The notes beneath the pieces were generated by a model. The model was not told the DNA's origin, did not search any database, and saw only the letters and a list, made by a program, of their open reading frames with translations. Below are positions 1 through 64,000 of a stretch of DNA of 64,000 nucleotides, one piece after another. Each line of letters begins with the position of its first letter. Position 1 is the stretch's first letter. This DNA is from Sedimentibacter sp. MB35-C1 (GTDB lineage Bacteria; Bacillota; Clostridia; Tissierellales; Sedimentibacteraceae): contig NZ_CP133188.1 of assembly GCF_030913635.1 (NCBI RefSeq), positions 496,001-560,000 of the forward strand, given 5' to 3'. Both the position numbers and the translations under genes were made by a program.

Positions 1-764
1 AGGTTTTCAAGATATCCTGATATGAGAAAATCACCAGATGGTGTAGAATTTAAAATATCAACTTCAGATACAGTATATACTGCCTCTTCTTTCTTATATA
101 ATTTAATTTTTCCTTGAGTTTTATAATCAAATGCCAGTGCCACCGGATCAAAGAAAGTCACACTATAAGGTATATATTGATTAAAAGCAGAATGCCACGT
201 AAACTCCACATGACAAAAAATATCATTTTGTCTTCCCCACCAATTAATATGATTTAAATGTTGACCATTTTTTTTGTATTTATTAAAATATGTCATACAT
301 TCTTCTCTCAAACTTTCAATTGCCTCTTGCTCAAGAAGAAGTTCTCCTGCCAATGACCATATTAATGGTAAGTCTTCATTTCGGAACCTATCATATTGCT
401 CTTGAGTTATAGCATCTTCTATTGGTAAAAATTTGTATCCAAATGTAAAATCGCCATATTTGCCTGTACTGTAGTTAAGATTTAATGTACATACAATTAA
501 ATTCCTATGGTAGTTAATGTGATGAATAGCTATTATATCATTATCTTCTTTTTGTGATGAAAAACTCGACACAAGTCCTCCAATCCCCCAATTCAAGTTC
601 ACCTTTTGCATTACCATCAAAAGCTCTTCTTCGTTGGGTGGGAAAGTATAGTGTTCAATAAAAGAAAGATACTCTTCTTCAGTAATATTAGTTTCAGTCC
701 CACAAGCAGAGCATACACAAGTTAAAATTATAATAAAAAACAGCAGTTTTTTCACATATTTCAC
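1..764 (-). CDS. Putative lipoprotein, 3' end beyond window
   Basis: The reading frame is open from a GTG at 764 to the window edge, so the C-terminus is missing. The GTG lies 7 bases after a GGAGG ribosome binding site; an in-frame GTG at 755 is less well placed. The product starts with a hydrophobic segment ending in a lipobox-like Cys-Ser-Ala-Cys, which predicts a lipid-anchored surface protein. The rest is acidic, rich in Trp and Tyr, and matches no family I recognise. It lies outside the island, left of its left repeat, and no operon partner is visible in the window. Confidence 0.75.
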   Translation of the reverse strand, partial: MKYVKKLLFFIIILTCVCSACGTETNITEEEYLSFIEHYTFPPNEEELLMVMQKVNLNWGIGGLVSSFSSQKEDNDIIAIHHINYHRNLIVCTLNLNYSTGKYGDFTFGYKFLPIEDAITQEQYDRFRNEDLPLIWSLAGELLLEQEAIESLREECMTYFNKYKKNGQHLNHINWWGRQNDIFCHVEFTWHSAFNQYIPYSVTFFDPVALAFDYKTQGKIKLYKKEEAVYTVSEVDILNSTPSGDFLISGYLEN

Positions 765-1200
765 TCTCCATCCTCCAATGCGTTAATAATATTTTGATAA
801 CTTATTAAATCTATATATTTCAAAATTGCAGTTTAAGTCTATAAGATTTCTCTCAACTAAATGGTATATCTTTTCCAAAAAAAACTCTTCATCATCACAT
901 ATCCCTATCCTATAGTAATTCAATATTTCCCTCCCCTATATAAATTCCAAAAGATAATACTACATTCAATTATAATTTAATTATACAACTTGGTCAACTT
1001 AACAAACAATTATAACAAACAAGGGATAAATTAATTATATAGATAAAATTAAATACTATAATGTATACAATATGCAATTTTCGACATCTATTTAAAAATA
1101 CTTTTTTTAAAATTTGCCCAGACAGGATAAAAACGCATATTATAAATAAAAAAAATTTAGTGTATTTAACTTATATTTGTGTTGAAGTCAAAAAATACAA

Positions 1201-1313
1201 AAGACACTAACCTATTTCAGTCAGTGCCTCTCATCAAGTGGTTAATTACATATTGCTTACTTTTTCATGGTCATGTGCTTCTTTATATTTTAAGCGAGTA
1301 GCTTTACCTCCCC
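1201..1313. repeat. Left direct repeat (attL-like), relic of spoIIID 3' end
   Basis: These 113 bases match 20386-20498 with a single mismatch (1208). On the minus strand they encode the last 21 codons and stop of SpoIIID plus the terminator hairpin that follows the intact gene. The rest of spoIIID is absent here. The most economical reading is an attachment-site duplication made when a tyrosine integrase inserted the island into the 3' end of spoIIID, with the element supplying a replacement 3' end. Confidence 0.9.
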
Positions 1314-1421
1314 AAATAATAGGATGTAATATGTAATTAACACTTTATTGTTATTTCAATGTGTTTAAGGCAATGCATCTTTATTGAATAACTACATTTT
1401 ATACCATTTTATAATAAAAAA

Positions 1422-1440
1422 TGTCCCAAAAATATCCTAA
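1422..1440. repeat. Arm-type-like repeat near left boundary
   Basis: TGTCCCAAAAAT is identical to 20302-20313 next to the right boundary, and both are followed by a degenerate second copy of the pentamer unit. Paired motifs of this kind just inside both ends of an element are typical of integrase arm-binding sites. Function is inferred from position only. Confidence 0.45.
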
Positions 1441-1611
1441 CCTTTTATAGAACGCAGACCTAAAAAATTCTTTAGTCTTAAAAATGAAAAATAAACTTTA
1501 ACTTATTTCATTCTACTAATTTTGTTTTTCTCTTTGCCATAAAAATAGCCTTCTATGATTCCTTATTTAATCATAGAAAGCCATTTCATCAATTTCTATA
1601 ATTTTTTCAAC

Positions 1612-3654
1612 TCATATACTCTCTAATAATGACATTCCTCTTTTATATTTAGAAATATCAGAAATTTTTAGCTCTTTGATTTCTCTCTCCATTTCATCAG
1701 TTAATATCTTTAAATTAACTCGATGTTGATATTCAGATTTCAATTCTATTTCTATTTGAAAATCTTCTACTCCTTCATCATTCATGTTTTCACAATATCT
1801 GACGTTATCATAAACCATTTCAAATTTAATGTCATCATGCTCCATTATTATTGGTACTCTAAAATTTTTGATTATAATGCTTGGTTTCAAATCACTAATT
1901 GAACTCAATTCAATTATATGTTCTTTTATAAAGTCAACATCTAAATCGTCTTTTCCCTTAACTATTTTCTTAAATTCAAACCTTTCGCTCTGAGAAGAAT
2001 CTGTATCACTATTCATTGGTACTGGTATTTTAATTGTTAACTCATATTTTTCATTCTTTTCGCGAATTCTTAATGTATAATCATTTCTTTTCAGTTGCAA
2101 GTCTTCCGTATCATAGTAATAATCAATTTGATTTTTCTCATCCAATTTTTTTACCACATAAAATTCTTGATTATTAATAAATTTATCAACTTCTTTAAAA
2201 ACAGACTTGGAATTTAAAATATATTTTTTCTCTATTTCAATCGTATTTCGTAAATCATAATTATTTAGAATCATTTTTAAATCTTCTATAAGTTCACACA
2301 TATTTTCAATCGGCATTTTCCTTAAAATATTATAATTAATAAAAATAATATTTTTATCATCTTTCCAAATTATAGAATCCCCTTCCAACTTATTAAAAAT
2401 AATTGATACTTGAGATAAATCGCTAATAATACCGTTGCTTTGACGAATCCAAATATTTTCTTTGTTTTTTTTATATGCAGAAAATCCTGGTTTATTCTCA
2501 ATCCAAAAATATTCTTCTCTTAAATCTATAATATTATACCCATATTGCTTAAATAATTTCATTATATCCGTTTTCAACATTTGTAAATATTTATCACTAT
2601 TATCTAATGCGTCTACCTTCTTTGCTTTACTCCGTGTCATAAGCGAATTGCATAATTGTTTCAAAATTACATCATCTTCATTCCTCCATACAGAAAAAGC
2701 ATATTGAAAAAGTGAATCATCCATTTCTACGTAGTCCTTAACCGTAATTTCACATTTAAATAATTTTCTTATCAGTTCAGGGCAATAATTCAATTTTTTC
2801 TGGCCAAATAATTCATATGCCCTACTTAATATCTTTTTAATAAGCTGTTCCATTTGGATTTTAAAGTCATGGTAATATACAACTTTTTGCATTTGATATC
2901 TAGCTAGAATATACGTTTCTATATCTTGTACATATTTTTCTGGCACGCAAACATAATATTTATCATCTTGCACAGTTATTTCTAACGAAGTAATAATTCT
3001 TTGAATATCAATATTACCAAAGGTAACACCACACTGCATACTATCCCTTAATAAATAATCCATTCTATCTGCATCTAACTGGCTGCTAATTAAAGATGAT
3101 AAAACATTAAACATATCTACTTTTTCTAGTATATAAACATCTTCTTCTTTTTTTATTTTCTTTTGGTTGCTAATCAATTCTATGACTTTCTCAGGAATAT
3201 CTTCTCCGAAGTTCTTTACTATAGCTTTATTTACATTGCTATCTTTTGATTCTATGATTCTTTTCGTCCATTCCTCATGTTTTATATTATCGTGTATTTG
3301 AGGCAAAATACCCTCAAAAGCATGTGAGAAGGGGCCATGCCCTAAATCATGTAATAATGCAGCTAATAGAATGATATTTTCTTCATTTTTCGTAATATTA
3401 ATATGTAAAGTTTCAAAGTTCTCTCTAAAGTGAATAATCATTTGTGTCATAATGTAAAATGTACCTATAGAATGTGAAAATCTAGTATGGTCAGCACTAG
3501 GAAAAACCATATTTGCAATTGATAATTGCTTAATTCTTCTCAATCTTTGGAATTCTAGAGTATCTATTACCTCTAAAAACTCATTCGGAATAAATATATC
3601 CCCATGAACAACATCTCTAATAATTTTACCCTTTCTATTGAACCTATTAATCAT
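1612..3654 (-). CDS. HD-domain phosphohydrolase fused to C-terminal CYTH domain
   Basis: This 680-residue protein has two recognisable enzymes. Residues about 15-280 form a SAMHD1/dGTPase-type HD domain: TRFSHSIG with His61, HDLGHGPFSH with His102-Asp103, and LDADRMDY with Asp194 supply the four metal ligands. Residues about 471-675 form a CYTH domain (triphosphate tunnel family), beginning with the signature ExEKK (Glu473, Glu475, Lys476, Lys477), followed by a YYDTxDLxL strand, LRIR, LTIK and a late EIEIEL strand. HD enzymes of this type release tripolyphosphate from dNTPs; CYTH proteins bind or hydrolyse such chains, so the fusion makes biochemical sense. The ATG at 3654 is preferred over the upstream TTG (3672) because AGGAG lies 10 bases before it. 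It is divergent from a second HD gene. Substrate is inferred. Confidence 0.85.
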   Translation of the reverse strand: MINRFNRKGKIIRDVVHGDIFIPNEFLEVIDTLEFQRLRRIKQLSIANMVFPSADHTRFSHSIGTFYIMTQMIIHFRENFETLHINITKNEENIILLAALLHDLGHGPFSHAFEGILPQIHDNIKHEEWTKRIIESKDSNVNKAIVKNFGEDIPEKVIELISNQKKIKKEEDVYILEKVDMFNVLSSLISSQLDADRMDYLLRDSMQCGVTFGNIDIQRIITSLEITVQDDKYYVCVPEKYVQDIETYILARYQMQKVVYYHDFKIQMEQLIKKILSRAYELFGQKKLNYCPELIRKLFKCEITVKDYVEMDDSLFQYAFSVWRNEDDVILKQLCNSLMTRSKAKKVDALDNSDKYLQMLKTDIMKLFKQYGYNIIDLREEYFWIENKPGFSAYKKNKENIWIRQSNGIISDLSQVSIIFNKLEGDSIIWKDDKNIIFINYNILRKMPIENMCELIEDLKMILNNYDLRNTIEIEKKYILNSKSVFKEVDKFINNQEFYVVKKLDEKNQIDYYYDTEDLQLKRNDYTLRIREKNEKYELTIKIPVPMNSDTDSSQSERFEFKKIVKGKDDLDVDFIKEHIIELSSISDLKPSIIIKNFRVPIIMEHDDIKFEMVYDNVRYCENMNDEGVEDFQIEIELKSEYQHRVNLKILTDEMEREIKELKISDISKYKRGMSLLESI

Positions 3655-4340
3655 TAATATATCACTCCTCAATATATTTTTTCTGCAATTAAAAATTTAT
3701 CATATACTTTATTTTAACAATATACCTTCTAATAATACTATATATGAATTCCTTTATCTAAATCCAACTTCTAACGTTTTCAGTATGCGGCCTATCTTTT
3801 TAAATCAAACACTTCCACTCTGTTTACATTACTGATAATTTATTCCTTAATTAAATATCCACATCATCATCCAAACATTTGCTCGTTTTTAAGTATATCA
3901 CGTTCTTTTCATACTTACAATATATTCCCATAATGAAATAAATTTCCACATAGCTTTTCACAGTTTATCCACAAGGAAAACAATTTTCAAATAAACTTGC
4001 TATTTTTCTTTCCTGATATGTTTTTATTTTATCTACTTTTCAAGAACGGGGTTTATCTGCAATGTATTTTATTTACTGTTTTTTGGTTAATAAAAATACT
4101 AATTGAATACTTGTTGATTACTTAAATTATTATAAAAGGTATAGTTTAAGTACAGAAATTATCCTTTATTATTTACTTTTAATGAACTATAGTATAAAAT
4201 TAATAAAAAATCTTTTATTGCTAATCATAAAGACATTTGTAAAATGAAAATATATTGTTTAGCAAATGTTTACATTTTACTTTTTTTGGTATATAATATT
4301 ATTTATTATTAATATTTTAATATTATATGAGGTTGGTATT
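3655..4340. promoter_or_regulatory. Divergent intergenic region with DnaA-box-like motifs
   Basis: The region separates the two divergent HD genes, so it should hold both promoters. It contains a perfect TTATCCACA at 3965-3973 and close variants at 3856-3864 (ATATCCACA), about 3942-3950 (ATTTCCACA) and about 3956-3964 (TTTTCACAG). These resemble DnaA boxes. No gene-like frame is present. Confidence 0.4.
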
Positions 4341-6365
4341 ATGGGGAATAAAACAATTCAAATAGCGGATACTATTCATGGTTCTGTTAAACTCAATTCA
4401 CTCGAGAAACAGGTTATATCTACACCAATATTTAACAGACTGCACAATATATCTCAAAATTCTACTGCTTATTTAACTTATCCTACTAATAGAACAAAAC
4501 GATTTGAACATTCAATAGGGACTATGCAACTTTGTGGTAATATGTTTATGTCTAGTGTTGCTAACACAAAAGAAGAAATTATAGATAATTTTTTTGTTAC
4601 TATCGAAAGTATAATTGATGAACAGATTAACACATCATTAGATAAATATACAAACTATAAAATTAAAATAGGCGATAGAAATTTTGATAAGTCAAAAATT
4701 ATAAAATATAAAAAAGCAAAAATTAATGAAGAATATAATAAATACATCCCTATTAACGTTAAAGATACCCATAAAAATTTATATATAATTTTATTTCAAG
4801 CTATTAGATTAAGCGCATTACTTCATGATGTTGGTCATCCTCCATTTAGCCATATTACAGAATTTGCATTAAAAGATGTTTGGAATGATATCATCGAAAT
4901 TGATGAAGAGACTAGAAATAAAAGACAAAAAGAATATGTTTCAATAATGAAAAAATATTTTGATACACGACAAGATTTACATGAACAAATTGGGAATAAA
5001 ATTACAAGTAAGGTTATTAATGATATTATTGAAAACTTAACCGAGGAACAATCAAAAGACACTACATTACTTGAACAACAATTGTTTAAAGTAATAGTAG
5101 CTGAAATAACTTCTGCAATATTAGAAGAAAAGAAACCAATTTTTTCTGATTTACATAGAATAATTGATGGCACTCTTGATGGGGACAGATTAGATTATGT
5201 TAGTAGAGATCCATTAAATTCAGGATTAAATGTTGGTTGTATTGAATATGATAGAATAATAGAAAGTATGAAATTAGTTAAAGAAGGGGATAACTATTTA
5301 TTTTCACCTTCAACTAAAAGCATTGATACTATTGAAGATTTTTTTAATAGAAGATGGAAATTATACAAACAGATTGTTTATCATCACAGAGTAATAAAAA
5401 CAGACTTTTTATTACAGGATTGTATTAAGGAACTTGCTAAATCATATTTAAATGTAGATGATTCTAAATCCAAAGATGAAAACAGTCCATGTGAGAATGT
5501 TAAGATTTTAGATTATAATATTTCAAGTATATGGAAAGCTATAGAAGATAAGCCTTCATATTTCTACTTTTTTAATAGATTAATACAATGGGATGATGGT
5601 TGGTTAATGGCCATTTTAAAAAAACATTATTTTGATGAATATTCAGAAAATTTCGAAAATAATATATCTTATAAATTGGAAGAATTACTTTCTAATAAAA
5701 AATATTATTACTCACTTATAAAAAGAACCGAAGATTTTATAAATATAGATAAGGCTGTAGCCATATCAATGCAAAAGGAATATCATAAAATAAATAGATT
5801 AATTAATGAAATTGATAAAAAACAAAAAGAAGATAAAAATATTAAAGTCCCTTTAGACAAAATATTGAAATATGCGTCAGAATTAGAAGAAACAATTAAA
5901 AATGCCTCATATGAATCTCCTTTACCAAATGATGGATTCATATTAAGGAAAATCGATAAAGTATATTCCAATTTATTTAATGATGACTGGTTGTCAGATA
6001 TAATTTTAAATTGTGTAAATAAGATGAAAAAAGATACTACTTATAATATAAAAGATGCATTTGTGGTAATAAAAAAGGTAAAAGTTGGAATTAATGGCGG
6101 AAAAAATGCAAAGCAAGGTGGACTAGGAGTTTATACCTCAGTTGGTGAGTACTTTGAAGTGAAAAGTTTCTTAGATTTATCTAATGTTGGAAAAAGTATT
6201 ACTATGGAAATGAATTTAATGCCATTGTTTTATCTATATGTATTTAAAAATAATGGACATGAATATATGGATTTTAATAAAATAAAAATTGAATTAGGTA
6301 CTATGATTGGTGATGATGTAGCATCAGTGATTATAGGAGAATTAACTAAATTAATGAAAATTTAA
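4341..6365 (+). CDS. HD-domain dNTPase-like protein
   Basis: The product is 674 residues. N-terminal motifs match the SAMHD1/dGTPase-like HD superfamily: DTIHG (10-14), KRFEHSIG with His57, LLHDVGHPPFSH with His162-Asp163 and His166/His171, and LDGDRLDY with Asp280. Compared with the HD-CYTH protein across the intergenic region, it has a long insertion between the first His and the HD motif and no CYTH domain. The ATG at 4341 is chosen because GAGG precedes it; the longer frame upstream only adds a hydrophobic, non-conserved run. The stop overlaps the region of the next small gene, so the two are probably cotranscribed. A phosphohydrolase acting on nucleotides is likely; the actual substrate is unknown. 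Confidence 0.8.
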   Translation: MGNKTIQIADTIHGSVKLNSLEKQVISTPIFNRLHNISQNSTAYLTYPTNRTKRFEHSIGTMQLCGNMFMSSVANTKEEIIDNFFVTIESIIDEQINTSLDKYTNYKIKIGDRNFDKSKIIKYKKAKINEEYNKYIPINVKDTHKNLYIILFQAIRLSALLHDVGHPPFSHITEFALKDVWNDIIEIDEETRNKRQKEYVSIMKKYFDTRQDLHEQIGNKITSKVINDIIENLTEEQSKDTTLLEQQLFKVIVAEITSAILEEKKPIFSDLHRIIDGTLDGDRLDYVSRDPLNSGLNVGCIEYDRIIESMKLVKEGDNYLFSPSTKSIDTIEDFFNRRWKLYKQIVYHHRVIKTDFLLQDCIKELAKSYLNVDDSKSKDENSPCENVKILDYNISSIWKAIEDKPSYFYFFNRLIQWDDGWLMAILKKHYFDEYSENFENNISYKLEELLSNKKYYYSLIKRTEDFINIDKAVAISMQKEYHKINRLINEIDKKQKEDKNIKVPLDKILKYASELEETIKNASYESPLPNDGFILRKIDKVYSNLFNDDWLSDIILNCVNKMKKDTTYNIKDAFVVIKKVKVGINGGKNAKQGGLGVYTSVGEYFEVKSFLDLSNVGKSITMEMNLMPLFYLYVFKNNGHEYMDFNKIKIELGTMIGDDVASVIIGELTKLMKI

Positions 6366-6379
6366 TGGAGGCAAATATT

Positions 6380-6619
6380 ATGTATGAAAATTCGATTCAA
6401 ATTAATGAGAGGAACTATAATTTAATAATATCAAATCTGATACTATCTCAAACAGAAAAATTCACCTATAATGACATAATTAAAAAATTAGGTGATATGT
6501 TCGAAGAAATTACAATCAAAATTGAAAATATTGTTGAAAGATGTTTAATAAGATTAAGGGAAGATGGCTTTTTAAGTGTTTTAGGTTCAAGTTATGCAGT
6601 AGTTGAAATAAGCCTTTAA
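6380..6619 (+). CDS. Small winged-helix-like protein
   Basis: The 79-residue product has a predicted helix-turn-helix with wing pattern: a helical segment with FTYNDIIKKL, then a second helix ending RLREDGFL and a final beta-rich tail. The ATG at 6380 is preferred because GGAGG lies 8 bases upstream; an earlier in-frame ATG at 6365 overlaps the previous stop. It sits directly downstream of the HD gene and is probably translated with it. It may be a regulator or a dedicated partner of the HD protein; no specific family is recognised. Confidence 0.6.
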   Translation: MYENSIQINERNYNLIISNLILSQTEKFTYNDIIKKLGDMFEEITIKIENIVERCLIRLREDGFLSVLGSSYAVVEISL

Positions 6620-6812
6620 GCCTTTAATATTAAACTAATTTCGCAAAACTAAAAATAGTATAGTGTCTAATGTAGATAAACAATAATAAAAAATTTAATG
6701 CTTTTTTATAAAATTTCAAAAATCATAAAATAATTAAGAATTAAAACATATTACAAAATTATATTTTTTTAATAGTTTAATAAATTAGAAACCTTAGAAC
6801 ATCTATAAAAAT

Positions 6813-6853
6813 ATTGCGTTCAGATAAGAATTACTTACTGGTCTGAATGCAAT
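6813..6853 (+). terminator. Hairpin after HD/wHTH operon
   Basis: A 12-bp stem with one G-U pair (6813-6824 with 6842-6853) lies downstream of the wHTH gene. The T-tract is weak, so termination is plausible but not certain. Confidence 0.4.
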
Positions 6854-6875
6854 AATTTACAATTAGATAAATTAT

Positions 6876-6938
6876 AATTAACATCTACAGCCCATTATTT
6901 AACAAATTCCGTTAAATAATGGGCTGTAGATGTTAATT
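6876..6938. repeat. Perfect 28-bp inverted repeat
   Basis: Arms 6876-6903 and 6911-6938 are exact inverse complements with a 7-base loop, followed by TTT. The stem is far longer than a normal terminator. It could be a strong bidirectional terminator, a mobile-element end or a recombination site. Confidence 0.7.
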
Positions 6939-7545
6939 TTGAGTATTCACAATCAGGTTTACACTCATACTAAATAAACATCGTTTTTTTAACTTCTACA
7001 TATTAATTTAATGATATTATAGTTAAATAATAAATCGGCAAACCGGAAAATCAGATAGCTGAAATTTATGCTAAAAATTTGCCAAAGCTACTCTTATATA
7101 TCTATTAAAAAAATCAAATCCGTAAAGTTATTGAATTTTACGCATGTTGTAAATATAATTGCATAAGTATAAAATTCAAATTATATATAAGGATCAAAAA
7201 AATAGTTGTAAACGAATGTTAAAAAATATTTTGACCCAGGTTTGCCCAGGTCACACCTCCTAAACCCTACACCCATTGGAATTACTGGTTATCAGAAGTA
7301 CTGTTTCCACATGCGGCGTATCAAGTCAGTGAATAGTGTTTTGATTACTTTTAAGCAATTTTACTATATTTTCAACGAGTTTTATCTGTAATGATTTTGT
7401 TTTGATTAATTTTAGTTAATCTTAAAGTATAAAAATTTGCCCGAGATTTGCCCGGGGCAAAAATTACAACATATAAACTGATATTTTATAATTATACATT
7501 ATCTATAGATTTCCTTCATTTAATAAAGTACAAGTTAGAATGAAA

Positions 7546-8574
7546 TCAAGGTATCTCGTGAAACCATACTGCATCATAAACAATATCACAGTTTTCTATG
7601 AACCATTGACTCCACAAAGTAGGATGTGCATCTATTAGTCGATTCTTATTTTCGTATTTCAAATACTTTATTAATAATTTCCTCACTGATAATTTTATTT
7701 GTTCGATATCATCTTCGTATATTTCATAAAAATCCCACCATTTTGATTTTGAAGGATGCGCTGTAAATCTACACCTTAGTAAGTAAAGACGTTCCAAGTT
7801 ATGCTTATCAGTTTCATCATAAAATTTAAGTTCTTTATAAACATATTTGCACATTTCTTTTCGCTCTTGTGTAGGAGCATTTATTCGATTTTTTATAGAT
7901 TGAAATATCACATCAACCATATTGTCAGCTGCGGTCAATGCTTCTTCTGTAAATTCTGAACTGTATAATTCCAAAGACCTTGTATAATAGAATATGGATT
8001 TATTTATAAAAGGATCAAGTGCATTAATCAATCTCAAATATCCTAAGGTTTTTAGGCTTAATTCTGAAGTATTTTCTTCTATGAAAGTTTTAAACTTTTC
8101 TATTTCTTGTATCGCGTATTCATCACATGTACTTTTTAATGTATTTCCTCTAAAATCTGTAGGTATATCAGTAGACAATGCTATGGCTCCAATCATATTA
8201 ATTTGATAACTTCTATAAATATATTGTGATATAAAATGGAAAAGAATATCTATTTGTTTGGAAATAAAATTGTTCTTTGAAATATTTTTCCATCCATTAC
8301 TCCAATTAGGACAAACTACTCCTACCACGAGAGCATTCTCCTCATCTGAATAATAGCACATCATATTGTGATAAATAAAATTTATATTTAGGTTTGATGT
8401 GTTTTTAAAATCTCGAATTAAGAAAAGGCACTCACTGTCTCTCTGAGGAAGTATATTGGTAACAATATTATTAAGAGTAGATTTAAGTGACTCTACCTTA
8501 TTTTTTGTATTTTCAAAGGAATTATAGTACATGCAAATTTTGTTTTTAAAATCATCATATCCCAATATTTTCAC
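7546..8574 (-). CDS. Unknown protein with HEPN-like C-terminal motif
   Basis: The 342-residue protein starts at a GTG. The N-terminal half is mixed alpha/beta with no family I recognise. The C-terminal half is helical and contains Arg267-x5-His273 (RCRFTAH), which fits the Rx4-6H signature of HEPN ribonucleases, followed by a Trp-rich segment and a helix. The next gene upstream on the same strand also ends in an Rx4H motif, so the two may act together. HEPN assignment rests on one motif and helix pattern, so it is tentative. Confidence 0.5.
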   Translation of the reverse strand: MKILGYDDFKNKICMYYNSFENTKNKVESLKSTLNNIVTNILPQRDSECLFLIRDFKNTSNLNINFIYHNMMCYYSDEENALVVGVVCPNWSNGWKNISKNNFISKQIDILFHFISQYIYRSYQINMIGAIALSTDIPTDFRGNTLKSTCDEYAIQEIEKFKTFIEENTSELSLKTLGYLRLINALDPFINKSIFYYTRSLELYSSEFTEEALTAADNMVDVIFQSIKNRINAPTQERKEMCKYVYKELKFYDETDKHNLERLYLLRCRFTAHPSKSKWWDFYEIYEDDIEQIKLSVRKLLIKYLKYENKNRLIDAHPTLWSQWFIENCDIVYDAVWFHEIP

Positions 8575-8713
8575 CTACCATATTTTAATCGCAAAAACAA
8601 TTATCTAATTTAAATATTGCTCACTTTTTTATATTAATTATAAGAATTACTTAAGATATTAAAGCATAATTAAGTAATTTTCTAAATTCATACTACATAT
8701 GGTTTTCGATAAT

Positions 8714-9706
8714 TTAATAATCATACTTTGGTTCAAAACCAAAGACTTTTCCAAAGCCTTGATAAGAACGATCTACCGCTATCGTTAAATCTTTTATTAT
8801 TTTGAAAATCTGGTCATCCAATATGCTTAAATTCATATTTCCCGTATGAACGATTTCGTCCCTAATATCTACTATTTCTATAATTGAATCAAATAATGTT
8901 TTTTTCCTTCTATTATACGGCTTTCTTAACCATGCACTTATATCAATATTCGGATTAATCATACGAAAGTTTTCTGCAATAACATTTGGTCTTTGAAACG
9001 AAAGACTATCTACAAGTAATCTTTCCAAACAAGCCTCATGTTTAATAACCTTTAAATAGTCTGTTGATGAAATTCTGCAATTTTTCAGTGCTTTTTCTGA
9101 TATACAGTCTGAATATTTCAGTATAGAAATATATGAATTTCGAAAATAAGATTCCCAACATCCAATTAAGTACGGAACAATCATATTATCCGAAAGTATT
9201 CTTGGATTTATATCATCTAACCAAGCAAGTCCACTAGATTTCTCGCGAGCAATGTCTCCAGTCAATTTCCGTGATTCAAGATATATTTTAGGTTTAATCA
9301 TTGCATTATTAAATTTCCATCTATCTACATATAATGAACAGGCAACTTTTGATGGTTCTAATACATCAACCTTAATATATCTATTTGTACCTTCATCTGT
9401 TATAAATGATCCCCCAAACAAGCTTTTTAAAAGGCTGATAGTTTTATTCTGCCAACTCAAGTCCCAATAACTACGCCCTGCTCTTGTACGTGTCTGAACA
9501 GAAATACAATCAGCCTCTCTAAACACAAATAGCTCAAGTTCTACGAATGTAATGCAGTCGTCGCTTCCAAGCCATATATAACTCCCTATTTGATTATCTA
9601 TTTTTAGAGAATCTCTTGCTTTCTGAAAACCAAGCAATTCAATGACCTCAAAGAGTCTTTTAATTGAAGTTGAAAGTGGCAACTTATTTTCAGAACAATA
9701 ACTCAT
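8714..9706 (-). CDS. HEPN-domain-like protein
   Basis: The protein has 330 residues, with an ATG start preceded by GGTGGTGAG. Residues about 175-200 (CWESYFRNSYISIL) and 270-300 resemble the two core helices of HEPN domains of the abortive-infection type. Arg282-Asp-Glu-Ile-Val-His287 is a canonical Rx4H catalytic motif, so RNA cleavage is predicted. The first 160 residues are beta-rich and unassigned; they could be a sensor or binding module. It is 139 bases upstream of the other HEPN-like gene, on the same strand. Confidence 0.6.
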   Translation of the reverse strand: MSYCSENKLPLSTSIKRLFEVIELLGFQKARDSLKIDNQIGSYIWLGSDDCITFVELELFVFREADCISVQTRTRAGRSYWDLSWQNKTISLLKSLFGGSFITDEGTNRYIKVDVLEPSKVACSLYVDRWKFNNAMIKPKIYLESRKLTGDIAREKSSGLAWLDDINPRILSDNMIVPYLIGCWESYFRNSYISILKYSDCISEKALKNCRISSTDYLKVIKHEACLERLLVDSLSFQRPNVIAENFRMINPNIDISAWLRKPYNRRKKTLFDSIIEIVDIRDEIVHTGNMNLSILDDQIFKIIKDLTIAVDRSYQGFGKVFGFEPKYDY

Positions 9707-9784
9707 TTATCTCTCACCACCCTTATATGTATTACTATATTCAAAAATAAAACTTTTTGCCCTTTATCGTTATTATAATTCTAT

Positions 9785-9892
9785 TTATATAATCTTCTCA
9801 ACCTTTGAAACATCTTCTAAATACAATAATCTAAATTCCTTATATTCTTCTTTTGTCTTTAATTCATTTTTTTGTACTATTCTATCCAGCAT
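9785..9892 (-). CDS. Short open frame, possible relic
   Basis: A 35-codon frame encodes a charged, helical peptide ending in VEKII. No convincing ribosome binding site precedes the ATG at 9892. Together with the broken frame just upstream it may be the tail of a decayed gene rather than a functional small protein. Confidence 0.25.
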   Translation of the reverse strand: MLDRIVQKNELKTKEEYKEFRLLYLEDVSKVEKII

Positions 9893-9917
9893 CAATTAGA
9901 ATTTCACAACCACTCGA

Positions 9918-10142
9918 CTATTTAGATTTAATATAAATTTTTGTCGTATCTATTAATAATTTATCAATATCAATTTGTTTCAATTTATTATAGAAATCAA
10001 GATTGTTCTCATCAAATGGATTAATCTTAAAGCATCCTGCATATCCAACTAGGGTTAGTGTGTTTATTGAATTATCATTATTTCGTCAAAATCGCTAAGA
10101 TCTAGGTATCGAGATATACTTCTTAGATATTTATTTCGAGAA
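9918..10142 (-). pseudogene. Decayed protein-coding fragment
   Basis: Two overlapping minus-strand frames carry protein-like sequence: one from about 10142 to 10082 (ending SDFDEI) and one from 10085 to the TAG at 9918 (starting RNNDNSINTL). They would join by a single frameshift near 10082. No start codon belongs to the fragment, so it looks like the C-terminal remains of a lost gene. Family unknown. Confidence 0.35.
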
Positions 10143-10619
10143 TCAATTCTCAAGGTTATTCCACTCGGTATATACTTTGTTGGTTGCGTGAAATTTTGTA
10201 TGCGGTTCACGGTATTTTTCTATATTTGCTGAGTTATTTACTAACTGTCTGATTTCGTCATGATATAGTTTTTTGAATCGTTTCTTATCAACTTTTTCAT
10301 CAATATATTTCGCGCAAGCTTCATCATAAGCATTGAGTACATCTTCGTGTGCAGATGCAATCAGTGCAGCGTATACTTGGTCATCTTCGTTACCTATCGC
10401 CTGTATTACTTTATCTTGATAACGGCTTCTTGCAGATGAAATCATCTCTCGTATTTGCATTTCGACTTGACCTTTTTGCATTTCATTAGCCATTTTGGTC
10501 AAATCATTTGCGGTGCCAGCTAAAGCGTTTCCTTTTTGAGCAGCGTTATAGCTTACTGTCAGAGCTATAACGCTAACAATTACCGTAAGTGAAGTTAATA
10601 TCACCATCGCCATATCCAT
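10143..10619 (-). CDS. Small single-pass membrane protein, unknown
   Basis: The protein is 158 residues from the ATG at 10619, which follows an AGGTGA site; a TTG three bases upstream is less likely. Residues 4-24 form one hydrophobic membrane helix. A helical, Met/Gln/Lys-rich linker and a charged cytoplasmic helical domain follow. The gene lies 8 bases after a small cytoplasmic protein on the same strand, so they form a two-gene operon. Neither is recognised. In a defence island, a membrane-anchored helical protein is a reasonable candidate effector, but this is inference only. Confidence 0.6.
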   Translation of the reverse strand: MDMAMVILTSLTVIVSVIALTVSYNAAQKGNALAGTANDLTKMANEMQKGQVEMQIREMISSARSRYQDKVIQAIGNEDDQVYAALIASAHEDVLNAYDEACAKYIDEKVDKKRFKKLYHDEIRQLVNNSANIEKYREPHTKFHATNKVYTEWNNLEN

Positions 10620-10627
10620 CAAGTCAC

Positions 10628-10879
10628 CTACTTTTTATCCTTAATCCTACTTTGAACCAAATTCACCAACTGTAAAAAAGCTGAGTTGTCCGATTCAAAG
10701 AGAAGAAATCTATCTGTTTTAGGGTCATAGCCATCCGAGTGTAAACACATAAATAGAAAATCTAATTCTTCTTGGGTCAAGTCAGCTTCTTTTATTTTTC
10801 GTTCAGCCTCTGATGTGTTTTGATTATTTAATAATTGCTTTATTTCGAGTGAAAATTTATACAATTTATTCTTATTCAT
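10628..10879 (-). CDS. Small acidic protein, unknown
   Basis: An 83-residue product is preceded by AGGAGG at good spacing. It is predicted all-helical, with a DLTQEELDFLF segment and a middle GYDPKTDRF loop. It is the first gene of a tight pair with the membrane protein at 10143-10619. No domain is recognised; an immunity or regulatory partner for the membrane protein is one possibility. Confidence 0.6.
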   Translation of the reverse strand: MNKNKLYKFSLEIKQLLNNQNTSEAERKIKEADLTQEELDFLFMCLHSDGYDPKTDRFLLFESDNSAFLQLVNLVQSRIKDKK

Positions 10880-11147
10880 AACTTCCTCCTGCGTTTCTGC
10901 ATATAATTAAAAGATTTACTTAAAACCAAACAATGGCACTATATAATAAATCATTATACAGCAATCTTCCACAAAATTCCACATAAAAATCTGTTAAAAT
11001 TCTATAAAACATGTCGTCATGCACCGTAGTAATTAAAAATCATCTCTTTTATCTGCCATATACTCTCGCAATCATATAGAAAACCACTGTGTTTTTCGCA
11101 CGTCCTTATAACTAGGCTGTTCTTTCTCCACATTTTGTAGCATCCAT

Positions 11148-12572
11148 CTAAATTCCATGCATAATAAACTGTTTTACCTCTTTAACAGTATAGGTTCCAC
11201 CAACCTTTGAATGCAAAATCATATGGCAATTGGGACAAACCGGTATCAAATCTTTTTCTGGGTCTACCTCATACTCATCATCTATTTCGTTTAATGGTTT
11301 GATATGATGAACATGAATTTTACCTTCAAAAGCCTGACCGTAGAATTCTCCAAAATCCAAGCCACAAATTTTACATTTTATTCCGTGTATTTTAATACAT
11401 TCTTCTCTTGCTTTTGAGTTGCGTTCATATGCGTTTACAACAATTTGCTTTTTACATCCTTCAACATATTTACCTGATTCAGATTCAATAACTTCTTCAG
11501 GTATTCTCACTTGCTCTTTAGAATTGATTAATGATATAACTAGATCCTGTTTTGAACTATCGATCTTTTGCTTTGATTGGGAAAATGCAGTGAAATTTTC
11601 ATCTATTTCAGAGAGTTCTTTTGCACTAATTGGTTCAAATACTTTAATTGTGTTGACATTAAAATAATATGCACCCATATAGATGCCTTGTATTGGCTCT
11701 TTGAATTTTTTAACTTGTATCAAGTTTGCACTTGCTATTATTTGGTTATCAATTTGAAATAGGACTAACGTACCTTTTGATGCAGCCATCCCAGAAGTCC
11801 TAAAAAGATATTCACCATGTTTTTTATTAGCCAACTCATTTAAAAAGAACTTCTTTTGTATTTCCTGATAGGTCATATTAGGGAATTCATATTTTGCACT
11901 CATAGGTAATATCCGAATTTCCTTAAACTTTGGATTGCTCCAATTATAGAGAAACGTCATAAATATATAGTTATTAAAATCTTTGAAGAGTTTATGTTCG
12001 TTTTTAAATTCTATTAACAACTGACGTTTGTCCTCAGTACTATTTTCACTTGTTGGAAGATTTAGCTTGTGAATGAAATAATCTACATGCTCAGGAGCAA
12101 ATACATTAAGATATTTTTCTGGGTAATATGTAGCTAAAATTTTGCTCTTAAACATAGGGGATAGAGAGTTTTTGGATATAGATTCTACGTCAACTATTTC
12201 CCCGGCTTTTAATAACTCATTAATTGACACTTTAATGTTATCAAAAGCACCCTCGACATTTAAAGTCTCATCCCATTTTTGAATTGTTTTATAAGCTTGT
12301 TCCACTTTGTTATAATATAATCCAAATTTCTTATCCGCTGTAGACCCACCTTTAATACTTCCGAGCTCACTTAATTTGGTTTCAAGCCAATAACAGAAAG
12401 ACTCTTTGCCTTTTCCAACTACATAATCATCGAGTTCCATATTTATAATCTGATTTTTAGGAAAGAGCTGAATGAATTTTAATCTTTCTTTCTCACAAAT
12501 CTTATACTTTTTTTCGTAACTCTTTAGTTCTTTATTTTTAAAATTCATTACTGCTTGTACTAAGTTATTCAT
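11148..12572 (-). CDS. HNH restriction endonuclease, possibly modification-dependent
   Basis: The 474-residue protein starts at the ATG at 12572, 7 bases after GGAGG; a longer in-frame start at 12659 has no such site. The C-terminal 90 residues are a classic HNH nuclease with zinc cysteines: CKICG, then VHHIKPL, then CPNCHMILH. The middle region (about 240-330) has the strand pattern of a PUA/EVE-like reader domain (GTLVLFQIDNQIIASANLI). The N-terminal region resembles those seen in McrB-like and related restriction proteins. The arrangement reader-then-HNH suggests a type IV enzyme cutting modified DNA. No methyltransferase is adjacent, which fits. Confidence 0.7.
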   Translation of the reverse strand: MNNLVQAVMNFKNKELKSYEKKYKICEKERLKFIQLFPKNQIINMELDDYVVGKGKESFCYWLETKLSELGSIKGGSTADKKFGLYYNKVEQAYKTIQKWDETLNVEGAFDNIKVSINELLKAGEIVDVESISKNSLSPMFKSKILATYYPEKYLNVFAPEHVDYFIHKLNLPTSENSTEDKRQLLIEFKNEHKLFKDFNNYIFMTFLYNWSNPKFKEIRILPMSAKYEFPNMTYQEIQKKFFLNELANKKHGEYLFRTSGMAASKGTLVLFQIDNQIIASANLIQVKKFKEPIQGIYMGAYYFNVNTIKVFEPISAKELSEIDENFTAFSQSKQKIDSSKQDLVISLINSKEQVRIPEEVIESESGKYVEGCKKQIVVNAYERNSKAREECIKIHGIKCKICGLDFGEFYGQAFEGKIHVHHIKPLNEIDDEYEVDPEKDLIPVCPNCHMILHSKVGGTYTVKEVKQFIMHGI

Positions 12573-12665
12573 AATCTTCCTCCATTGCCATAATAAAAAC
12601 ATTACATTTTCAAATATCTCTGGTATAACACTACAATCTTTGGGTATTTTAGCATTCATATTTCT

Positions 12666-12887
12666 CTAACATTTCTTTTTTCTAATCACTGTAAGCTCAT
12701 TAATATGTATAAAAAAATTTCTTTCAGCTCTGCTCATTCTAACATAGACTATTTTATGTTCTTCGTTCGTATTTAAACCTAGGTTTAATAACAAGTCCTT
12801 AATATCCTTAGCACCTATGAGTATAACATCATACTCAGAACCTTTTAATATTGTCGCAAATAAACAAGTTTTAAGTTGCCTCAGCCT
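12666..12887 (-). pseudogene. C-terminal fragment of UvrD-type helicase
   Basis: The frame ending at 12666 carries two superfamily 1 helicase landmarks in the right order: ATILKGSEYDVILI (motif V region) and IVYVRMSRAERNF (motif VI). Nothing of the rest of the helicase is present. It begins immediately after, and in frame with, the stop codon of the gene at 12888-13151, and has no start codon. It is therefore the tail of a deleted helicase such as those found in Gabija or other defence systems. Confidence 0.7.
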
Positions 12888-13151
12888 TTATTCATTGAGA
12901 AATTTTTCAACTCTGCTTCCAACCATACTAGCAAAAATACGCGGTGTTACATCATTAGGTTGGATTCCCATATCTGTTATACAATTTCCAGTGATTTCAA
13001 CACGATTATTATAATCAAAATACCTCCTATAAGTATGCTTGTGCGTGTGATATGTCAGATAAACATCCGTTCCAATAATTTCAACATCCCAAAAGCGTTC
13101 TTTTGCAACCTCATGTACAATACGTTCAAATTCATATTGACTAATCTCCAT
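12888..13151 (-). CDS. Small protein of unknown function
   Basis: An 87-residue product starts at the ATG at 13151 with GGAGG 8 bases upstream; an earlier in-frame start at 13226 lacks a site. It has an N-terminal helix then a beta-rich part with THKHTYRRYFDYNN and a C-terminal helix. Its stop is followed in the same frame by the helicase fragment, suggesting a deletion brought them together. No family recognised. Confidence 0.55.
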   Translation of the reverse strand: MEISQYEFERIVHEVAKERFWDVEIIGTDVYLTYHTHKHTYRRYFDYNNRVEITGNCITDMGIQPNDVTPRIFASMVGSRVEKFLNE

Positions 13152-13737
13152 ATTCCATACCTCCTGTTCTCCTAATCTTTCCTTTATTGTCAAAACCCTA
13201 ACTATCAAGTAATTTATATCATTCATACAACCGATTAACTACAAATGTATAACAAAATTATTTTTGGCTTATTAAAACAATCATAACTTATTATTACAAA
13301 AAATTCCATATGTTTTTATATAAATGTTGATTTATGAAAAATATATTAATAGTTTAAATCATATATATATTAGTCAGAAAAGCTATTGAAAAGTCATTTA
13401 ATGATTTGTCATTACCATTTACAAACATTTTATACATTTTGTCTTTTTAAAAAGTAATATTAATATATGTCAATAAAGTATACTTCATTGGCATAATAAA
13501 AATTACAATTTAACCGTCCCATATAACTATTAAAAGCAATTATGAGACGTATTACAACCCGTCTTAACTCTAATAGAACATAATACTATTACACCATTTT
13601 AACAAAAAAGAACATGATTTTGACACCATGCCCTTGACCTTTACCTATTACAACTCAATTATTTTTCTTTTAATCTCATACTTCATTGTTACGTTATCTC
13701 ATTGTTTTAAAAATGCACCTAATTTACTAACACCGTT
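13152..13737. other. AT-rich intergenic stretch
   Basis: No gene, RNA or clear repeat is seen in this 586-base stretch. It separates the small-protein/helicase relic from the AbiE-like pair. Confidence 0.5.
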
Positions 13738-14514
13738 TTATATAGTTTCTTCCACTGTATCATGATAATATATATTTTTTATTCTGTTTATCAATTCATT
13801 AAAACTTACATTACTAATACCAAGATTTTTCAAATCAACTTTTTCTTTTAAAATCATATCCATAAATTTAATCAAATCTTCTTGAACCTCATCATTTATT
13901 TTGACTTCAACAGAAGGTGAAATATATATCAATAATCTAAAAATATCATTCTTATGCTTAGTTACATCCTTTGAGTCTATGTACTCACCGTTTTTCTTTC
14001 TCTCAAAAAGATCCATCCACGCTTTCATTTTAAATAGCAGAATATATTCAATTGATAAAACTGATACGCCATCAATAACTGTCTTTCCTTGTACCAATAG
14101 TTCATAATATGCATCATTAAGTAAAATAGCTGATAAGCTAGTAATATTATCACTTATATGTATTGGAGTAAGCAAAGAATCAAAGTGTAGTTTCATTCTT
14201 TCTGACTTTCTACTAAATAGTTCTATCATTGCTGGGAAATCAGTACGTATGGGTTTTGAAAATCTATAGAATTGATCTTTATCTGTACTTTTCTGTTTAT
14301 GTTGATATCCTCCATCCTCGATAAATTTCCAGAATGCAATACCAAAGGTTTCATCTAATGCCTCAATCAATAGAACCATATCCAAATCCTTAGTTGCTCT
14401 AAAAGAAGCACCTATATCATCCAATAAAACATCACAAGCTGTTCCGCCTATAAATACATATTGTCCTTCATAATCGCCAAAATACTCTTTAAATTTATCT
14501 AACCCTTGTACCAT
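13738..14514 (-). CDS. Nucleotidyltransferase, AbiEii-like toxin candidate
   Basis: The 258-residue protein carries the nucleotidyltransferase signature near its N-terminus: FIGGTACDVLL (about 22-32) followed by TKDLDMVL with the Asp pair that binds metal. It overlaps the upstream regulator gene by 16 bases, so the two are translationally coupled. A wHTH regulator upstream and nucleotidyltransferase downstream is the arrangement of AbiE-type (type IV) toxin-antitoxin systems, in which the transferase blocks growth by modifying an RNA or nucleotide target. Sequence match to AbiEii itself could not be tested. Confidence 0.65.
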   Translation of the reverse strand: MVQGLDKFKEYFGDYEGQYVFIGGTACDVLLDDIGASFRATKDLDMVLLIEALDETFGIAFWKFIEDGGYQHKQKSTDKDQFYRFSKPIRTDFPAMIELFSRKSERMKLHFDSLLTPIHISDNITSLSAILLNDAYYELLVQGKTVIDGVSVLSIEYILLFKMKAWMDLFERKKNGEYIDSKDVTKHKNDIFRLLIYISPSVEVKINDEVQEDLIKFMDMILKEKVDLKNLGISNVSFNELINRIKNIYYHDTVEETI

Positions 14515-15488
14515 AATTCACCCTTCAAACTTTCTTCTATTGCTTGCTCAATTCTTTCATCAGAAGTTCCACTAAATGATGCTGCTAATGAAGCTAAATC
14601 AACCACATTATTTTTAGCAAATATCATTGGATCGTAATCCCAAATCTGTAGTTCCATTAAATTCATGTCCTTAATCTTATATATATCCTTTTCAATATAA
14701 TCCATTAAGTCATATAATTTTTGTTTTGATATAGCTCTAATAGATCTTGCTGACGGATTAATCATAGAATTCATTGACAACGCCTCTAATCCAGCAATTG
14801 GAAAATCATATGCTATATTATAAGCTGACTGATCCATATAAACAACTTTATTAACTGGATTTTTTAAATATTTGTTTCCGATGTCAAAATATTTTGTATC
14901 AGCAATTCTTTTATAATTTTTGCTTTTTCCTGTTTTTCCGCCTATATCATACTTTAATATTCCTAACGAGTATAAGTCATTTAAAGCCCTCGATGCTGTC
15001 ATTGCTGTTGTGTTTAATTTTTTAGCCAATTCAGTTGTGTTTAAAGTCAAATCCTTATTATATAAAAAATATAAAAATACAAGTTGGGCAGTAGAAGAAA
15101 ATTTTTCAATAGATTTTGAGTTTTTATCAATCATCTTCTTTAAATCCAATCCTAAAAACGGAAGATACATTTGTCCATTTTCAACTATAAATGGAATGCG
15201 ATTTTGAATTAACGCTTTTCTTCTATATGGAGAAATATTGTTATACAAGAAAACCAAATTATCATTACTAATCGCTTTAAGAGTTTTCATGTGTTTTTTT
15301 ATATCATTTATTTTAGGAACATCATTAATAAACTTTATTAAAATACATTGATTCCCAAGTATATTAAGATCATAAAAATCGTATATTTCTAATAGAAATA
15401 GCGGTAACTTATTTTCGTCATTCCAAGTATTTATAGTTACATTTTCATCAATATTTTCTTTTAAATACTCATTGACTTTATATAACAT
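14499..15488 (-). CDS. Winged-helix regulator, AbiEi-like antitoxin candidate
   Basis: The product is 329 residues from the ATG at 15488, 7 bases after GGGAGA; a TTG at 15503 is an alternative. A central MarR-like winged helix is visible (about 140-195): LTLNTTELAKKLNTTAMTASRALNDLYSLGIL. The N- and C-terminal parts are unassigned. It precedes and overlaps the nucleotidyltransferase gene. Repeated AATGTTACATT motifs directly upstream are good candidates for its autoregulatory operator. Confidence 0.65.
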   Translation of the reverse strand: MLYKVNEYLKENIDENVTINTWNDENKLPLFLLEIYDFYDLNILGNQCILIKFINDVPKINDIKKHMKTLKAISNDNLVFLYNNISPYRRKALIQNRIPFIVENGQMYLPFLGLDLKKMIDKNSKSIEKFSSTAQLVFLYFLYNKDLTLNTTELAKKLNTTAMTASRALNDLYSLGILKYDIGGKTGKSKNYKRIADTKYFDIGNKYLKNPVNKVVYMDQSAYNIAYDFPIAGLEALSMNSMINPSARSIRAISKQKLYDLMDYIEKDIYKIKDMNLMELQIWDYDPMIFAKNNVVDLASLAASFSGTSDERIEQAIEESLKGELWYKG

Positions 15489-15501
15489 AGTATCGTCTCC
15501 C

Positions 15502-15566
15502 AATGTAACACTTTTATTTTAAATATAACACATCAAATGTTACATTGCAAGTAATAATGTTACATT
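15502..15566. promoter_or_regulatory. Candidate operator repeats of AbiE-like pair
   Basis: AATGTTACATT occurs twice at exactly 20-bp spacing (15536-15546 and 15556-15566), with an inverted half copy AATGTAACA at 15502-15510. Two helical turns between copies, immediately upstream of a DNA-binding antitoxin, fits cooperative autorepression. Confidence 0.5.
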
Positions 15567-15659
15567 TGACTGAAAAATATAAAACTTACCTTTAGACAAA
15601 TATTATAATTACCTCAGGTTTCACATTACAAAATCTCCATATAATTTAATAACAAGTCT

Positions 15660-16370
15660 TTATTCAATCAATGAAGACATGTTCTGAAACACTAAATCCT
15701 CCATATCACCTACATTATAGAACTCTCCAAATGCTGAATATATTTCTTTTAGGCATAATGGCTCAACAATACTACCTTCGTACTTTGAAAACGGTCCATC
15801 TGTTTCAATTAAAATTCTATTTAATGGTATCTCTTTTAAAATTCCTCTTCCTTTGTTTGTCCTAAGCATCGCTTGGTTTAAAGAAAAATAATATCCTGCC
15901 CCCACTATATCTGGAATCAGTTCCTTGGGTCCCGTATACCAATGGAAAATCGCATTTTCCACCTTATACTTTAATAAAAGAGTTAACACATCTATTTCAG
16001 CCTGTCTGCTGTGCACTGATAAAATATGCTTATTCACAGATTTACAAATCTGTTCAAAAATTTTCTTTTGTTTGACTTGACTTTTTTCTGTCTTAGCTAT
16101 AGAATAATCCAAACCTACCTCACCAACAAATTTTGTTTCTTTTATGGCATTAACAAACAAATCTTTATTAAACTCATATTCATTAATCAAAATAGGATGG
16201 AAACCAACTGCTAAAAATATTTGTGGTATGATTTTCATCATTAATTTCTGTTTTTCATACAATTCTGGTAAATGGGTGACAAAAATAGCTGAAATATCTT
16301 CACTCATAATTTCTTTAATTATTTTTGTCGGTTTGTCATAAAAATCAATATGGATATGCGCATCTATCAT
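15660..16370 (-). CDS. qatD: TatD-family metal-dependent nuclease (QatD-like)
   Basis: The 236-residue product keeps the complete TatD active site: DAHIH at the N-terminus, GEVGLDY, VHSRQAE, FHWYTG and ETDGPF. TatD proteins are TIM-barrel metal-dependent DNases. The ATG at 16370 follows AAGGTG; a GTG at 16379 would overlap the qatC stop by 4 bases. It is the last gene of an operon whose second gene is a long QueC-like protein, which matches the Qat anti-phage system rather than housekeeping TatD. Confidence 0.8.
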   Translation of the reverse strand: MIDAHIHIDFYDKPTKIIKEIMSEDISAIFVTHLPELYEKQKLMMKIIPQIFLAVGFHPILINEYEFNKDLFVNAIKETKFVGEVGLDYSIAKTEKSQVKQKKIFEQICKSVNKHILSVHSRQAEIDVLTLLLKYKVENAIFHWYTGPKELIPDIVGAGYYFSLNQAMLRTNKGRGILKEIPLNRILIETDGPFSKYEGSIVEPLCLKEIYSAFGEFYNVGDMEDLVFQNMSSLIE

Positions 16371-16375
16371 TATTG

Positions 16376-17581
16376 TCACCTTATATACTTTCTAGCAAAT
16401 ACCTCAAATTCTGATGAAAATTTATTCAACATTTTATATGTCCTTTCATAATAATCTGTTTCATGATAATATTTACGTTTTATATCTAATTCTGAAAATA
16501 TTTGGTCAGAATTAATATATTGATAAAATGTTGTATAATAATTTAATGAGGATCTATATTCATCATCATTCATATCTCCTACATATGGTATCTCATATTC
16601 ATTATCAAATTCTTCTAAATCATATGCTGACATAGAAATTTTTCTTAATAAACATGGTACACAAGTACCACATGATACCTTTGTACTTACATCGTATCGT
16701 TTGTCTTGCATTGATCTGCTGCAAGAACGCGTGTTAATAATATTTTTTTTATAATCAATGCTTAATGAATTTACCATTTCACCTTTTGTTGTAAATAAAA
16801 ATGGATGATTTAATTGAACCTTAATTCCTACATTATCCATTATAGTCTGATATAAATGAATGGTTTTAGGATGTGTCGTTTTAGTGGTTCCACGGGACTG
16901 AAAAGAAGGATTTAAAGTCATAATTCCGTTTTCATTAATATTAACAATGTCAATATTTTCTTTTATAGCAGTCATAATTGCTAATGAGAAAAAGAGCAAT
17001 GATCTTGTTCTTTGTGTATATGTGACTTTATTTTTCTCAACTTTCGAATAAGTTCGCATTCCGGCAATACCAATTCTTTTTTTCAAGAAACTATATACAC
17101 AATTTATAGCTGATGTATCTACATTACTAGTTTTATATCCACAATATAAAGTATTCCTGTTTTCAATTTCATTGTGATAAGCCCCGCAAAATGAATCTAA
17201 ACCTCCTGATAATAAGGATATATTATCAGCCTGAGTATTAATAAAAGTCAGTTGCTGAGATCCAATTTCATACTCTACTGGCTCTATATTTAATTGCCAC
17301 CTGTCTCCATCACCTTCTGTAACAAAATTAGCTAATCTTTCTATTAATTCAAGATTTTCTTTCCACAGACTATGATTTTTAGCATCAACATATGTATTAA
17401 TCTGTATATTTCTAGGACTATCCGATACCCTTTTTATAGATATATCAGCCACATAAATCTCTAAAAATATGTTTAACAAATCTATAGCAATAGATTTATC
17501 CGTTAATATATATGACTCGTTTGGGATTAACTGATTACACCTCAGTTCAATATCACCATTTTTAGCATGAGCAATAATCAT
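16376..17581 (-). CDS. qatC: QueC-like ATPase (QatC-like)
   Basis: At 401 residues it is nearly twice the length of housekeeping QueC. The PP-loop ATP-binding motif SGGLDS is at 125-130 and a QueC-type zinc site is formed by Cys287, Cys304, Cys307 and Cys310 (CGTCVPC). The first 115 residues are an extra N-terminal region typical of QatC. QueC makes preQ0 from a carboxy precursor; in Qat systems the analogous reaction is thought to modify a protein or other target. The stop overlaps the following TatD gene region and the gene starts 12 bases after the preceding gene. Confidence 0.8.
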   Translation of the reverse strand: MIIAHAKNGDIELRCNQLIPNESYILTDKSIAIDLLNIFLEIYVADISIKRVSDSPRNIQINTYVDAKNHSLWKENLELIERLANFVTEGDGDRWQLNIEPVEYEIGSQQLTFINTQADNISLLSGGLDSFCGAYHNEIENRNTLYCGYKTSNVDTSAINCVYSFLKKRIGIAGMRTYSKVEKNKVTYTQRTRSLLFFSLAIMTAIKENIDIVNINENGIMTLNPSFQSRGTTKTTHPKTIHLYQTIMDNVGIKVQLNHPFLFTTKGEMVNSLSIDYKKNIINTRSCSRSMQDKRYDVSTKVSCGTCVPCLLRKISMSAYDLEEFDNEYEIPYVGDMNDDEYRSSLNYYTTFYQYINSDQIFSELDIKRKYYHETDYYERTYKMLNKFSSEFEVFARKYIR

Positions 17582-17593
17582 GTTTATTACTCC

Positions 17594-18235
17594 TTACTCT
17601 TTTAATACATCTTGTAATTTTTGTATCAATTCATTTATCTGAATATCTCCACTATTACATTTTATTATTATTTCAGAAAAGTTCTTTTTTACATAATTTT
17701 TTGAAAATTTCTCAATATTATTATTTAAAATTTCTGCTGAGGTGTCTTTAAACATGCTAATTAGGGCTTCATTTGCATCTTCTCTGATTATCATACTAAT
17801 AAATTTCTCGCAAAATACATTCAAAAATTCTGCAGGGTCTTCGAATTTATTCAAAATCATACTTGTCATAGCACTTTTAAAAGCAGCTAAAATTAATACT
17901 GAATCTATTTCTCCATCTTCATCTACAATATTATCTAAGATGGATTCTATGATTTTCTGAACCTCAATGACCGTCAGTTTCTCATATTGTATATTATACT
18001 CTTGTAAAAACTTATCAATACCTATTTCTTTGGCTTTTTTAAAGCACGCAAAACCGCCTCCAGCAAGTACTGCAAAATCTTTGTCTGCAAAATACCCTTT
18101 AGTTTTTTTGGAACGTAGGGTTTCCAATGCAATTTGAGGAATTACTTCCTTGCACTCTATTGATGGATTTACGTCGATTGTATCCTTCAATAATTTTTTT
18201 ATTTTATCAGAAGTCTTTCTAACTGAAGAGCCCAT
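17594..18235 (-). CDS. qatB: QatB-like protein
   Basis: The protein is 213 residues from the ATG at 18235 with GGAGG 7 bases upstream; a longer frame to 18274 has no site. It starts MGSS, as many QatB proteins start MGTS or MGSS, contains an AGGG motif near residue 73 and is otherwise helical. Assignment depends mainly on position: directly upstream of QatC-like and TatD-like genes on the same strand. The gene upstream should be the QatA ATPase, but only a decayed BrxL fragment is found there. Confidence 0.55.
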   Translation of the reverse strand: MGSSVRKTSDKIKKLLKDTIDVNPSIECKEVIPQIALETLRSKKTKGYFADKDFAVLAGGGFACFKKAKEIGIDKFLQEYNIQYEKLTVIEVQKIIESILDNIVDEDGEIDSVLILAAFKSAMTSMILNKFEDPAEFLNVFCEKFISMIIREDANEALISMFKDTSAEILNNNIEKFSKNYVKKNFSEIIIKCNSGDIQINELIQKLQDVLKE

Positions 18236-18430
18236 ACAAACACCTCCAAACGTAATTTGCTCTAAATATACCATATTTTACATATTATGTCTATATAATC
18301 TATCGATTTAAAGATTATTATCCCTATTATACATACTATCACCCATATAGTGATCTTTTTGTTCATAATAGCATTGTCACATACGAAAAGTAAAAGCACT
18401 GGCTTTAATAAGAGTCATATAAGAGTCTTG

Positions 18431-19015
18431 TTATATCCTGTTATTTGTCTCTCCCCACTCCACGTCTAATGCTTTAAATATCGCCTCCTGTGGTGTTGAA
18501 TAAAATATAATACTAAAAGCACCCATTAAATCTGCCGGCACTGTTCCCATCTCTTATGCAGATGTAATAGGAATTAATACCTTCTTTGCTCCACTATCCA
18601 GACATACTTGCAACACACTGTCTAATTCCTCTAATTTTAAAATAGTTCCATTGATGCTGATATCGCCTAAAACAGCTATACTACTTAAAGTCGGTTTATT
18701 TAATGCAGCTGACGCAATCGCAATTAATGTAGGAAGTGTTAAGTATTTAATAATCCCGATTCCATTTAAATCCTGATAATTGATTATGTAATCCTTTGTT
18801 GTGGTACTGATAGAGTTGCTGATTGAGCAGCCATTAGCTTTTAGGTAATTAAATGCCGTATTAATAGCCTCTTTTGCTTATCTATCTAAACCAAGTCCTT
18901 TGCATTTAAATTATCCATTGCCTGGCAGAACCTGTGTTTCTAAACGATAAACCCCTATCATTCCTGTTTTGCCTCTTGATACGGTATATGCATGACCAGG
19001 ATTACTGATTCCTTC
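18431..19015 (-). pseudogene. BrxL (BREX Lon-like protein) C-terminal relic
   Basis: Translation of the minus strand gives a near-continuous Lon-like protease domain with LTLPTLIAIASAAL, VLGDISINGT and LQVCLDSGAKKVLIP, ending with a QEAIFKALDVE tail, which match the C-terminus of BrxL from BREX phage-defence systems. At least three in-frame stops interrupt it (one at 18554-18556) and the N-terminal AAA part is missing. The relic abuts a Shedu-like fragment on the opposite strand, so the junction near 19010-19040 is a deletion or rearrangement scar. Confidence 0.75.
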
Positions 19016-19052
19016 GCTCCAACTCAGCTTATTTCAGAGTGCATATGAAATT

Positions 19053-19616
19053 ATGCAAGAGATGCTTAAAAGAGCTGATGCTTATAGTGAACAGCATTGG
19101 CAAGAAACGGTTTGTGAGATAGTTCGCATGATTTATCCAAAATATATATTATCCAAACGTGAGCAGTTTGTAGGTGATGATGGCCGGCATAGAAAAAAAC
19201 CTGATTTTCTCCTAATCGATTCTGGTGGATTTGTAGATGTTTTGGAGATTAAAAAACCTAACAATCAGCGGTTGATGACAAAAACTGAGTACAGAAATAA
19301 TTATGTAGCTGATAGAGATTTTTCAGGGGCTATTGTACAAATTGAAAAATATGTACATTGTTTAAATCATGACGGCAAATCGATAGAACAAAAATTTCAA
19401 AGAAGTCTACAATCAGAGCTTCCAACAGGAATTAAAATACGTATTGCAGGACCACAAGGTATGCTACTGATGGGAAGAAGTAAAGGTTTGTCAGAAGAAC
19501 AATTATTTGATTTAGAAATTATTAAGCTACAGCATAAAAATGTAATTGATATAATGACATTTTATGATTTGATGGATAGAATTGAAAATATTATTAAACA
19601 ATTAAGCCATTCTTAA
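19053..19616 (+). pseudogene. Shedu-like (DUF4263) nuclease domain, N-terminally truncated
   Basis: The 187-residue frame matches the C-terminal nuclease domain of Shedu SduA: EQHWQETVCEIVRMIYP at the start and a PD-(D/E)xK core of PDFLLIDSGGFVDVLEIKKP. Full Shedu proteins have an additional N-terminal half. Here the frame continues upstream only into the antisense of the BrxL relic, with no start site. It may still be translated from the ATG at 19053 or 19062, but it is most likely a remnant. Confidence 0.65.
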
Positions 19617-19635
19617 TTATGCCAATTATAGAATA

Positions 19636-20268
19636 ATGCTTTTAGCTGTAAAATCTTTATATCCAAAACTTATAGAAGCTATAGAAAGCGAACCTGAGAT
19701 GTTTAATGTTATATTTTCTATTGCCTTATATTGTGGATTGAGACAAGGAAAAATATTAGGTTTAACCATTGCAGATATTGATCTAAAGAATAATTATATT
19801 GATGTGAATAAACAATATGTTTCCCATTATACGAATGGTAAAGTAAATCATGAAATAGCCAAAACAAAAACTGATAACTCTATCAGAAAAGTATATATGC
19901 CTGATGCTGTTAGCGAAATCCTAGAGCTATATATAAACAAGTTAAAGATACTAAATATTAACCCAGATAAACAATTTCTTTTTATTAACCCGAAGACACA
20001 ATTAATTTATGACCGTAATGCTATTTACAGAAGATTTCTAAAAATGGCCAGAGGAATAGAGTTTCATAATATTACTTTTCATGATTTAAGGCATCTGCAG
20101 GCCACTATGATGATCAATTCGGGTGTTAACATTGTAGTTGTAGCCAAAAGACTTGGAGACACAATTGAAACTGTTTCAGAAACCTATTTGCATTCAATAG
20201 AGAAAGTGGAAAAGGATTCTGTTAATCAGCTTCAGGATTTCATTGATAATAAGATTAGGACATATTAA
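19636..20268 (+). CDS. int: Tyrosine integrase, catalytic domain only
   Basis: The 210-residue frame contains the catalytic half of a phage-type tyrosine recombinase: Arg36 in GLRQGKILGL, HDLRH with the His-x-x-Arg pair, and a nucleophile Tyr in SETYLHS. Usual integrases of this group are about 370-400 residues; the arm- and core-binding domains are missing, so activity is doubtful. It reads toward the right att repeat 118 bases away, the usual position for the integrase that built the island. Confidence 0.8.
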   Translation: MLLAVKSLYPKLIEAIESEPEMFNVIFSIALYCGLRQGKILGLTIADIDLKNNYIDVNKQYVSHYTNGKVNHEIAKTKTDNSIRKVYMPDAVSEILELYINKLKILNINPDKQFLFINPKTQLIYDRNAIYRRFLKMARGIEFHNITFHDLRHLQATMMINSGVNIVVVAKRLGDTIETVSETYLHSIEKVEKDSVNQLQDFIDNKIRTY

Positions 20269-20301
20269 TGGGACATAATTTCAAGGCATAAATAATTATT
20301 T

Positions 20302-20320
20302 TGTCCCAAAAATGTCCCAA
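20302..20320. repeat. Arm-type-like repeat near right boundary
   Basis: TGTCCCAAAAATGTCCCAA is a tandem of TGTCCCA units, preceded by an inverted GGGACA at 20270-20275. Its first 12 bases equal 1422-1433 near the left boundary. Confidence 0.45.
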
Positions 20321-20383
20321 CACTCTTTTGTGACATTTTTGCACCCCATATTTAAACGCTATTACAATTTGAAAAAAAAATTA

Positions 20384-20416
20384 AAAAGACACCAACCTAT
20401 TTCAGTCAGTGCCTCT
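20384..20416 (-). terminator. spoIIID terminator
   Basis: On the minus strand a stem formed by GGCACTGACT and GGTTGGTGTC (several G-U pairs) is followed by TTTTTAATTTTTTTT, 15 bases after the stop codon. Confidence 0.6.
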
Positions 20417-20498
20417 CATCAAGTGGTTAATTACATATTGCTTACTTTTTCATGGTCATGTGCTTCTTTATATTTTAAGCGAGTAGCTTTACCTCCCC
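20386..20498. repeat. Right direct repeat (attR-like) within spoIIID
   Basis: The repeat matches 1201-1313 with one mismatch. It covers the last codons of the intact spoIIID gene and the downstream terminator. Homology to the left copy stops at 20499, so the crossover lies between 20386 and 20498. Confidence 0.9.
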
Positions 20499-20706
20499 GA
20501 ATATGTCTTTCGGACTTGTTCTTAAGCAAAACCTTCTTTACTTCGCTCGCAGCTGGAGGGTTCAGTTTGGGAAGTCGTTCTGTAACGTCCTTATGGACTG
20601 TGCTTTTGCTGACGCCAAATCTCTTTGCCGTCTGCCTTACAGTGGATTCAGTACTTATAATATATTCCGCGATTTCCATGGCTCTGCGTTCTATGTAATC
20701 TTTCAT
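20431..20706 (-). CDS. spoIIID: Sporulation transcriptional regulator SpoIIID
   Basis: The 91-residue product closely follows SpoIIID: an N-terminal DYIERR, a helix-turn-helix TVRQTAKRFGVSKSTVHKD, and the basic RHIRGGKATRLKYK tail that contacts DNA. SpoIIID acts in the mother cell, modulating sigma-E genes and activating sigK. Its 3' end is the insertion target of the island, and the gene remains intact. It follows spoIIQ on the same strand in the conserved spoIID-spoIIQ-spoIIID neighbourhood. Confidence 0.97.
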   Translation of the reverse strand: MKDYIERRAMEIAEYIISTESTVRQTAKRFGVSKSTVHKDVTERLPKLNPPAASEVKKVLLKNKSERHIRGGKATRLKYKEAHDHEKVSNM

Positions 20707-20782
20707 GTTTAACCCCCTTTGGCATTATACCGTCTTATTTTAATTTTTATGCATTTCTTTGTCCTATTAGAACCTTTATACA

Positions 20783-21499
20783 CTAATTAATATAGTCCAT
20801 TGGGTTAACATTTTTTCCATCAACAATTATTTCAAAGTGAAGATGTGCTCCGTCAGCTGCCTCAATGCTTGCTGTTTTCCCTACATTTCCTATGGTCTGA
20901 CCCTGTTGCACTTGTTCTCCAGTCTTAACACTTGCTGATACTAAATTGTTATATAATGTTTTAATATTGTTTCCGTGGTCTATAACAATTTCTGTTCCTG
21001 TCAGGTCAGATGTGTTTACAGATTCTACCGTTCCTGCAAATGCCGATTCAATTAGCAATGTATCTTTGGGCTTTATGTCAACGCCCTTATGTACTCTCCA
21101 TTCTCCTATAGATTCATAATAAACTAAATCCTCCATTGAAAATTCCCTGTATACTTCCCCTGCCAATGGAGTTTTCATCATTTTTAAATCTATGCTTTCA
21201 TTTCCCGGCTGGTCTTTTTCCTCATCATTGTCTTTTTGTGCATTTTCATAGTCCTCTATTATTTCTTCAACTTTGTCCTTGTAAGGGTCAACGTTAGCTC
21301 CTATATTTTCGCTATCTGAACTATTCCCTGCCATATTGTTTCCGTCAGGATCAGGACTTGATGTATATCTCCAAACTATTGCAGTTGCTAAGAGAACAAT
21401 ACAAAGAGCAATTATAAAGAAACTTGTATCCTTATGTTTCAGCCTAATAAAGAAATTTTTCATTTTCATCTTTGCATTTTTAAATCTATTTTTTTTCAT
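20783..21499 (-). CDS. spoIIQ: SpoIIQ-like M23 peptidase, forespore engulfment
   Basis: The 238-residue protein has a single membrane helix (about 27-48), an acidic linker and a C-terminal LytM/M23 domain. The zinc-ligand motifs HKGVD and HLHFE are both complete, so the domain may be an active endopeptidase, unlike the degenerate Bacillus version. SpoIIQ pairs with SpoIIIAH across the intermembrane space during engulfment. Position between divergent spoIID and spoIIID supports the identity. Confidence 0.92.
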   Translation of the reverse strand: MKKNRFKNAKMKMKNFFIRLKHKDTSFFIIALCIVLLATAIVWRYTSSPDPDGNNMAGNSSDSENIGANVDPYKDKVEEIIEDYENAQKDNDEEKDQPGNESIDLKMMKTPLAGEVYREFSMEDLVYYESIGEWRVHKGVDIKPKDTLLIESAFAGTVESVNTSDLTGTEIVIDHGNNIKTLYNNLVSASVKTGEQVQQGQTIGNVGKTASIEAADGAHLHFEIIVDGKNVNPMDYIN

Positions 21500-21636
21500 T
21501 TAATCCTCCTGTTTTTATGCTTCTTTATTATCTGAGGATAGTGTGTCCCATTTTTTTTATTTAATACAAAAATGTTCTATTTTTTTTGATTGTTCATAAA
21601 ATAATAGTAAAACTTATGATAAAGGGGGTTAGTTTA

Positions 21637-22689
21637 ATGTTAAACCGTCTGATTTATGCTCTTATTATATTTATACTGCTGTTGACCATACCCAACTTGA
21701 GCCTTGCATTTCTAGAACAAAAAATGAATATGCCAAGTGCAGCAGAAATTGTAGATAATGAGCAATCAAGCACATATGAAGAGGTAACAAGCAATGATAA
21801 TCAGGAAGAATTTAAAGAAGTAAATATTAAAGAACCTGAGCTGATTAAAGTATACAACTTAAAGACACAGGAGATTATGGTAATAGATTTTGAGGAGTAT
21901 ATTAAAGGTGTTGTTGCTTCTGAAATGCCTGCAGAATTTAATATTGAAGCGCTAAAAGCTCAAGGAGTTACGGCAAGAACGTATTTGCTGTATAGATTAA
22001 AAAAATATCCTAATGGGCATCCTGATCACCCGGGTGCACCAGTATGCACCGGCACTCATTGCCAGGTATGGACGTCTAAAGAGAATCTTATTGCATCTCA
22101 CGAAGAAGGCTGGTATGAACAATATTGGGGGAAAATTGAAGAAGCCGTTGAATCTACAGAAGGAAAAATATTAACTTACGAAGGGAAAATAATTGAACCG
22201 CTTTTTCATTCAACAAGCGGAGGAAGGACTGAAAATTCTGAGGATGTATTCTCAACAGCAGTTCCATACCTAAGAAGTGTTGAAAGTCCATATGAATCCG
22301 AAGCTCCAAAACTTCATGATTCTATTAAAATATCTGTGGATGAATTCATAAACAAATTAAACTCTATATATGGAAATTTAAATCTTTCGCGCGATAACCT
22401 TAACGACAAGATTAAATTGGGAGAGATAAGCGAAGGCGGAAAAATAAAATCTATATACATAGATAATACTGAGGTCACCGGGAGGGAAATGAGATCTCTT
22501 TTTAATTTAAACTCAACAAATTTCAGCTTCATACAATCCGGCAATGAACTTGAAATAATTACAACCGGCTACGGCCATGGAGTTGGAATGAGCCAATGGG
22601 GAGCTGAAGGAATGGCCGACAAAGGCTATGATTACAGAGAAATATTAAAACACTATTTTACTGATATAGAAATAGTAAGTATGAAATAG
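21637..22689 (+). CDS. spoIID: Stage II sporulation protein D (peptidoglycan lytic transglycosylase)
   Basis: The 350-residue product starts at the ATG at 21637 after AAAGGGGG. It has one N-terminal membrane helix, an acidic stretch, then the SpoIID domain: VVASEMPAEFNIEALKAQ, ARTYLLY, STSGGRTENSEDVF and the C-terminal GYGHGVGMSQWGAEGMA. SpoIID cuts glycan strands during engulfment with SpoIIM and SpoIIP. It is divergent from spoIIQ. Confidence 0.97.
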   Translation: MLNRLIYALIIFILLLTIPNLSLAFLEQKMNMPSAAEIVDNEQSSTYEEVTSNDNQEEFKEVNIKEPELIKVYNLKTQEIMVIDFEEYIKGVVASEMPAEFNIEALKAQGVTARTYLLYRLKKYPNGHPDHPGAPVCTGTHCQVWTSKENLIASHEEGWYEQYWGKIEEAVESTEGKILTYEGKIIEPLFHSTSGGRTENSEDVFSTAVPYLRSVESPYESEAPKLHDSIKISVDEFINKLNSIYGNLNLSRDNLNDKIKLGEISEGGKIKSIYIDNTEVTGREMRSLFNLNSTNFSFIQSGNELEIITTGYGHGVGMSQWGAEGMADKGYDYREILKHYFTDIEIVSMK

Positions 22690-22702
22690 TTGCGAGCTAT
22701 AG

Positions 22703-22740
22703 GTTAATGTTACAGTCACATATTGTAACATTAACTTTTT
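22703..22740 (+). terminator. spoIID terminator
   Basis: A perfect 11-bp stem (22703-22713 with 22725-22735) is followed by TTTTT, 13 bases after the spoIID stop. Confidence 0.85.
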
Positions 22741-22802
22741 ATATACAATAATTTTGCAATATGTTATTATTATATTAAAAGTATGTAGAAAGGATTGTTA
22801 TA

Positions 22803-23129
22803 ATGATATTTATAAATGAACAAGCTTATAAAGAGTTTAAAGCTCTTTTAGATGATGCAAATGTTGAATCCTATAATATAAGGATAGGACTGGATAGAGT
22901 AGGATGCAGCGGGCCTATTTTTAACGTATATGTAGATGAAGCCACTGATAATGATGATGTTGAAAAAATACACGAAGTTTCATTTATTGTTGAAAAATCT
23001 CTCAATGAAGAATACGGTGGTTTTATAATAGTTTCAAGTGAAGAAAATGGTGGAAATGGCGTCGGTCTTAAACCTGTAGTACAGCCTTCATCTGGAGGAT
23101 GCGGAGGATGCTGTGGAGAATGCCACTAA
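22803..23129 (+). CDS. HesB/IscA-like small protein with Cys-rich tail
   Basis: The 108-residue product has the HesB/IscA-like fold pattern: an N-terminal helix, GLDRVGCSGPIFNVYVDE, and a C-terminal GGCGGCCGECH tail. Cys in GCSGP and the terminal cysteines may bind metal or an iron-sulfur cluster. Proteins of this type in clostridia are sometimes selenoproteins; no in-frame UGA is present here. Monocistronic, with a terminator directly after the stop. Confidence 0.75.
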   Translation: MIFINEQAYKEFKALLDDANVESYNIRIGLDRVGCSGPIFNVYVDEATDNDDVEKIHEVSFIVEKSLNEEYGGFIIVSSEENGGNGVGLKPVVQPSSGGCGGCCGECH

Positions 23130-23130
23130 A

Positions 23131-23153
23131 AAAACGGCCTAAGCCGTTTTTTT
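23131..23153. terminator. Bidirectional terminator between convergent genes
   Basis: AAAACGGC and GCCGTTTT form a perfect 8-bp stem with a CTAA loop and flanking A and T runs, between the HesB-like gene and rpsR. Confidence 0.9.
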
Positions 23154-23167
23154 ATGTTAAATTATTC

Positions 23168-23428
23168 TTATTCTGCTACATATGGTAACAATGCAATAGT
23201 TCTTGCTCTTTTTATTGCTCTTGTAACCATTCTTTGATGCTTAGCGCAAGCACCTGTAATTCTTCTCGGTAATATCTTGCCTCTTTCAGTTGTATACTTT
23301 TTCAATTTAGCAAGATCCTTATAATCTATATGTGTAGTCTTTTCTTGGCAGAATTGACAAACTTTTTTACGAGGTCTTCTTTTTGAGTAATTTCTTTCGC
23401 TTCTATCGTTTCCTTGTCTTGAACTCAC
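23168..23428 (-). CDS. rpsR: 30S ribosomal protein S18
   Basis: An 86-residue basic protein contains the S18 core [19 protein letters not shown] and [22 protein letters not shown]. It keeps Cys residues (CQFC and GACAKH) of the zinc-binding form. It is the last gene of rpsF-ssb-rpsR. Confidence 0.98.
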
Positions 23429-23460
23429 TTTATGTTCCTCCTTCCCTAAATATCGGTTTT

Positions 23461-23919
23461 TTAGAATGGGATATCTTCGTCATCTACCGGCTGGAAAATA
23501 TCATTGTCTTCATCTGGAAAGTCACCGAAAAAGCTGCTATCTGGCTGTACCGGTTTTCCCTGCTGTGGTGATGATTGATCTCTTCCACCAATAAACTCTA
23601 CTCTATCTGCTATAACATCGGTTGTATATCTTTTTTCGCCTGTCTGTGTAGTATAGCTTCCTGTGGAAATTCTTCCGTGGACTGCACACATGCGACCTTT
23701 TGCAAGGTAGTTAGCGCAGTTTTCTGCTTGTTTTCCAAAAACAGTTATACCTATAAAATCCGCTGTCTGTTTTCCTTGAGATGTCGCTTCTTGTTTCTTT
23801 TCTCGTGACATTTCTTTGTCTACTGCCAAAGTAAATTTAGCAATAGCCATACCTGATGAAGGTACGAATCTCAGCTCGGGATCTCTTGCCAGTCTTCCTA
23901 TTAATACAACACTATTCAT
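23461..23919 (-). CDS. ssb: Single-stranded DNA-binding protein
   Basis: The 152-residue protein has the SSB OB-fold ([43 protein letters not shown]) and the acidic DDEDIPF tip that recruits partner proteins. It is the middle gene of the rpsF-ssb-rpsR operon. A second ssb on the cotJC element (61275-61721) is about 70% identical by eye. Confidence 0.97.
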
Positions 23920-23937
23920 ATTCTTCCCTCTTTTTTA

Positions 23938-24222
23938 TTATTCTTCTACAGTAATCATTTGTCTAATTACGTTTTCGCTGATTTTACAAATTCTGTCTAT
24001 TTCATCAACAGCATCTGCGCCTGCAGTAAATTCAATAAATACATAGTAACCTTCTCTTTTTTTGTCGATTTCATAAGCAAGTCTTCTCTGACCCCACTCA
24101 TTAACCTTTTCAATTGTTCCCTGTCTTTCAGTTATTATGTTTTTTACTTTTTCGATTTCTGCATTTCTTACATCTTCTTCTAAATTAGAAAGTAAGATTA
24201 AAGCTGCTTCGTATTTTCTCAT
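23938..24222 (-). CDS. rpsF: 30S ribosomal protein S6
   Basis: The product is 94 residues from the ATG at 24222 (MRKYE), 8 bases after GGAGG; a GTG nine bases upstream is inside the Shine-Dalgarno context and unlikely. S6 core motifs are visible: GTIEKVNEWGQRRLAYEI and REGYYVFIEF. It opens the operon and binds S18 in the 30S platform. Confidence 0.97.
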   Translation of the reverse strand: MRKYEAALILLSNLEEDVRNAEIEKVKNIITERQGTIEKVNEWGQRRLAYEIDKKREGYYVFIEFTAGADAVDEIDRICKISENVIRQMITVEE

Positions 24223-24275
24223 CTGAGTCACCTCCCTTTGGACTTCGGCTCTTGTTTTCCCAAGAGCAAGGATAG
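24223..24275 (-). promoter_or_regulatory. Candidate S6:S18 autoregulatory leader
   Basis: Just upstream of rpsF the transcript would form CTCTTG-GGAAAA-CAAGAG followed by CCGAAGTCC and the ribosome binding site. A stem with an adjacent CCG is the hallmark of the S6:S18-binding leader that represses rpsF operons in many bacteria. The assignment is by pattern only. Confidence 0.45.
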
Positions 24276-24344
24276 CTTATATATTATAGCACTATGGTTA
24301 TTCCAATACAAGCATTTTTTACAAAAATATATTTTTTTATTAGT

Positions 24345-24503
24345 TTACAATTTTATTTGATACTCAGCTTCTTCATTACAATAGCTGCATTTTTCGGATT
24401 GAACCTTTAGGACCTCAGGAGCAGCTTCCGACTCGTTTACGGCATCATCAATCGCCATGTCCACATGAATACTACATGCATATATAATTGCTTTTTCTTC
24501 CAT
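24345..24503 (-). CDS. CxxH/CxxC small protein (BA_5709-like)
   Basis: A 52-residue protein has an ATG start 5 bases after AGGAG. It carries C10-x-x-H13 near the start and C39-x-x-C42 near the end, the defining pattern of the CxxH/CxxC family often found beside the YycJ-type hydrolase, as here (8 bases downstream of its stop). A metal-binding role is likely; function is unknown. Confidence 0.75.
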   Translation of the reverse strand: MEEKAIIYACSIHVDMAIDDAVNESEAAPEVLKVQSEKCSYCNEEAEYQIKL

Positions 24504-24511
24504 TTTTTCTC

Positions 24512-25300
24512 CTAAATTTCATAAATTCTACTTGATCTGTCCCTGTATGTCATATCTAAACATATTCCCGGATTTACTTCTATTGAATTTTCCTTTAGTA
24601 TATTTTCCACAGTTTTATACGCCAACTGAGGAAAATTGTTTTCCTTACTCAAGTGTCCCAAAAGGATTATTTCCGTTCCTCTTTTTACAACTTTTGTAAT
24701 TAAATCGCCGGCTGTATCATTGGACATATGACCAAATTCTCCTAACACTCTCCTTTTGAGAGGCCATGGGTACGGACCTATAAGAACCATATCTTCATCA
24801 TGGTTTGATTCAACAAGCAGTAAATCTGAGTCTGTTATACTGCTGACTATTATATCATTTATGCATCCCGTATCTGTCACAAGGCTTATTTTTTTATTAC
24901 CATGAAATATATTATATCCCACTGGATGAGCAGCATCATGAGATATATCAAACGGTGTTATAACTAAATCTTTTATTTCAGTTTGTCTTTCAAGAATTTT
25001 AATATTTTCAGGTTTTATTTCTCCCAGGCACGACTTCATTGCATCCCAAGTTTCTTGATTGGCATAAATAGGTACATTCAGTCTTCTAGACATAATTCCT
25101 GCACCTTTAATGTGATCCACGTGCTCATGGGTAATAAATATAGCATCAACCTTTTTCGGGTCTTCCCCTATATTAACAATTTCCTGTTGTATCTTTTTTC
25201 CGCTTAAACCTGCATCTACTAGAATTGTCGCATTATCTGTTTTTATATATTGGCAGTTCCCGCTGCTTCCGCTGTATAATGAACAAAATTTTAATTTCAA
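24512..25300 (-). CDS. walJ: MBL-fold hydrolase YycJ/WalJ
   Basis: The 262-residue product starts at a TTG after GGGAGG. It has the metallo-beta-lactamase motif THEHVDH, a first strand with YSGSSGNC, SHDAAHPVGY and LGHLSKENNFPQLA. In Firmicutes YycJ acts on DNA (5' exonuclease linked to mismatch repair) and is often next to the WalRK system. The CxxH/CxxC gene follows in the same operon. Confidence 0.9.
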   Translation of the reverse strand: MKLKFCSLYSGSSGNCQYIKTDNATILVDAGLSGKKIQQEIVNIGEDPKKVDAIFITHEHVDHIKGAGIMSRRLNVPIYANQETWDAMKSCLGEIKPENIKILERQTEIKDLVITPFDISHDAAHPVGYNIFHGNKKISLVTDTGCINDIIVSSITDSDLLLVESNHDEDMVLIGPYPWPLKRRVLGEFGHMSNDTAGDLITKVVKRGTEIILLGHLSKENNFPQLAYKTVENILKENSIEVNPGICLDMTYRDRSSRIYEI

Positions 25301-25530
25301 CTTGTCCTCCCTTTATGTACCTGCACTTGAATCAATTTATACTATCATATTATTTTAATTTTTACAAATACAAATTATGTTGAAATCGGTTTTAAAAATC
25401 GAAGCAGGTTACAATAAAGTATACCTTTGATCAGTGTAAAAATTAATGTATCATACATAGCAAAGTTAAATCATATAAATTTATTATGTAGGAATTATGT
25501 CATATAAATAAAACTTATTAGAAGGATATT

Positions 25531-26598
25531 ATGATTATTAGACTTAAATTTAAAGTGTTATTAATTTTTTCAGCATTTATATTAATAATAGGGCTTTATT
25601 TATCTTTTTTTGCCAATAATGCTAATGTAGTTACGGCAGACAGCAATAAAGATTTTATAAAGTGGGTGGATTTTAGAGTGTCCTATAATGCAATGGATAA
25701 GGCCTTAAAAGCTGATATAGCAAGCGTAGACGAAGATGTTAAACTTAATTGGGTTGAATTGCTTGCTTACCTCGGCACCAGGTATGGAGGAGATTTTGCA
25801 AGGTATAAGTCAAAAGATATGGATGTTCTAATTAACAAATTAAAAAATGGCACCAGTATCGAAGAACTAACAAAAGACCTAAAGCACTATGGTTATTATT
25901 TTGAGGCATATTCTGCAGTGCTAGGAAATTTCGTAGGACCTTGTGAAATACAAGTTAAGGATGAAAATGACCCTTCCAAAAAAGTATGGGTAAAAAAATA
26001 CGGTCTCAAAGTTTTTTCTCCCATTGCAGCAGGATACGGTTACAGCCACTATGATGATTTTGGAAACTCAAGAAGTTATGGCTTCAGAAGAGTTCATCTT
26101 GGTAATGACCTTGTCGGTTCAGTAGGAACGCCTATTGTAGCTGTGGAAACCGGAAGAATTGAAGCTTTAGGCTGGAATCAGTACGGAGGATGGAGAATAG
26201 GAATTCGAAGTCTTGACAATATGAGATATTACTATTATGCTCATTTGCGAAAAGATCATCCTTATGTTAAAACTTTAAAAGAAGGAGATATTGTATATGC
26301 CGGAGATGTAATCGGCTACTTAGGCATGACCGGTTACAGCCGAAAAGAAAATGTAAATAACATTAATACACCCCATCTTCATTTTGGAATGCAGCTGGTA
26401 TTTGATGAGTCTCAAAAAGAAGCCTTGGCAGAAATTTGGATTGATGTTTATAAAATCGCAAAACTGTTAAACAGAAGCCGATCTTCAGTAATTTATAATA
26501 AGGATACACAGGAAAGTGAAAGAATTTATGATATACGGTTTCACAATGTTCCCGAAAGAACCCTGCATTACAACACTGAAACTACAGCAGAACCATAA
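25531..26598 (+). CDS. Membrane-anchored M23 peptidase
   Basis: The 355-residue protein has an N-terminal signal anchor (about 7-27), a helical region, and a C-terminal M23 zinc peptidase domain with HLGNDL and HLHFGMQ plus the central AHL. It faces the cell wall and should cut peptide cross-bridges. In clostridia similar proteins sit beside spore or division genes, but no partner is evident. The gene is alone between a divergent yycJ operon and a convergent SLT gene. Confidence 0.85.
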   Translation: MIIRLKFKVLLIFSAFILIIGLYLSFFANNANVVTADSNKDFIKWVDFRVSYNAMDKALKADIASVDEDVKLNWVELLAYLGTRYGGDFARYKSKDMDVLINKLKNGTSIEELTKDLKHYGYYFEAYSAVLGNFVGPCEIQVKDENDPSKKVWVKKYGLKVFSPIAAGYGYSHYDDFGNSRSYGFRRVHLGNDLVGSVGTPIVAVETGRIEALGWNQYGGWRIGIRSLDNMRYYYYAHLRKDHPYVKTLKEGDIVYAGDVIGYLGMTGYSRKENVNNINTPHLHFGMQLVFDESQKEALAEIWIDVYKIAKLLNRSRSSVIYNKDTQESERIYDIRFHNVPERTLHYNTETTAEP

Positions 26599-26610
26599 AT
26601 CAAAAGCAAA

Positions 26611-26640
26611 AAAACAGGAGGGTACTGATCCCTCCTCAAT
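26611..26640. terminator. Bidirectional terminator
   Basis: GGAGGG and CCCTCC (26617-26622 with 26630-26635) form a stem with a 7-base loop. The minus-strand side is followed by a T7 run, so it serves the SLT-SLH gene best. Confidence 0.8.
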
Positions 26641-26646
26641 ATTTTG

Positions 26647-28233
26647 CTAATTATTTGCATCTTCAAGCTTCTCAATAATCTTTAACATTACTGCCGCAGT
26701 TTCGGCTCTAGTCAAATACTCTTCTGGGCAAAAATTGTTTGAGTATTTGCCTGCCATTATACCATTAATATAAGCAGTTTTGACATCTTCAATTTCTTTC
26801 TGGTTTAAACCTCCTAAATCAGAAAAAATGCTATGTATATCAAGATCCTTAAATTCTTCATTTTCGTTAAATATGTTTCTTATCAGCTTAGCTGCTTCCT
26901 TTCTGGTTAATTGGTCCATAGGATTCAGCTCACTTTCATACTCTTTCAGCAAACCCAGTTCATTTACGTGCTTGATATAACCCTCAGCCCATGTGTGAAT
27001 TTCACCGGCATCTGCAAATGGCAAAGCATTTTCTTCAATTGAAATCATTTCATCACTATCATTTTCATTATCTGTGTTTTTTCCGGCAATTTGTTCTTTA
27101 TTATTTTCGTTGTCTGTGTCTTTTCCGGTAAGCTGTCCTGTATCATTTTCTTCTTTGTTATCATCTGTATATTTATATTCCGGTAAGTATTCTTCTTTAT
27201 CATCAATTACCTTGCTCAGAAAAACTAAAAACTCTTCTTTAGTTGCTATATTATCAGGGTTAAAGGATTCTGCCTCGTTGATTACCCCTTTATGGAAAAG
27301 TTCCATAATAATCTTTCTTGCCCAATGGAAAGATATATCATTGAATACATATCCTCCATGCTCAATATCTCCTGTTCTCAATAACCAGTTTCTTTCAATC
27401 CAGCCTTCTCTGTTTTCATCGATATATACCTTATACCAATAGTAGCCATTTTTCAAAATCGGGCCTTCGGTTATCGTGCCAAGCTGATTTTCTTTCAGCT
27501 CATAAATGTATTTTCCTGCCGGAACATCCCTAAGCTGATATTTTGACCTTACTCCGTCAGTTCTTACATAATCTCCTACCTCATACAAAACAATATTTGC
27601 GCTATTGGTATATGAAGGCGTTGGAACAACTAATGACCTGCTCGGCTTCCCTGTCTGAGGCAGGTAGGAAAAATCAATATTATTAATTTTCTGTCCGTAT
27701 TCTTTTTCAGCTATATCGTAAATCAACTGCTGATATGTGTATTTTTTTGCATATGAGGACAGCATGTTAGGATTGTTGCTTTGTGCCCATCCGTTATATG
27801 CCCAAAGAGCAAAGTACCAATTTTCAAGTATATTGGGGTCCATGTTCCCTACGCATGATACACTTTGATATGAGCTCATACTCCACTTATTAAGAAGCAC
27901 ATCTGCTCCAGCTTCAATATTGTACATAATGTCATATTTCAGCTTATAAGAATCATAGCCTCCATTTCTGTTGCTGACCTGCATAAGGCCTATACTGCTT
28001 CCGCTTATTTTAGGACTGCCGTCACGATTAAAATGTTCGTATACGGATTCCACCCTGGCTATTGATTTCAATATTACTGAAGGCACTCCTCGTTTTAGAG
28101 CTACTTCATTAATCATTTTTTCTATTTCCTCACGTGGAGGATTGTAATTTGCAAATACAACATAGTTAAAAGCAAACACAAAGATAAATATCAACATTAA
28201 GATTTTGAGGGTTTTGGTTTTCAATATTTTCAT
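26647..28233 (-). CDS. Lytic transglycosylase with SH3-like and SLH domains
   Basis: The 528-residue secreted protein has a signal peptide (about 5-28), an SLT lysozyme-like domain (about 30-200; SIARVESVYEHF with catalytic Glu, SIGLMQVSN), an SH3-like wall-binding domain (about 220-300), then SLH repeats at 300-350 and 390-528. A short degenerate repeat of Asp/Asn/Glu/Lys (two units of TDNEN type) separates the SLH parts. SLH domains bind pyruvylated wall polymers. It probably remodels peptidoglycan while attached to the wall. Confidence 0.88.
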   Translation of the reverse strand: MKILKTKTLKILMLIFIFVFAFNYVVFANYNPPREEIEKMINEVALKRGVPSVILKSIARVESVYEHFNRDGSPKISGSSIGLMQVSNRNGGYDSYKLKYDIMYNIEAGADVLLNKWSMSSYQSVSCVGNMDPNILENWYFALWAYNGWAQSNNPNMLSSYAKKYTYQQLIYDIAEKEYGQKINNIDFSYLPQTGKPSRSLVVPTPSYTNSANIVLYEVGDYVRTDGVRSKYQLRDVPAGKYIYELKENQLGTITEGPILKNGYYWYKVYIDENREGWIERNWLLRTGDIEHGGYVFNDISFHWARKIIMELFHKGVINEAESFNPDNIATKEEFLVFLSKVIDDKEEYLPEYKYTDDNKEENDTGQLTGKDTDNENNKEQIAGKNTDNENDSDEMISIEENALPFADAGEIHTWAEGYIKHVNELGLLKEYESELNPMDQLTRKEAAKLIRNIFNENEEFKDLDIHSIFSDLGGLNQKEIEDVKTAYINGIMAGKYSNNFCPEEYLTRAETAAVMLKIIEKLEDANN

Positions 28234-28264
28234 ATCTACAGCCTCCCATTCCAGATTTCAACCG

Positions 28265-29977
28265 TTAACTGTTGACTTGTATACGGTCAATTAAGTTTAA
28301 CACTTCATTTTTTACCTTATCCAATGTTTCTGCAGATTGTTTTCTGCTTTCCCCCTTAACTGAAAAATATGCTTTTAGTTTAGGCTCTGTTCCAGATGGT
28401 CTCAGAACTAACCATGAGCCATCTTCAAATGAAAATTTCAACACATCAGATTTTGGATAATTTAATTTTTCTGTCTTTCCGTCCAAAAAATTTAAGACTG
28501 TTCCCAATTTGTAATCATACACATACGGTATATTTTTACCTGCCAGAGAACTAAGTTTATTTTCTCTAAAATTATCCATTATTGATTTCATTTTGGAAAG
28601 TCCGGAAGCTCCTGTAAAACTCAATGAAACAGTTTCTTCCATATAAAATCCGTGTTCATTGTATATGTCATTAAGAATATTTACTAGTGTTTTCCCTTTT
28701 TTCTTATAATATGCAGCCATTTCACAAATGAGCATAGATGCTATTACCGCATCTTTATCTCTTACAAAGGTTCCCGCCAAATATCCATAGCTTTCTTCAT
28801 AGCCAAATAAAAATCTGTATTTCTCAGAGTCCTGAAAATCCTGCATTAATTCTGCTATATATTTAAATCCTGTCAATGTGTCAAATGTAACAGCATTATA
28901 CTTGGATGCAATGTCTCTTCCTATCTCGCTTGTAACAATTGTTTTAACGACCGCCGCATTTTCAGGAATGCGTCTCTGCTCGCTCAATGACGAAAGTAAA
29001 TAATTCAAAAGCAGCACCCCGGTCTGATTACCGTTCAACGCTGTCATTTTGCCTTCATCATCTTTTACAACAAGGCCCACCCTGTCACAGTCGGGATCAG
29101 TTCCTATTATAATGTCCGCTCCTGTTTCCTCTGCTTTTTTTATTGCCAATTCAAATGACTTTATATCTTCCGGATTTGGAGACTTAACTGTAGAAAACTG
29201 AGGATCCGGCAGCTCCTGTTCTTTTACAATAGCGACATTATTATATCCAAGCTCACTAAGTGTTCTCCTGACAAGTTTATTGCCTGTTCCGTGAAGAGGT
29301 GTATAGACAATTTTTATATCCTTGTCAACATCATTGTTGAGACTTAGACTTTTCACTTTATTTATATATATTGTATCAATATCTTCACCGATAATATGAA
29401 TTTTCTCATTTCCTTCAGGTTCGATATATTTTATATCTTTAAGCATTACCTTGTTAATTCTTTCAATTATTGCATCTGCGTCCTCAACGACCTGCCCTCC
29501 AAATCGGTCGTAAAGCTTGTATCCGTTGTATTCGGGAGGATTATGGCTGGCAGTAATTACAACTCCACCTTTACATTTAAAGTGTCTTACTGCAAAAGAA
29601 AGCTCCGGTGTCGGTCGCAGACTTTCAAATAAAAATACGTCTATATCATTTGCTGCAAAAACACTTGCTGTTTTCTCGGCAAACTCCTTTGACATATTTC
29701 TGGAGTCATATGCTATGGCAACGCTTATTGTATCATCACCATATTTCTCTTTCATGTAATTCGATATGCCCTGAGTTGCTCTTGCAACTGTAACGATATT
29801 TATACGATTTGAACCGGCACCTATTTTCCCCCTCATGCCTCCGGTACCGAATTCCAGTTCCTTAAAAAACCTATCCATTATTTCAGAATCATCTTTTTCA
29901 ATGTTTATAAGCTCTTTTTTCAAGGAATCATCAATATATGGGCTTTCAAGCCACATATCATATTTTTCTCTGAACAT
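28265..29977 (-). CDS. pgcA: Phosphoglucomutase/phosphomannomutase
   Basis: The protein is 570 residues, the normal length of alpha-phosphoglucomutase of the PgcA type. The active-site serine loop TASHNPPEYNGYK, the metal loop GTDPDCDRVG, the sugar loop GYEESYGYL and the phosphate-binding RPSGTEPKLK are all present. It converts glucose-6-phosphate to glucose-1-phosphate for the UTP transfer done by the upstream galU. The genes are separated by two bases and are coupled. Confidence 0.95.
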   Translation of the reverse strand: MFREKYDMWLESPYIDDSLKKELINIEKDDSEIMDRFFKELEFGTGGMRGKIGAGSNRINIVTVARATQGISNYMKEKYGDDTISVAIAYDSRNMSKEFAEKTASVFAANDIDVFLFESLRPTPELSFAVRHFKCKGGVVITASHNPPEYNGYKLYDRFGGQVVEDADAIIERINKVMLKDIKYIEPEGNEKIHIIGEDIDTIYINKVKSLSLNNDVDKDIKIVYTPLHGTGNKLVRRTLSELGYNNVAIVKEQELPDPQFSTVKSPNPEDIKSFELAIKKAEETGADIIIGTDPDCDRVGLVVKDDEGKMTALNGNQTGVLLLNYLLSSLSEQRRIPENAAVVKTIVTSEIGRDIASKYNAVTFDTLTGFKYIAELMQDFQDSEKYRFLFGYEESYGYLAGTFVRDKDAVIASMLICEMAAYYKKKGKTLVNILNDIYNEHGFYMEETVSLSFTGASGLSKMKSIMDNFRENKLSSLAGKNIPYVYDYKLGTVLNFLDGKTEKLNYPKSDVLKFSFEDGSWLVLRPSGTEPKLKAYFSVKGESRKQSAETLDKVKNEVLNLIDRIQVNS

Positions 29978-29979
29978 AG

Positions 29980-30849
29980 TTACCCCCTTATATTCAGCTT
30001 ATTTAAATAAGCCTTAAATTCTTTTCCCAAATCCTCTCTTTTAAGTGCAAAATCTACTGTGGCTTCAAGAAATCCAATCTTGCTTCCAACATCATAGCGC
30101 CTGCCTTCAAACATATATGCATAAACGTCTTCTATGTTGCACAATGTCTTTAATCCATCCGTAAGCTGTATTTCGCCGCCTACTCCCTTTTTAGTATTCT
30201 CCAGAATATCAAATATTTTAGGAGTAATAATATATCTCCCTAATATAGCAATATTTGTTGGAGCATTATCGCGATTCGGTTTTTCCACTAAATCCTTAAC
30301 CGAATATACTCTTTCATTCACCTTGTTCCCTGAAACTATTCCATACTTGCTAACATTTTCCCACTCTACCGGCTGTACGCCTAAAATTGTAGAATTATAT
30401 TGTTCAAATGCTTCCATCATTTGCTTTAAACACGGTTTTTGCGCATCCACAACATCATCGCCGAGCAATACGGCAAACGGCTCATCCCCCACAAAAGACT
30501 TTGCACAATAAATAGCATGGCCTAATCCAAGAGGATTTTTTTGTCTGACCGTGTGTATGTTTATCATTTTTGAAATGCTGCGGACCTGCTCCAGAAGTTC
30601 TTCTTTATTTGTTTTTTCCAAATTGGATTCAAGCTCTACAGCTCTATCGAAGTGTTCTTCTATAGATCCCTTATTTCTTCCGGTGATTATTAACAAATCC
30701 TCTATTCCGGAAGCAATTACTTCTTCAACTATGTACTGAATTGTAGGTTTATCTACTATAGGCAGCATTTCCTTCGGTATTGCTTTAGTTGCAGGCAGAA
30801 ATCTTGTTCCAAGCCCTGCTGCCGGTATAACTGCTTTTTTTATTTTCAT
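29980..30849 (-). CDS. galU: UTP-glucose-1-phosphate uridylyltransferase
   Basis: The 289-residue enzyme has the nucleotidyltransferase signature PAAGLGTRFLPATKAIPKEM, GHAIYCAK, LLGDD and the VEKP loop. It makes UDP-glucose for wall polysaccharide and teichoic or lipid glycosylation. It precedes pgcA, which supplies its substrate. Confidence 0.97.
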   Translation of the reverse strand: MKIKKAVIPAAGLGTRFLPATKAIPKEMLPIVDKPTIQYIVEEVIASGIEDLLIITGRNKGSIEEHFDRAVELESNLEKTNKEELLEQVRSISKMINIHTVRQKNPLGLGHAIYCAKSFVGDEPFAVLLGDDVVDAQKPCLKQMMEAFEQYNSTILGVQPVEWENVSKYGIVSGNKVNERVYSVKDLVEKPNRDNAPTNIAILGRYIITPKIFDILENTKKGVGGEIQLTDGLKTLCNIEDVYAYMFEGRRYDVGSKIGFLEATVDFALKREDLGKEFKAYLNKLNIRG

Positions 30850-30896
30850 ATTTAACCTCTATAACATTAACTATTCAAACTCATCGTTTAAAGATA

Positions 30897-30936
30897 ATAA
30901 GACTCTGACAACTGAAAATTGCCAGAATCTTAATAT
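30897..30936 (-). terminator. Terminator after mreB-family gene
   Basis: On the minus strand a long stem (AAGATTCTGG with CAGAGTCTT, some G-U pairs) lies just downstream of the stop and precedes a T-rich stretch. Confidence 0.6.
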
Positions 30937-30946
30937 TAATTTGCGC

Positions 30947-31978
30947 TTATGATGCCCCGTAATTGGTTTTTATATTGTCTGTTATTAATGAATCCTTCAA
31001 TGCGTCCATATGTTCAAGGGACTGTCCCGTGCCTTTTGCGACACATGAAACTGCATCTTCGGCAATTGCTACATCCAAGCCCGTTCTTTTGGCAATCAGT
31101 TTATCCAAGCCGTGTATAAGACATCCGCCACCGGTCATAACTATTCCTTTCTCACTTATATCTGCCGCCAGTTCAGGAGGAGTCTTTTCAAGAACTGAAT
31201 GTACGGCATCAGCAATAGATGTTATAGTTTCTTCCAATGCTTCTAGCATATCAGCCGAAGAAATTGTCAGATTAACAGGAAGTCCTGTGACAAGATTCCT
31301 TCCTCTTACCTCCATGAACTTCTCTTCTTCTTCCGGAAAAGCAGTCCCTATATTTATTTTAATATCCTCAGCGCTTCTCAATCCAATCATTACATTGTAT
31401 TTTTTTCTCACATATCTTACAATAGCATCATCACACTTGTCGCCAGCAATTTTTATCGATCTGCTTACGACAATTCCTCCTAGCGATATAACAGCTATAT
31501 CTGTTGTACCGCCTCCCATATCTATAATCATGTGTCCTGACGGCTTTGTTATATCAAGACCTGCTCCTATTGCTGCTGCTACAGGTTCTTCTATAAGATA
31601 TGTCTTTTTAGAGCCTGCATTCATGCTTGCATCAAGCACCGCTCTTTTTTCGACTTCAGTCACTCCGCTGGGAACGCATATTATAACTCTCGGTTTTATA
31701 ATTGAGCTTCCAACCGCCTTTTTTATAAAGTATTTCAGCATTTTTTCTGTTATGTCAAAATCTGATATAACACCGTCCCTTAGCGGTCTTATGGCAACAA
31801 TATTGCCCGGAGTACGTCCGAGCATTTTTCTGGCTTCCTCTCCAACCTCAAGTATTTTATTGGTATTTATATCAATTGCAACAACAGAAGGCTCATTTAT
31901 TACTATTCCTTTGCCCTTAATATACACTAATACACTGGCAGTTCCAAGGTCGATTCCAATATCCATTCTGAAACCCAT
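30947..31978 (-). CDS. mbl: Rod-shape actin-like protein MreB/Mbl
   Basis: The 343-residue product starts at the ATG at 31978 with AGGAGG nearby; an upstream frame to 32020 is not needed. Actin-fold motifs are IGIDLGTASVLVY (phosphate 1), IDMGGGTTDIAVI (phosphate 2) and GIVMTGGGCLIHGLD (adenosine). It guides cell-wall elongation on the inner membrane face. It is not beside mreC/mreD, so it is a stand-alone Mbl or MreBH type. Confidence 0.9.
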   Translation of the reverse strand: MGFRMDIGIDLGTASVLVYIKGKGIVINEPSVVAIDINTNKILEVGEEARKMLGRTPGNIVAIRPLRDGVISDFDITEKMLKYFIKKAVGSSIIKPRVIICVPSGVTEVEKRAVLDASMNAGSKKTYLIEEPVAAAIGAGLDITKPSGHMIIDMGGGTTDIAVISLGGIVVSRSIKIAGDKCDDAIVRYVRKKYNVMIGLRSAEDIKINIGTAFPEEEEKFMEVRGRNLVTGLPVNLTISSADMLEALEETITSIADAVHSVLEKTPPELAADISEKGIVMTGGGCLIHGLDKLIAKRTGLDVAIAEDAVSCVAKGTGQSLEHMDALKDSLITDNIKTNYGAS

Positions 31979-32143
31979 TTTTATCCTCCTGAAATTTTCT
32001 TCTTTAGCTATATTTTGCAAAACAATTTAAAAAATTATGCAAAATATCTCAATAAGTTATAATGATAAAGATTATACCATATAACCACATTAATTTCAAT
32101 TTATTTTGCTTAAAAGCGGTAATTTTAAGAGAAAATTAAAAAA

Positions 32144-32207
32144 TCATTCAGCCGTGCAGGATAATTCTCAGAATTCCTCTAAATTTCATATCCTGCACGT
32201 GAATGAC
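32144..32207 (-). terminator. Terminator after prs-like gene
   Basis: A long stem pairs CATTCA/GTGCAGGAT with ATCCTGCAC/TGAATG around a 28-base loop; on the minus strand TTTTTTAATTTT follows. Confidence 0.75.
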
Positions 32208-32211
32208 TAAT

Positions 32212-33366
32212 TTATTTTTTAAGCAGTTTTTTAATTTTCTGAACAGGATCCAATAATTCGCTTAATGACCCGTCATAGTTTAGGGTATCAATAATATTGG
32301 CTATATATTTTGACATGTCAACTTCCGTATACCATGGTTTATCCAAAAGTTCAGGCTTTCTGTAAATCATGTTTGTAGTAAATATTTTCGTTATTGTTCC
32401 ATCATTGTATGCCTTGTCAAATTTGGCTAAACCTTCTGTAAATAATCCGAATGAAGCAAACACGTATACATTTTTTGCTTTTCTTTCTTTCAGCTTCTTG
32501 GCAACATCAATCATTGAATCTCCAGATGCAATCATATCGTCAACAACAATAACATCCTTGCCTTCTACATTATCCCCTAAGAATTCATGGCTTACGACAG
32601 GGTTCTTTCCATTTACTATAACAGAATAATCTCTTCTCTTGTAAAACATTCCCAGATCAAGTTCCATAACGGAAGAATAGTATATGCACCTTGCCATTCC
32701 TCCCTCATCAGGTGAAATAATCATCATGTGATTTCTGTCTATTGCCACGTCTGGAACAGATCTTACAAATGCTTTTATCATCTGATAATGAGGATGAAAG
32801 TCCTCAAATCCATGCAGAGGAATAGCATTTTGCACTCTCGGATCATGAATATCGAAAGAAATGATATTTTCAACGCCCATGGATGTGAGTTCCTGCAATG
32901 CCAACGCACAGTCCAGTGATTCTCTCGTGGCTCTCTTATGCTGTCTTCCCTCATAAAGCATCGGCATTATAACAGTTATTCTTTTTTCTTTACCATTCAT
33001 GGCTGCTATAATTCTTTTTAAGTCCTGATAGTGATCATCCGGGCTCATTGGAACATCCATACCGTACATTTTGAATGTTGTTCCATAATTAAATACATCA
33101 GATATTATAAATACATCATGTCCTCTTACAGTTTCATTAAGAACACCCTTCGCCTCACCTGATCCAAATCTTGGGCACACAGCATCTAACAGGTATGTTC
33201 TTACGGGAACAGAGTCCTCTGAATATATAACACCATTTTTATCCTGTCTCCATTCCTTTAGGTAATAGTCTATTTTAGCTGCAATTTCTTCGCAGCCCTT
33301 CATAGCTATTATTGACAATTCACCAAACGGCTGAGGTTCATTGTAAGTATAATCATTTATATTCAT
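32212..33366 (-). CDS. prs: Ribose-phosphate pyrophosphokinase
   Basis: The 384-residue protein is longer than the common 315-residue enzyme but has the expected parts: RTYLLD, MPMLYEGRQHKRATRES (flexible catalytic loop region), DIHDPRVQN and the PRPP-binding VIVVDDMIASGDSM. It makes PRPP for purine, pyrimidine, His and Trp synthesis. This long variant occurs in clostridia. Monocistronic between two terminators. Confidence 0.92.
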   Translation of the reverse strand: MNINDYTYNEPQPFGELSIIAMKGCEEIAAKIDYYLKEWRQDKNGVIYSEDSVPVRTYLLDAVCPRFGSGEAKGVLNETVRGHDVFIISDVFNYGTTFKMYGMDVPMSPDDHYQDLKRIIAAMNGKEKRITVIMPMLYEGRQHKRATRESLDCALALQELTSMGVENIISFDIHDPRVQNAIPLHGFEDFHPHYQMIKAFVRSVPDVAIDRNHMMIISPDEGGMARCIYYSSVMELDLGMFYKRRDYSVIVNGKNPVVSHEFLGDNVEGKDVIVVDDMIASGDSMIDVAKKLKERKAKNVYVFASFGLFTEGLAKFDKAYNDGTITKIFTTNMIYRKPELLDKPWYTEVDMSKYIANIIDTLNYDGSLSELLDPVQKIKKLLKK

Positions 33367-33484
33367 TTCTTCCTCCTGTTCAAATTAAACGACTTTCTTA
33401 TTTTCTTTTACATTCTATCAAATATTTTATAATTGTCAAAACAAAGTATAATAAATATTGTTAAGATATTTTAATAAAAATAAA

Positions 33485-33520
33485 AATCTATAGAAATATA
33501 CTTACGTATCTCTATAGATT
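33485..33520 (-). terminator. Terminator after hybrid kinase
   Basis: A perfect 10-bp outer stem (33485-33494 with 33511-33520) encloses a smaller ATAC/GTAT stem; on the minus strand TTTTTATTTTT follows. Confidence 0.8.
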
Positions 33521-33529
33521 TAATTAATC

Positions 33530-34753
33530 TCACTTGTAAATTTTAGCTATATTTGCCGACAAGTCTTCGTATGTAAACGGCTTATGTATAATAACTTCGC
33601 CTTTACTTATCAATTCCTCATAATCTGATTGCTGCGCGAAACCGGTAATAAAAAAAGCCTTTGTTTTATTTTTAGTTTTTTTCATTTCCTCATACAGCTG
33701 TTTTCCCGACATTATAGGCATTGATAAATCTATTACTGAAAAAGCAATTTTGCAGCTGTGTCTTTTGTAATACTCCAATGCTTCCAACGGTTTGCTAAAC
33801 TTAATAACGTCATATCCCAAATCTTCAAGCAACTCTGTTTCAACATCGAGTACATTTTCATCATCATCAACCAGCATAATCAAATTGCTATCAACGTCAA
33901 TTTTAGTGGTTTTATTAACTGAATATTTTTTGTTATACACCGGCAGGAAAATTTCAAATCTTGTTCCCCACCCTACTTTGCTTCTTACGTTAATAAAACC
34001 AGAATGGGATTTTACAGTCCCAAAAACCACGGATAGTCCCAAACCTGTTCCCTTTGTTTTAGCTTTTGTTGTATAATACGGCTCAAATATTTTCATGAAA
34101 ACATCCTCGCCTATTCCCGAACCATTGTCTTCAACATAAATTGTTATGTATTGCCCAGGCTTTAAGGTTTCACCATGACTTAGAACCATTTCTGAAAATA
34201 CAACTGTGTCTAAAGTTCCTACTTCAATTTTGCCAACTGAATCATTCATGGCGTCCCTTGAATTTAATATAAGATTTACAATTAAATTCTCGATTTGAGC
34301 TTCATCACCCAACACTGACTTGTTTGCGGCTCCATACTTATAACTAAGTTCTATTTTTTTGTTTAATATGGATTCTACCATCATGTATGTGTTGTCCAAT
34401 ACATTTTTCAAATTAACCGGTTTGTTTGTGCTGCTTTCCTTTTTCGAAAACATAAGAATTTTTTTAGTCAAATTTGCCGTACTTTGTGAAATGTGAATTA
34501 TTCTTTCTGCATATTCTTTAACTTTTTTTAAGTCATCAGTTCGCTGTATCATAGTCGCATTCCCGATTATGCTCATTAACTGATTATTAAAGTCATGAGC
34601 AATTCCACCAGCTAGCTGACCCAATGCTGCCATCTTTTCGCTCTGCCTTCTTGCTATATCATCTATCTCCTGCATATCCTGAAGGCCTTCTACATTCATT
34701 TTTTTTGCTAGATCTCCTTGTACAATTAACCTCATCTCTTCGCTACTAATCAT
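33530..34753 (-). CDS. Soluble hybrid histidine kinase/response regulator
   Basis: The 407-residue protein has no membrane helix or recognisable sensor. His53 in GGIAHDFNNQL is the phospho-acceptor, followed by a HATPase domain (NLILNSRDAM, VEDNGSGIGED, GTGLGLSVV) and a C-terminal receiver (MLVDDDENVLDVE, phospho-acceptor Asp in SVIDLSMP, HKPF). NtrB-like kinases of this kind respond to cytoplasmic partners. No cognate regulator gene is adjacent. Confidence 0.88.
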   Translation of the reverse strand: MISSEEMRLIVQGDLAKKMNVEGLQDMQEIDDIARRQSEKMAALGQLAGGIAHDFNNQLMSIIGNATMIQRTDDLKKVKEYAERIIHISQSTANLTKKILMFSKKESSTNKPVNLKNVLDNTYMMVESILNKKIELSYKYGAANKSVLGDEAQIENLIVNLILNSRDAMNDSVGKIEVGTLDTVVFSEMVLSHGETLKPGQYITIYVEDNGSGIGEDVFMKIFEPYYTTKAKTKGTGLGLSVVFGTVKSHSGFINVRSKVGWGTRFEIFLPVYNKKYSVNKTTKIDVDSNLIMLVDDDENVLDVETELLEDLGYDVIKFSKPLEALEYYKRHSCKIAFSVIDLSMPIMSGKQLYEEMKKTKNKTKAFFITGFAQQSDYEELISKGEVIIHKPFTYEDLSANIAKIYK

Positions 34754-34925
34754 TTGTTCCCCTTTACCTTCACTAATTATTTTTAATCAATAAGGTAAAT
34801 ATACAATGTAATTTTGCAAAACTTTGTAGAAAAATGTAAGAAATAAAAAATAATTTTTATTTTTTTGTAGTTTCTCCGAATACAATTTTACAATTATAGT
34901 ATTTATAAATAAAACTTACAAAAAA

Positions 34926-34965
34926 AGCAACATTCAACGTCGCGAAGAGCGTCAAATGTTGTTTG
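34926..34965 (-). terminator. Terminator after tRNA-Lys
   Basis: On the minus strand CAACATTTGACGC pairs with GCGACGTTGAATGTTG around TCTTC, followed by TTTTTTTG. Confidence 0.85.
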
Positions 34966-34968
34966 TAA

Positions 34969-35044
34969 TGGTGATCCATCGGCGATTCGAACGCCGGACA
35001 CCTTGATTAAAAGTCAAGTGCTCTGCCTGCTGAGCTAATGGATC
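34969..35044 (-). tRNA. tRNA-Lys (anticodon TTT), CCA encoded
   Basis: A 76-base cloverleaf: acceptor GATCCAT with ATGGATC, D-arm with AGCAGGCAGAGC, anticodon stem CTTGA/TCAAG with loop CTTTTAA, T-arm CGGCG-TTCGAAT-CGCCG, discriminator A and CCA. Confidence 0.97.
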
Positions 35045-35223
35045 ATTTTTTTTATGAACTTGTATATAATAACCTCTGTGTCTAAATTTGTCAATGTTTT
35101 TTTAGAAAAATCGATAAATTAATAAGTTATTTTATATATTTCATATTATACAACTATGTATTTTATTGATATTGACTTATTTTTTTTAATTTGTTAAAAT
35201 TAAAGAAAAAACGAGGTGTTATT

Positions 35224-36462
35224 ATGGCATTTAATATGGTTGCTTCCCATGCAGTGTGGCCTATGGAAAATGATGCAATATTCGGGCTTGCTGCAAAGGC
35301 AAAGGAAGCTATTGATAAGTACGGCAAAGAAAACGTTATTGATTCTACTCTTGGAGCGCTTGTTGACGATGATGGAAATCTTATTTGTCTTGATACAGTA
35401 TACAGTGAATTAAAATCACTTCCAAATGCTGCAATAGCAGCATATGCTCAGGTAGCGGGGCAAGCAGACTTTCTGGAAGCTGTTCAAGATGCATGCTTTA
35501 AAGAATATCGACCAAAAGCTTATATAAAAGCCGTCGCAACCCCTGGAGGAACAGGAGCAGTAAGGCATTCAATTTGGAATTATACTGAACCGGGAGATTC
35601 TATACTTGTTTGCGACTGGTTCTGGTCACCATACGTGACAATTTCGGAAGAATTTGGCAGAACAGTTACAAATTATGAATTCTTTAATGATAAGGGCGTA
35701 TTTAATATTACTTCATTCAAAGAAAAATTTGAAAACTTAATTGATAAGCAAAAAAGACTTGTCACTGTATTAAATACTCCTGCTAACAATCCTACAGGAT
35801 ACAGTCTGTCTGATGAAGAATGGGATGAAGTTTTAGACATCGCAAAGGAAAAAGCTAAAGACCCGGAAAATAAAATAATATTTATGGTCGATGTTGCTTA
35901 TATTGACTATGCCGACAAAGATAGAAGAAAGTTTTTTGCCAAATTTTCTAATCTTCCTGAAAATATACTTATACTGATAGCATACAGCATGTCAAAAGGA
36001 TATACAATGTATGGCATGAGATCTGGGGCAATTATCGGTGTTTCTTCAAATGAAGAAATAGCTAAAGAATTCTATTACACATGCATGCACGCAAACAGAG
36101 CGAACTGGTCGAACGGAACAAGGGGCGCAATGTCTGTTATGACTAGTATAGCCAAAGACCCTGCTAAAAGAAAAGCTTATGAAGAAGAAGTAGCTAAATA
36201 CAGAGCGATGTTAAAAAAACGTGCAAATGCCTTTGTAAAAAGCGCAGAAGAATGCGGCTTAAAAATTTTACCTTACCGAGATGGATTCTTTGTCAGCATA
36301 CCTTGCAGCAATGCAAAACAGTTGTCTGATGAATTAATAAAAGAGAACTTGTTCGTTGTTGCATTAAAGAAAGGACTAAGATTTGCAGTTTGTGCGGTTT
36401 CTGAAGATAAATGCAAAATAGCACCCGCAAAAATAAAGGAAGTAATGGACAGATACAAATAA
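35224..36462 (+). CDS. Class I aminotransferase (aromatic/aspartate type)
   Basis: The product is 412 residues from the ATG at 35224, after an AGG-containing site; a longer start at 35191 is less likely. Fold-type I PLP motifs are present: NTPANNPTGYSLS, VDVAYIDYAD and the Lys of YSMSKGYTMYGMRSG that forms the Schiff base, plus the Arg of FAVCAVSE region near the C-terminus. It resembles the subgroup annotated as aromatic amino acid aminotransferase in clostridia. The exact amino acid is not predicted. Confidence 0.85.
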   Translation: MAFNMVASHAVWPMENDAIFGLAAKAKEAIDKYGKENVIDSTLGALVDDDGNLICLDTVYSELKSLPNAAIAAYAQVAGQADFLEAVQDACFKEYRPKAYIKAVATPGGTGAVRHSIWNYTEPGDSILVCDWFWSPYVTISEEFGRTVTNYEFFNDKGVFNITSFKEKFENLIDKQKRLVTVLNTPANNPTGYSLSDEEWDEVLDIAKEKAKDPENKIIFMVDVAYIDYADKDRRKFFAKFSNLPENILILIAYSMSKGYTMYGMRSGAIIGVSSNEEIAKEFYYTCMHANRANWSNGTRGAMSVMTSIAKDPAKRKAYEEEVAKYRAMLKKRANAFVKSAEECGLKILPYRDGFFVSIPCSNAKQLSDELIKENLFVVALKKGLRFAVCAVSEDKCKIAPAKIKEVMDRYK

Positions 36463-36477
36463 TCAGATCTAATTTAA

Positions 36478-36505
36478 GCACCGACGGAATGCGCCGGTGC
36501 TTTGT
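36478..36505 (+). terminator. Terminator after aminotransferase
   Basis: GCACCGGCG-type stem (GCACCGACGG with CGCCGGTGC) followed by TTTG and a T-rich run. Confidence 0.8.
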
Positions 36506-36569
36506 TATATATTTTTTTCTTTAATATAAGGTATAAATTAAATTATATCTTCCTGCCGTTTTATTCAAA

Positions 36570-37958
36570 TTAACTACTATAATTTTGCTTACCCAGCAAT
36601 TCTTCCGACTTTGTTTTCCATTTACCTGACAAATAATATGGCCCTGAAATTAGAAGCCAAAACGCCCATCCAACCGCGTAGCTCAAAAACATGTATTCTT
36701 TTCCATATTTATCTGCTATATAGTACGCTGCCGGAATTCTTCCAAGCCAAAGAGATATTATAGCACCCATCATCGGAACAATAGATTCCCCTGCGCCTCT
36801 TATTACAGCATTAATTGTAAATACAATTGCCAACAGTGAAATTGCCGGCATAACATTTTTCAAATATATCATCCCAGACTCAATTACCGCAGGATCTGAG
36901 TTAAACATTCCCAGCAATGAAGGCCCCAATGGAATAATAACCAGACATGCCAAACAAACCATGACAGACAATCCTACTGCCGTAACAGTACCCTTATGAA
37001 CTCTGTCCATTCGTCCGGCGCCAATGTTTTGCCCCGTAAATGTTGTAACTGCATTACTAAAGCTCTGAATAGGCATAAATGCAAAGGTATCAATTTTATT
37101 AGCAGCATTAAATCCGGCAATAAAGTCAGAACCATATCCGTTTACGAGAGATTGCAGACTCATAATTCCTATTGAAAAAAGTGTCTGTTGTATTCCTGCC
37201 GGAAGACCCAGCTTTACTATTTTACCAAATATAGCTTTATCAAATTTAAACTTAAAAACCGGGAAATCTAAAACCGCATATTTTCTTTTCATATATATAA
37301 TTCCAAAAATCCAAGAAGCCATTTGCGCTGTGATCGTTGCTACTGCAACACCAGCAACTCCCATACCAAATACAATTACAAGAATCAAATCGAGGATAAT
37401 GTTCATTACGGTTGCTATGGAAAGAAACAAAAGTGACGATTTACTGTCGCCAAATCCCTGCAGTATTCCGGCATTAACATTAAATCCAAACCCTCCTATC
37501 ATACCGCTGAATATAATCATCATATATGTTTTAGCCATAGGCAGAGCATCGATTGGGGTTTTAATGAGTACTAAAATAGGCTCAGACAAAAAAATCCCTA
37601 TTATAGAAATAGGTATAGATCCTAAAATCATTGCTGTATAAATAGTCTGGGCAGTTCTCTGAACGTTATCCATATCACCGGCTCCGACATATTGAGAAAT
37701 AAGAATTGTAGCCCCCAGCCCAAGGCCAATAAACATTGCAGCCATCATAAATATAATCGGAAATCCTGTCCCTACTGCCGCTAATGCCAACTTCCCAACA
37801 TAATTGCCAACAACAATACTGTCTACCATGTTGTATAATTGTTGAAATATATTTCCTATAAGCATTGGAAATGCAAAAGTAAGTATTATTTTTAGCGGAC
37901 TGCCGCAGGTCATTGTATTCATAGATGAATTTTTAACTTCTATTTGGTCTTTGTTCAA
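36570..37958 (-). CDS. MATE-family efflux transporter
   Basis: The 462-residue integral membrane protein has twelve hydrophobic segments in two related halves. Typical MATE sequence is seen: FAFPMLIGNIFQQLYNMVDSIVVG near the start and its half-repeat LPAGIQQTLFSIGIMSLQSLV. It starts at a TTG with GGAGGTGG upstream. Such proteins export cationic drugs or metabolites in exchange for Na+ or H+. Substrate unknown. Confidence 0.92.
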   Translation of the reverse strand: MNKDQIEVKNSSMNTMTCGSPLKIILTFAFPMLIGNIFQQLYNMVDSIVVGNYVGKLALAAVGTGFPIIFMMAAMFIGLGLGATILISQYVGAGDMDNVQRTAQTIYTAMILGSIPISIIGIFLSEPILVLIKTPIDALPMAKTYMMIIFSGMIGGFGFNVNAGILQGFGDSKSSLLFLSIATVMNIILDLILVIVFGMGVAGVAVATITAQMASWIFGIIYMKRKYAVLDFPVFKFKFDKAIFGKIVKLGLPAGIQQTLFSIGIMSLQSLVNGYGSDFIAGFNAANKIDTFAFMPIQSFSNAVTTFTGQNIGAGRMDRVHKGTVTAVGLSVMVCLACLVIIPLGPSLLGMFNSDPAVIESGMIYLKNVMPAISLLAIVFTINAVIRGAGESIVPMMGAIISLWLGRIPAAYYIADKYGKEYMFLSYAVGWAFWLLISGPYYLSGKWKTKSEELLGKQNYSS

Positions 37959-38032
37959 TTAACCACCTCCTTAATGTGTACTGTATATTATAGCATTATT
38001 TTATACAAATACAATACTGATTTTTTATAACA

Positions 38033-38054
38033 AAAAAAGAGAGTTTTTCTCTCT
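38033..38054 (-). terminator. Terminator after busR-like gene
   Basis: AGAGAG (38038-38043) pairs with CTCTCT (38049-38054); on the minus strand TTTTTTTG follows. Confidence 0.75.
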
Positions 38055-38102
38055 CTAATTGGACATATATTTATCAAGAAAGCAACTAATTTACCCTCTT
38101 TG

Positions 38103-38738
38103 TTATTCGCTTTTTATATTACCATATATAAAGTCCTTTACGCGGTTATAGCTATTTTCATCACCAACAAAATAAAATATATCATTTTCTTTAAATACAG
38201 CATACGGACCTGGAGACAAAATAATAACACCATCTCGCTTTATAGCAATAATAGTTGCGTTTGTATTTTGCCAAAAGTTGCTTTCTGATACAGTTTTTCC
38301 TAAACGGCTTGAATCCTCAGTGATTCTTATCTCAAAAGGCACAAATGGGTTAATTGATTGAAATCGCTGTGTATTTTCTAATAACAAATCAAATTTGGAC
38401 TTAATATAATTTATTTCTTTTTTTTGATTGTCTAGACTGCTGTACAATTCAGATATTATAGAATTAACTGTTTGTTTATCACTAAAATGTCTTATAAATT
38501 TAGCTGCATTCTCATAGGATTTAATAATAACGCCGCTACCCTTCACTGTATCTACAATTTCTAAATCAGCAAGAACATTTATTGCCCTTCTTGCTGTTTC
38601 CGGCGAAACATTGTATCGGTTTGCTATAGAAGACCTTGCATACACTTTTTCGCCTATTTCAAAATTATGTTCAACAATTCTGGAAGCTATATCCAGGGCT
38701 ATTTTCTGATATACAGAACTCTTAACTTTATTGTCCAT
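38103..38738 (-). CDS. busR: GntR-family regulator with RCK_C domain (BusR-like)
   Basis: The product is 211 residues from the ATG at 38738, after AAAGGAC. An N-terminal GntR winged helix (residues about 8-80; YNVSPETARRAINVLADLEIV) is followed by a coiled-coil segment (about 85-130) and a C-terminal RCK_C/TrkA_C domain (about 140-208; LGKTVSESNF, GPYAVFKENDIFYFVG). This is the architecture of BusR, a c-di-AMP-dependent repressor of osmolyte uptake. The OpuC-like transporter operon lies immediately upstream on the same strand, which supports the role. c-di-AMP binding is inferred. Confidence 0.8.
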   Translation of the reverse strand: MDNKVKSSVYQKIALDIASRIVEHNFEIGEKVYARSSIANRYNVSPETARRAINVLADLEIVDTVKGSGVIIKSYENAAKFIRHFSDKQTVNSIISELYSSLDNQKKEINYIKSKFDLLLENTQRFQSINPFVPFEIRITEDSSRLGKTVSESNFWQNTNATIIAIKRDGVIILSPGPYAVFKENDIFYFVGDENSYNRVKDFIYGNIKSE

Positions 38739-38840
38739 ATATTTGTCCTTTCTTCGTACCATAGTAATTATTTAATGAATTTTTCTTTAAATATAATATA
38801 TATGAATTTAGAGAGATTCGCAATAAGATTTAAACCTAAA

Positions 38841-38866
38841 TAAAAAGGCACCCTTATTAGGATGCC
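38841..38866 (-). terminator. Terminator after opuC operon
   Basis: GGCATCCT and AGGGTGCC pair (one G-U) with an AATA loop, followed on the minus strand by TTTTTATTT. Confidence 0.85.
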
Positions 38867-38880
38867 CCTTCTCCAAAATA

Positions 38881-39804
38881 TTAATCTATAAGCTCTTCTG
38901 ATTGAAGCCACTCTCTTGCAACCTCTTCAGGCTCTCTCTCATTTATATCTACTTCATAATTTAGTTTCATCATTGCCTCAGTATCCAATAATACAGCAAT
39001 CTTTTGAAGAATGTCCTCTATTTCAGGGTTGTTTTCCAGTACTTCACTTCTAACAACAGGCGCCGCATTATAAACAGGGAAAAATGCCTTGTCATCTTCC
39101 AAATTAACCAAGTCATATGCAGGTATACGCCCATCCGTCGCAAATCCCATTGCAACATCTACCTGCTCTTCTTTTAAGGTTTTATACATAATTCCAAGAT
39201 CCATTATTTTTATCTCATCTTCGCCTTGTGAGAATCCATAGTGTTCTTGTACCCCAGGATAACCGTCGGGTCTTATTGAAAATTCATGGTCTATTGCCAC
39301 CCTTAATTCACCGGGATTTGAGTTGATATATTCAGCTAAATCACTAATAGTTTTTATACCAAGCTCTTCAGAGTCTGCACGTCTCATCATCAAAGTATAC
39401 GTATTATTTAACGGCGCATACTGAAGCCATATTAATCCATTATTTGCATCTTCATCTCTTACCTTCTCATAAGCTTCTTGAGGATCCGTTATTGGATCAT
39501 CATGCTGCAGCTGAGACAGCCATGCTGTACCGGTATACTCCCAATACATGCTAAAGTCTCCGTTTTCAAGTGCTAAACGCACCTTATCTGATCCTGCAAC
39601 ACCTGTCTTGTCTTCTACTTGAAAACCTGCATCTTCCAAAGCAATTACAGTTATTTTTCCTAAAAGTAATTGCTCCGTAAATTCTTTTGAGCCTATTTTA
39701 ATGGTATTATCGTCTTTACCGCCACATGCACTCAGCGACACTGCTATAAGTAATAATACTAATGTCAAAACTAAACTTCTTACACGTTTTGATTTTTTAA
39801 TCAT
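38881..39804 (-). CDS. opuCC: Osmoprotectant ABC transporter, substrate-binding lipoprotein
   Basis: The 307-residue product starts at the ATG at 39804, 6 bases after GGAGGG; a TTG sits three bases upstream. A signal peptide ends in the lipobox VSLSAC. The mature protein matches OpuCC/ProX type binding proteins: IKIGSKEFTEQLLLGKI, and MYWEYTGTAWL with aromatic residues for quaternary-ammonium binding. It is the last gene of the operon and delivers betaine, carnitine, choline or similar solutes. Confidence 0.93.
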   Translation of the reverse strand: MIKKSKRVRSLVLTLVLLLIAVSLSACGGKDDNTIKIGSKEFTEQLLLGKITVIALEDAGFQVEDKTGVAGSDKVRLALENGDFSMYWEYTGTAWLSQLQHDDPITDPQEAYEKVRDEDANNGLIWLQYAPLNNTYTLMMRRADSEELGIKTISDLAEYINSNPGELRVAIDHEFSIRPDGYPGVQEHYGFSQGEDEIKIMDLGIMYKTLKEEQVDVAMGFATDGRIPAYDLVNLEDDKAFFPVYNAAPVVRSEVLENNPEIEDILQKIAVLLDTEAMMKLNYEVDINEREPEEVAREWLQSEELID

Positions 39805-39823
39805 CAAATCCCTCCTATTTAAT

Positions 39824-40558
39824 TTATATATTTTTTAAATGATCTTCAAATAAACTCATTAAATAATCTGTCAATAATGCAAGCAATGCTGAAAGTACAG
39901 CTCCCAATATTACAATTTGCCATCTATTTATGTTATTGCCTGCGATAATTAAGTCTCCCAGTCCTCCGGCTCCAATAAAAGCAGCTAGAGTGGCAGTACC
40001 TATATTTATTGTAACAGCAGTACGTATTCCAGCCATAATTACAGGATATGCTATGGGAAGTTCTATTTTTGTTAAAATTTTCGTTGCTGTCATACCCATA
40101 CCTTTCGCAGCTTCAAGTATAGATTTGTCAACACCTAGTATTCCTGCTAATGTATTGTTCAATATAGGCAGCAATGAGTAAACCCAAAGAGCAAACACTC
40201 CTGATTTAAACCCTACGCCTAAAAAACTAACAAACAACGCTAATATTGCCAAACTTGGAACAGTCTGCCCAACATTAACAATGCCTACAACTACATTTGT
40301 AAATCGCTTAAATTTAGGTCTCGTAAGAAAAATACCCAACGGTACCGAAGCCACTATTGCAGCACCTGCAGAAGCCATTACCAATCCTATGTGCTGGCTT
40401 AATAGTTTAAAAATTTTACTATACGTAACATAATTCGATACAATTTTATCTTGAGGATAATTAACAACATAAAAACTGTACCCTATACCCAAAGCTAATA
40501 GTATTAGAGGAAATAAAAATGCTCCTATTTTTATTTTTTTATTATCCGTTCTAGTCAT
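39824..40558 (-). CDS. opuCD: Osmoprotectant ABC transporter permease
   Basis: A 244-residue permease with about six membrane helices and the ABC EAA-type loop (EAAKGMGMTATKILTKIELP). Its start overlaps the ATPase gene stop by 8 bases. It pairs with the second permease at 41674-42297. Confidence 0.92.
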   Translation of the reverse strand: MTRTDNKKIKIGAFLFPLILLALGIGYSFYVVNYPQDKIVSNYVTYSKIFKLLSQHIGLVMASAGAAIVASVPLGIFLTRPKFKRFTNVVVGIVNVGQTVPSLAILALFVSFLGVGFKSGVFALWVYSLLPILNNTLAGILGVDKSILEAAKGMGMTATKILTKIELPIAYPVIMAGIRTAVTINIGTATLAAFIGAGGLGDLIIAGNNINRWQIVILGAVLSALLALLTDYLMSLFEDHLKNI

Positions 40559-41651
40559 TGTAGCTCACCGCATTCAATATATCATTAATTCCGATCCACC
40601 CTTTTAGATGGTCCTTCTCGTCTGTGACATATATATATCTTTGCCCTATGCGAAGCATTTCAGACAGCGCATCATTAAGAGGCATTCTTTCCTCCACTAT
40701 AACTTCCAGCTCTTTCTTAAAATCACTTACCAAACCGTCTTTTCCTTCAATATCTTTTAATTGTATAAACCCATTCAACTTATCATCTTGTTCAGTTATA
40801 GCAATTGTTTTTAAATCTTTTTGTTTCATAGTAGCAATTGCTTCTGCCACAGGAGTATTCATATTAACACTTAAGGTGTTATGCATTACTTCTTCACACC
40901 TTATAAGATTTAACCTCTTAATAGATCGGTTTCCTCCTACAAGATTCTCTACAAATTCATCTGCAGGTGAACTCAATATATCATTTGGAGTTCCCTGCTG
41001 CACTATTTTCCCCTGTCTAATTACAACAATCTTATCCCCCATTTTTATTGCTTCATCAATATCGTGCGTTACAAATATAATAGTCTTTTTTATTTTATCT
41101 TGGACGTGTAAAAATTCATTTTGAAGCTTGCTCCTTGTTATAGGGTCAAGTGCTCCAAATGGCTCGTCCATCAACATTACGGGTGGATCCGCAGCAAGCG
41201 CTCTGGCAACTCCTACCCTTTGCCTCTGACCTCCGCTTAAATCGGAAGGCTTTCTGTTTTTATAAATTGCCGGATTTAACTCCATAAGTTCAAGCAATTC
41301 ATCAACTCGTTTATTAATCCTTTCCTTGTCCCACTTTTTCTCTTTAGGAACAGTTGCTATGTTTTCTGCAATAGTCATATGCGGAAACAATCCTATATTC
41401 TGTATTACATATCCTATATTTCTTCTTAATTCAACAGGATTTTGGTTTTTAATATTTTCACCGTTAATATAAATGTTTCCTGTTGTTGGTTCTATTAATC
41501 GGTTAATCATTTTCATAGTAGTTGTCTTTCCGCACCCTGAAGGACCTACAAGTATACATATTTCTCCTTTTTTAATATGAAGATTTAAGTTATCAACTGC
41601 CGGATATTTTGAATTTGAGTATTTCTTAGTGATATTTTCAAATTTTATCAA
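40551..41651 (-). CDS. opuCA: Osmoprotectant ABC transporter ATPase with CBS domains
   Basis: The 366-residue protein starts at a TTG after AGGAGG. Walker A is GPSGCGKTT, signature LSGGQRQRVGVARAL, Walker B VMLMDEP, and the switch His is in VTHDIDEA. Residues about 250-360 are two CBS domains, which in OpuC/OpuA-type transporters sense ionic strength or c-di-AMP. It energises uptake through the flanking permeases. Confidence 0.95.
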   Translation of the reverse strand: MIKFENITKKYSNSKYPAVDNLNLHIKKGEICILVGPSGCGKTTTMKMINRLIEPTTGNIYINGENIKNQNPVELRRNIGYVIQNIGLFPHMTIAENIATVPKEKKWDKERINKRVDELLELMELNPAIYKNRKPSDLSGGQRQRVGVARALAADPPVMLMDEPFGALDPITRSKLQNEFLHVQDKIKKTIIFVTHDIDEAIKMGDKIVVIRQGKIVQQGTPNDILSSPADEFVENLVGGNRSIKRLNLIRCEEVMHNTLSVNMNTPVAEAIATMKQKDLKTIAITEQDDKLNGFIQLKDIEGKDGLVSDFKKELEVIVEERMPLNDALSEMLRIGQRYIYVTDEKDHLKGWIGINDILNAVSYND

Positions 41652-41673
41652 ATAGCATTACCTCCTATTTCGT

Positions 41674-42297
41674 CTACTTTACTTCTACTTTCTTTTGTAC
41701 AATATATAGTACTCTGTCCATTATAATCGCCATTAATGAAATCATTATTGCTCCTATTATAACCATTTTATCATTTGTCCTCTGAATACCTTGGAAGATA
41801 TAATCGCCAAGTCCTCCTGCACCAACATAAGACGCTATTGCACCCATACCTACTCCCATAACAACCGCTGTCCTTACTCCTGCAATGAGTACCGAAAAAG
41901 CTAACGGAAGTTTGATTTTATACATAATTTTAAAATCAGACATTCCCATGCCTTTAGCAGATTCTATTATTGATGGATTGATGCTTTTAATTCCTGTATA
42001 CACATTCCTTATTATCGGAAGCTGAGTGTACAAAACTAGTCCTATAATAGCAGGGGTTGCTCCAATATGAAAAATCGGTATTAATACAGCAAATAACGCC
42101 AGACTTGGAATTGTCATAAGTATTTCAGCAACATTTAAAACAAGCCTAGAAGCTTTTTCGTTATATGTTATTAAAACACCTAATAAAACACCCAAGATAA
42201 TTGAAATCGCCATAGCGATTAGAACCATCAGCAAGTGCTCCCATGTTAAATCCAGTATAGTATTTAGGCGACTGATAAAAAAATCAATCAAGTTCAT
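41674..42297 (-). CDS. opuCB: Osmoprotectant ABC transporter permease
   Basis: A 207-residue permease with five or six membrane helices and the coupling loop ESAKGMGMSDFKIMYKIKLP. It is the first gene of the four-gene operon permease-ATPase-permease-binding protein. Confidence 0.92.
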   Translation of the reverse strand: MNLIDFFISRLNTILDLTWEHLLMVLIAMAISIILGVLLGVLITYNEKASRLVLNVAEILMTIPSLALFAVLIPIFHIGATPAIIGLVLYTQLPIIRNVYTGIKSINPSIIESAKGMGMSDFKIMYKIKLPLAFSVLIAGVRTAVVMGVGMGAIASYVGAGGLGDYIFQGIQRTNDKMVIIGAIMISLMAIIMDRVLYIVQKKVEVK

Positions 42298-42329
42298 AAT
42301 ATAACCCCCTTCTTGTTAATAATAAACAT

Positions 42330-42366
42330 AACCAACTACTTAATTGTATCATACAGGTTGTTGGTT
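42330..42366. promoter_or_regulatory. Inverted repeat upstream of opuC operon
   Basis: AACCAAC (42330-42336) and GTTGGTT (42360-42366) form an inverted repeat that brackets a minus-strand TATGAT -10-like element. It is a candidate operator, perhaps for the BusR-like regulator. No experimental consensus could be compared. Confidence 0.3.
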
Positions 42367-42435
42367 TGGCTAGGGTTTTTTTAAAATCATTACGTATATA
42401 AAGTTTATTTCATTGCTATTTTAAAAATAAATATA

Positions 42436-42470
42436 CAAAAAGCATCAATCATTTTAATTGATTGACGCTT
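42436..42470 (-). terminator. argG terminator
   Basis: AAGCGTCAATCA pairs with TGATTGATGCTT (one G-U) and is followed on the minus strand by TTTTTG, 60 bases after the argG stop. Confidence 0.8.
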
Positions 42471-42528
42471 TCTCAAAGTGTTTACATTCTACTTAAACAT
42501 GGTTGTTCTAACACGTTATTAAAGCAGC

Positions 42529-43779
42529 TTATTCCTTAAAACTATAAGTTACTTCAGTAATATTTTTTTTGCTGTTCATTTCATTTAAAGCCTGAATTTT
42601 ATATGGCAGACTGTACAAGTGAATAAATCCGGAAGCATCTTTCTGATCAAACAAGTCCCCAGTAGAGAATGACGAAATTGATTCATTATATAAAGCATAG
42701 TCAGATTCCATTCCCGCAAACTTAATTGTTCCTTTGTATAATTTTAACTTAACTGTTCCTGTTACTTTTTTCTGAGTAGAATCTATAAATGCATCAAAGG
42801 CATCTTTTAATCCTGAAAACCACATAGCATTATATACAAGCTCGGCATATTTTTGACCTATTATTTCTTTAAAGTGCGTAGCTTCCTTCTCCAAAACAAA
42901 GCTTTCCAAATATTTATGAGCTTCCAGCAACAAAGTTCCTCCCGGTGTTTCATAAACTCCTCTTGACTTCATTCCAACAAGACGATTTTCAAGCAAATCT
43001 ATTACTCCTATTCCATTAGTTCCTCCTGCCTTATTCAATGCAGTGAGCATCTCTTCACCGTTTAATTTTTTACCATTTAATTTAACAGGTATACCTTCAT
43101 TAAATTCTATTTCAACATACTCAGGTGCGTCCGGTGCTTTTTCAACAGTATTAGTCATAACAAGGATTTCATTGAAGTCAGGTTCAACTGCAGGATTTTC
43201 AAGCATTCCACCTTCATGGCTGATGTGTAGAATATTCTGATCCCTTGAATATATTTTCTCTTTAGTAATACCATTTAGGTCAATATTCTTAGCTTCTGCA
43301 TAATCTATAGCTTCTTCCCTTGAAGTTATATCCCATATACGCCAAGGTGCTATAATTTGAATCGACGGGTCTAATGCAGCTATTGCTGTTTCAAGGCGGA
43401 CCTGATCATTGCCTTTACCTGTACATCCATGCGCTATATATTTAGCTCCTTCCCTATGAGCTGTTTCCACAAGCTTCTTAGCAATCAAAGGTCGTGCATA
43501 GGCAGTTCCTAAAAGATATTTACCTTCATATGCAGCATTTGCCTTGATTCCTTTATACACATACTCTTCAACAAATTCATTAACTACATTTTCAATATAG
43601 ACTTTACTAGCTCCCGAATCAATCGCCTTGCTTTTTACAAGATCCATATCATCTTCCTGTCCTACATTAACACAACAAGCAATGATATCTAAGTCATTGT
43701 AATTTTCCTTTAACCAAGGAATAATAATCGATGTATCCAATCCTCCAGAATATGCTAATACTACTTTTTCCTTTTCCAT
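42529..43779 (-). CDS. argG: Argininosuccinate synthase
   Basis: The protein is 416 residues, close to the usual 400. ATP-binding [15 protein letters not shown], the [13 protein letters not shown] substrate site and [12 protein letters not shown] are present. It condenses citrulline and aspartate. No argH follows in the window. Expression is controlled by a T-box leader directly upstream, so the gene is induced when a tRNA is uncharged. Confidence 0.97.
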
Positions 43780-43882
43780 TTTTCTATCCTCCGATTTTAT
43801 TTATTAGTAATCAATAATTGTTCAATGTATATTTATGCTTTCAGACACTTTATTCAAAATCCATCAGCCCTATTTTGAACAT

Positions 43883-44115
43883 ACAAAAAACTGCTTATAA
43901 AGAGGCAGTTTTTTAAACCGCGGTACCACTCTTCTTTAAGCAGCTTGCTCGCTCTTTCATAGTAACGGTATTTAACCGTATTCTCATACTGCTACTTCTG
44001 AGAATCTTTTCATGGATTCTTTTCCATTAAATATCACTGCCGACCTCACACTCTGCGCCAGCTCGCTGAAGCTAAATTTAATTTACTCTTCCAATCATTA
44101 AATTTACATAATAAA
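43883..44115 (-). promoter_or_regulatory. T-box leader of argG
   Basis: The minus-strand leader contains the T-box sequence AGTGGTACCGCGG (plus-strand complement at about 43918-43931), a Stem I with GTGTGAGGTCGGCAG, and an intrinsic terminator AACTGC...GCAGTT followed by TTTTT (43885-43910). Binding of uncharged tRNA to the T-box would free the antiterminator. The specifier codon is uncertain; an AGA (Arg) triplet at 44018-44020 is a plausible candidate in the specifier loop. Confidence 0.92.
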
Positions 44116-44250
44116 TTATTTTTATACAATTATAAATTAAGTTTTTATATTTGTCAATATGTTTTTTAAAATTTTTCAGAAATTATTATATTTATACCAT
44201 TGCCGTTAATTCTAACTAAATTACGAGGATTATTACATGCTCAAAAAATA

Positions 44251-44282
44251 TTAAAAGAGGATGCTTAACAACATCCTCTTAT
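44251..44282 (-). terminator. Terminator after tRNA-Val
   Basis: AAGAGGATG (44255-44263) pairs with CATCCTCTT (44272-44280); T-rich sequence follows on the minus strand. Confidence 0.85.
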
Positions 44283-44284
44283 TA

Positions 44285-44360
44285 TGGTGGAAACTATAGG
44301 GCTCGAACCTATGACCCCCTGCTTGTAAGGCAGATGCTCTCCCAACTGAGCTAAGCTTCC
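44285..44360 (-). tRNA. tRNA-Val (anticodon TAC), CCA encoded
   Basis: A 76-base cloverleaf: acceptor GGAAGCT with AGTTTCC, anticodon loop CTTACAA, T-loop TTCGAGC, discriminator A and CCA. Confidence 0.95.
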
Positions 44361-44687
44361 ATATATATTTATTACCTGTGAAAAAGATGTTACCATAACA
44401 CAAATCATTTGTCAATATGTTTTCTTATCAATTTATGATATTCCTAAACATATAAAAGTTAAGCCAAGTCCATTTAAACATATCAATACTTTTCACCGAC
44501 TTATTATAATCGGTTATAATTTTATCAACTAAATTAAAAAACATTTCAATAACACATATTCGTAGAATTTCTTATTTTAAATTTTTAATTAAAGTTCTTT
44601 GATGAAGAGTCACTATTTGTCAATATATGAATACTATAATTGTATCTATTGCTGAAAATCTAAATAGCAAAATCATTAAGGAAAGGA
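44361..44687. other. Upstream region of cotJ operon
   Basis: No gene. A sporulation promoter for cotJA is expected here; GTCAATATA at about 44617 is loosely like a sigma-E -35, but the -10 is not convincing. Confidence 0.4.
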
Positions 44688-44897
44688 ATGAAAACTTTGC
44701 ATATAAATTATAATGATAATTTCGTACCAATGGTTCCATATATGCCTGAAAATCCTATGCCAGGTTATGGATACGTACCATATCAAATAGACCCCTTATA
44801 TTTTAACAATATAAATGAAGCATTCATCCATGGTACATTGTTTCCCGAATTGGTTACTCCTTATATGGAATTCTTTCAAAGAGAGGTGCAATCATGA
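44688..44897 (+). CDS. cotJA: Spore coat protein CotJA
   Basis: The 69-residue Pro/Tyr/Met-rich protein (VPMVPYMPENPMPGYGYVPYQ) ends in the conserved helical FHGTLFPEL-type segment. It starts after GGAAAGG and overlaps cotJB by 4 bases. CotJ proteins are made in the mother cell and deposited in the spore coat. Confidence 0.92.
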   Translation: MKTLHINYNDNFVPMVPYMPENPMPGYGYVPYQIDPLYFNNINEAFIHGTLFPELVTPYMEFFQREVQS

Positions 44898-45169
44898 TTA
44901 ACAACGGTCGTAATATTAATATGTCAAACGAACAGCGTCTTATGCTTTTAGACATTCAAAAACTGGAGTTCGCTATATATGATTTGTCTCTTTATTTAGA
45001 CACCCATCCAAATGATCCTGTTGCCCTGCATAGACATAAAGCAGTAACCGAGCAGCTTATGCAGATTCTGCCTGTGTATGAATCGAAATTTGGAATCATG
45101 TCGATAATGAGCCAGGAAACTGGCAACACATGGAGCTATATGAACAGTCCATGGCCATGGGAAATGTAA
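44894..45169 (+). CDS. cotJB: Spore coat protein CotJB
   Basis: The 91-residue helical protein contains the family core LDIQKLEFAIYDLSLYLDTHPNDPVAL and a Trp-rich end (SPWPWEM). It is translated from an ATG overlapping the cotJA stop. Confidence 0.93.
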   Translation: MINNGRNINMSNEQRLMLLDIQKLEFAIYDLSLYLDTHPNDPVALHRHKAVTEQLMQILPVYESKFGIMSIMSQETGNTWSYMNSPWPWEM

Positions 45170-45200
45170 TTTAAACAATATCGCAGAAAGGAATGATTAA

Positions 45201-45623
45201 ATGTTTATATATGAAAAAAAGTTACAGTACCCTGTAAGAGTTTCAAATAAAGACTTAAAGATGGCACAGGCTGTCCTTAACCAATACGGTGGTCCTGACG
45301 GCGAAGCAAGTGCAAGTATGAATTATCTTACTCAACGATTTAATATGCCTCTAAACGAAACTAAAGCATTACTTACTGATATAGGCACGGAAGAGCTGGG
45401 GCATATGGAAATGGTTGCAACTTTATTTAAAAAGTTAATAAAAGGTGCCACCAGAGATGAATTAATAGCAGCAGGACTGGGAGGATACTACGCTAATCAT
45501 GAAACCTGCCCGTTTTTACTTGATTCATCCGGTGTGCCATGGGATGCAAAATATACACAAGCGAAAGGAGAGCCTGTAGCAGATTTATACAATGATATGG
45601 CCGCAGATGGTGCGACTTTGTAA
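45201..45623 (+). pseudogene. cotJC: CotJC, 3' end split off by integrated element
   Basis: The first 135 residues match CotJC, a manganese-catalase-like coat protein (LNQYGGPDGEASASMNYLTQRF, IGTEELGHMEM with the metal-binding EExxH). Full CotJC is about 190 residues. Here homology stops at DMAA near 45605, where the frame runs into DGATL and a stop. A large serine recombinase gene begins 60 bases later on the opposite strand. The missing C-terminal codons are not found in this window, so they probably lie at the far end of the element. Excision would restore the gene. Confidence 0.85.
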
Positions 45624-45682
45624 AGATAACTTTAATGATTTTAAATAAAGGCTCTTCACCAGAAAAGACACAGTGAAGAACC

Positions 45683-47257
45683 TTAAAAATTCCAATGTAT
45701 TTCAATTGGTACTTCTTTTGTTTGTTCATCGCGTTTACCGATTAAAATATAATCTATTAGTTTTTCAACTGTTTCTCTATCTAACTTTTCTATATTCATG
45801 TATTGTTCTACAATCTGGAGTCGATTATCTCCAGTATGCATTTTTTCATTGATATCTGATATCTGTTTTATATGTTCAGTTATCAATCCTTCATACTTTT
45901 CTTTTTCATCTGTAAAATTTCTTGAAAATTCTACAAACTGCTTTTCTGTTATTATACCTTTTACCTTATCCAAATATAGATTCTGTATACCAGAAGAATA
46001 TTCTTCTATCTTTTTTTCAAATAACGCAATACTTTTTTCAAGCTTTAATTTTTGATTATTGAAGTTATTATTTAACTCTATTTTCCTTTCGACTTCATCT
46101 TTATCAAGATATTCATTTATTAGTTTGTGAAGTTCGTCTAAAACAAGCTTCTCAAGCTTTTTAACAGGTATAAAAGAACCTATGCATGAATCCTCAGAAA
46201 CGTACTTATTTTGGCACTGAAGATAGTAATAGCCATGATTCTTGACAGAACGCAATGTATAACCACAATGCATACATTTTGCTTTTTTTGCAAATATACC
46301 AATTTTGCCGACTTTAAAGGGCTTAGTTTTTTGCTTTATTAATTCTTGCACTCTATCCCAAAGATGACTATCTATAATAGCTTCATGTGTTCCTTCTTTC
46401 CTATACCATAGTTCTTTTGGTCTAGGCTTATTCTTTTTGGTTTTATACGAAACACTTCCATACTTACCCTGTACCATATTCCCTATGTACATTTCATTAA
46501 CTAGCATATCTGAAATAGAATAATATTTCCATAAGGTACTATTTCTTGATACCGCTTGTTTGTATCTTAATCCTTTTTGCCTTTTATATTCTGTCGGATT
46601 AGGTATTCCTCTTTCGTTTAAAATTCGTGCAATTTTTGTTTTACCATACCCTTGAGAAAATAAAGTAAAAACTTCTCTTACTATCTCTGCAGCTTCTTCA
46701 TCAATAATTAGATGCCCCTCTTGATCAGGATCCTTTTTGTACCCGTATAAAGCAAATGAACCAATATGATATCCTTCTTTCCTCCGATCTGTTAACACAC
46801 TTTTAATGTCATTAGATAGGTCTTCCAAATACCACTCATTCACAAGACCATTTATCTGGCGTGATTTTTTATTGCCCTTCACATCAGTATCTGCATTATC
46901 AACCACACTTATAAAGCGTATGCCCCATAACGGAAAGAGTCCATGAATATACTTTTCAACAAGCTCTAATTCTCTTGTAAACCTTGCTTGTGTTTTACAT
47001 AGTATTATATCAAATTTTCGATTTTCTGCGTCTTTAAGGAGCTCATTCCAATCTGGTCGGTTTCTATCTGCGCCGGTGTAATCATCGTCACTATATATTT
47101 TATAGATTTCCCAACCTTTATCAAGAGCATATTTAATAAGCATTGATTTTTGGTTTTGTATACTATCACTATCATCTGTATCCTTTTTTTTATTCCTATC
47201 CTCTTCGGATAAACGGACGTAAATTGCAACCCTTAAAACCCTATCAATCACAGTCAC
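45683..47257 (-). CDS. Large serine recombinase
   Basis: The 524-residue protein has an N-terminal resolvase domain with the nucleophile Ser17 in YVRLSEED, a recombinase domain (about 165-280; LYGYKKDP, ARILNERGIPNP), a zinc ribbon (CMHCGYTL, later CQNK..SC) and a C-terminal coiled coil (about 385-470). It starts at GTG after GGAGA. It should catalyse integration and, with a directionality factor, excision of the element at cotJC. A 53-residue gene upstream is a possible directionality factor. Confidence 0.93.
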   Translation of the reverse strand: MTVIDRVLRVAIYVRLSEEDRNKKKDTDDSDSIQNQKSMLIKYALDKGWEIYKIYSDDDYTGADRNRPDWNELLKDAENRKFDIILCKTQARFTRELELVEKYIHGLFPLWGIRFISVVDNADTDVKGNKKSRQINGLVNEWYLEDLSNDIKSVLTDRRKEGYHIGSFALYGYKKDPDQEGHLIIDEEAAEIVREVFTLFSQGYGKTKIARILNERGIPNPTEYKRQKGLRYKQAVSRNSTLWKYYSISDMLVNEMYIGNMVQGKYGSVSYKTKKNKPRPKELWYRKEGTHEAIIDSHLWDRVQELIKQKTKPFKVGKIGIFAKKAKCMHCGYTLRSVKNHGYYYLQCQNKYVSEDSCIGSFIPVKKLEKLVLDELHKLINEYLDKDEVERKIELNNNFNNQKLKLEKSIALFEKKIEEYSSGIQNLYLDKVKGIITEKQFVEFSRNFTDEKEKYEGLITEHIKQISDINEKMHTGDNRLQIVEQYMNIEKLDRETVEKLIDYILIGKRDEQTKEVPIEIHWNF

Positions 47258-47321
47258 GTATTATATCTCCTTTGTTATTCAAAAGAGATAAAACAAATCT
47301 AACTACATAGATATATTATAT

Positions 47322-47483
47322 CTAATGCGAAATAATCTGTAAATCCCTTTTATAAATAACGTTTGTTTTATTCTTTTCATTTATAAGCTCTATAACTTTT
47401 TGATTAAATTCTTGTTTTATCTGATGTTCGCTTGAATTCTTGAATACATTCTTGCAAGAAAAATCTTGCTTACTTAAAGACAT
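47322..47483 (-). CDS. Small protein beside serine recombinase
   Basis: A 53-residue basic, helical protein (MSLSKQDF start, HQIKQEFNQKVIELINEKNK middle) starts at an ATG after AGGGGTGA. It lies 64 bases upstream of the recombinase on the same strand. Size, charge and position resemble recombination directionality factors of serine-integrase elements, but no sequence match was tested. Confidence 0.5.
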   Translation of the reverse strand: MSLSKQDFSCKNVFKNSSEHQIKQEFNQKVIELINEKNKTNVIYKRDLQIISH

Positions 47484-47638
47484 GAAATCACCCCTTCTTT
47501 ATCATTTTATTCTAACGAAAATCCAATTATAACTTAAAATTTCAACAAAAAACACACATAGCTTGTACCTTGTGCGTTAGATAAAAATTGTTAGCTTTTT
47601 TAAACCTTATTGTTTTTTTATATTGTTTATATCCATAA

Positions 47639-48115
47639 TCAATACCATTCTGTAGGTGATATTACATGCAGCCAAACCTTCTTTTTATTTTCCAGAAAAT
47701 CAAATCTTAAAAAGTGCTTTTTATTTTCCTTAGTAAAGGCATAAATAACATCTTTATCACGATACCCCTTGCGTTTCATTTTTTCTTTTTTCCCATCCGG
47801 ACGCAAAATATAAAACTGTCTAGAATACTCGGTGTAGTATTCATCATTTTCTTGTACTTTACCGCCAAGAGTGATTTCTTCCACATAATATATACTAACC
47901 GGAACAAAATTTGCTTTAATGTTAAGTCCTATACGATTTAAATAGCTTACAAGAAACTCTCCAAATAACTGCTTTTTATCTTTAGGTAAATCGTTATACC
48001 CTGCAATATATTCAGGTGGTATATTAAAAACATTTTTAAAATCTTCCATAGACTTTAAATTAAAGTCCTCTAGCCCATTCTTTAAATAGCTATACTGAAG
48101 CTGTAAATATTCCAC
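47639..48115 (-). CDS. Conserved-looking hypothetical protein
   Basis: A 158-residue product starts at GTG after AGGAGG. The N-terminal 80 residues are helical and the C-terminal 80 are beta-rich with many Lys and aromatic residues (YSRQFYILRPDGKKEKMKRK). No family is recognised. It is on the same strand as the recombinase. Confidence 0.5.
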   Translation of the reverse strand: MEYLQLQYSYLKNGLEDFNLKSMEDFKNVFNIPPEYIAGYNDLPKDKKQLFGEFLVSYLNRIGLNIKANFVPVSIYYVEEITLGGKVQENDEYYTEYSRQFYILRPDGKKEKMKRKGYRDKDVIYAFTKENKKHFLRFDFLENKKKVWLHVISPTEWY

Positions 48116-48856
48116 TCCGCACCTCCTTTTTTATATATTTTACTTTTGTTTTGCAAATAGAAACGGAATGCTCAGTTAGTAAAACATTCCGTTTAATTAT
48201 TTTGTCTATTTAATTTTTTCTTGCCGTAATTTCATCTTATGCCACAAATTGCGGTAATTAATAATACTTTAACCACACAGCTAGTTAATAAATTTAATAT
48301 ATTAATTAGCTCTACAGTTAAAATTATAGTATTTCCGACGGTTTTGCCAACTCCATGACCTTTCGTTATTCAACATATAACGCTTTAGTCCTCCCCATGC
48401 TTATGGCGAGCCGTCCCCATTGCTACTAGCTGTGGCTGAACGGAAGTATCATTATTCCCTTATGCGAATCATGGCGAGTTAACACCGCCGTGTTAACTTT
48501 GCAGGCACTCTCAAAAATTTTAACCGCTCAAATATTACCTCATAACAATATCTTTCATGGCGCAGTCCTGTATTCGCTTTCCTTTTCAGGCCGCATAAGG
48601 AATGTATCAGAAATACTTATTCAGATTTCAAGCTACATAAGCCAACCTTTTTTAATACTCTATGTACTTTTCATGCTTACTGAAAAGAAAAAAGGTTTAA
48701 CTTAGCTGCAATAAACTATGTACAAAACAATGGGGGAATTATTCTATACGTCATTACAGCTAAATTAACTAGGCTTGTACTTCTGTTCCAGTGGAACACC
48801 TGATAAAAATTTGTCTTTTTTTCAATAATGTGGCAATAAATGTTGAAAAAAAATGA
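48116..48856. other. Non-coding stretch with GC-rich conserved-looking segment
   Basis: About 48330-48600 is visibly richer in GC than its surroundings. It contains hairpins CGTTAT/ATAACG (about 48366-48384) and GTTAACAC/GTGTTAAC (about 48477-48496). On the minus strand a frameshifted protein-like segment can be read (ending MGTARHKHGED). The stretch may be a degraded gene or a structured RNA. An operator-like palindrome lies at 48782-48796. Confidence 0.4.
48782..48796. repeat. 15-bp palindrome, copy 1
   Basis: TGTTCCAGTGGAACA is palindromic except its centre base and recurs exactly at 51094-51108. The two copies bracket the regulator-lipoprotein block. Confidence 0.6.
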
Positions 48857-49069
48857 TTATTCTGTTAAAATGTTTTCATCAGGGACCTGTTGCAGCAGAT
48901 CCCTGTGAGAAAGGTTATATAGGTTTTCGAGTTTGACAAGAACTTCATAGGATGGCTTTCTTTTTTGTGTTTCTATATTGGAATATGCTGATTTTGTTAT
49001 GTCTATCTTTTTAGCGACATAGCTTTGTGACCACCTATTTTTGATGCGTTCTTGTCTCATCTTTATCAT
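48857..49069 (-). CDS. XRE-family helix-turn-helix protein
   Basis: The product is 70 residues from the ATG at 49069 with AGGAAGGG upstream; a longer start at 49144 overlaps the divergent promoter. It is essentially one XRE DNA-binding domain (RWSQSYVAKKIDITKSAYSNIETQKRKPS). It is divergent from another XRE gene, like phage or ICE repressor pairs. Confidence 0.75.
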   Translation of the reverse strand: MIKMRQERIKNRWSQSYVAKKIDITKSAYSNIETQKRKPSYEVLVKLENLYNLSHRDLLQQVPDENILTE

Positions 49070-49097
49070 ACTTAACCCTTCCTCAATTAAATTAACC

Positions 49098-49140
49098 AGA
49101 CTTTTAGTCTTTGTATTCTTATTGTATACGACTTTAAGTC
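49098..49140. promoter_or_regulatory. Paired operator-like palindromes between XRE genes
   Basis: AGACTTTTAGTCT (49098-49110) and GACTTTAAGTC (49130-49140) are near-palindromes of the same type, about three helical turns apart, in the divergent promoter region. Confidence 0.5.
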
Positions 49141-49158
49141 TCATGTCAAGAGGTTTTT

Positions 49159-49581
49159 ATGTTTGATGCTAATATCTTTGCCGAAAGATTACAATTACTA
49201 AGGAAAAAAGCTAATGTAAGCCAAAAAATTTTATCCGATCACATCGGGGTTTCTTATCACACAATAAGTAAAATTGAAAATAAGCAACGTGCTGCTTCAA
49301 TAGAAGTAATTACTGCCATTGCTGAATATTTCGATGTCTCTCTTGACTATTTAACAGGCCGAACAGACCTTCCTGATATTACAGATAAAAATAAAGGACT
49401 TGATATTACTCCGGAAGAATCCGAATTGCTTGAAGAATTTAGGCTTTTAAATAAATATGAACAAAACATCATAGTAGGGAAAATCTCCGAGATTCTTTAC
49501 AATAAAAACATTGAAAACAGAAACATGGAAATGTCTGAAGAAATTGCAGAAGTAGATTTTAAAGATAGGGTTAACAAATAA
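49159..49581 (+). CDS. XRE-family regulator
   Basis: A 140-residue protein has an N-terminal XRE domain (LRKKANVSQKILSDHIGVSYHTISKIENKQR, about 13-65) and a C-terminal helical part ending in NKYEQNIIVGKISEIL. The C-terminal part is repeated in the small gene at 50913-51089. Probably the element's repressor. Confidence 0.85.
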   Translation: MFDANIFAERLQLLRKKANVSQKILSDHIGVSYHTISKIENKQRAASIEVITAIAEYFDVSLDYLTGRTDLPDITDKNKGLDITPEESELLEEFRLLNKYEQNIIVGKISEILYNKNIENRNMEMSEEIAEVDFKDRVNK

Positions 49582-49685
49582 TATTTTTTATTATGACATA
49601 TTTATATTGTATCAATTAACATAACATTGTACATATTGTTGATATAATTTTTATGAATATTATTAATCAATCAAGGGGGAGCAAA

Positions 49686-50795
49686 ATGAAAAAAAAATTA
49701 TTTCTATTATTTATAACATTATTTTTATTAACAGGATGCAGTTCAAATAAAATTGATTTGTCTCAATATGCAAATATAAGTATATCCGGATATAATGGAT
49801 ACGGAACAGCTTCTGTAAAAATTAATTGGACAGAGCTTGAATCCGAATTACTTCAGGACGATAATAATAGCAGTTTGGAAACATTCACAGAACTTGCAAT
49901 AATTGAGGATTCTATTAAGTATTCCATTGATAAATCAGAAAACTTAACTAATGGAGACACTGTTAATTTAACAGTTAATTGGAATAAAGACCTTGCTAAA
50001 AAATACAAAGTATCATTTACGGCAAATAACGCATCTGTAAAAGTAGAAAATCTGGAAGAACCGAAAGAAGTTGACCTATTTACGGATATACATATAGAAT
50101 ACGAAGGAGTATCTCCAAATGCTAGCGCTTTATTGAGAAACGCTTCAAACGATCCTTTTTTAAAAAATATTTATTATGATCTTGACAATAGCTATAACAT
50201 TTCTAATGGTGACACAATAACAGTTTCAGCAAACATCTCAAAAGAGAATGCTATAAGAAATGGAATTATAATTAATAATACTGAAAAAGAATTTACAGCA
50301 GAAGGACTAGACGAATACATTACGGAATATGCATCGATAGATACAGATACCCTTGAAAAAATGAAAAGTCAAGCAAATGATTTAATCGAATCACAAATTG
50401 CAGGTAAATACTCTTATAATAGCATTCTTTATCCTGATGTGTTTTTCCCTGATGTTTCACGCGACAGTATAAACATAGTTGAAAACGCTCTTAAACATGC
50501 CTACTTTTTTACATTAAAGTCAGGAATGGACAAGGGATTTAACGATGTTGACAATAGTATATTTTTAGTATATGAAATTAAATTCACATCAGATATAACA
50601 AAAGAAAACAGTCAGGACGTCACATATGTGCCAGTATATTTTAAAAATATAATAAAAAGAAGTGATGGCATCTTAGATGTAAATATAACCGATGCCTATA
50701 TTACAAATGATGCAAGCAGCAATCTTGACAATGTATACAGAGATACTGTGACAGCAAATAAAGCAAAATACAATTATGAAGAAATAGATTTTTAA
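49686..50795 (+). CDS. Surface lipoprotein with repeated beta-domain
   Basis: The 369-residue protein has a signal peptide ending in the lipobox LLTGCSS; start at 49686 after GGGGAGC. Two related beta-rich units (about 85-130 and 170-215) share NGDTVNLTVNW / NGDTITVSANIS patterns, like other clostridial lipoproteins with Ig-like folds. A C-terminal globular part follows. Function unknown; within the element it may serve surface exclusion or adhesion. Confidence 0.7.
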   Translation: MKKKLFLLFITLFLLTGCSSNKIDLSQYANISISGYNGYGTASVKINWTELESELLQDDNNSSLETFTELAIIEDSIKYSIDKSENLTNGDTVNLTVNWNKDLAKKYKVSFTANNASVKVENLEEPKEVDLFTDIHIEYEGVSPNASALLRNASNDPFLKNIYYDLDNSYNISNGDTITVSANISKENAIRNGIIINNTEKEFTAEGLDEYITEYASIDTDTLEKMKSQANDLIESQIAGKYSYNSILYPDVFFPDVSRDSINIVENALKHAYFFTLKSGMDKGFNDVDNSIFLVYEIKFTSDITKENSQDVTYVPVYFKNIIKRSDGILDVNITDAYITNDASSNLDNVYRDTVTANKAKYNYEEIDF

Positions 50796-50912
50796 TGCTT
50801 AAAAAAGGCAGGGTTAATAAATAGCAATAACAATACTATCCATTAATTAAACCATCCATTTTTTAAACCGATACTTATATTGTGTTTATTAATAGGCGGG
50901 GGCGTATTGGGT

Positions 50913-51089
50913 ATGACAGAAAAAGAAGCACTTTTACTGGACATGTTCAGGAACTTGAATAGCTACGAGCAAAATATTATTACTGGTAAAATAAGTGAAC
51001 TTATATTAAATGGAAGAAGGAAGAAGATTAATTTTTTTGAAGGGGAACAAGTTAAGTATGTTCCGGTAGTTTTTGTGTTTGTTTTGTGA
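50913..51089 (+). CDS. Small protein, copy of XRE-regulator C-terminus
   Basis: A 58-residue frame starts at 50913. EALLLDMFRNLNSYEQNIITGKISELI matches ESELLEEFRLLNKYEQNIIVGKISEIL of the regulator at 49159-49581, without any DNA-binding domain. It may be a decayed duplicate, or a truncated partner that dimerises with the regulator and interferes with it. Confidence 0.5.
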   Translation: MTEKEALLLDMFRNLNSYEQNIITGKISELILNGRRKKINFFEGEQVKYVPVVFVFVL

Positions 51090-51418
51090 GTTTTGTTCCA
51101 GTGGAACAGAACATGGATGACTATGAATAATAAATGATAAGCCTTGTACTTTATTACCCAGCGCTCTTAAAATAACTAATGATGCAACTGTAATAATATT
51201 ATAACCGAGAAAAATTATAAATACCTAACGATGTTTTAGTTAATTTTTTAAGAATGGGCCACGTAACAGACTATAGAAATCCTAATTTACGTTATAAGAA
51301 CATAAACACATATTTTTTATGTACAAGTCTAATAATAAGATTTACAGATAGTCTACAGTAAAAATATGTTCATTTGTACCTAAAACTGATTATAAGTTAT
51401 GGACTTGTGTCAATAGAG
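51090..51418. other. Non-coding stretch left of IS3 element
   Basis: No gene. It contains the second 15-bp palindrome (51094-51108) and otherwise AT-rich sequence running into the IS3 left end. Confidence 0.4.
51094..51108. repeat. 15-bp palindrome, copy 2
   Basis: Identical to 48782-48796. Confidence 0.6.
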
Positions 51419-51451
51419 TAGACACAAAAAGTTTAACTTTTTTTACACCAC

Positions 51452-52345
51452 TCAGGCAGCTTCATGAGCAGCCTGTGGAGTCATATAATTTATAGCACCA
51501 TGAATCCTTTTACGGTTGTACCAGGATTCGATATATTCAAATATTGCCTTGCGGGCAACATTGAAATCAAAGTATCTGTGATGGTTTACTTCTTCCTTTT
51601 TAAGTATAGAATGGAAAGACTCAATGCATGCATTATCATATGGGTTACCTTTCCTACTAAAGGAATGAATAATTTCTTTTGAGGATAAATAGTCTTCAAA
51701 TAAACGGCTTGTGTACTGTGTACCTAAATCGCTGTGCAGAATAATGCCTTTTGTATCACTAACATTCATGCAGGCATTTTTAACAGCTTTTACAGCTAAT
51801 TTAGCTGTCATTGAAGTTCCGTATGCGTAACCGATAATCTTCTTGCTATGGAAATCCATGACTGAAGCTAAATAAGTCCAGCCATTTTTAATGGTATAAA
51901 TGTAGGTGATATCAGTGCACCATTTTTGGTTGATGCTAATTGTTTTAAAGTCTCTGTTCAAGATATTTTCTTTGTCATCTGATGTAACTTTTTCTGAGTG
52001 ATAACGAAATTTTTTAACAACTATGGATTTAATGTCCATTGCACTCATATATCTCTGAACACGCTTAAGGCTTACTTTTATGCCACGACTGGTTAAGATA
52101 TTATGGATTTTTGGAGCTCCATACCTGGATTTGCTTTCTGTCCAGATTTGTTTAATCTCAGCTTTTAGTTTTGCCATTTCAAGCTGACGTTTAGAAGGTA
52201 TATTAACTAAAGCCTTGTAATATGTGCTTCTCGGAAATTTTAAGGCTTTGCATATAAGTTTTACAGGATATTTTGATTTGTAATTTTCAATAAAAGCAAC
52301 GACTTCTTTTATTGTTTTCTTGCGAATATGGCGGTAGCTTTTTTT
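51452..52345 (-). CDS. IS3 transposase OrfB (made by frameshift)
   Basis: The rve integrase core has all three acidic residues: WCTDITYIYT, ILHSDLGTQYTS and NACIESFHSILKKEE. The frame is open up to the A7G tract at 52338-52345 in orfA, so an OrfAB fusion would form by -1 slippage, the usual IS3 mechanism. Independent initiation at the ATG at 52177 would give only 241 residues. Confidence 0.9.
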   Translation of the reverse strand, partial: KKSYRHIRKKTIKEVVAFIENYKSKYPVKLICKALKFPRSTYYKALVNIPSKRQLEMAKLKAEIKQIWTESKSRYGAPKIHNILTSRGIKVSLKRVQRYMSAMDIKSIVVKKFRYHSEKVTSDDKENILNRDFKTISINQKWCTDITYIYTIKNGWTYLASVMDFHSKKIIGYAYGTSMTAKLAVKAVKNACMNVSDTKGIILHSDLGTQYTSRLFEDYLSSKEIIHSFSRKGNPYDNACIESFHSILKKEEVNHHRYFDFNVARKAIFEYIESWYNRKRIHGAINYMTPQAAHEAA

Positions 52346-52584
52346 AATATTTCATTCTCTATCTCAAGCTCTGCAATGCGTTTTTTCATTGATTGGTAAT
52401 CCTTAGCAGTCAATTCCTCATTACCAGTGACCTTGACTGGACTTAATTGCTTAATCCATTTATATATCGTTACTGTTGCCACGCCATATTCACTGCTCAG
52501 GCAAGCTACTGAGCTTCCTGAATTATACAAATCTACTATCTGTTGTTTAAATTCATCCGTATAACGGATACCATTTTTGGACAT
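52309..52584 (-). CDS. IS3 transposase OrfA
   Basis: The 91-residue protein has a helix-turn-helix (VACLSSEYGVATVTIYKWIK) and a leucine-zipper-like tail. It ends in the A7G slippery tract region that links to OrfB. Confidence 0.9.
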   Translation of the reverse strand: MSKNGIRYTDEFKQQIVDLYNSGSSVACLSSEYGVATVTIYKWIKQLSPVKVTGNEELTAKDYQSMKKRIAELEIENEILKKATAIFARKQ

Positions 52585-52647
52585 TGTTTAACACGCACCT
52601 TTCATTGTATTTATATTTTATCGTGTTAAACTTTTCGTGTCCACATT

Positions 52648-52809
52648 TATATACTAACACCATTATCTTTTAATACAACTTGTTATGCTGATGAATATGG
52701 AGTAGAAATTTCTTATGTTAGAGATGTAAAAGTATATGCAAGAAATTCATTTAGCGAAATAAGTAGGCTTAATGCATTAATGTTAAGTGACTTGATATTT
52801 TTTAATTAA
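52648..52809 (+). pseudogene. 3' fragment of gene cut by IS3
   Basis: A frame open from the IS3 right end to the TAA at 52807 encodes 53 residues with protein-like composition (NTTCYADEYGVEISYVRDVKVYAR). No start codon with a site is present, so it is the end of a gene interrupted by the IS. The 5' part is not obvious left of the IS. Confidence 0.45.
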
Positions 52810-52818
52810 GAGGAATTA

Positions 52819-53193
52819 ATGAGAAACTATTTAGAAAAAAACTATGGAAACTATGTAATGTTAACAGGAAAAATTGAAAGGTTTGGCGTTTTTAATTTTG
52901 ATGGTAGGAAAAATTATTCTCCCTTACATACCTTTCCTATGTCCTTTTTACCCATTGAAGCAATGGAAATGAAAATAAATCCTATGATCTCAATTGAAAA
53001 TACTACGCTCTTAATAATAGACATAGAAAATGAAGATCCGCACTTATGGCTTCCTTTAAGCTTAAAATTTTTAGGTTTTAATAAAGGAGAAAGCATTAAA
53101 ATTTGCGGACAAGTAGAAAGATATAAAAAGAACGATGGATATGATTATTGTATTAAACCAGAAACGGCACGTTATTGTTCAATGGACCGGTGA
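52819..53193 (+). CDS. Unknown protein, possible OB-like fold
   Basis: A 124-residue product starts at an ATG after AAGAGGA. Beta-rich pattern with LTGKIERFGVFNFDG near the start and IKICGQVERYKK near the end is reminiscent of OB-fold proteins. It starts 9 bases after the IS3-truncated fragment and may have been its operon partner. Confidence 0.5.
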   Translation: MRNYLEKNYGNYVMLTGKIERFGVFNFDGRKNYSPLHTFPMSFLPIEAMEMKINPMISIENTTLLIIDIENEDPHLWLPLSLKFLGFNKGESIKICGQVERYKKNDGYDYCIKPETARYCSMDR

Positions 53194-53291
53194 CTATTGT
53201 TTTTTTATTATCTTAGCACTCTTTCGCCTATATTGAGATATGTTTTTATTATCAAATTTTCATTCTAATTAATACATCTTACAATTCGTAT

Positions 53292-53304
53292 TAGACTATA
53301 CTTA
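53292..53304. repeat. 13-bp direct repeat flanking IS1182-like element, left
   Basis: TAGACTATACTTA, identical to 55068-55080, directly abuts the left end of the element. It is longer than a usual target duplication. Confidence 0.6.
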
Positions 53305-55067
53305 GGTAATTGCGAAACTAAAAAATTTAGTAATCTAAGTTTCGTTAAGAATCAAAATTAATTAAAGATTGAATTAAAGAGAGAAAAAATGTAACTAAAG
53401 AAGTAAGGAAGCAATTTTAATAGAAAAAAGGGTATAACAAAAAACGCCTTGAAATATTCTCAATAAAACAGGTTAAGAAATAAGTGGTTTCAAGCTTCTT
53501 ATGTATTGGTGTTGATGAATCTTATCAGCGAGAACAACAGTAATGAGCTGAGTGATGCCAGCTAATAATAAATCAGCATGAAGAGTTTTTTCGTTCTGTG
53601 TTTTACGGCCAGATATACAGAAACTTTCTTTAAAATGATTAATAGACTGTTCTACAACAGAACGAATTTTGTAGGTTTGATCCCAAGTTTCGGTACCTCG
53701 AATAGTTCCAGGATAGGCACGTAAATCTTTTTCAGGATAAACATAAACCATTCGACCAGACGGAGATGAAGTACATGGATTTTCACAATTATGGCGTCTG
53801 CGATACTTTCCATCATCACATTTAGCCCATTTCATTTTAGGGCAAACAAATTTGAGGGTAGGAATTCCACTTTTTAGATGAGAAGTATTCCCTTCAGGTT
53901 TCATTAAAAGGGTATTGTCATTAGGACAGTAAGGAATGCCATCTGAATTAATTGCATAATCTGAATTTTTTAAAGCGGAACGGTGATTTAGTGGAATGAA
54001 AGCCTTATTGAATTTTATATCTGTAAATAAGTCTTTGTAAATGGCAATGGTATCAAAAGCAGCATCACCAAGAAAAATATCTGGTTTAATTAAAGGATGT
54101 TTTTTAAAGAAATCCTTTAATACAGGGATAAGTGCCTTTGAATCATGAAGAGATTTATCTTCATCAGGAGAATCTGATTTTTTATCAACAGTAATGTCAG
54201 GATGAGATTGTAGAAAATCTTTATTTAAAAAAGAAATATCCCTGACAATGCCAAGACCATTTGTAATCATACCAAATTTATAAACGTAACAGAAATGTCC
54301 GTTTATATAAAGTTGTTTAATTTCTTGATTAGAAGAGGCATGAGAAGGCATAGAGCTGTATGCGGCTTTGTAAGGGTCATAAGAATCATTAAGGTTCATA
54401 GATTTTTTATAGGACTTAAGTTGACTAATTATGCGATTTGCATATTTAGGATTGTTTTCAGTTACAAAGGCTTCAATACCAGAAGTATCATATACGGTCA
54501 TAGAAGCTTTTAGCTTCATCAATACGTTGGCATATCGGTTCTGTAATATCAACAAGTTTATCAAACACCGATTGTAAGTCCGATTTGAAATCTTGTTTAA
54601 AACGAGTAAATTTAGATGCATCAGGAACCTTTTTAAAACCGCAGAAATCTCTTAGCTCTTTAGAGTATTTAAGAAAAGTAATTAAAAGAGTGTCTGTTGG
54701 AATTGAAAATATTCGCTGAAGAAGTAATGCCCAAAGCATTGCAGTGAGCAGGTATTTGCGAGGTCTTCCTGTTGATGCATGAAAATTGTTTACAAATGAA
54801 AATGGAATAAACTCATAAAGATTAATGGTATTTTCTAATAAAGCAAAAAATTCATATTTGTCGTTATCAAATTTTTCTTGGCAATCAGAAAAAATATCTG
54901 CCAAAGATAGCTGATTATGTGGTATCATATACATGTAACTCCTTTCGAGATTATGGTGGATTTGTTTTTCGGCAATTCAATTATACCATAAATCAGTGAG
55001 GAGTTACATTTTTTGTATTAAAAAATATCCCGTGTTTTCACGGGTTGTGGCGTTTCGCAAACGCCTA
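53305..55067 (-). mobile_element. IS1182-like insertion sequence, inactivated
   Basis: The ends carry related inverted sequences with a TTGCGAAAC core (53310-53318 and inverted about 55053-55061). One transposase gene on the minus strand is split by a frameshift. The 13-bp repeat TAGACTATACTTA flanks it on both sides, at the mazF promoter. Confidence 0.75.
53473..54934 (-). pseudogene. IS1182-family transposase, frameshifted
   Basis: The N-terminal part (54488-54934; STGRPRKYLLTAMLWALLLQ, FCGFKKVPDASKFTRF) and the C-terminal part (53473 to about 54519; VYDTSGIEAFVTENNPK, FLGDAAFDT, KIRSVVEQSINHFKESF) are in different frames that join near 54500 by one inserted base. Both halves match one IS1182-type transposase of about 480 residues. 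Confidence 0.88.
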
Positions 55068-55080
55068 TAGACTATACTTA
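55068..55080. repeat. 13-bp direct repeat flanking IS1182-like element, right
   Basis: TAGACTATACTTA, identical to 53292-53304, just upstream of the mazF-like gene's ribosome binding site. Confidence 0.6.
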
Positions 55081-55100
55081 AAAAAAGGAGGTGAAAATAT

Positions 55101-55622
55101 TTGAAAACAATTATGCAGCCTGACCTTGAGAAAAGTAAAATAGACGCTCTTTCCCAAATTAACAAGCTATTTTCTTGCACTAATTTATCGTGCTGTGATG
55201 ATCTCAAACGATCTTATAATTATTATGCATGGTTAACAAAGAAAACACAATTAATTATAGATGAGCCAAATTATATGTGCAATGATTACGATAAATTAAA
55301 TCGCGGTTCTGTTTTTTGGATAGAATTTGGATTCAATGTTGGCAATGAATTTGGAGGACGCCACCCAGCAATCATCTTACGAAAAACTGGTAATAGCATC
55401 TTTGTAATACCATTATCTTCGCAAGAACCATCTAAAATAAAAAATTATCACGTTAAAGTAAATAGAGTATATGGTTTTAAAAATATAATACGTTGGGCTA
55501 ATGTACTTAAACTTCAAAATGTTAGCATTCAAAGGATTGATTTTAAATCCTCTATTGGTAATATAAAGGGTCATGTTTTAGATGATATAAATGAAGCTTT
55601 AAAAAAATCCCATATTTTTTAG
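55101..55622 (+). CDS. MazF/PemK-like toxin with N-terminal extension
   Basis: The 173-residue protein starts at a TTG 9 bases after GGAGG. Residues about 68-170 match the MazF/PemK fold: RGSVFWIEFGFNVGNEFGGRHPAIILRK, then FVIPLSS. MazF toxins cut RNA. The first 65 residues are extra and helical and may carry an antitoxin or regulatory part. No separate protein antitoxin gene is present: the upstream side is an insertion sequence and the downstream side has RNA-like units. Confidence 0.8.
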   Translation: MKTIMQPDLEKSKIDALSQINKLFSCTNLSCCDDLKRSYNYYAWLTKKTQLIIDEPNYMCNDYDKLNRGSVFWIEFGFNVGNEFGGRHPAIILRKTGNSIFVIPLSSQEPSKIKNYHVKVNRVYGFKNIIRWANVLKLQNVSIQRIDFKSSIGNIKGHVLDDINEALKKSHIF

Positions 55623-55655
55623 CAAATTTATTTTTGTCTTGTTTTAAAAACAACC

Positions 55656-55780
55656 TTGACAAAAGTTATATTTAGTGGTATTCTGATTAAGCTATATTAA
55701 AAATGATAGTGTGAAGGGGCGAAAGCTCAGTAGATTTTTTTGAAGAAGAGAGAGTTTATTAACTCTCTCTTAGTTTTTTC
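55656..55780 (+). ncRNA. Candidate small RNA unit 1 with promoter and terminator
   Basis: TTGACA (55656-55661), 17-bp spacing and TATTCT (55679-55684) form a good sigma-A promoter. The transcript of about 90 bases has no gene-like frame. It contains GTGAAGG with a GGGC-GAAA-GCTC tetraloop hairpin, then TTTTTGAAGAA and an 11-bp terminator stem (55746-55756 with 55761-55771) followed by T6. A second unit of the same design follows. Confidence 0.5.
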
Positions 55781-55890
55781 ATAAATAATCGTTAGTTACA
55801 TATAATGATATATAGAGTGAAGGAAACTATGTTTCATTCTAATTTTTGAAGAAATAGGGAAGATATTTTATATATCTTCCCTATTTAGTT
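55778..55890 (+). ncRNA. Candidate small RNA unit 2
   Basis: TATAAT (55801-55806) lies 17 bp after TTCATA. The downstream sequence repeats the plan of unit 1: AATGATA, GTGAAGG, a small hairpin (GAAAC/GTTTC), TTTTTGAAGAA and a perfect 15-bp stem (55852-55866 with 55872-55886). There is no coding frame. The T-tract after the stem is short. Confidence 0.45.
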
Positions 55891-56008
55891 TAACTGTTTA
55901 TTTACTCATTCACATATTCTAGTAATATTTGTTATTATAATATTTATAGTTTCTTAATTTAATCATTTATCTTTACTCTGTGCACTTTCCATTTCTCATA
56001 TGTTTTAT

Positions 56009-57397
56009 TCATAATTCCAAATTATTTAGCCAATCTATCGCTTTATCTTCCCCTTCTTCAATTGCTATCTCAACAGCACGCTTTGCGTTTTCAAGCAGTT
56101 GCTCTGACTGATAGCGTAGCCCAAAGGATTCCTGTATTTTTTCTGCAATCTGCTTTTGAACTTCTTGATCAATTTTTGCCAATGGCATGTTTAACAGTTC
56201 GTTTTTTGTAATGGCCGTCAATATCGTACCTGAACAACGCCGTTTTAATAGTGCTTGTATAGGTTCAGACTTAAACAATACCAGTAAAGTTTCAGAGTTA
56301 ATGCTGTCAGAATCAAGTACATAAAAGCCCGTTGAGCACAGAGCATTATTATACTCATTTGTAACTAATGCACAGCTCTGCAGAGATCCTTCAACTGAAG
56401 CAACAATTATTTGTCCCGCTTTAACTTTTCTACGCGCTCTTGACGGAAGATCTTTCCCAATAACCGTTTCAACATTGGAGATATTTCCGTAACTTCCTAC
56501 ATTACCTAACTCAATATATTTGTACTTTGTATCTTTGAATGGAGTGAAATTTTTATCGTACAAATTGCATATTGACAATACTGTGTCTGTTGTTTTTAGC
56601 AATGTTTCATAGTCATCATATTTCGGCTGATAATATTCTGCATCAAAACGACCACTTGTAAGAAAGCTTGCTGATAAGGTTTTGATAGATATAGATTCTG
56701 TAGATATAGCAAAATCTTGCAAAACAAGTTTTGACATTAGTAAATATTCAGCCTGCAGATAAATGTTATTAGCATCTTTTCTCTTGTTATGAGCCAACAC
56801 GAATAGCTCATGTATTTTTTCTTGAATACTATACTCAAGTAAAGGTATCTGTATTTCTTTTACTTCCTCGGGATTTACATTTGTTTGATTTATAGATTGA
56901 CGACATCTTCTCTTTATATCTATAATTCCATATTTTGAGTTTAAAAACGCCGCTAAGTATTCTGGGAGGAGAATGCTCTTATCTGGTACAAAGCGCACTA
57001 GATATGAAGCAAAAGTCATGCCATTCCCATTTTCATAATACACACCTGTCCTACCCACATGCTCGTATGAGTTAGTGCGATTAAACAATACATCTCCATT
57101 ATTGAGCTTATATTTTAAAAACTGTTCTCTTGTAAGATTCGCATACTTCTCTACACTAAGATCACACAACATATTGTGCATTTCATTCATTCTATATATG
57201 GGATATCCTTCACCGTCCTCGTTCATGCCTATTGAAACACCATATTGTGCATTTATGATACATTCTCCTATAGAAACATACTTAATGTTTTTATTTCTTA
57301 TAATTTTTGCAGTATAAAACGTGCTATCAATTCTAAGATCTTTATTTAGAACTGTTTCAGATAATGCAACTTCACTACACTCAAGCCCATCCATCAA
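56009..57397 (-). CDS. hsdS: Specificity subunit (HsdS-like) of BcgI-type system
   Basis: The 462-residue frame has two target-recognition domains, each followed by a conserved helical spacer (IQIPLLEYSIQEKIHELFVLAHNKR and AKIDQEVQKQIAEKIQESFGLRYQS). The usual N-terminal motif VKY..L..GLECSEV begins upstream of the only start (TTG/ATG at 57397), in the part joined to the RM gene by a frame change at a T7 tract. It may therefore be made as a fusion with the RM subunit. Confidence 0.88.
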   Translation of the reverse strand: MMDGLECSEVALSETVLNKDLRIDSTFYTAKIIRNKNIKYVSIGECIINAQYGVSIGMNEDGEGYPIYRMNEMHNMLCDLSVEKYANLTREQFLKYKLNNGDVLFNRTNSYEHVGRTGVYYENGNGMTFASYLVRFVPDKSILLPEYLAAFLNSKYGIIDIKRRCRQSINQTNVNPEEVKEIQIPLLEYSIQEKIHELFVLAHNKRKDANNIYLQAEYLLMSKLVLQDFAISTESISIKTLSASFLTSGRFDAEYYQPKYDDYETLLKTTDTVLSICNLYDKNFTPFKDTKYKYIELGNVGSYGNISNVETVIGKDLPSRARRKVKAGQIIVASVEGSLQSCALVTNEYNNALCSTGFYVLDSDSINSETLLVLFKSEPIQALLKRRCSGTILTAITKNELLNMPLAKIDQEVQKQIAEKIQESFGLRYQSEQLLENAKRAVEIAIEEGEDKAIDWLNNLEL

Positions 57398-57438
57398 AGT
57401 CTTATATTTGACTTCATTAAAAGGTTTAACGAATGGGC

Positions 57439-59421
57439 TTATTGAAAAAAACTTAACCCTTCTTTTTTTGCAAATTCTATGAATGCCTCAGCAATTCCAT
57501 ACTCTGTCATGCCATCATGGTTATATAAATCATGATCTACAATAAAGTGTTTATGCGAATCAAGTAAAATATCACCGTTTTCATCTTTTCTATATATCTT
57601 ATCACCAGAATTATCTTTACTTGGTTTTCGCATTGTTGCAAAGAAAATATTATAATCTTCTTTTTTAGGGCACAACTCATCATCCCACTTTTGTACAAAC
57701 AATACTGATGTCTTTGTACCTGTATGAGGCTTAAATACATTTCCATGCAAACCAACAACAGCAAGAATTCGGCAACGCTCCGCAATAAATTCACGAATGC
57801 GCTTATCACTTGAGTTATTGAATCTACCTTGAGGTAAAATAACAGCCATTCTACCACCTGGTTTTAAAAAATTTAAATTCCGTTCAATAAAAAGGATGTC
57901 TCTACCAACAGATTTTTGCCATTTACCTTTATTATTCTTGGCTAATTCATAGCGAGAAAGAATTTGCTGTTCTTTGATATCTCCTGCAAAAGGTGGGTTT
58001 GCCATAACAATATCAAACTGAAATTGACTATAATCACTAACACCTTTAGTCTGTAATTTTTTTAACAGTCGAAACCCCTCATTGTAAGTGTCATTCCAAT
58101 CTTCCTGCTTTGTAATCTCATTCCAGCGAGTATAATCAAGTGTATTAAGGTGAAGCACATTCGTTCTTCCATCACCTGCTATTAAATTTAACGTTCGTGC
58201 AACTCGGACAGTCTTTTCATCAAAATCAATAGCAAAAACATTGTCCCTGACATAATTAATTTCTTCTGTTGTACGTTCATCTGTTGTAAAGCCTTCTCCC
58301 TCAGACAATCCTTTAGCCTTGCGAATAGCCTTCCAAATATAAAAAATACTATGAACCGTAAACCCTGAGCTACCACAGGCAGTATCAATTATCTTATCAT
58401 TAACTGTAGGATTCATCATTTTGACGCACATATCAATAACATAACGAGGCGTAAAATATTGTCCTTTTTCTCCTTTCTGAGCTTTGCTCATCAAATACTC
58501 AAACGCATCATCTACGACATCAAGATTATTATTAAAGAGTTTAATGTCTTGCAAGGTAGAAACACAAATTGCCAAATGAGATGGAGAAAGTAATATCTTG
58601 CTTTCTTCTGGAAAAACCCCAATCCATTTCTTTTTTGCATTATCAAATAGTCCTTGAATTTTTTCTTTTAATTCAAAGTCCGTATCGCCGCTGTTTCTAA
58701 ATTTCAAATATGTTGTTTTATCTTTTGCACAAATTAATTCATCATAAAGCTTAGTAAAAATCAACTTAAATATTTCTTCAAATGAATCAACGCCAGCACT
58801 AGCAAGGACTTCATCCTCCATTTCTTTAATAAGATTTCGAAGTGACCTTCTCTCGTTACTTATTTTATCTTTTTTCTTTAAATCTTCATAAGTAAACTTT
58901 TCATTAAGAATATCTGATAATTTTTGTGTAACATTTGGTATATCACTAATAGACTCGAAAAAATTTGGATCCTTACGATTATAACAAGAAATTTGTTCAC
59001 CATTTGTCCATAACCCAATAGGAGCTCCCGTAGCATTACAGTAAGATTTTAGTTGTTCTTTTCCATCTGTAAGTTTTGGCTTTTTAAGCTCTACTATAAT
59101 ATATGGAACCGTAGGACGATCTTTGTCCATTATTGTAATATCTGCTCTTTTGACTTCACGACCAAAATGAATTGGCGTTTCAAGTTGGATTCGACTTATA
59201 GGGTAACCATACTCGTTGATTAACCTATATAAATATAGTTGGCGTACTGCTTCTTCTGGAGTAAGTCTAATTTCTTTATTTCTAATAATGCACTTTATAT
59301 AAGGCAAATTAACTCCACGAACCTTTTTAATAAAAATTGCACTTTCTATAACTGATTTTGTTTCTTCAGAAAAAATAGAATCATCATAGTTAGTATTCTT
59401 AAAAATATCATTTAATGTCAT
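57439..59421 (-). CDS. Fused restriction nuclease and N6-adenine methyltransferase
   Basis: The product is 660 residues from the ATG at 59421, after GGAGG. The N-terminal part (about 30-190) is an HsdR-N-like PD-(D/E)xK nuclease (RADITIMDKDRP, VELKKPKL). The rest is an N6-adenine methylase of the HsdM class: DTACGSSGFTVHS (SAM binding), FDIVMANPPFAG (NPPF motif). No helicase motor subunit is present, so with the S subunit it resembles BcgI-like type IIB or type IIG systems. Its stop is 41 bases before the hsdS start codon, and it ends in a T7 slippery tract. Confidence 0.9.
   Translation of the reverse strand: MTLNDIFKNTNYDDSIFSEETKSVIESAIFIKKVRGVNLPYIKCIIRNKEIRLTPEEAVRQLYLYRLINEYGYPISRIQLETPIHFGREVKRADITIMDKDRPTVPYIIVELKKPKLTDGKEQLKSYCNATGAPIGLWTNGEQISCYNRKDPNFFESISDIPNVTQKLSDILNEKFTYEDLKKKDKISNERRSLRNLIKEMEDEVLASAGVDSFEEIFKLIFTKLYDELICAKDKTTYLKFRNSGDTDFELKEKIQGLFDNAKKKWIGVFPEESKILLSPSHLAICVSTLQDIKLFNNNLDVVDDAFEYLMSKAQKGEKGQYFTPRYVIDMCVKMMNPTVNDKIIDTACGSSGFTVHSIFYIWKAIRKAKGLSEGEGFTTDERTTEEINYVRDNVFAIDFDEKTVRVARTLNLIAGDGRTNVLHLNTLDYTRWNEITKQEDWNDTYNEGFRLLKKLQTKGVSDYSQFQFDIVMANPPFAGDIKEQQILSRYELAKNNKGKWQKSVGRDILFIERNLNFLKPGGRMAVILPQGRFNNSSDKRIREFIAERCRILAVVGLHGNVFKPHTGTKTSVLFVQKWDDELCPKKEDYNIFFATMRKPSKDNSGDKIYRKDENGDILLDSHKHFIVDHDLYNHDGMTEYGIAEAFIEFAKKEGLSFFQ
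57445..57451 (-). other. T7 slippery heptamer at RM 3' end
   Basis: On the minus strand the last RM codons are AGT TTT TTT CAA TAA. A -1 slip on the heptamer T TTT TTT enters the hsdS frame as TCA ATA AGC and stays open into hsdS, restoring the conserved VKYKTLMDGLECSEV. AAGGG lies about 6-10 bases upstream and could act as a stimulator. Confidence 0.6.
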
Positions 59422-59767
59422 TTTCTTTTCCTCCATTGGCTATCAATCTCTTATAATTAATTTTTTTTCTTATTGCAATTCTATTTTTTTTATTTTCAAG
59501 AAATTTTGCAATATCAGCAGGCACTTCCTTTCGTTCTTGAGCAGCTAGTTCAAAAAACAAAATACGATTACTCTCATTGGGTTCAAGTATTTCAATCATT
59601 GCAAATTGTCTTTGAGGTGGTGGAGGATTTGCTTTTCCTGTCAATATATCATAAAAATAAGGCTTCTTGATGCCTAATTTAGTATAAAATGCAGTTTGTG
59701 TCATATTCGCGTTCTTAATTAGCTCAGATAGCAAATCACAAAAACGTATATTATCCTTGTTAATCAA
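59408..59767 (-). CDS. Helix-turn-helix regulator of RM operon
   Basis: The 119-residue product uses the TTG at 59767 with GGGGTGAGG upstream; a GTG at 59776 is an alternative. It has an XRE-like DNA-binding region (NANMTQTAFYTKLGIKKPYFYDILTG). It overlaps the RM gene start by 14 bases, so it is cotranscribed and resembles controller proteins that delay restriction. Confidence 0.75.
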   Translation of the reverse strand: MINKDNIRFCDLLSELIKNANMTQTAFYTKLGIKKPYFYDILTGKANPPPPQRQFAMIEILEPNESNRILFFELAAQERKEVPADIAKFLENKKNRIAIRKKINYKRLIANGGKENDIK

Positions 59768-60035
59768 CAGCCTCACCCCTAAAGTATGTATGTTTACATA
59801 CTAACAATATCATTTTAATAAATATAAATCAAGATATTTTTATAACCATATTCAGAATAATTGCTTACTGAAGAAAAGCAACAACGGCTACGACCACATC
59901 ATAGCCTAAACTTACTATTAACGAACATATAATGTATTTATATTCATTTATATACAGTTTTCTTTTCAGTAAGCATTATTTTATTGTTTATAGTAAAAGT
60001 TAATTATAGGTTCTAGTTATGGGTTGGCTTTTGGT

Positions 60036-60104
60036 GACCATGGGAGATGTCTTATATTGACCATGGTGGAGGTTCTGTAATGACTATGGGGTCTGATGAT
60101 AGTT
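60036..60104. repeat. Three 23-bp iteron-like repeats
   Basis: TGACCATGG, TGACCATGG and TGACTATGG start at 60036, 60059 and 60082, exactly 23 bp apart. They overlap the 3' end of the Rep-like gene. Regular spacing of this kind is typical of iterons bound by replication initiators. Confidence 0.6.
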
Positions 60105-61089
60105 CCTTATGACCTAAGTCTTCAATAAGCTTTGCATTTTTAATTTCTCTCAGTGCTTTTTCTGTTTCTGAGATGCTGATTTTACAGTTGTGTGCTATTT
60201 CATATTTAGACGAATTTTTTCCCCGATTAAGCTTGCTATATGTCTTTACATACAAATATACCATGAGGGCGTGTTTTGACAGCTTAAAATTAAAAATATC
60301 GCCTCGTATTTTAGTATCCGTGTTTTCCTTCGTTTCTTTTTGATGTACGGATTGTTTATCAACTTCTTTAACTTCATTATCATCAAGCAAATCACAATAT
60401 TCACTTTTTATTGCTTCATGTTTCTCTACTACAGTGTTGGCTTCCTCATTTACTTCATGAAATTTTACATCATTATCATGATCTGCTGCTTCGTCTTCAT
60501 TAATCTGTTTAAATTCATCTATTTTTACCGGATTTATTTCTTCGGTTATTAGCTTATACATATTATTTCTCTTCCCTCCATCTTTTCTAAACTGATTAAT
60601 TTTTAATATCAATCCACTTTCACACAGTCCTTTTATAGCAGATTTAACGCTTGTCTGACTCACCCCGCACGCAGCGGATATTTGGCTTATAGACGGGTAG
60701 CATTCACTGTCCTTGTTTGCACATGAACAAAGGTACATATACACTACCGTTTCTATTTCCGTAAGTTCAAGTTCAAATATATCTGCCCTCACTTTAAAAT
60801 AATAATCTCCAGATGTCATAAATGGCATCAAGGTGTACATATTTGATGTCTGACTTCTGTTCTCCCTGTATCTGTACTTCTTGTCCAATATACTTGCATC
60901 AACAAGACTGTTAATTGCTTTCCTTAATGTAGACAAGGAAATATTGCACAACCGGGCAAGTGTATTTCTGGACGGAAAACAGGTTCCTTTACTATTTGAA
61001 TATTTCTTTATAGCTGCATATACAAGCTTACTGTATACATTTGTTTTTGTATTAAATATATAATTTGACATTGTAATTGTTGCGGTCAT
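60052..61089 (-). CDS. Replication-associated winged-helix protein
   Basis: The 345-residue protein has two N-terminal winged-helix domains (about 15-75: KYSNSKGTCFPSRNTLARLCNISLSTLRKAI; about 105-175: CYPSISQISAACGVSQTSVKSAIKGL), an acidic linker and a third helix-turn-helix near 290-325. Such proteins accompany ssb in Tn1549/CTn-like elements and are probably Rep-like or DnaD-like initiators. The iteron-like repeats lie at its 3' end. ATG start after GGAGG. Confidence 0.75.
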   Translation of the reverse strand: MTATITMSNYIFNTKTNVYSKLVYAAIKKYSNSKGTCFPSRNTLARLCNISLSTLRKAINSLVDASILDKKYRYRENRSQTSNMYTLMPFMTSGDYYFKVRADIFELELTEIETVVYMYLCSCANKDSECYPSISQISAACGVSQTSVKSAIKGLCESGLILKINQFRKDGGKRNNMYKLITEEINPVKIDEFKQINEDEAADHDNDVKFHEVNEEANTVVEKHEAIKSEYCDLLDDNEVKEVDKQSVHQKETKENTDTKIRGDIFNFKLSKHALMVYLYVKTYSKLNRGKNSSKYEIAHNCKISISETEKALREIKNAKLIEDLGHKELSSDPIVITEPPPWSI

Positions 61090-61189
61090 TTTTTATCCTC
61101 CAAAAGTTTATTTATTATTGCATCTTTAAAATTTTTGTGATACTATAACTGTAATTTGACAACATTGTATGAGTTGCATTTTTATTCTT

Positions 61190-61222
61190 AACTGCTCACC
61201 GCATATGGGCAGTTATTTTTTT
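61190..61222 (+). terminator. Plus-strand hairpin with T7, with promoter-like TTGACA upstream
   Basis: AACTGC (61190-61195) pairs with GCAGTT (61209-61214) and is followed by ATTTTTTT. TTGACA at 61156-61161 with a T-rich -10 at about 61179 lies upstream, so a very short plus-strand RNA is possible, antisense to the gap between ssb and the Rep-like gene. Confidence 0.5.
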
Positions 61223-61229
61223 ATGCAAC

Positions 61230-61258
61230 AAAAGGCATCCGGATTTCAGATGCCTTTT
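61230..61258 (-). terminator. Terminator after element ssb
   Basis: AAAAGGCAT (61230-61238) pairs with ATGCCTTTT (61250-61258); on the minus strand TTTTGTTG follows. Confidence 0.8.
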
Positions 61259-61274
61259 ATGTTGCCATTTTCAA

Positions 61275-61721
61275 TTAAAATGGTATGTCTTCATCATTTA
61301 CCGGCGTAAAATTATCGTCCGGCAAATCATCAAAAAATGTTGTGTCCGGACTTACATCGCCGTCCTTTGTCCCGTTTGTCCTGTTGCCTCCAAGAAATTC
61401 TATTCTGTCGGTTATAACTTCAGTGGTATATCTTTTCTCACCGGACTGTGTAATATAACTGCCGGTAGAAATTCTTCCGTGAATTGCACACTGTCGACCT
61501 TTAGCAAGATAGTTGGCACAATTTTCGGCTTGTTTTCCGAAAATAGTTATACCTATAAAATCTGCGGTAGGTTTTCCGGCACTTATTGCCTCCTGTTTCT
61601 TATCTTTTGACATCTCCCGATCTACGGCCAAAACAAATTTAGTCACTGCCAAGCCGGTAGATGGTATAAATCTCAGTTCGGGATCTCTTGCTAATCTCCC
61701 GATTAAAGTTACACTATTCAT
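61275..61721 (-). CDS. ssb: Element-encoded single-stranded DNA-binding protein
   Basis: The 148-residue SSB has a full OB-fold and the same acidic tip DEDIPF as the chromosomal copy at 23461-23919, with long identical stretches ([16 protein letters not shown]). It probably coats transferred single strands. It lies just upstream of the Rep-like gene on the same strand. Confidence 0.95.
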   Translation of the reverse strand: MNSVTLIGRLARDPELRFIPSTGLAVTKFVLAVDREMSKDKKQEAISAGKPTADFIGITIFGKQAENCANYLAKGRQCAIHGRISTGSYITQSGEKRYTTEVITDRIEFLGGNRTNGTKDGDVSPDTTFFDDLPDDNFTPVNDEDIPF

Positions 61722-61782
61722 AGTAACCTCCTACTACAATTATATTTTTTATTATAAAAAAAGCATCTTAAAATAAAATGCC

Positions 61783-62022
61783 TTAGTTACCTAAAATATC
61801 ATCCAAGATTCCCGAATTAATCGCCTCTCTTACATCAAGAATTGTATATCCTTTACTTTTAATTACCTTAACCGTTGTTTTCATCTCAAGATTCTCTATA
61901 TCTTCTTCTATTATTTTAATTTTGTTATTTGACTGTTCTATTTTCTTATTCAGCTCGTCTCTTTTTTTAAGAAGTTTCTCAAGAGCCTGCTTCTCTTTTT
62001 CAAGCTTGTCATATAAAGTCAT
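61783..62022 (-). CDS. Coiled-coil protein, DUF4315-like
   Basis: A 79-residue protein with a strong N-terminal coiled coil (residues 1-50, Lys/Glu-rich) and a C-terminal ILDVREAINSGILDDIL helix, the layout of DUF4315 proteins from conjugative elements. Only 4 bases separate it from the upstream NlpC/P60 gene. Confidence 0.75.
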   Translation of the reverse strand: MTLYDKLEKEKQALEKLLKKRDELNKKIEQSNNKIKIIEEDIENLEMKTTVKVIKSKGYTILDVREAINSGILDDILGN

Positions 62023-62026
62023 TTAA

Positions 62027-64000
62027 TCACTCCTCGAAATTTACTACCCTTCTAAAATACTTAAATCCTTCATAACTGTTAACGGTTACTCCGGTTCCCC
62101 ACTGACAATGAGCATATAGGTTATTTTTTTCATCATCCTTACCTATATAAATTCCCACATGATTTATACCGGATGAATTAGGCATCTGTAAAAATGCTAA
62201 ATCCCCGATCTGAAGATCATCTGCCTTAACTGGATACGCCTGTCCGAACTGATATGCTGTTCCGCCTCCGGACAACATGCTGCCAATACCGGCTGTTTTA
62301 TATACCCAATCCACATATCCGGAGCAATCAAGGCCAAAGGGTCTATATGTTCCTGTCGTATCGCTGCCTTTTGCGGTAACCTTAGTTTTTTCACCCCAAT
62401 CATCATTCCAACCCGCTGAACTTTTTCCGCCCCAGAAATACTTCACTTTGCCGACAATACTTAAAGCTGTATCATAAAGCTTTTTCTGTTTTAAGTCCGA
62501 CATTACCGGAGCGTTCTCCATAAGCCATAATATTTCTTTTTGTGTAAGTTCTCCGTACTGCTGAGCAAATTTCGGAAATTGTTCGCTGAAGCTTGATGTC
62601 AGTCTTCTAGCCCAAGCCTTTTGCTCCTTATCAAACTTTAATTGACTCATTACAGTTTCCATGTCATTGGAATAAACAGTTATAATTTTTCTTATTTTGT
62701 CAACCTCTTCTCCGTTTCTATCGGTCACCTGGTATACTTCAGAGGAAATCTTTATGTCATACAATTTTTCATGCACCTTATGAACAAAATATTTTTCATC
62801 AGCTGAGAAAGTCAAGTCCTGTTCATATTTCACTGCTGCCGCCGCAAATATTTCCTGAAAGTTTGTATTAATGCCCTGAAGATCCCCTATGTAAATAATA
62901 TCAACATCATCATAGTCTCCTTCATTTGACAGCTTATTTATTTTTGTCTTAAGCTCCTGATCCAGGAGTTTAACTTCTTCCATGTATTTATCAGCAACAT
63001 CATTATCAGCCATAAAATACTGCTGGCTTAAAGCAGTTACCATACCTGCAGATTGTGAAGAAATAAAAAAAACGGCTAGCATAATACCAACAAAAACCAG
63101 AACCGCTTTTCTCCCGGGAAGAAATATTTCAACAATTTTTTTAGCAGTTCCTGCTATATTCCTAGAAATTGATGAAACACCTTTTTTTGCTACTACCTTA
63201 TTTTTCCTGACCCTAGCGGTTCTTATTTTGTTAGAAGGTTTACTTATTTTGGTCTTAACTGTGTCATTGTTACGTGATAGTCCTACAGATTTAACAGTGC
63301 TTTTTCTGTATTTTTCATATTTGTTAGATTTAGCGGTATAAATCTTATTCTTTATGTATTCTCCTGAATGCGAATTGCTTTTCTTTGTCTTATTAACAAG
63401 ATTTGATATATCTTTTGATGTATCCTTAACCGCTTTGGCAGTATCATAAGCCTGCCTTACTTCCTTTTCGGCTTTTGCAAAACTTTGAATTCCTAAGTCC
63501 GTATCATCTGATTGAAACTGATCGGTAATATGGGTATTCATATTTCTTGCAACTCTCAAGCCCGACTTAGCTCCGTTAGCGGCAACCTTCCGGATAATTT
63601 CATCTTTACCCGTTCCGCCCTTAATTGTGGTATCAATTGTTGACTTTACATCTTTTACCTTATTAACGGTTCTCCTGGAGCATTGCACCGCATCAACGGC
63701 GGCATCTACTTTATCCGTTGTATATATAACCGCTTCTATCCCGGTATCCGGCGTATTATTTTCATCACCCCTGAGACTGTTCTTTATTCCGGAAGATAAA
63801 CTCCCTGCCAAAGTTTGCGTCCTTCGGCCTACATTATTACTGTGATTCTTTTTATATTCATTTCCATATACTTTACTTCCGGTTCTAAGCCTTTTATAAG
63901 GATACTTTAATAAACCCTTTCTTTTTAAATCCTTAATCTTCTCCAGGCTTCCGGAATTAACATGTTTTATTTTAGTTCTGCCGGCATACCGTCTTATATT
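62027..64000 (-). CDS. NlpC/P60 cell-wall hydrolase, CD1108-like (5' end beyond window)
   Basis: The frame is open to the right window edge, so the N-terminus is missing; a TTG at 63811 is only an internal possibility. The visible part has a long basic N-terminal region, one membrane helix (about 63050-63120), a helical lysozyme-like stretch, and a C-terminal NlpC/P60 domain with Cys in LDCSGYVDWVY, His in NHVGIYIG and Tyr/His in YAHCQWG. It would open peptidoglycan for the conjugation channel, like VirB1/Orf14 proteins of Tn916/Tn1549 relatives. Confidence 0.88.
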   Translation of the reverse strand, partial: NIRRYAGRTKIKHVNSGSLEKIKDLKRKGLLKYPYKRLRTGSKVYGNEYKKNHSNNVGRRTQTLAGSLSSGIKNSLRGDENNTPDTGIEAVIYTTDKVDAAVDAVQCSRRTVNKVKDVKSTIDTTIKGGTGKDEIIRKVAANGAKSGLRVARNMNTHITDQFQSDDTDLGIQSFAKAEKEVRQAYDTAKAVKDTSKDISNLVNKTKKSNSHSGEYIKNKIYTAKSNKYEKYRKSTVKSVGLSRNNDTVKTKISKPSNKIRTARVRKNKVVAKKGVSSISRNIAGTAKKIVEIFLPGRKAVLVFVGIMLAVFFISSQSAGMVTALSQQYFMADNDVADKYMEEVKLLDQELKTKINKLSNEGDYDDVDIIYIGDLQGINTNFQEIFAAAAVKYEQDLTFSADEKYFVHKVHEKLYDIKISSEVYQVTDRNGEEVDKIRKIITVYSNDMETVMSQLKFDKEQKAWARRLTSSFSEQFPKFAQQYGELTQKEILWLMENAPVMSDLKQKKLYDTALSIVGKVKYFWGGKSSAGWNDDWGEKTKVTAKGSDTTGTYRPFGLDCSGYVDWVYKTAGIGSMLSGGGTAYQFGQAYPVKADDLQIGDLAFLQMPNSSGINHVGIYIGKDDEKNNLYAHCQWGTGVTVNSYEGFKYFRRVVNFEE

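Follow-up and report, generated by a model that had tools for sequence, protein, structure and literature searches.

HD-domain enzymes such as EF1143 of Enterococcus faecalis and SAMHD1 convert dNTPs to deoxynucleosides and tripolyphosphate (PPPi), under allosteric control. The metal ligands of EF1143 are given as H66, H110, D111, and D183 (PMC8177086). Among the CYTH (triphosphate tunnel, TTM) proteins, YgiF of Escherichia coli is reported to hydrolyze PPPi, and the same source questions the presence of PPPi in living cells (PMC3440374). HD dNTPases also occur in a phage-defense context, as single-gene anti-phage dGTPases (the PADLOC dGTPase and NCBIfam NF041026 models) and in Clover, described as a dGTPase (CloA) and a nucleotidyltransferase (CloB) encoded by two adjacent genes in defense islands (PMC12265719). 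In Clover, CloB restrains CloA, and it is the nearest two-gene dNTPase defense that we found.

The locus described here lies in a window of 64,000 nucleotides from Sedimentibacter sp. MB35-C1 (contig NZ_CP133188.1, positions 496,001 to 560,000), and all window coordinates count from its first letter. An HD–CYTH fusion gene occupies 1612..3654 on the minus strand, as delimited by the open reading frame, Pfam, and full-length orthologues. The reading frame is uninterrupted and encodes 680 aa from an ATG at 3654 or 686 aa from a TTG at 3672; a GAGGAG sequence is found 10 nt upstream of ATG 3654, and this ATG is the likelier start. Residue numbers refer to the 686-residue form starting at TTG 3672. 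The first-pass annotation had read the gene as a complete SAMHD1/dGTPase-like HD site joined to a CYTH domain with a full ExEKK signature, and had proposed a search for the two Pfam domains; both are found in the same protein and above their cut-offs (HD PF01966, 37.3 bits against 22, residues 64–171; CYTH PF01928, 52.4 bits against 23.2, residues 478–679, profile positions 2–178 of 179), and the site residues are present, including the signature E479-I-E481-K-K483 in the CYTH part (2224..2238, minus). The fusion of HD and CYTH on one chain is confirmed as real, and a chance or assembly artefact is excluded by full-length orthologues in two further genomes, which have both domains and every site residue.

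The EF1143/SAMHD1-type HD part comprises residues 15–435 (2368..3630, minus), as seen in Pfam, PDB alignment, model, and Foldseek, with the HD motif H108-D-L-G-H-G-P-F-S-H117 at 3322..3351 (minus). In a PDB sequence comparison, residues 16–433 match EF1143 with an E-value of 2.7e-52, and BT4208 and SAMHD1 also match strongly. By alignment, the EF1143 metal ligands correspond to H67, H108, D109, and D202, and the conserved arginine three residues before the first ligand histidine, which marks the EF1143/SAMHD1 type, is present as R64. The AlphaFold model of this part, built on 14 aligned sequences, is good, with 10-residue pLDDT means of 72–97 over most of residues 11–340 and a weaker stretch at residues 161–180 (means of 41–53). 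Foldseek with this model ranks EF1143 (3irh, 4lrl, 2o6i) at positions 1–10, followed by BT4208 and SAMHD1. Fold and metal ligands are thus common to EF1143 (PDB 2o6i, 3irh, 4lrl)/SAMHD1 and to window residues 16–433, but EF1143 has no CYTH part, and its 480-residue chain is matched up to the end region by the HD part alone. The fused proteins also differ from the single-gene anti-phage dGTPases, lying far below the NF041026 cut-off of 400 bits (20.0 bits for the window protein, and 20.6 and 24.6 for its orthologues in genomes G776 and G1179); the match of the window protein to the PADLOC dGTPase model is weak at 27.8 bits. We grade the assignment of the HD part to the dNTPases as strong: with the residues and fold described, it is very probably a dNTPase, its activity being predicted.

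The CYTH part comprises residues 478–684 (1621..2241, minus) according to Pfam, profiles, and Foldseek. Besides the ExExK signature, it carries DxY (D517, Y519), RxR (R535, R537), K548, R605, and ExE (E641, E643). Residues 477–653 match BH2851 in the PDB comparison (E 1.3e-6), and a profile built from 25 stand-alone CYTH proteins only recovers the window protein at 56.6 bits (residues 478–684), G776 at 68.2, and G1179 at 51.6. Conversely, a profile of six CYTH parts finds 2gfg (E 3e-7), 3sy3 (E 6e-5), and YgiF 5a60 (E 7e-4) in the PDB, with a weak match to the putative adenylate cyclase 2aca (E 0.04). The triphosphatases BH2851 (2gfg), GBAA_1210 (3sy3), and YgiF (5a60) share the motifs and are the best profile and fold matches, but YgiF carries a CHAD domain according to PMC4641920, not a dNTPase, and the CYTH of the window protein is C-terminal. 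Structure prediction, which had been suggested as a check, gave a confident HD part only; the CYTH part is poor in the 14-sequence AlphaFold job, where the CYTH row of the alignment was misplaced over the HD region so that this part of the model effectively derives from one sequence, and it reaches a pLDDT of 44 in a two-sequence job. Foldseek with the latter, weak model nevertheless places CYTH/TTM chains at all of ranks 1–7 (TM-scores 0.30–0.35), among them YgiF with tripolyphosphate, BH2851, GBAA_1210, and SaTTM. Together, these matches make a tunnel fold very likely, although the model of it is of low confidence.

PMC8233210 gives motif rules for the subgroups of the family: class IV adenylyl cyclases have HFxxxxExExK and have lost the first Arg of RxR, thiamine triphosphatases have WxRxR, and the second Glu of ExE is assigned to metal 2 and catalysis. 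Two candidate assignments were rejected on these grounds. In the window protein, DL replaces the HF of the cyclases (CyaB) and R535 is kept. In all three window-type proteins, T533 stands where the Trp of thiamine triphosphatase is expected. Lacking HF and Trp and having ExE and DxY, the CYTH part would, by these rules, be a triphosphatase, an assignment we consider likely. It very probably binds triphosphate, to judge from the conserved tunnel residues, and probably cuts PPPi.

Full-length orthologues of the window type were found in two genomes, one of another class (G776, 48% identity over 684 residues) and one of the same order (G1179, 46% over 686 residues). At the 11 HD and 18 CYTH positions that we tabulated, the three proteins do not differ; the table excludes G454 (391 aa). 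Between the window protein and G776, the HD core (59% identity) and the CYTH part (44%) are both better conserved than the linker (38%). The window-type fusion was present in two of 249 genomes of the order (its own and G1179), in one of 113 genomes of the class of G776 (G776), and, in a sample of the Phylum, in its own genome and G776 among 398; in a class sample (n = 391) it occurred only in its own genome, G262 yielding a distant fusion. No window-type fusion was found in 24 other genomes of the genus, and no close orthologue in 289 genomes of another class or in further scans (0/22, 0/58, and, for full-length matches, 0/4 with one HD-only match). It should be noted that the samples overlap and differ in their E-value limits, and that an empty scan of a sample without a known positive is uninformative. 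The window-type fusion is scattered over two Classes and rare in each.

In a class sample of 291 genomes, the window and G262 supplied the only CYTH matches that lie in open frames of more than 600 aa, and a scan of genome contigs with a CYTH alignment returned one stand-alone CYTH, from Ruminiclostridium papyrosolvens. In viral contigs, one scan with the full-length query and one with the CYTH query gave no matches; another full-length scan gave two HD loci and the HD query gave 26, and in these 28 viral HD loci no open reading frame of at least 150 aa was matched by any of three CYTH profiles. Plasmid and phage collections held no record covering 80% of the query, either for the window protein (35 and 13 records matched) or for the G1179 protein (44 and 11 records matched).

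Another family of the class, here f74, encodes more distant fusions: full-length HD–CYTH proteins occur in 5 of the 117 genomes covered, the query genome included, and Pfam confirms the CYTH in both of those scanned. The ten HD positions from R64 to Y206 are intact in all five, but the second Glu of ExE is missing from three, namely G262, G511, and G549. In G511 (L077, 7532–11240), the HD–CYTH gene has dnaE immediately before it and genes for Ppx/GppA and guanylate kinase after it, a gene order that suggests a link to nucleotide and polyphosphate metabolism. A second type in f74 (G503, G530, G479, and G489) was considered and rejected as a set of fusions, the CYTH-like motifs being visible in the alignment only: Pfam found no CYTH in the two of four scanned, and three CYTH profiles matched none of the four. 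The alignment shows the core residues intact in G530, R535 replaced by Trp in G489, and no ExExK in either G503 or G479.

In a tree of the HD parts, whose backbone is unresolved, the window type, f74 type 1, and f74 type 2 each form a supported clade of their own (L023, L029, and L030 were left out, the motif not being matched). In the CYTH tree, for which 27 of 30 stand-alone CYTH loci were picked and from which L118, L138, and the type 2 row G503 were dropped, the CYTH of Ruminiclostridium is placed among the window-type sequences, and a topology that unites the window type with f74 type 1 passes the AU test (p-AU 0.22). One fusion event or several are possible. The stand-alone CYTHs nearest to the window CYTH, at 31–35% identity (L024, L025, L026, L027, and L048), are from Ruminiclostridium and relatives and adjoin a protein of about 495–530 aa. 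A different HD fusion was seen in L030 (1384–3759), an HD protein whose C-terminal part matches PRTase-CE; a search of openly licensed literature for PRTase-CE/HD-CE gave nothing relevant among the matches listed.

Beside the fusion gene, and divergent from it, a second HD gene of 699 aa lies at 4266..6365 on the plus strand, with ATG 4341 as a possible alternative start. Its product, the proposed partner, is SAMHD1-like with an intact HDVGHPPFSH motif, and matches the phosphohydrolases 2hek and 2q14 as well as SAMHD1. In G776, the gene adjoining the fusion is likewise divergent and encodes a dGTPase (PADLOC 226.8 bits; TIGR01353 188 bits, cut-off 152), and in G1179 the fusion is immediately preceded on its own strand, at a distance of 18 bp, by the gene of a 493-aa dGTPase (TIGR01353 243 bits); against NF041026 (cut-off 400), these two dGTPases score 171.2 and 189.7 bits. 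A motif scan of flanks of about 1.5 kb finds a second HD gene adjoining the fusion in all three window-type loci and in none of 25 HD-only relatives, a distribution with a chance of 1 in 3,276 if the loci are independent, the controls not being matched for location in a defense island. The same scan found none in 10 loci of the f74 family, one of which had its own HD motif missed, and none was seen when the flanks were widened to about 2–7 kb around four HD-only relatives, of which three belong to the set of 25. The scan detected the own HD gene in 25/25 Phylum loci, 9/10 f74 loci, and 8/26 viral loci; as it misses variants, the absence of a second HD gene means that none with that motif is present.

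The occurrence of a second HD dNTPase-like gene beside HD–CYTH in all three loci is new here; the first-pass annotation makes no mention of the adjoining gene or of its recurrence. We consider it probable, if not assured, that the fusion and the adjacent gene form a functional pair; a defense island is crowded, so that an adjoining HD gene may also be there by chance. The partners do not belong to one family, comprising two dGTPases (38% identity over 241 residues) and, in the window, another HD subtype. Relatives of the window partner occur in viral contigs, one of them (L109, 3101–5917) just behind a gene that by eye resembles an amidase/endolysin, a position common for prophage cargo. The inverted repeats that lie between the divergent pair in the window resemble, by eye, AT-rich background.

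The HD–CYTH gene forms the left edge of a low-GC stretch (28.3% GC over 1–20300 against 34.6% over 20701–45000), the rest of which, at 7546..20268, is rich in defense genes according to Pfam, PADLOC, and NCBIfam. It includes HEPN-like, 2TM/SLATT-like, and AbiEii-like genes, all weak matches (the HEPN-like and AbiEii-like genes fall below the Pfam cut-offs), a PD-T4-1-like gene with HNH, QatD, QatC, the C-terminal part of Shedu, and a piece of an integrase. PADLOC scores are 172 bits for the PD-T4-1-like/HNH gene, 175 for QatC, 176 for QatD, and 83 for the Shedu (SduA) part; QatD stays below its NCBIfam cut-off (195 of 230 bits). The PADLOC match of the PD-T4-1-like gene (11148–12659, minus) is to its N-terminal part, residues 38–244; an HNH nuclease domain (Pfam 24.2 bits) follows, and the usual PD-T4-1 C-terminal part is unmatched. 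The stretch at 15660–19616 encodes QatD and QatC; at the position of QatB stands a gene that matches no model, and the place expected for QatA holds the Shedu part (187 aa) and the integrase piece. Rfam gave no matches in this island. Elsewhere in the window, a Type I restriction-modification methyltransferase (PADLOC 1085 bits) and specificity subunit lie at 56009–59436 (minus). Other phage-defense genes or fragments accompany all three window-type loci: in G776, a DarT fragment and DarG follow two and three genes on, and in G1179 an AbiH fragment and a UvrD-type helicase lie nearby.

In its HD dNTPase effector, its defense island, and its two-gene arrangement, the locus resembles Clover, but the partner is a second HD gene in all three loci and not a Pol-beta nucleotidyltransferase; an AbiEii-like nucleotidyltransferase, a weak match, lies about 10 kb from the HD–CYTH gene of the window. 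The term CYTH does not occur in the Clover text (PMC12265719). The first-pass annotation had not known the architecture as a described defense system. A search of openly licensed literature found neither a defense role nor a dNTPase partner for HD–CYTH; the bare architecture, however, is already in print, because PMC8233210, citing Iyer and Aravind (2002), states that some CYTH proteins are fused to HD hydrolases. That sentence concerns the same two kinds of domain and names no dNTPase subtype, partner gene, or defense role.

Our reading of the whole is of a bifunctional protein, dNTPase and PPPi-cleaving, that forms with its HD partner a dNTP-draining module, most likely antiphage; we put it forward tentatively, at slightly below even chances. 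The HD part would convert dNTPs to deoxynucleosides and PPPi, and the CYTH part of the same chain would bind the PPPi and split it into PPi and Pi. The HD dNTPase encoded next to the fusion would widen or trigger the loss of dNTPs, and the two-gene module would drain the dNTP pool, most likely stopping phage DNA replication, with the CYTH part disposing of, or sensing, tripolyphosphate. We infer here the substrates, the hydrolysis of PPPi by the CYTH part, the joint action of the two genes, the trigger, and the protection from phage. Depletion of dNTPs with handling of the triphosphate, as proposed in the first-pass annotation, is the best-supported chemistry, and the role in phage defense proposed with it comes from gene context only: as the fusion adjoins a second HD enzyme within a cluster of defense genes, the pair may starve infecting viruses of DNA precursors, and we lean towards an antiphage role. 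The idea that removal of PPPi makes the reaction irreversible is weak, since the hydrolysis of dNTPs is for practical purposes irreversible anyway; other reasons for the removal, such as product inhibition, metal chelation, or feedback, are guesses. Against the module stand the number of loci, only three, and the differing families of the partners. The specific proposal of a two-gene antiphage system, in which an HD dNTPase/dGTPase acts with an HD–CYTH protein that makes and destroys (or reads) PPPi, is in our view rather doubtful.

That three of the five distant fusions keep the HD site but lack the second ExE glutamate argues against cleavage of PPPi as the reason why the two domains are fused in general; in these three proteins the CYTH may only bind or regulate. 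A sensing role thereby becomes the main rival: the HD dNTPase would be controlled by a CYTH part that binds PPPi, an NTP, or a 5'-triphosphorylated signal and is not itself a second enzyme. The Clover dNTPase offers a parallel, being controlled by the triphosphorylated nucleotides dTTP and p3diT (PMC12265719), but all tabulated tunnel positions, both ExE Glu included, are kept in the three window-type proteins, as would be expected for catalysis, and we regard pure regulation as a minority possibility. The gene order of G511, between dnaE and the Ppx/GppA and guanylate kinase genes, would also suit a housekeeping enzyme for dNTP and polyphosphate balance that lies in the defense island by chance, as would the fusion loci of G507 and G463, which lie mostly amid ordinary genes (without a PADLOC scan). 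Such an enzyme is unlikely given that the window-type fusion is rare and scattered, absent from the 24 other genomes of its own genus, and found with defense genes or fragments at all three loci.

The CYTH fold is shared by CyaB-type cyclases, and phosphodiesterases exist among the HD proteins, so a CYTH part that makes a cyclic or other nucleotide signal, with an HD part that removes or answers to it, was also weighed. This idea, of which the first-pass annotation had raised the signal-making part, is disfavored and we consider it very improbable: the HF motif is absent, the Arg that cyclases lose from RxR is kept, ExE is present, the best structural relatives are BH2851, GBAA_1210, and YgiF, and the HD part belongs with the dNTPases. 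For one member of the BH2851 cluster, PMC8233210 moreover reports an inability to make cAMP.

The dNTP-draining module, if borne out, would bear on both families of enzyme. We know of no agreed physiological source of PPPi for the bacterial CYTH triphosphatases. A dNTPase expected to release PPPi, joined to an intact CYTH tunnel on one polypeptide, is a direct candidate for such a source, and if the reading is true, a source and a sink of PPPi would be built into one antiphage system. If the pair of dGTPase and HD–CYTH is antiviral, defense by nucleotide depletion would gain a step in which the triphosphate by-product is processed or put to regulatory use.
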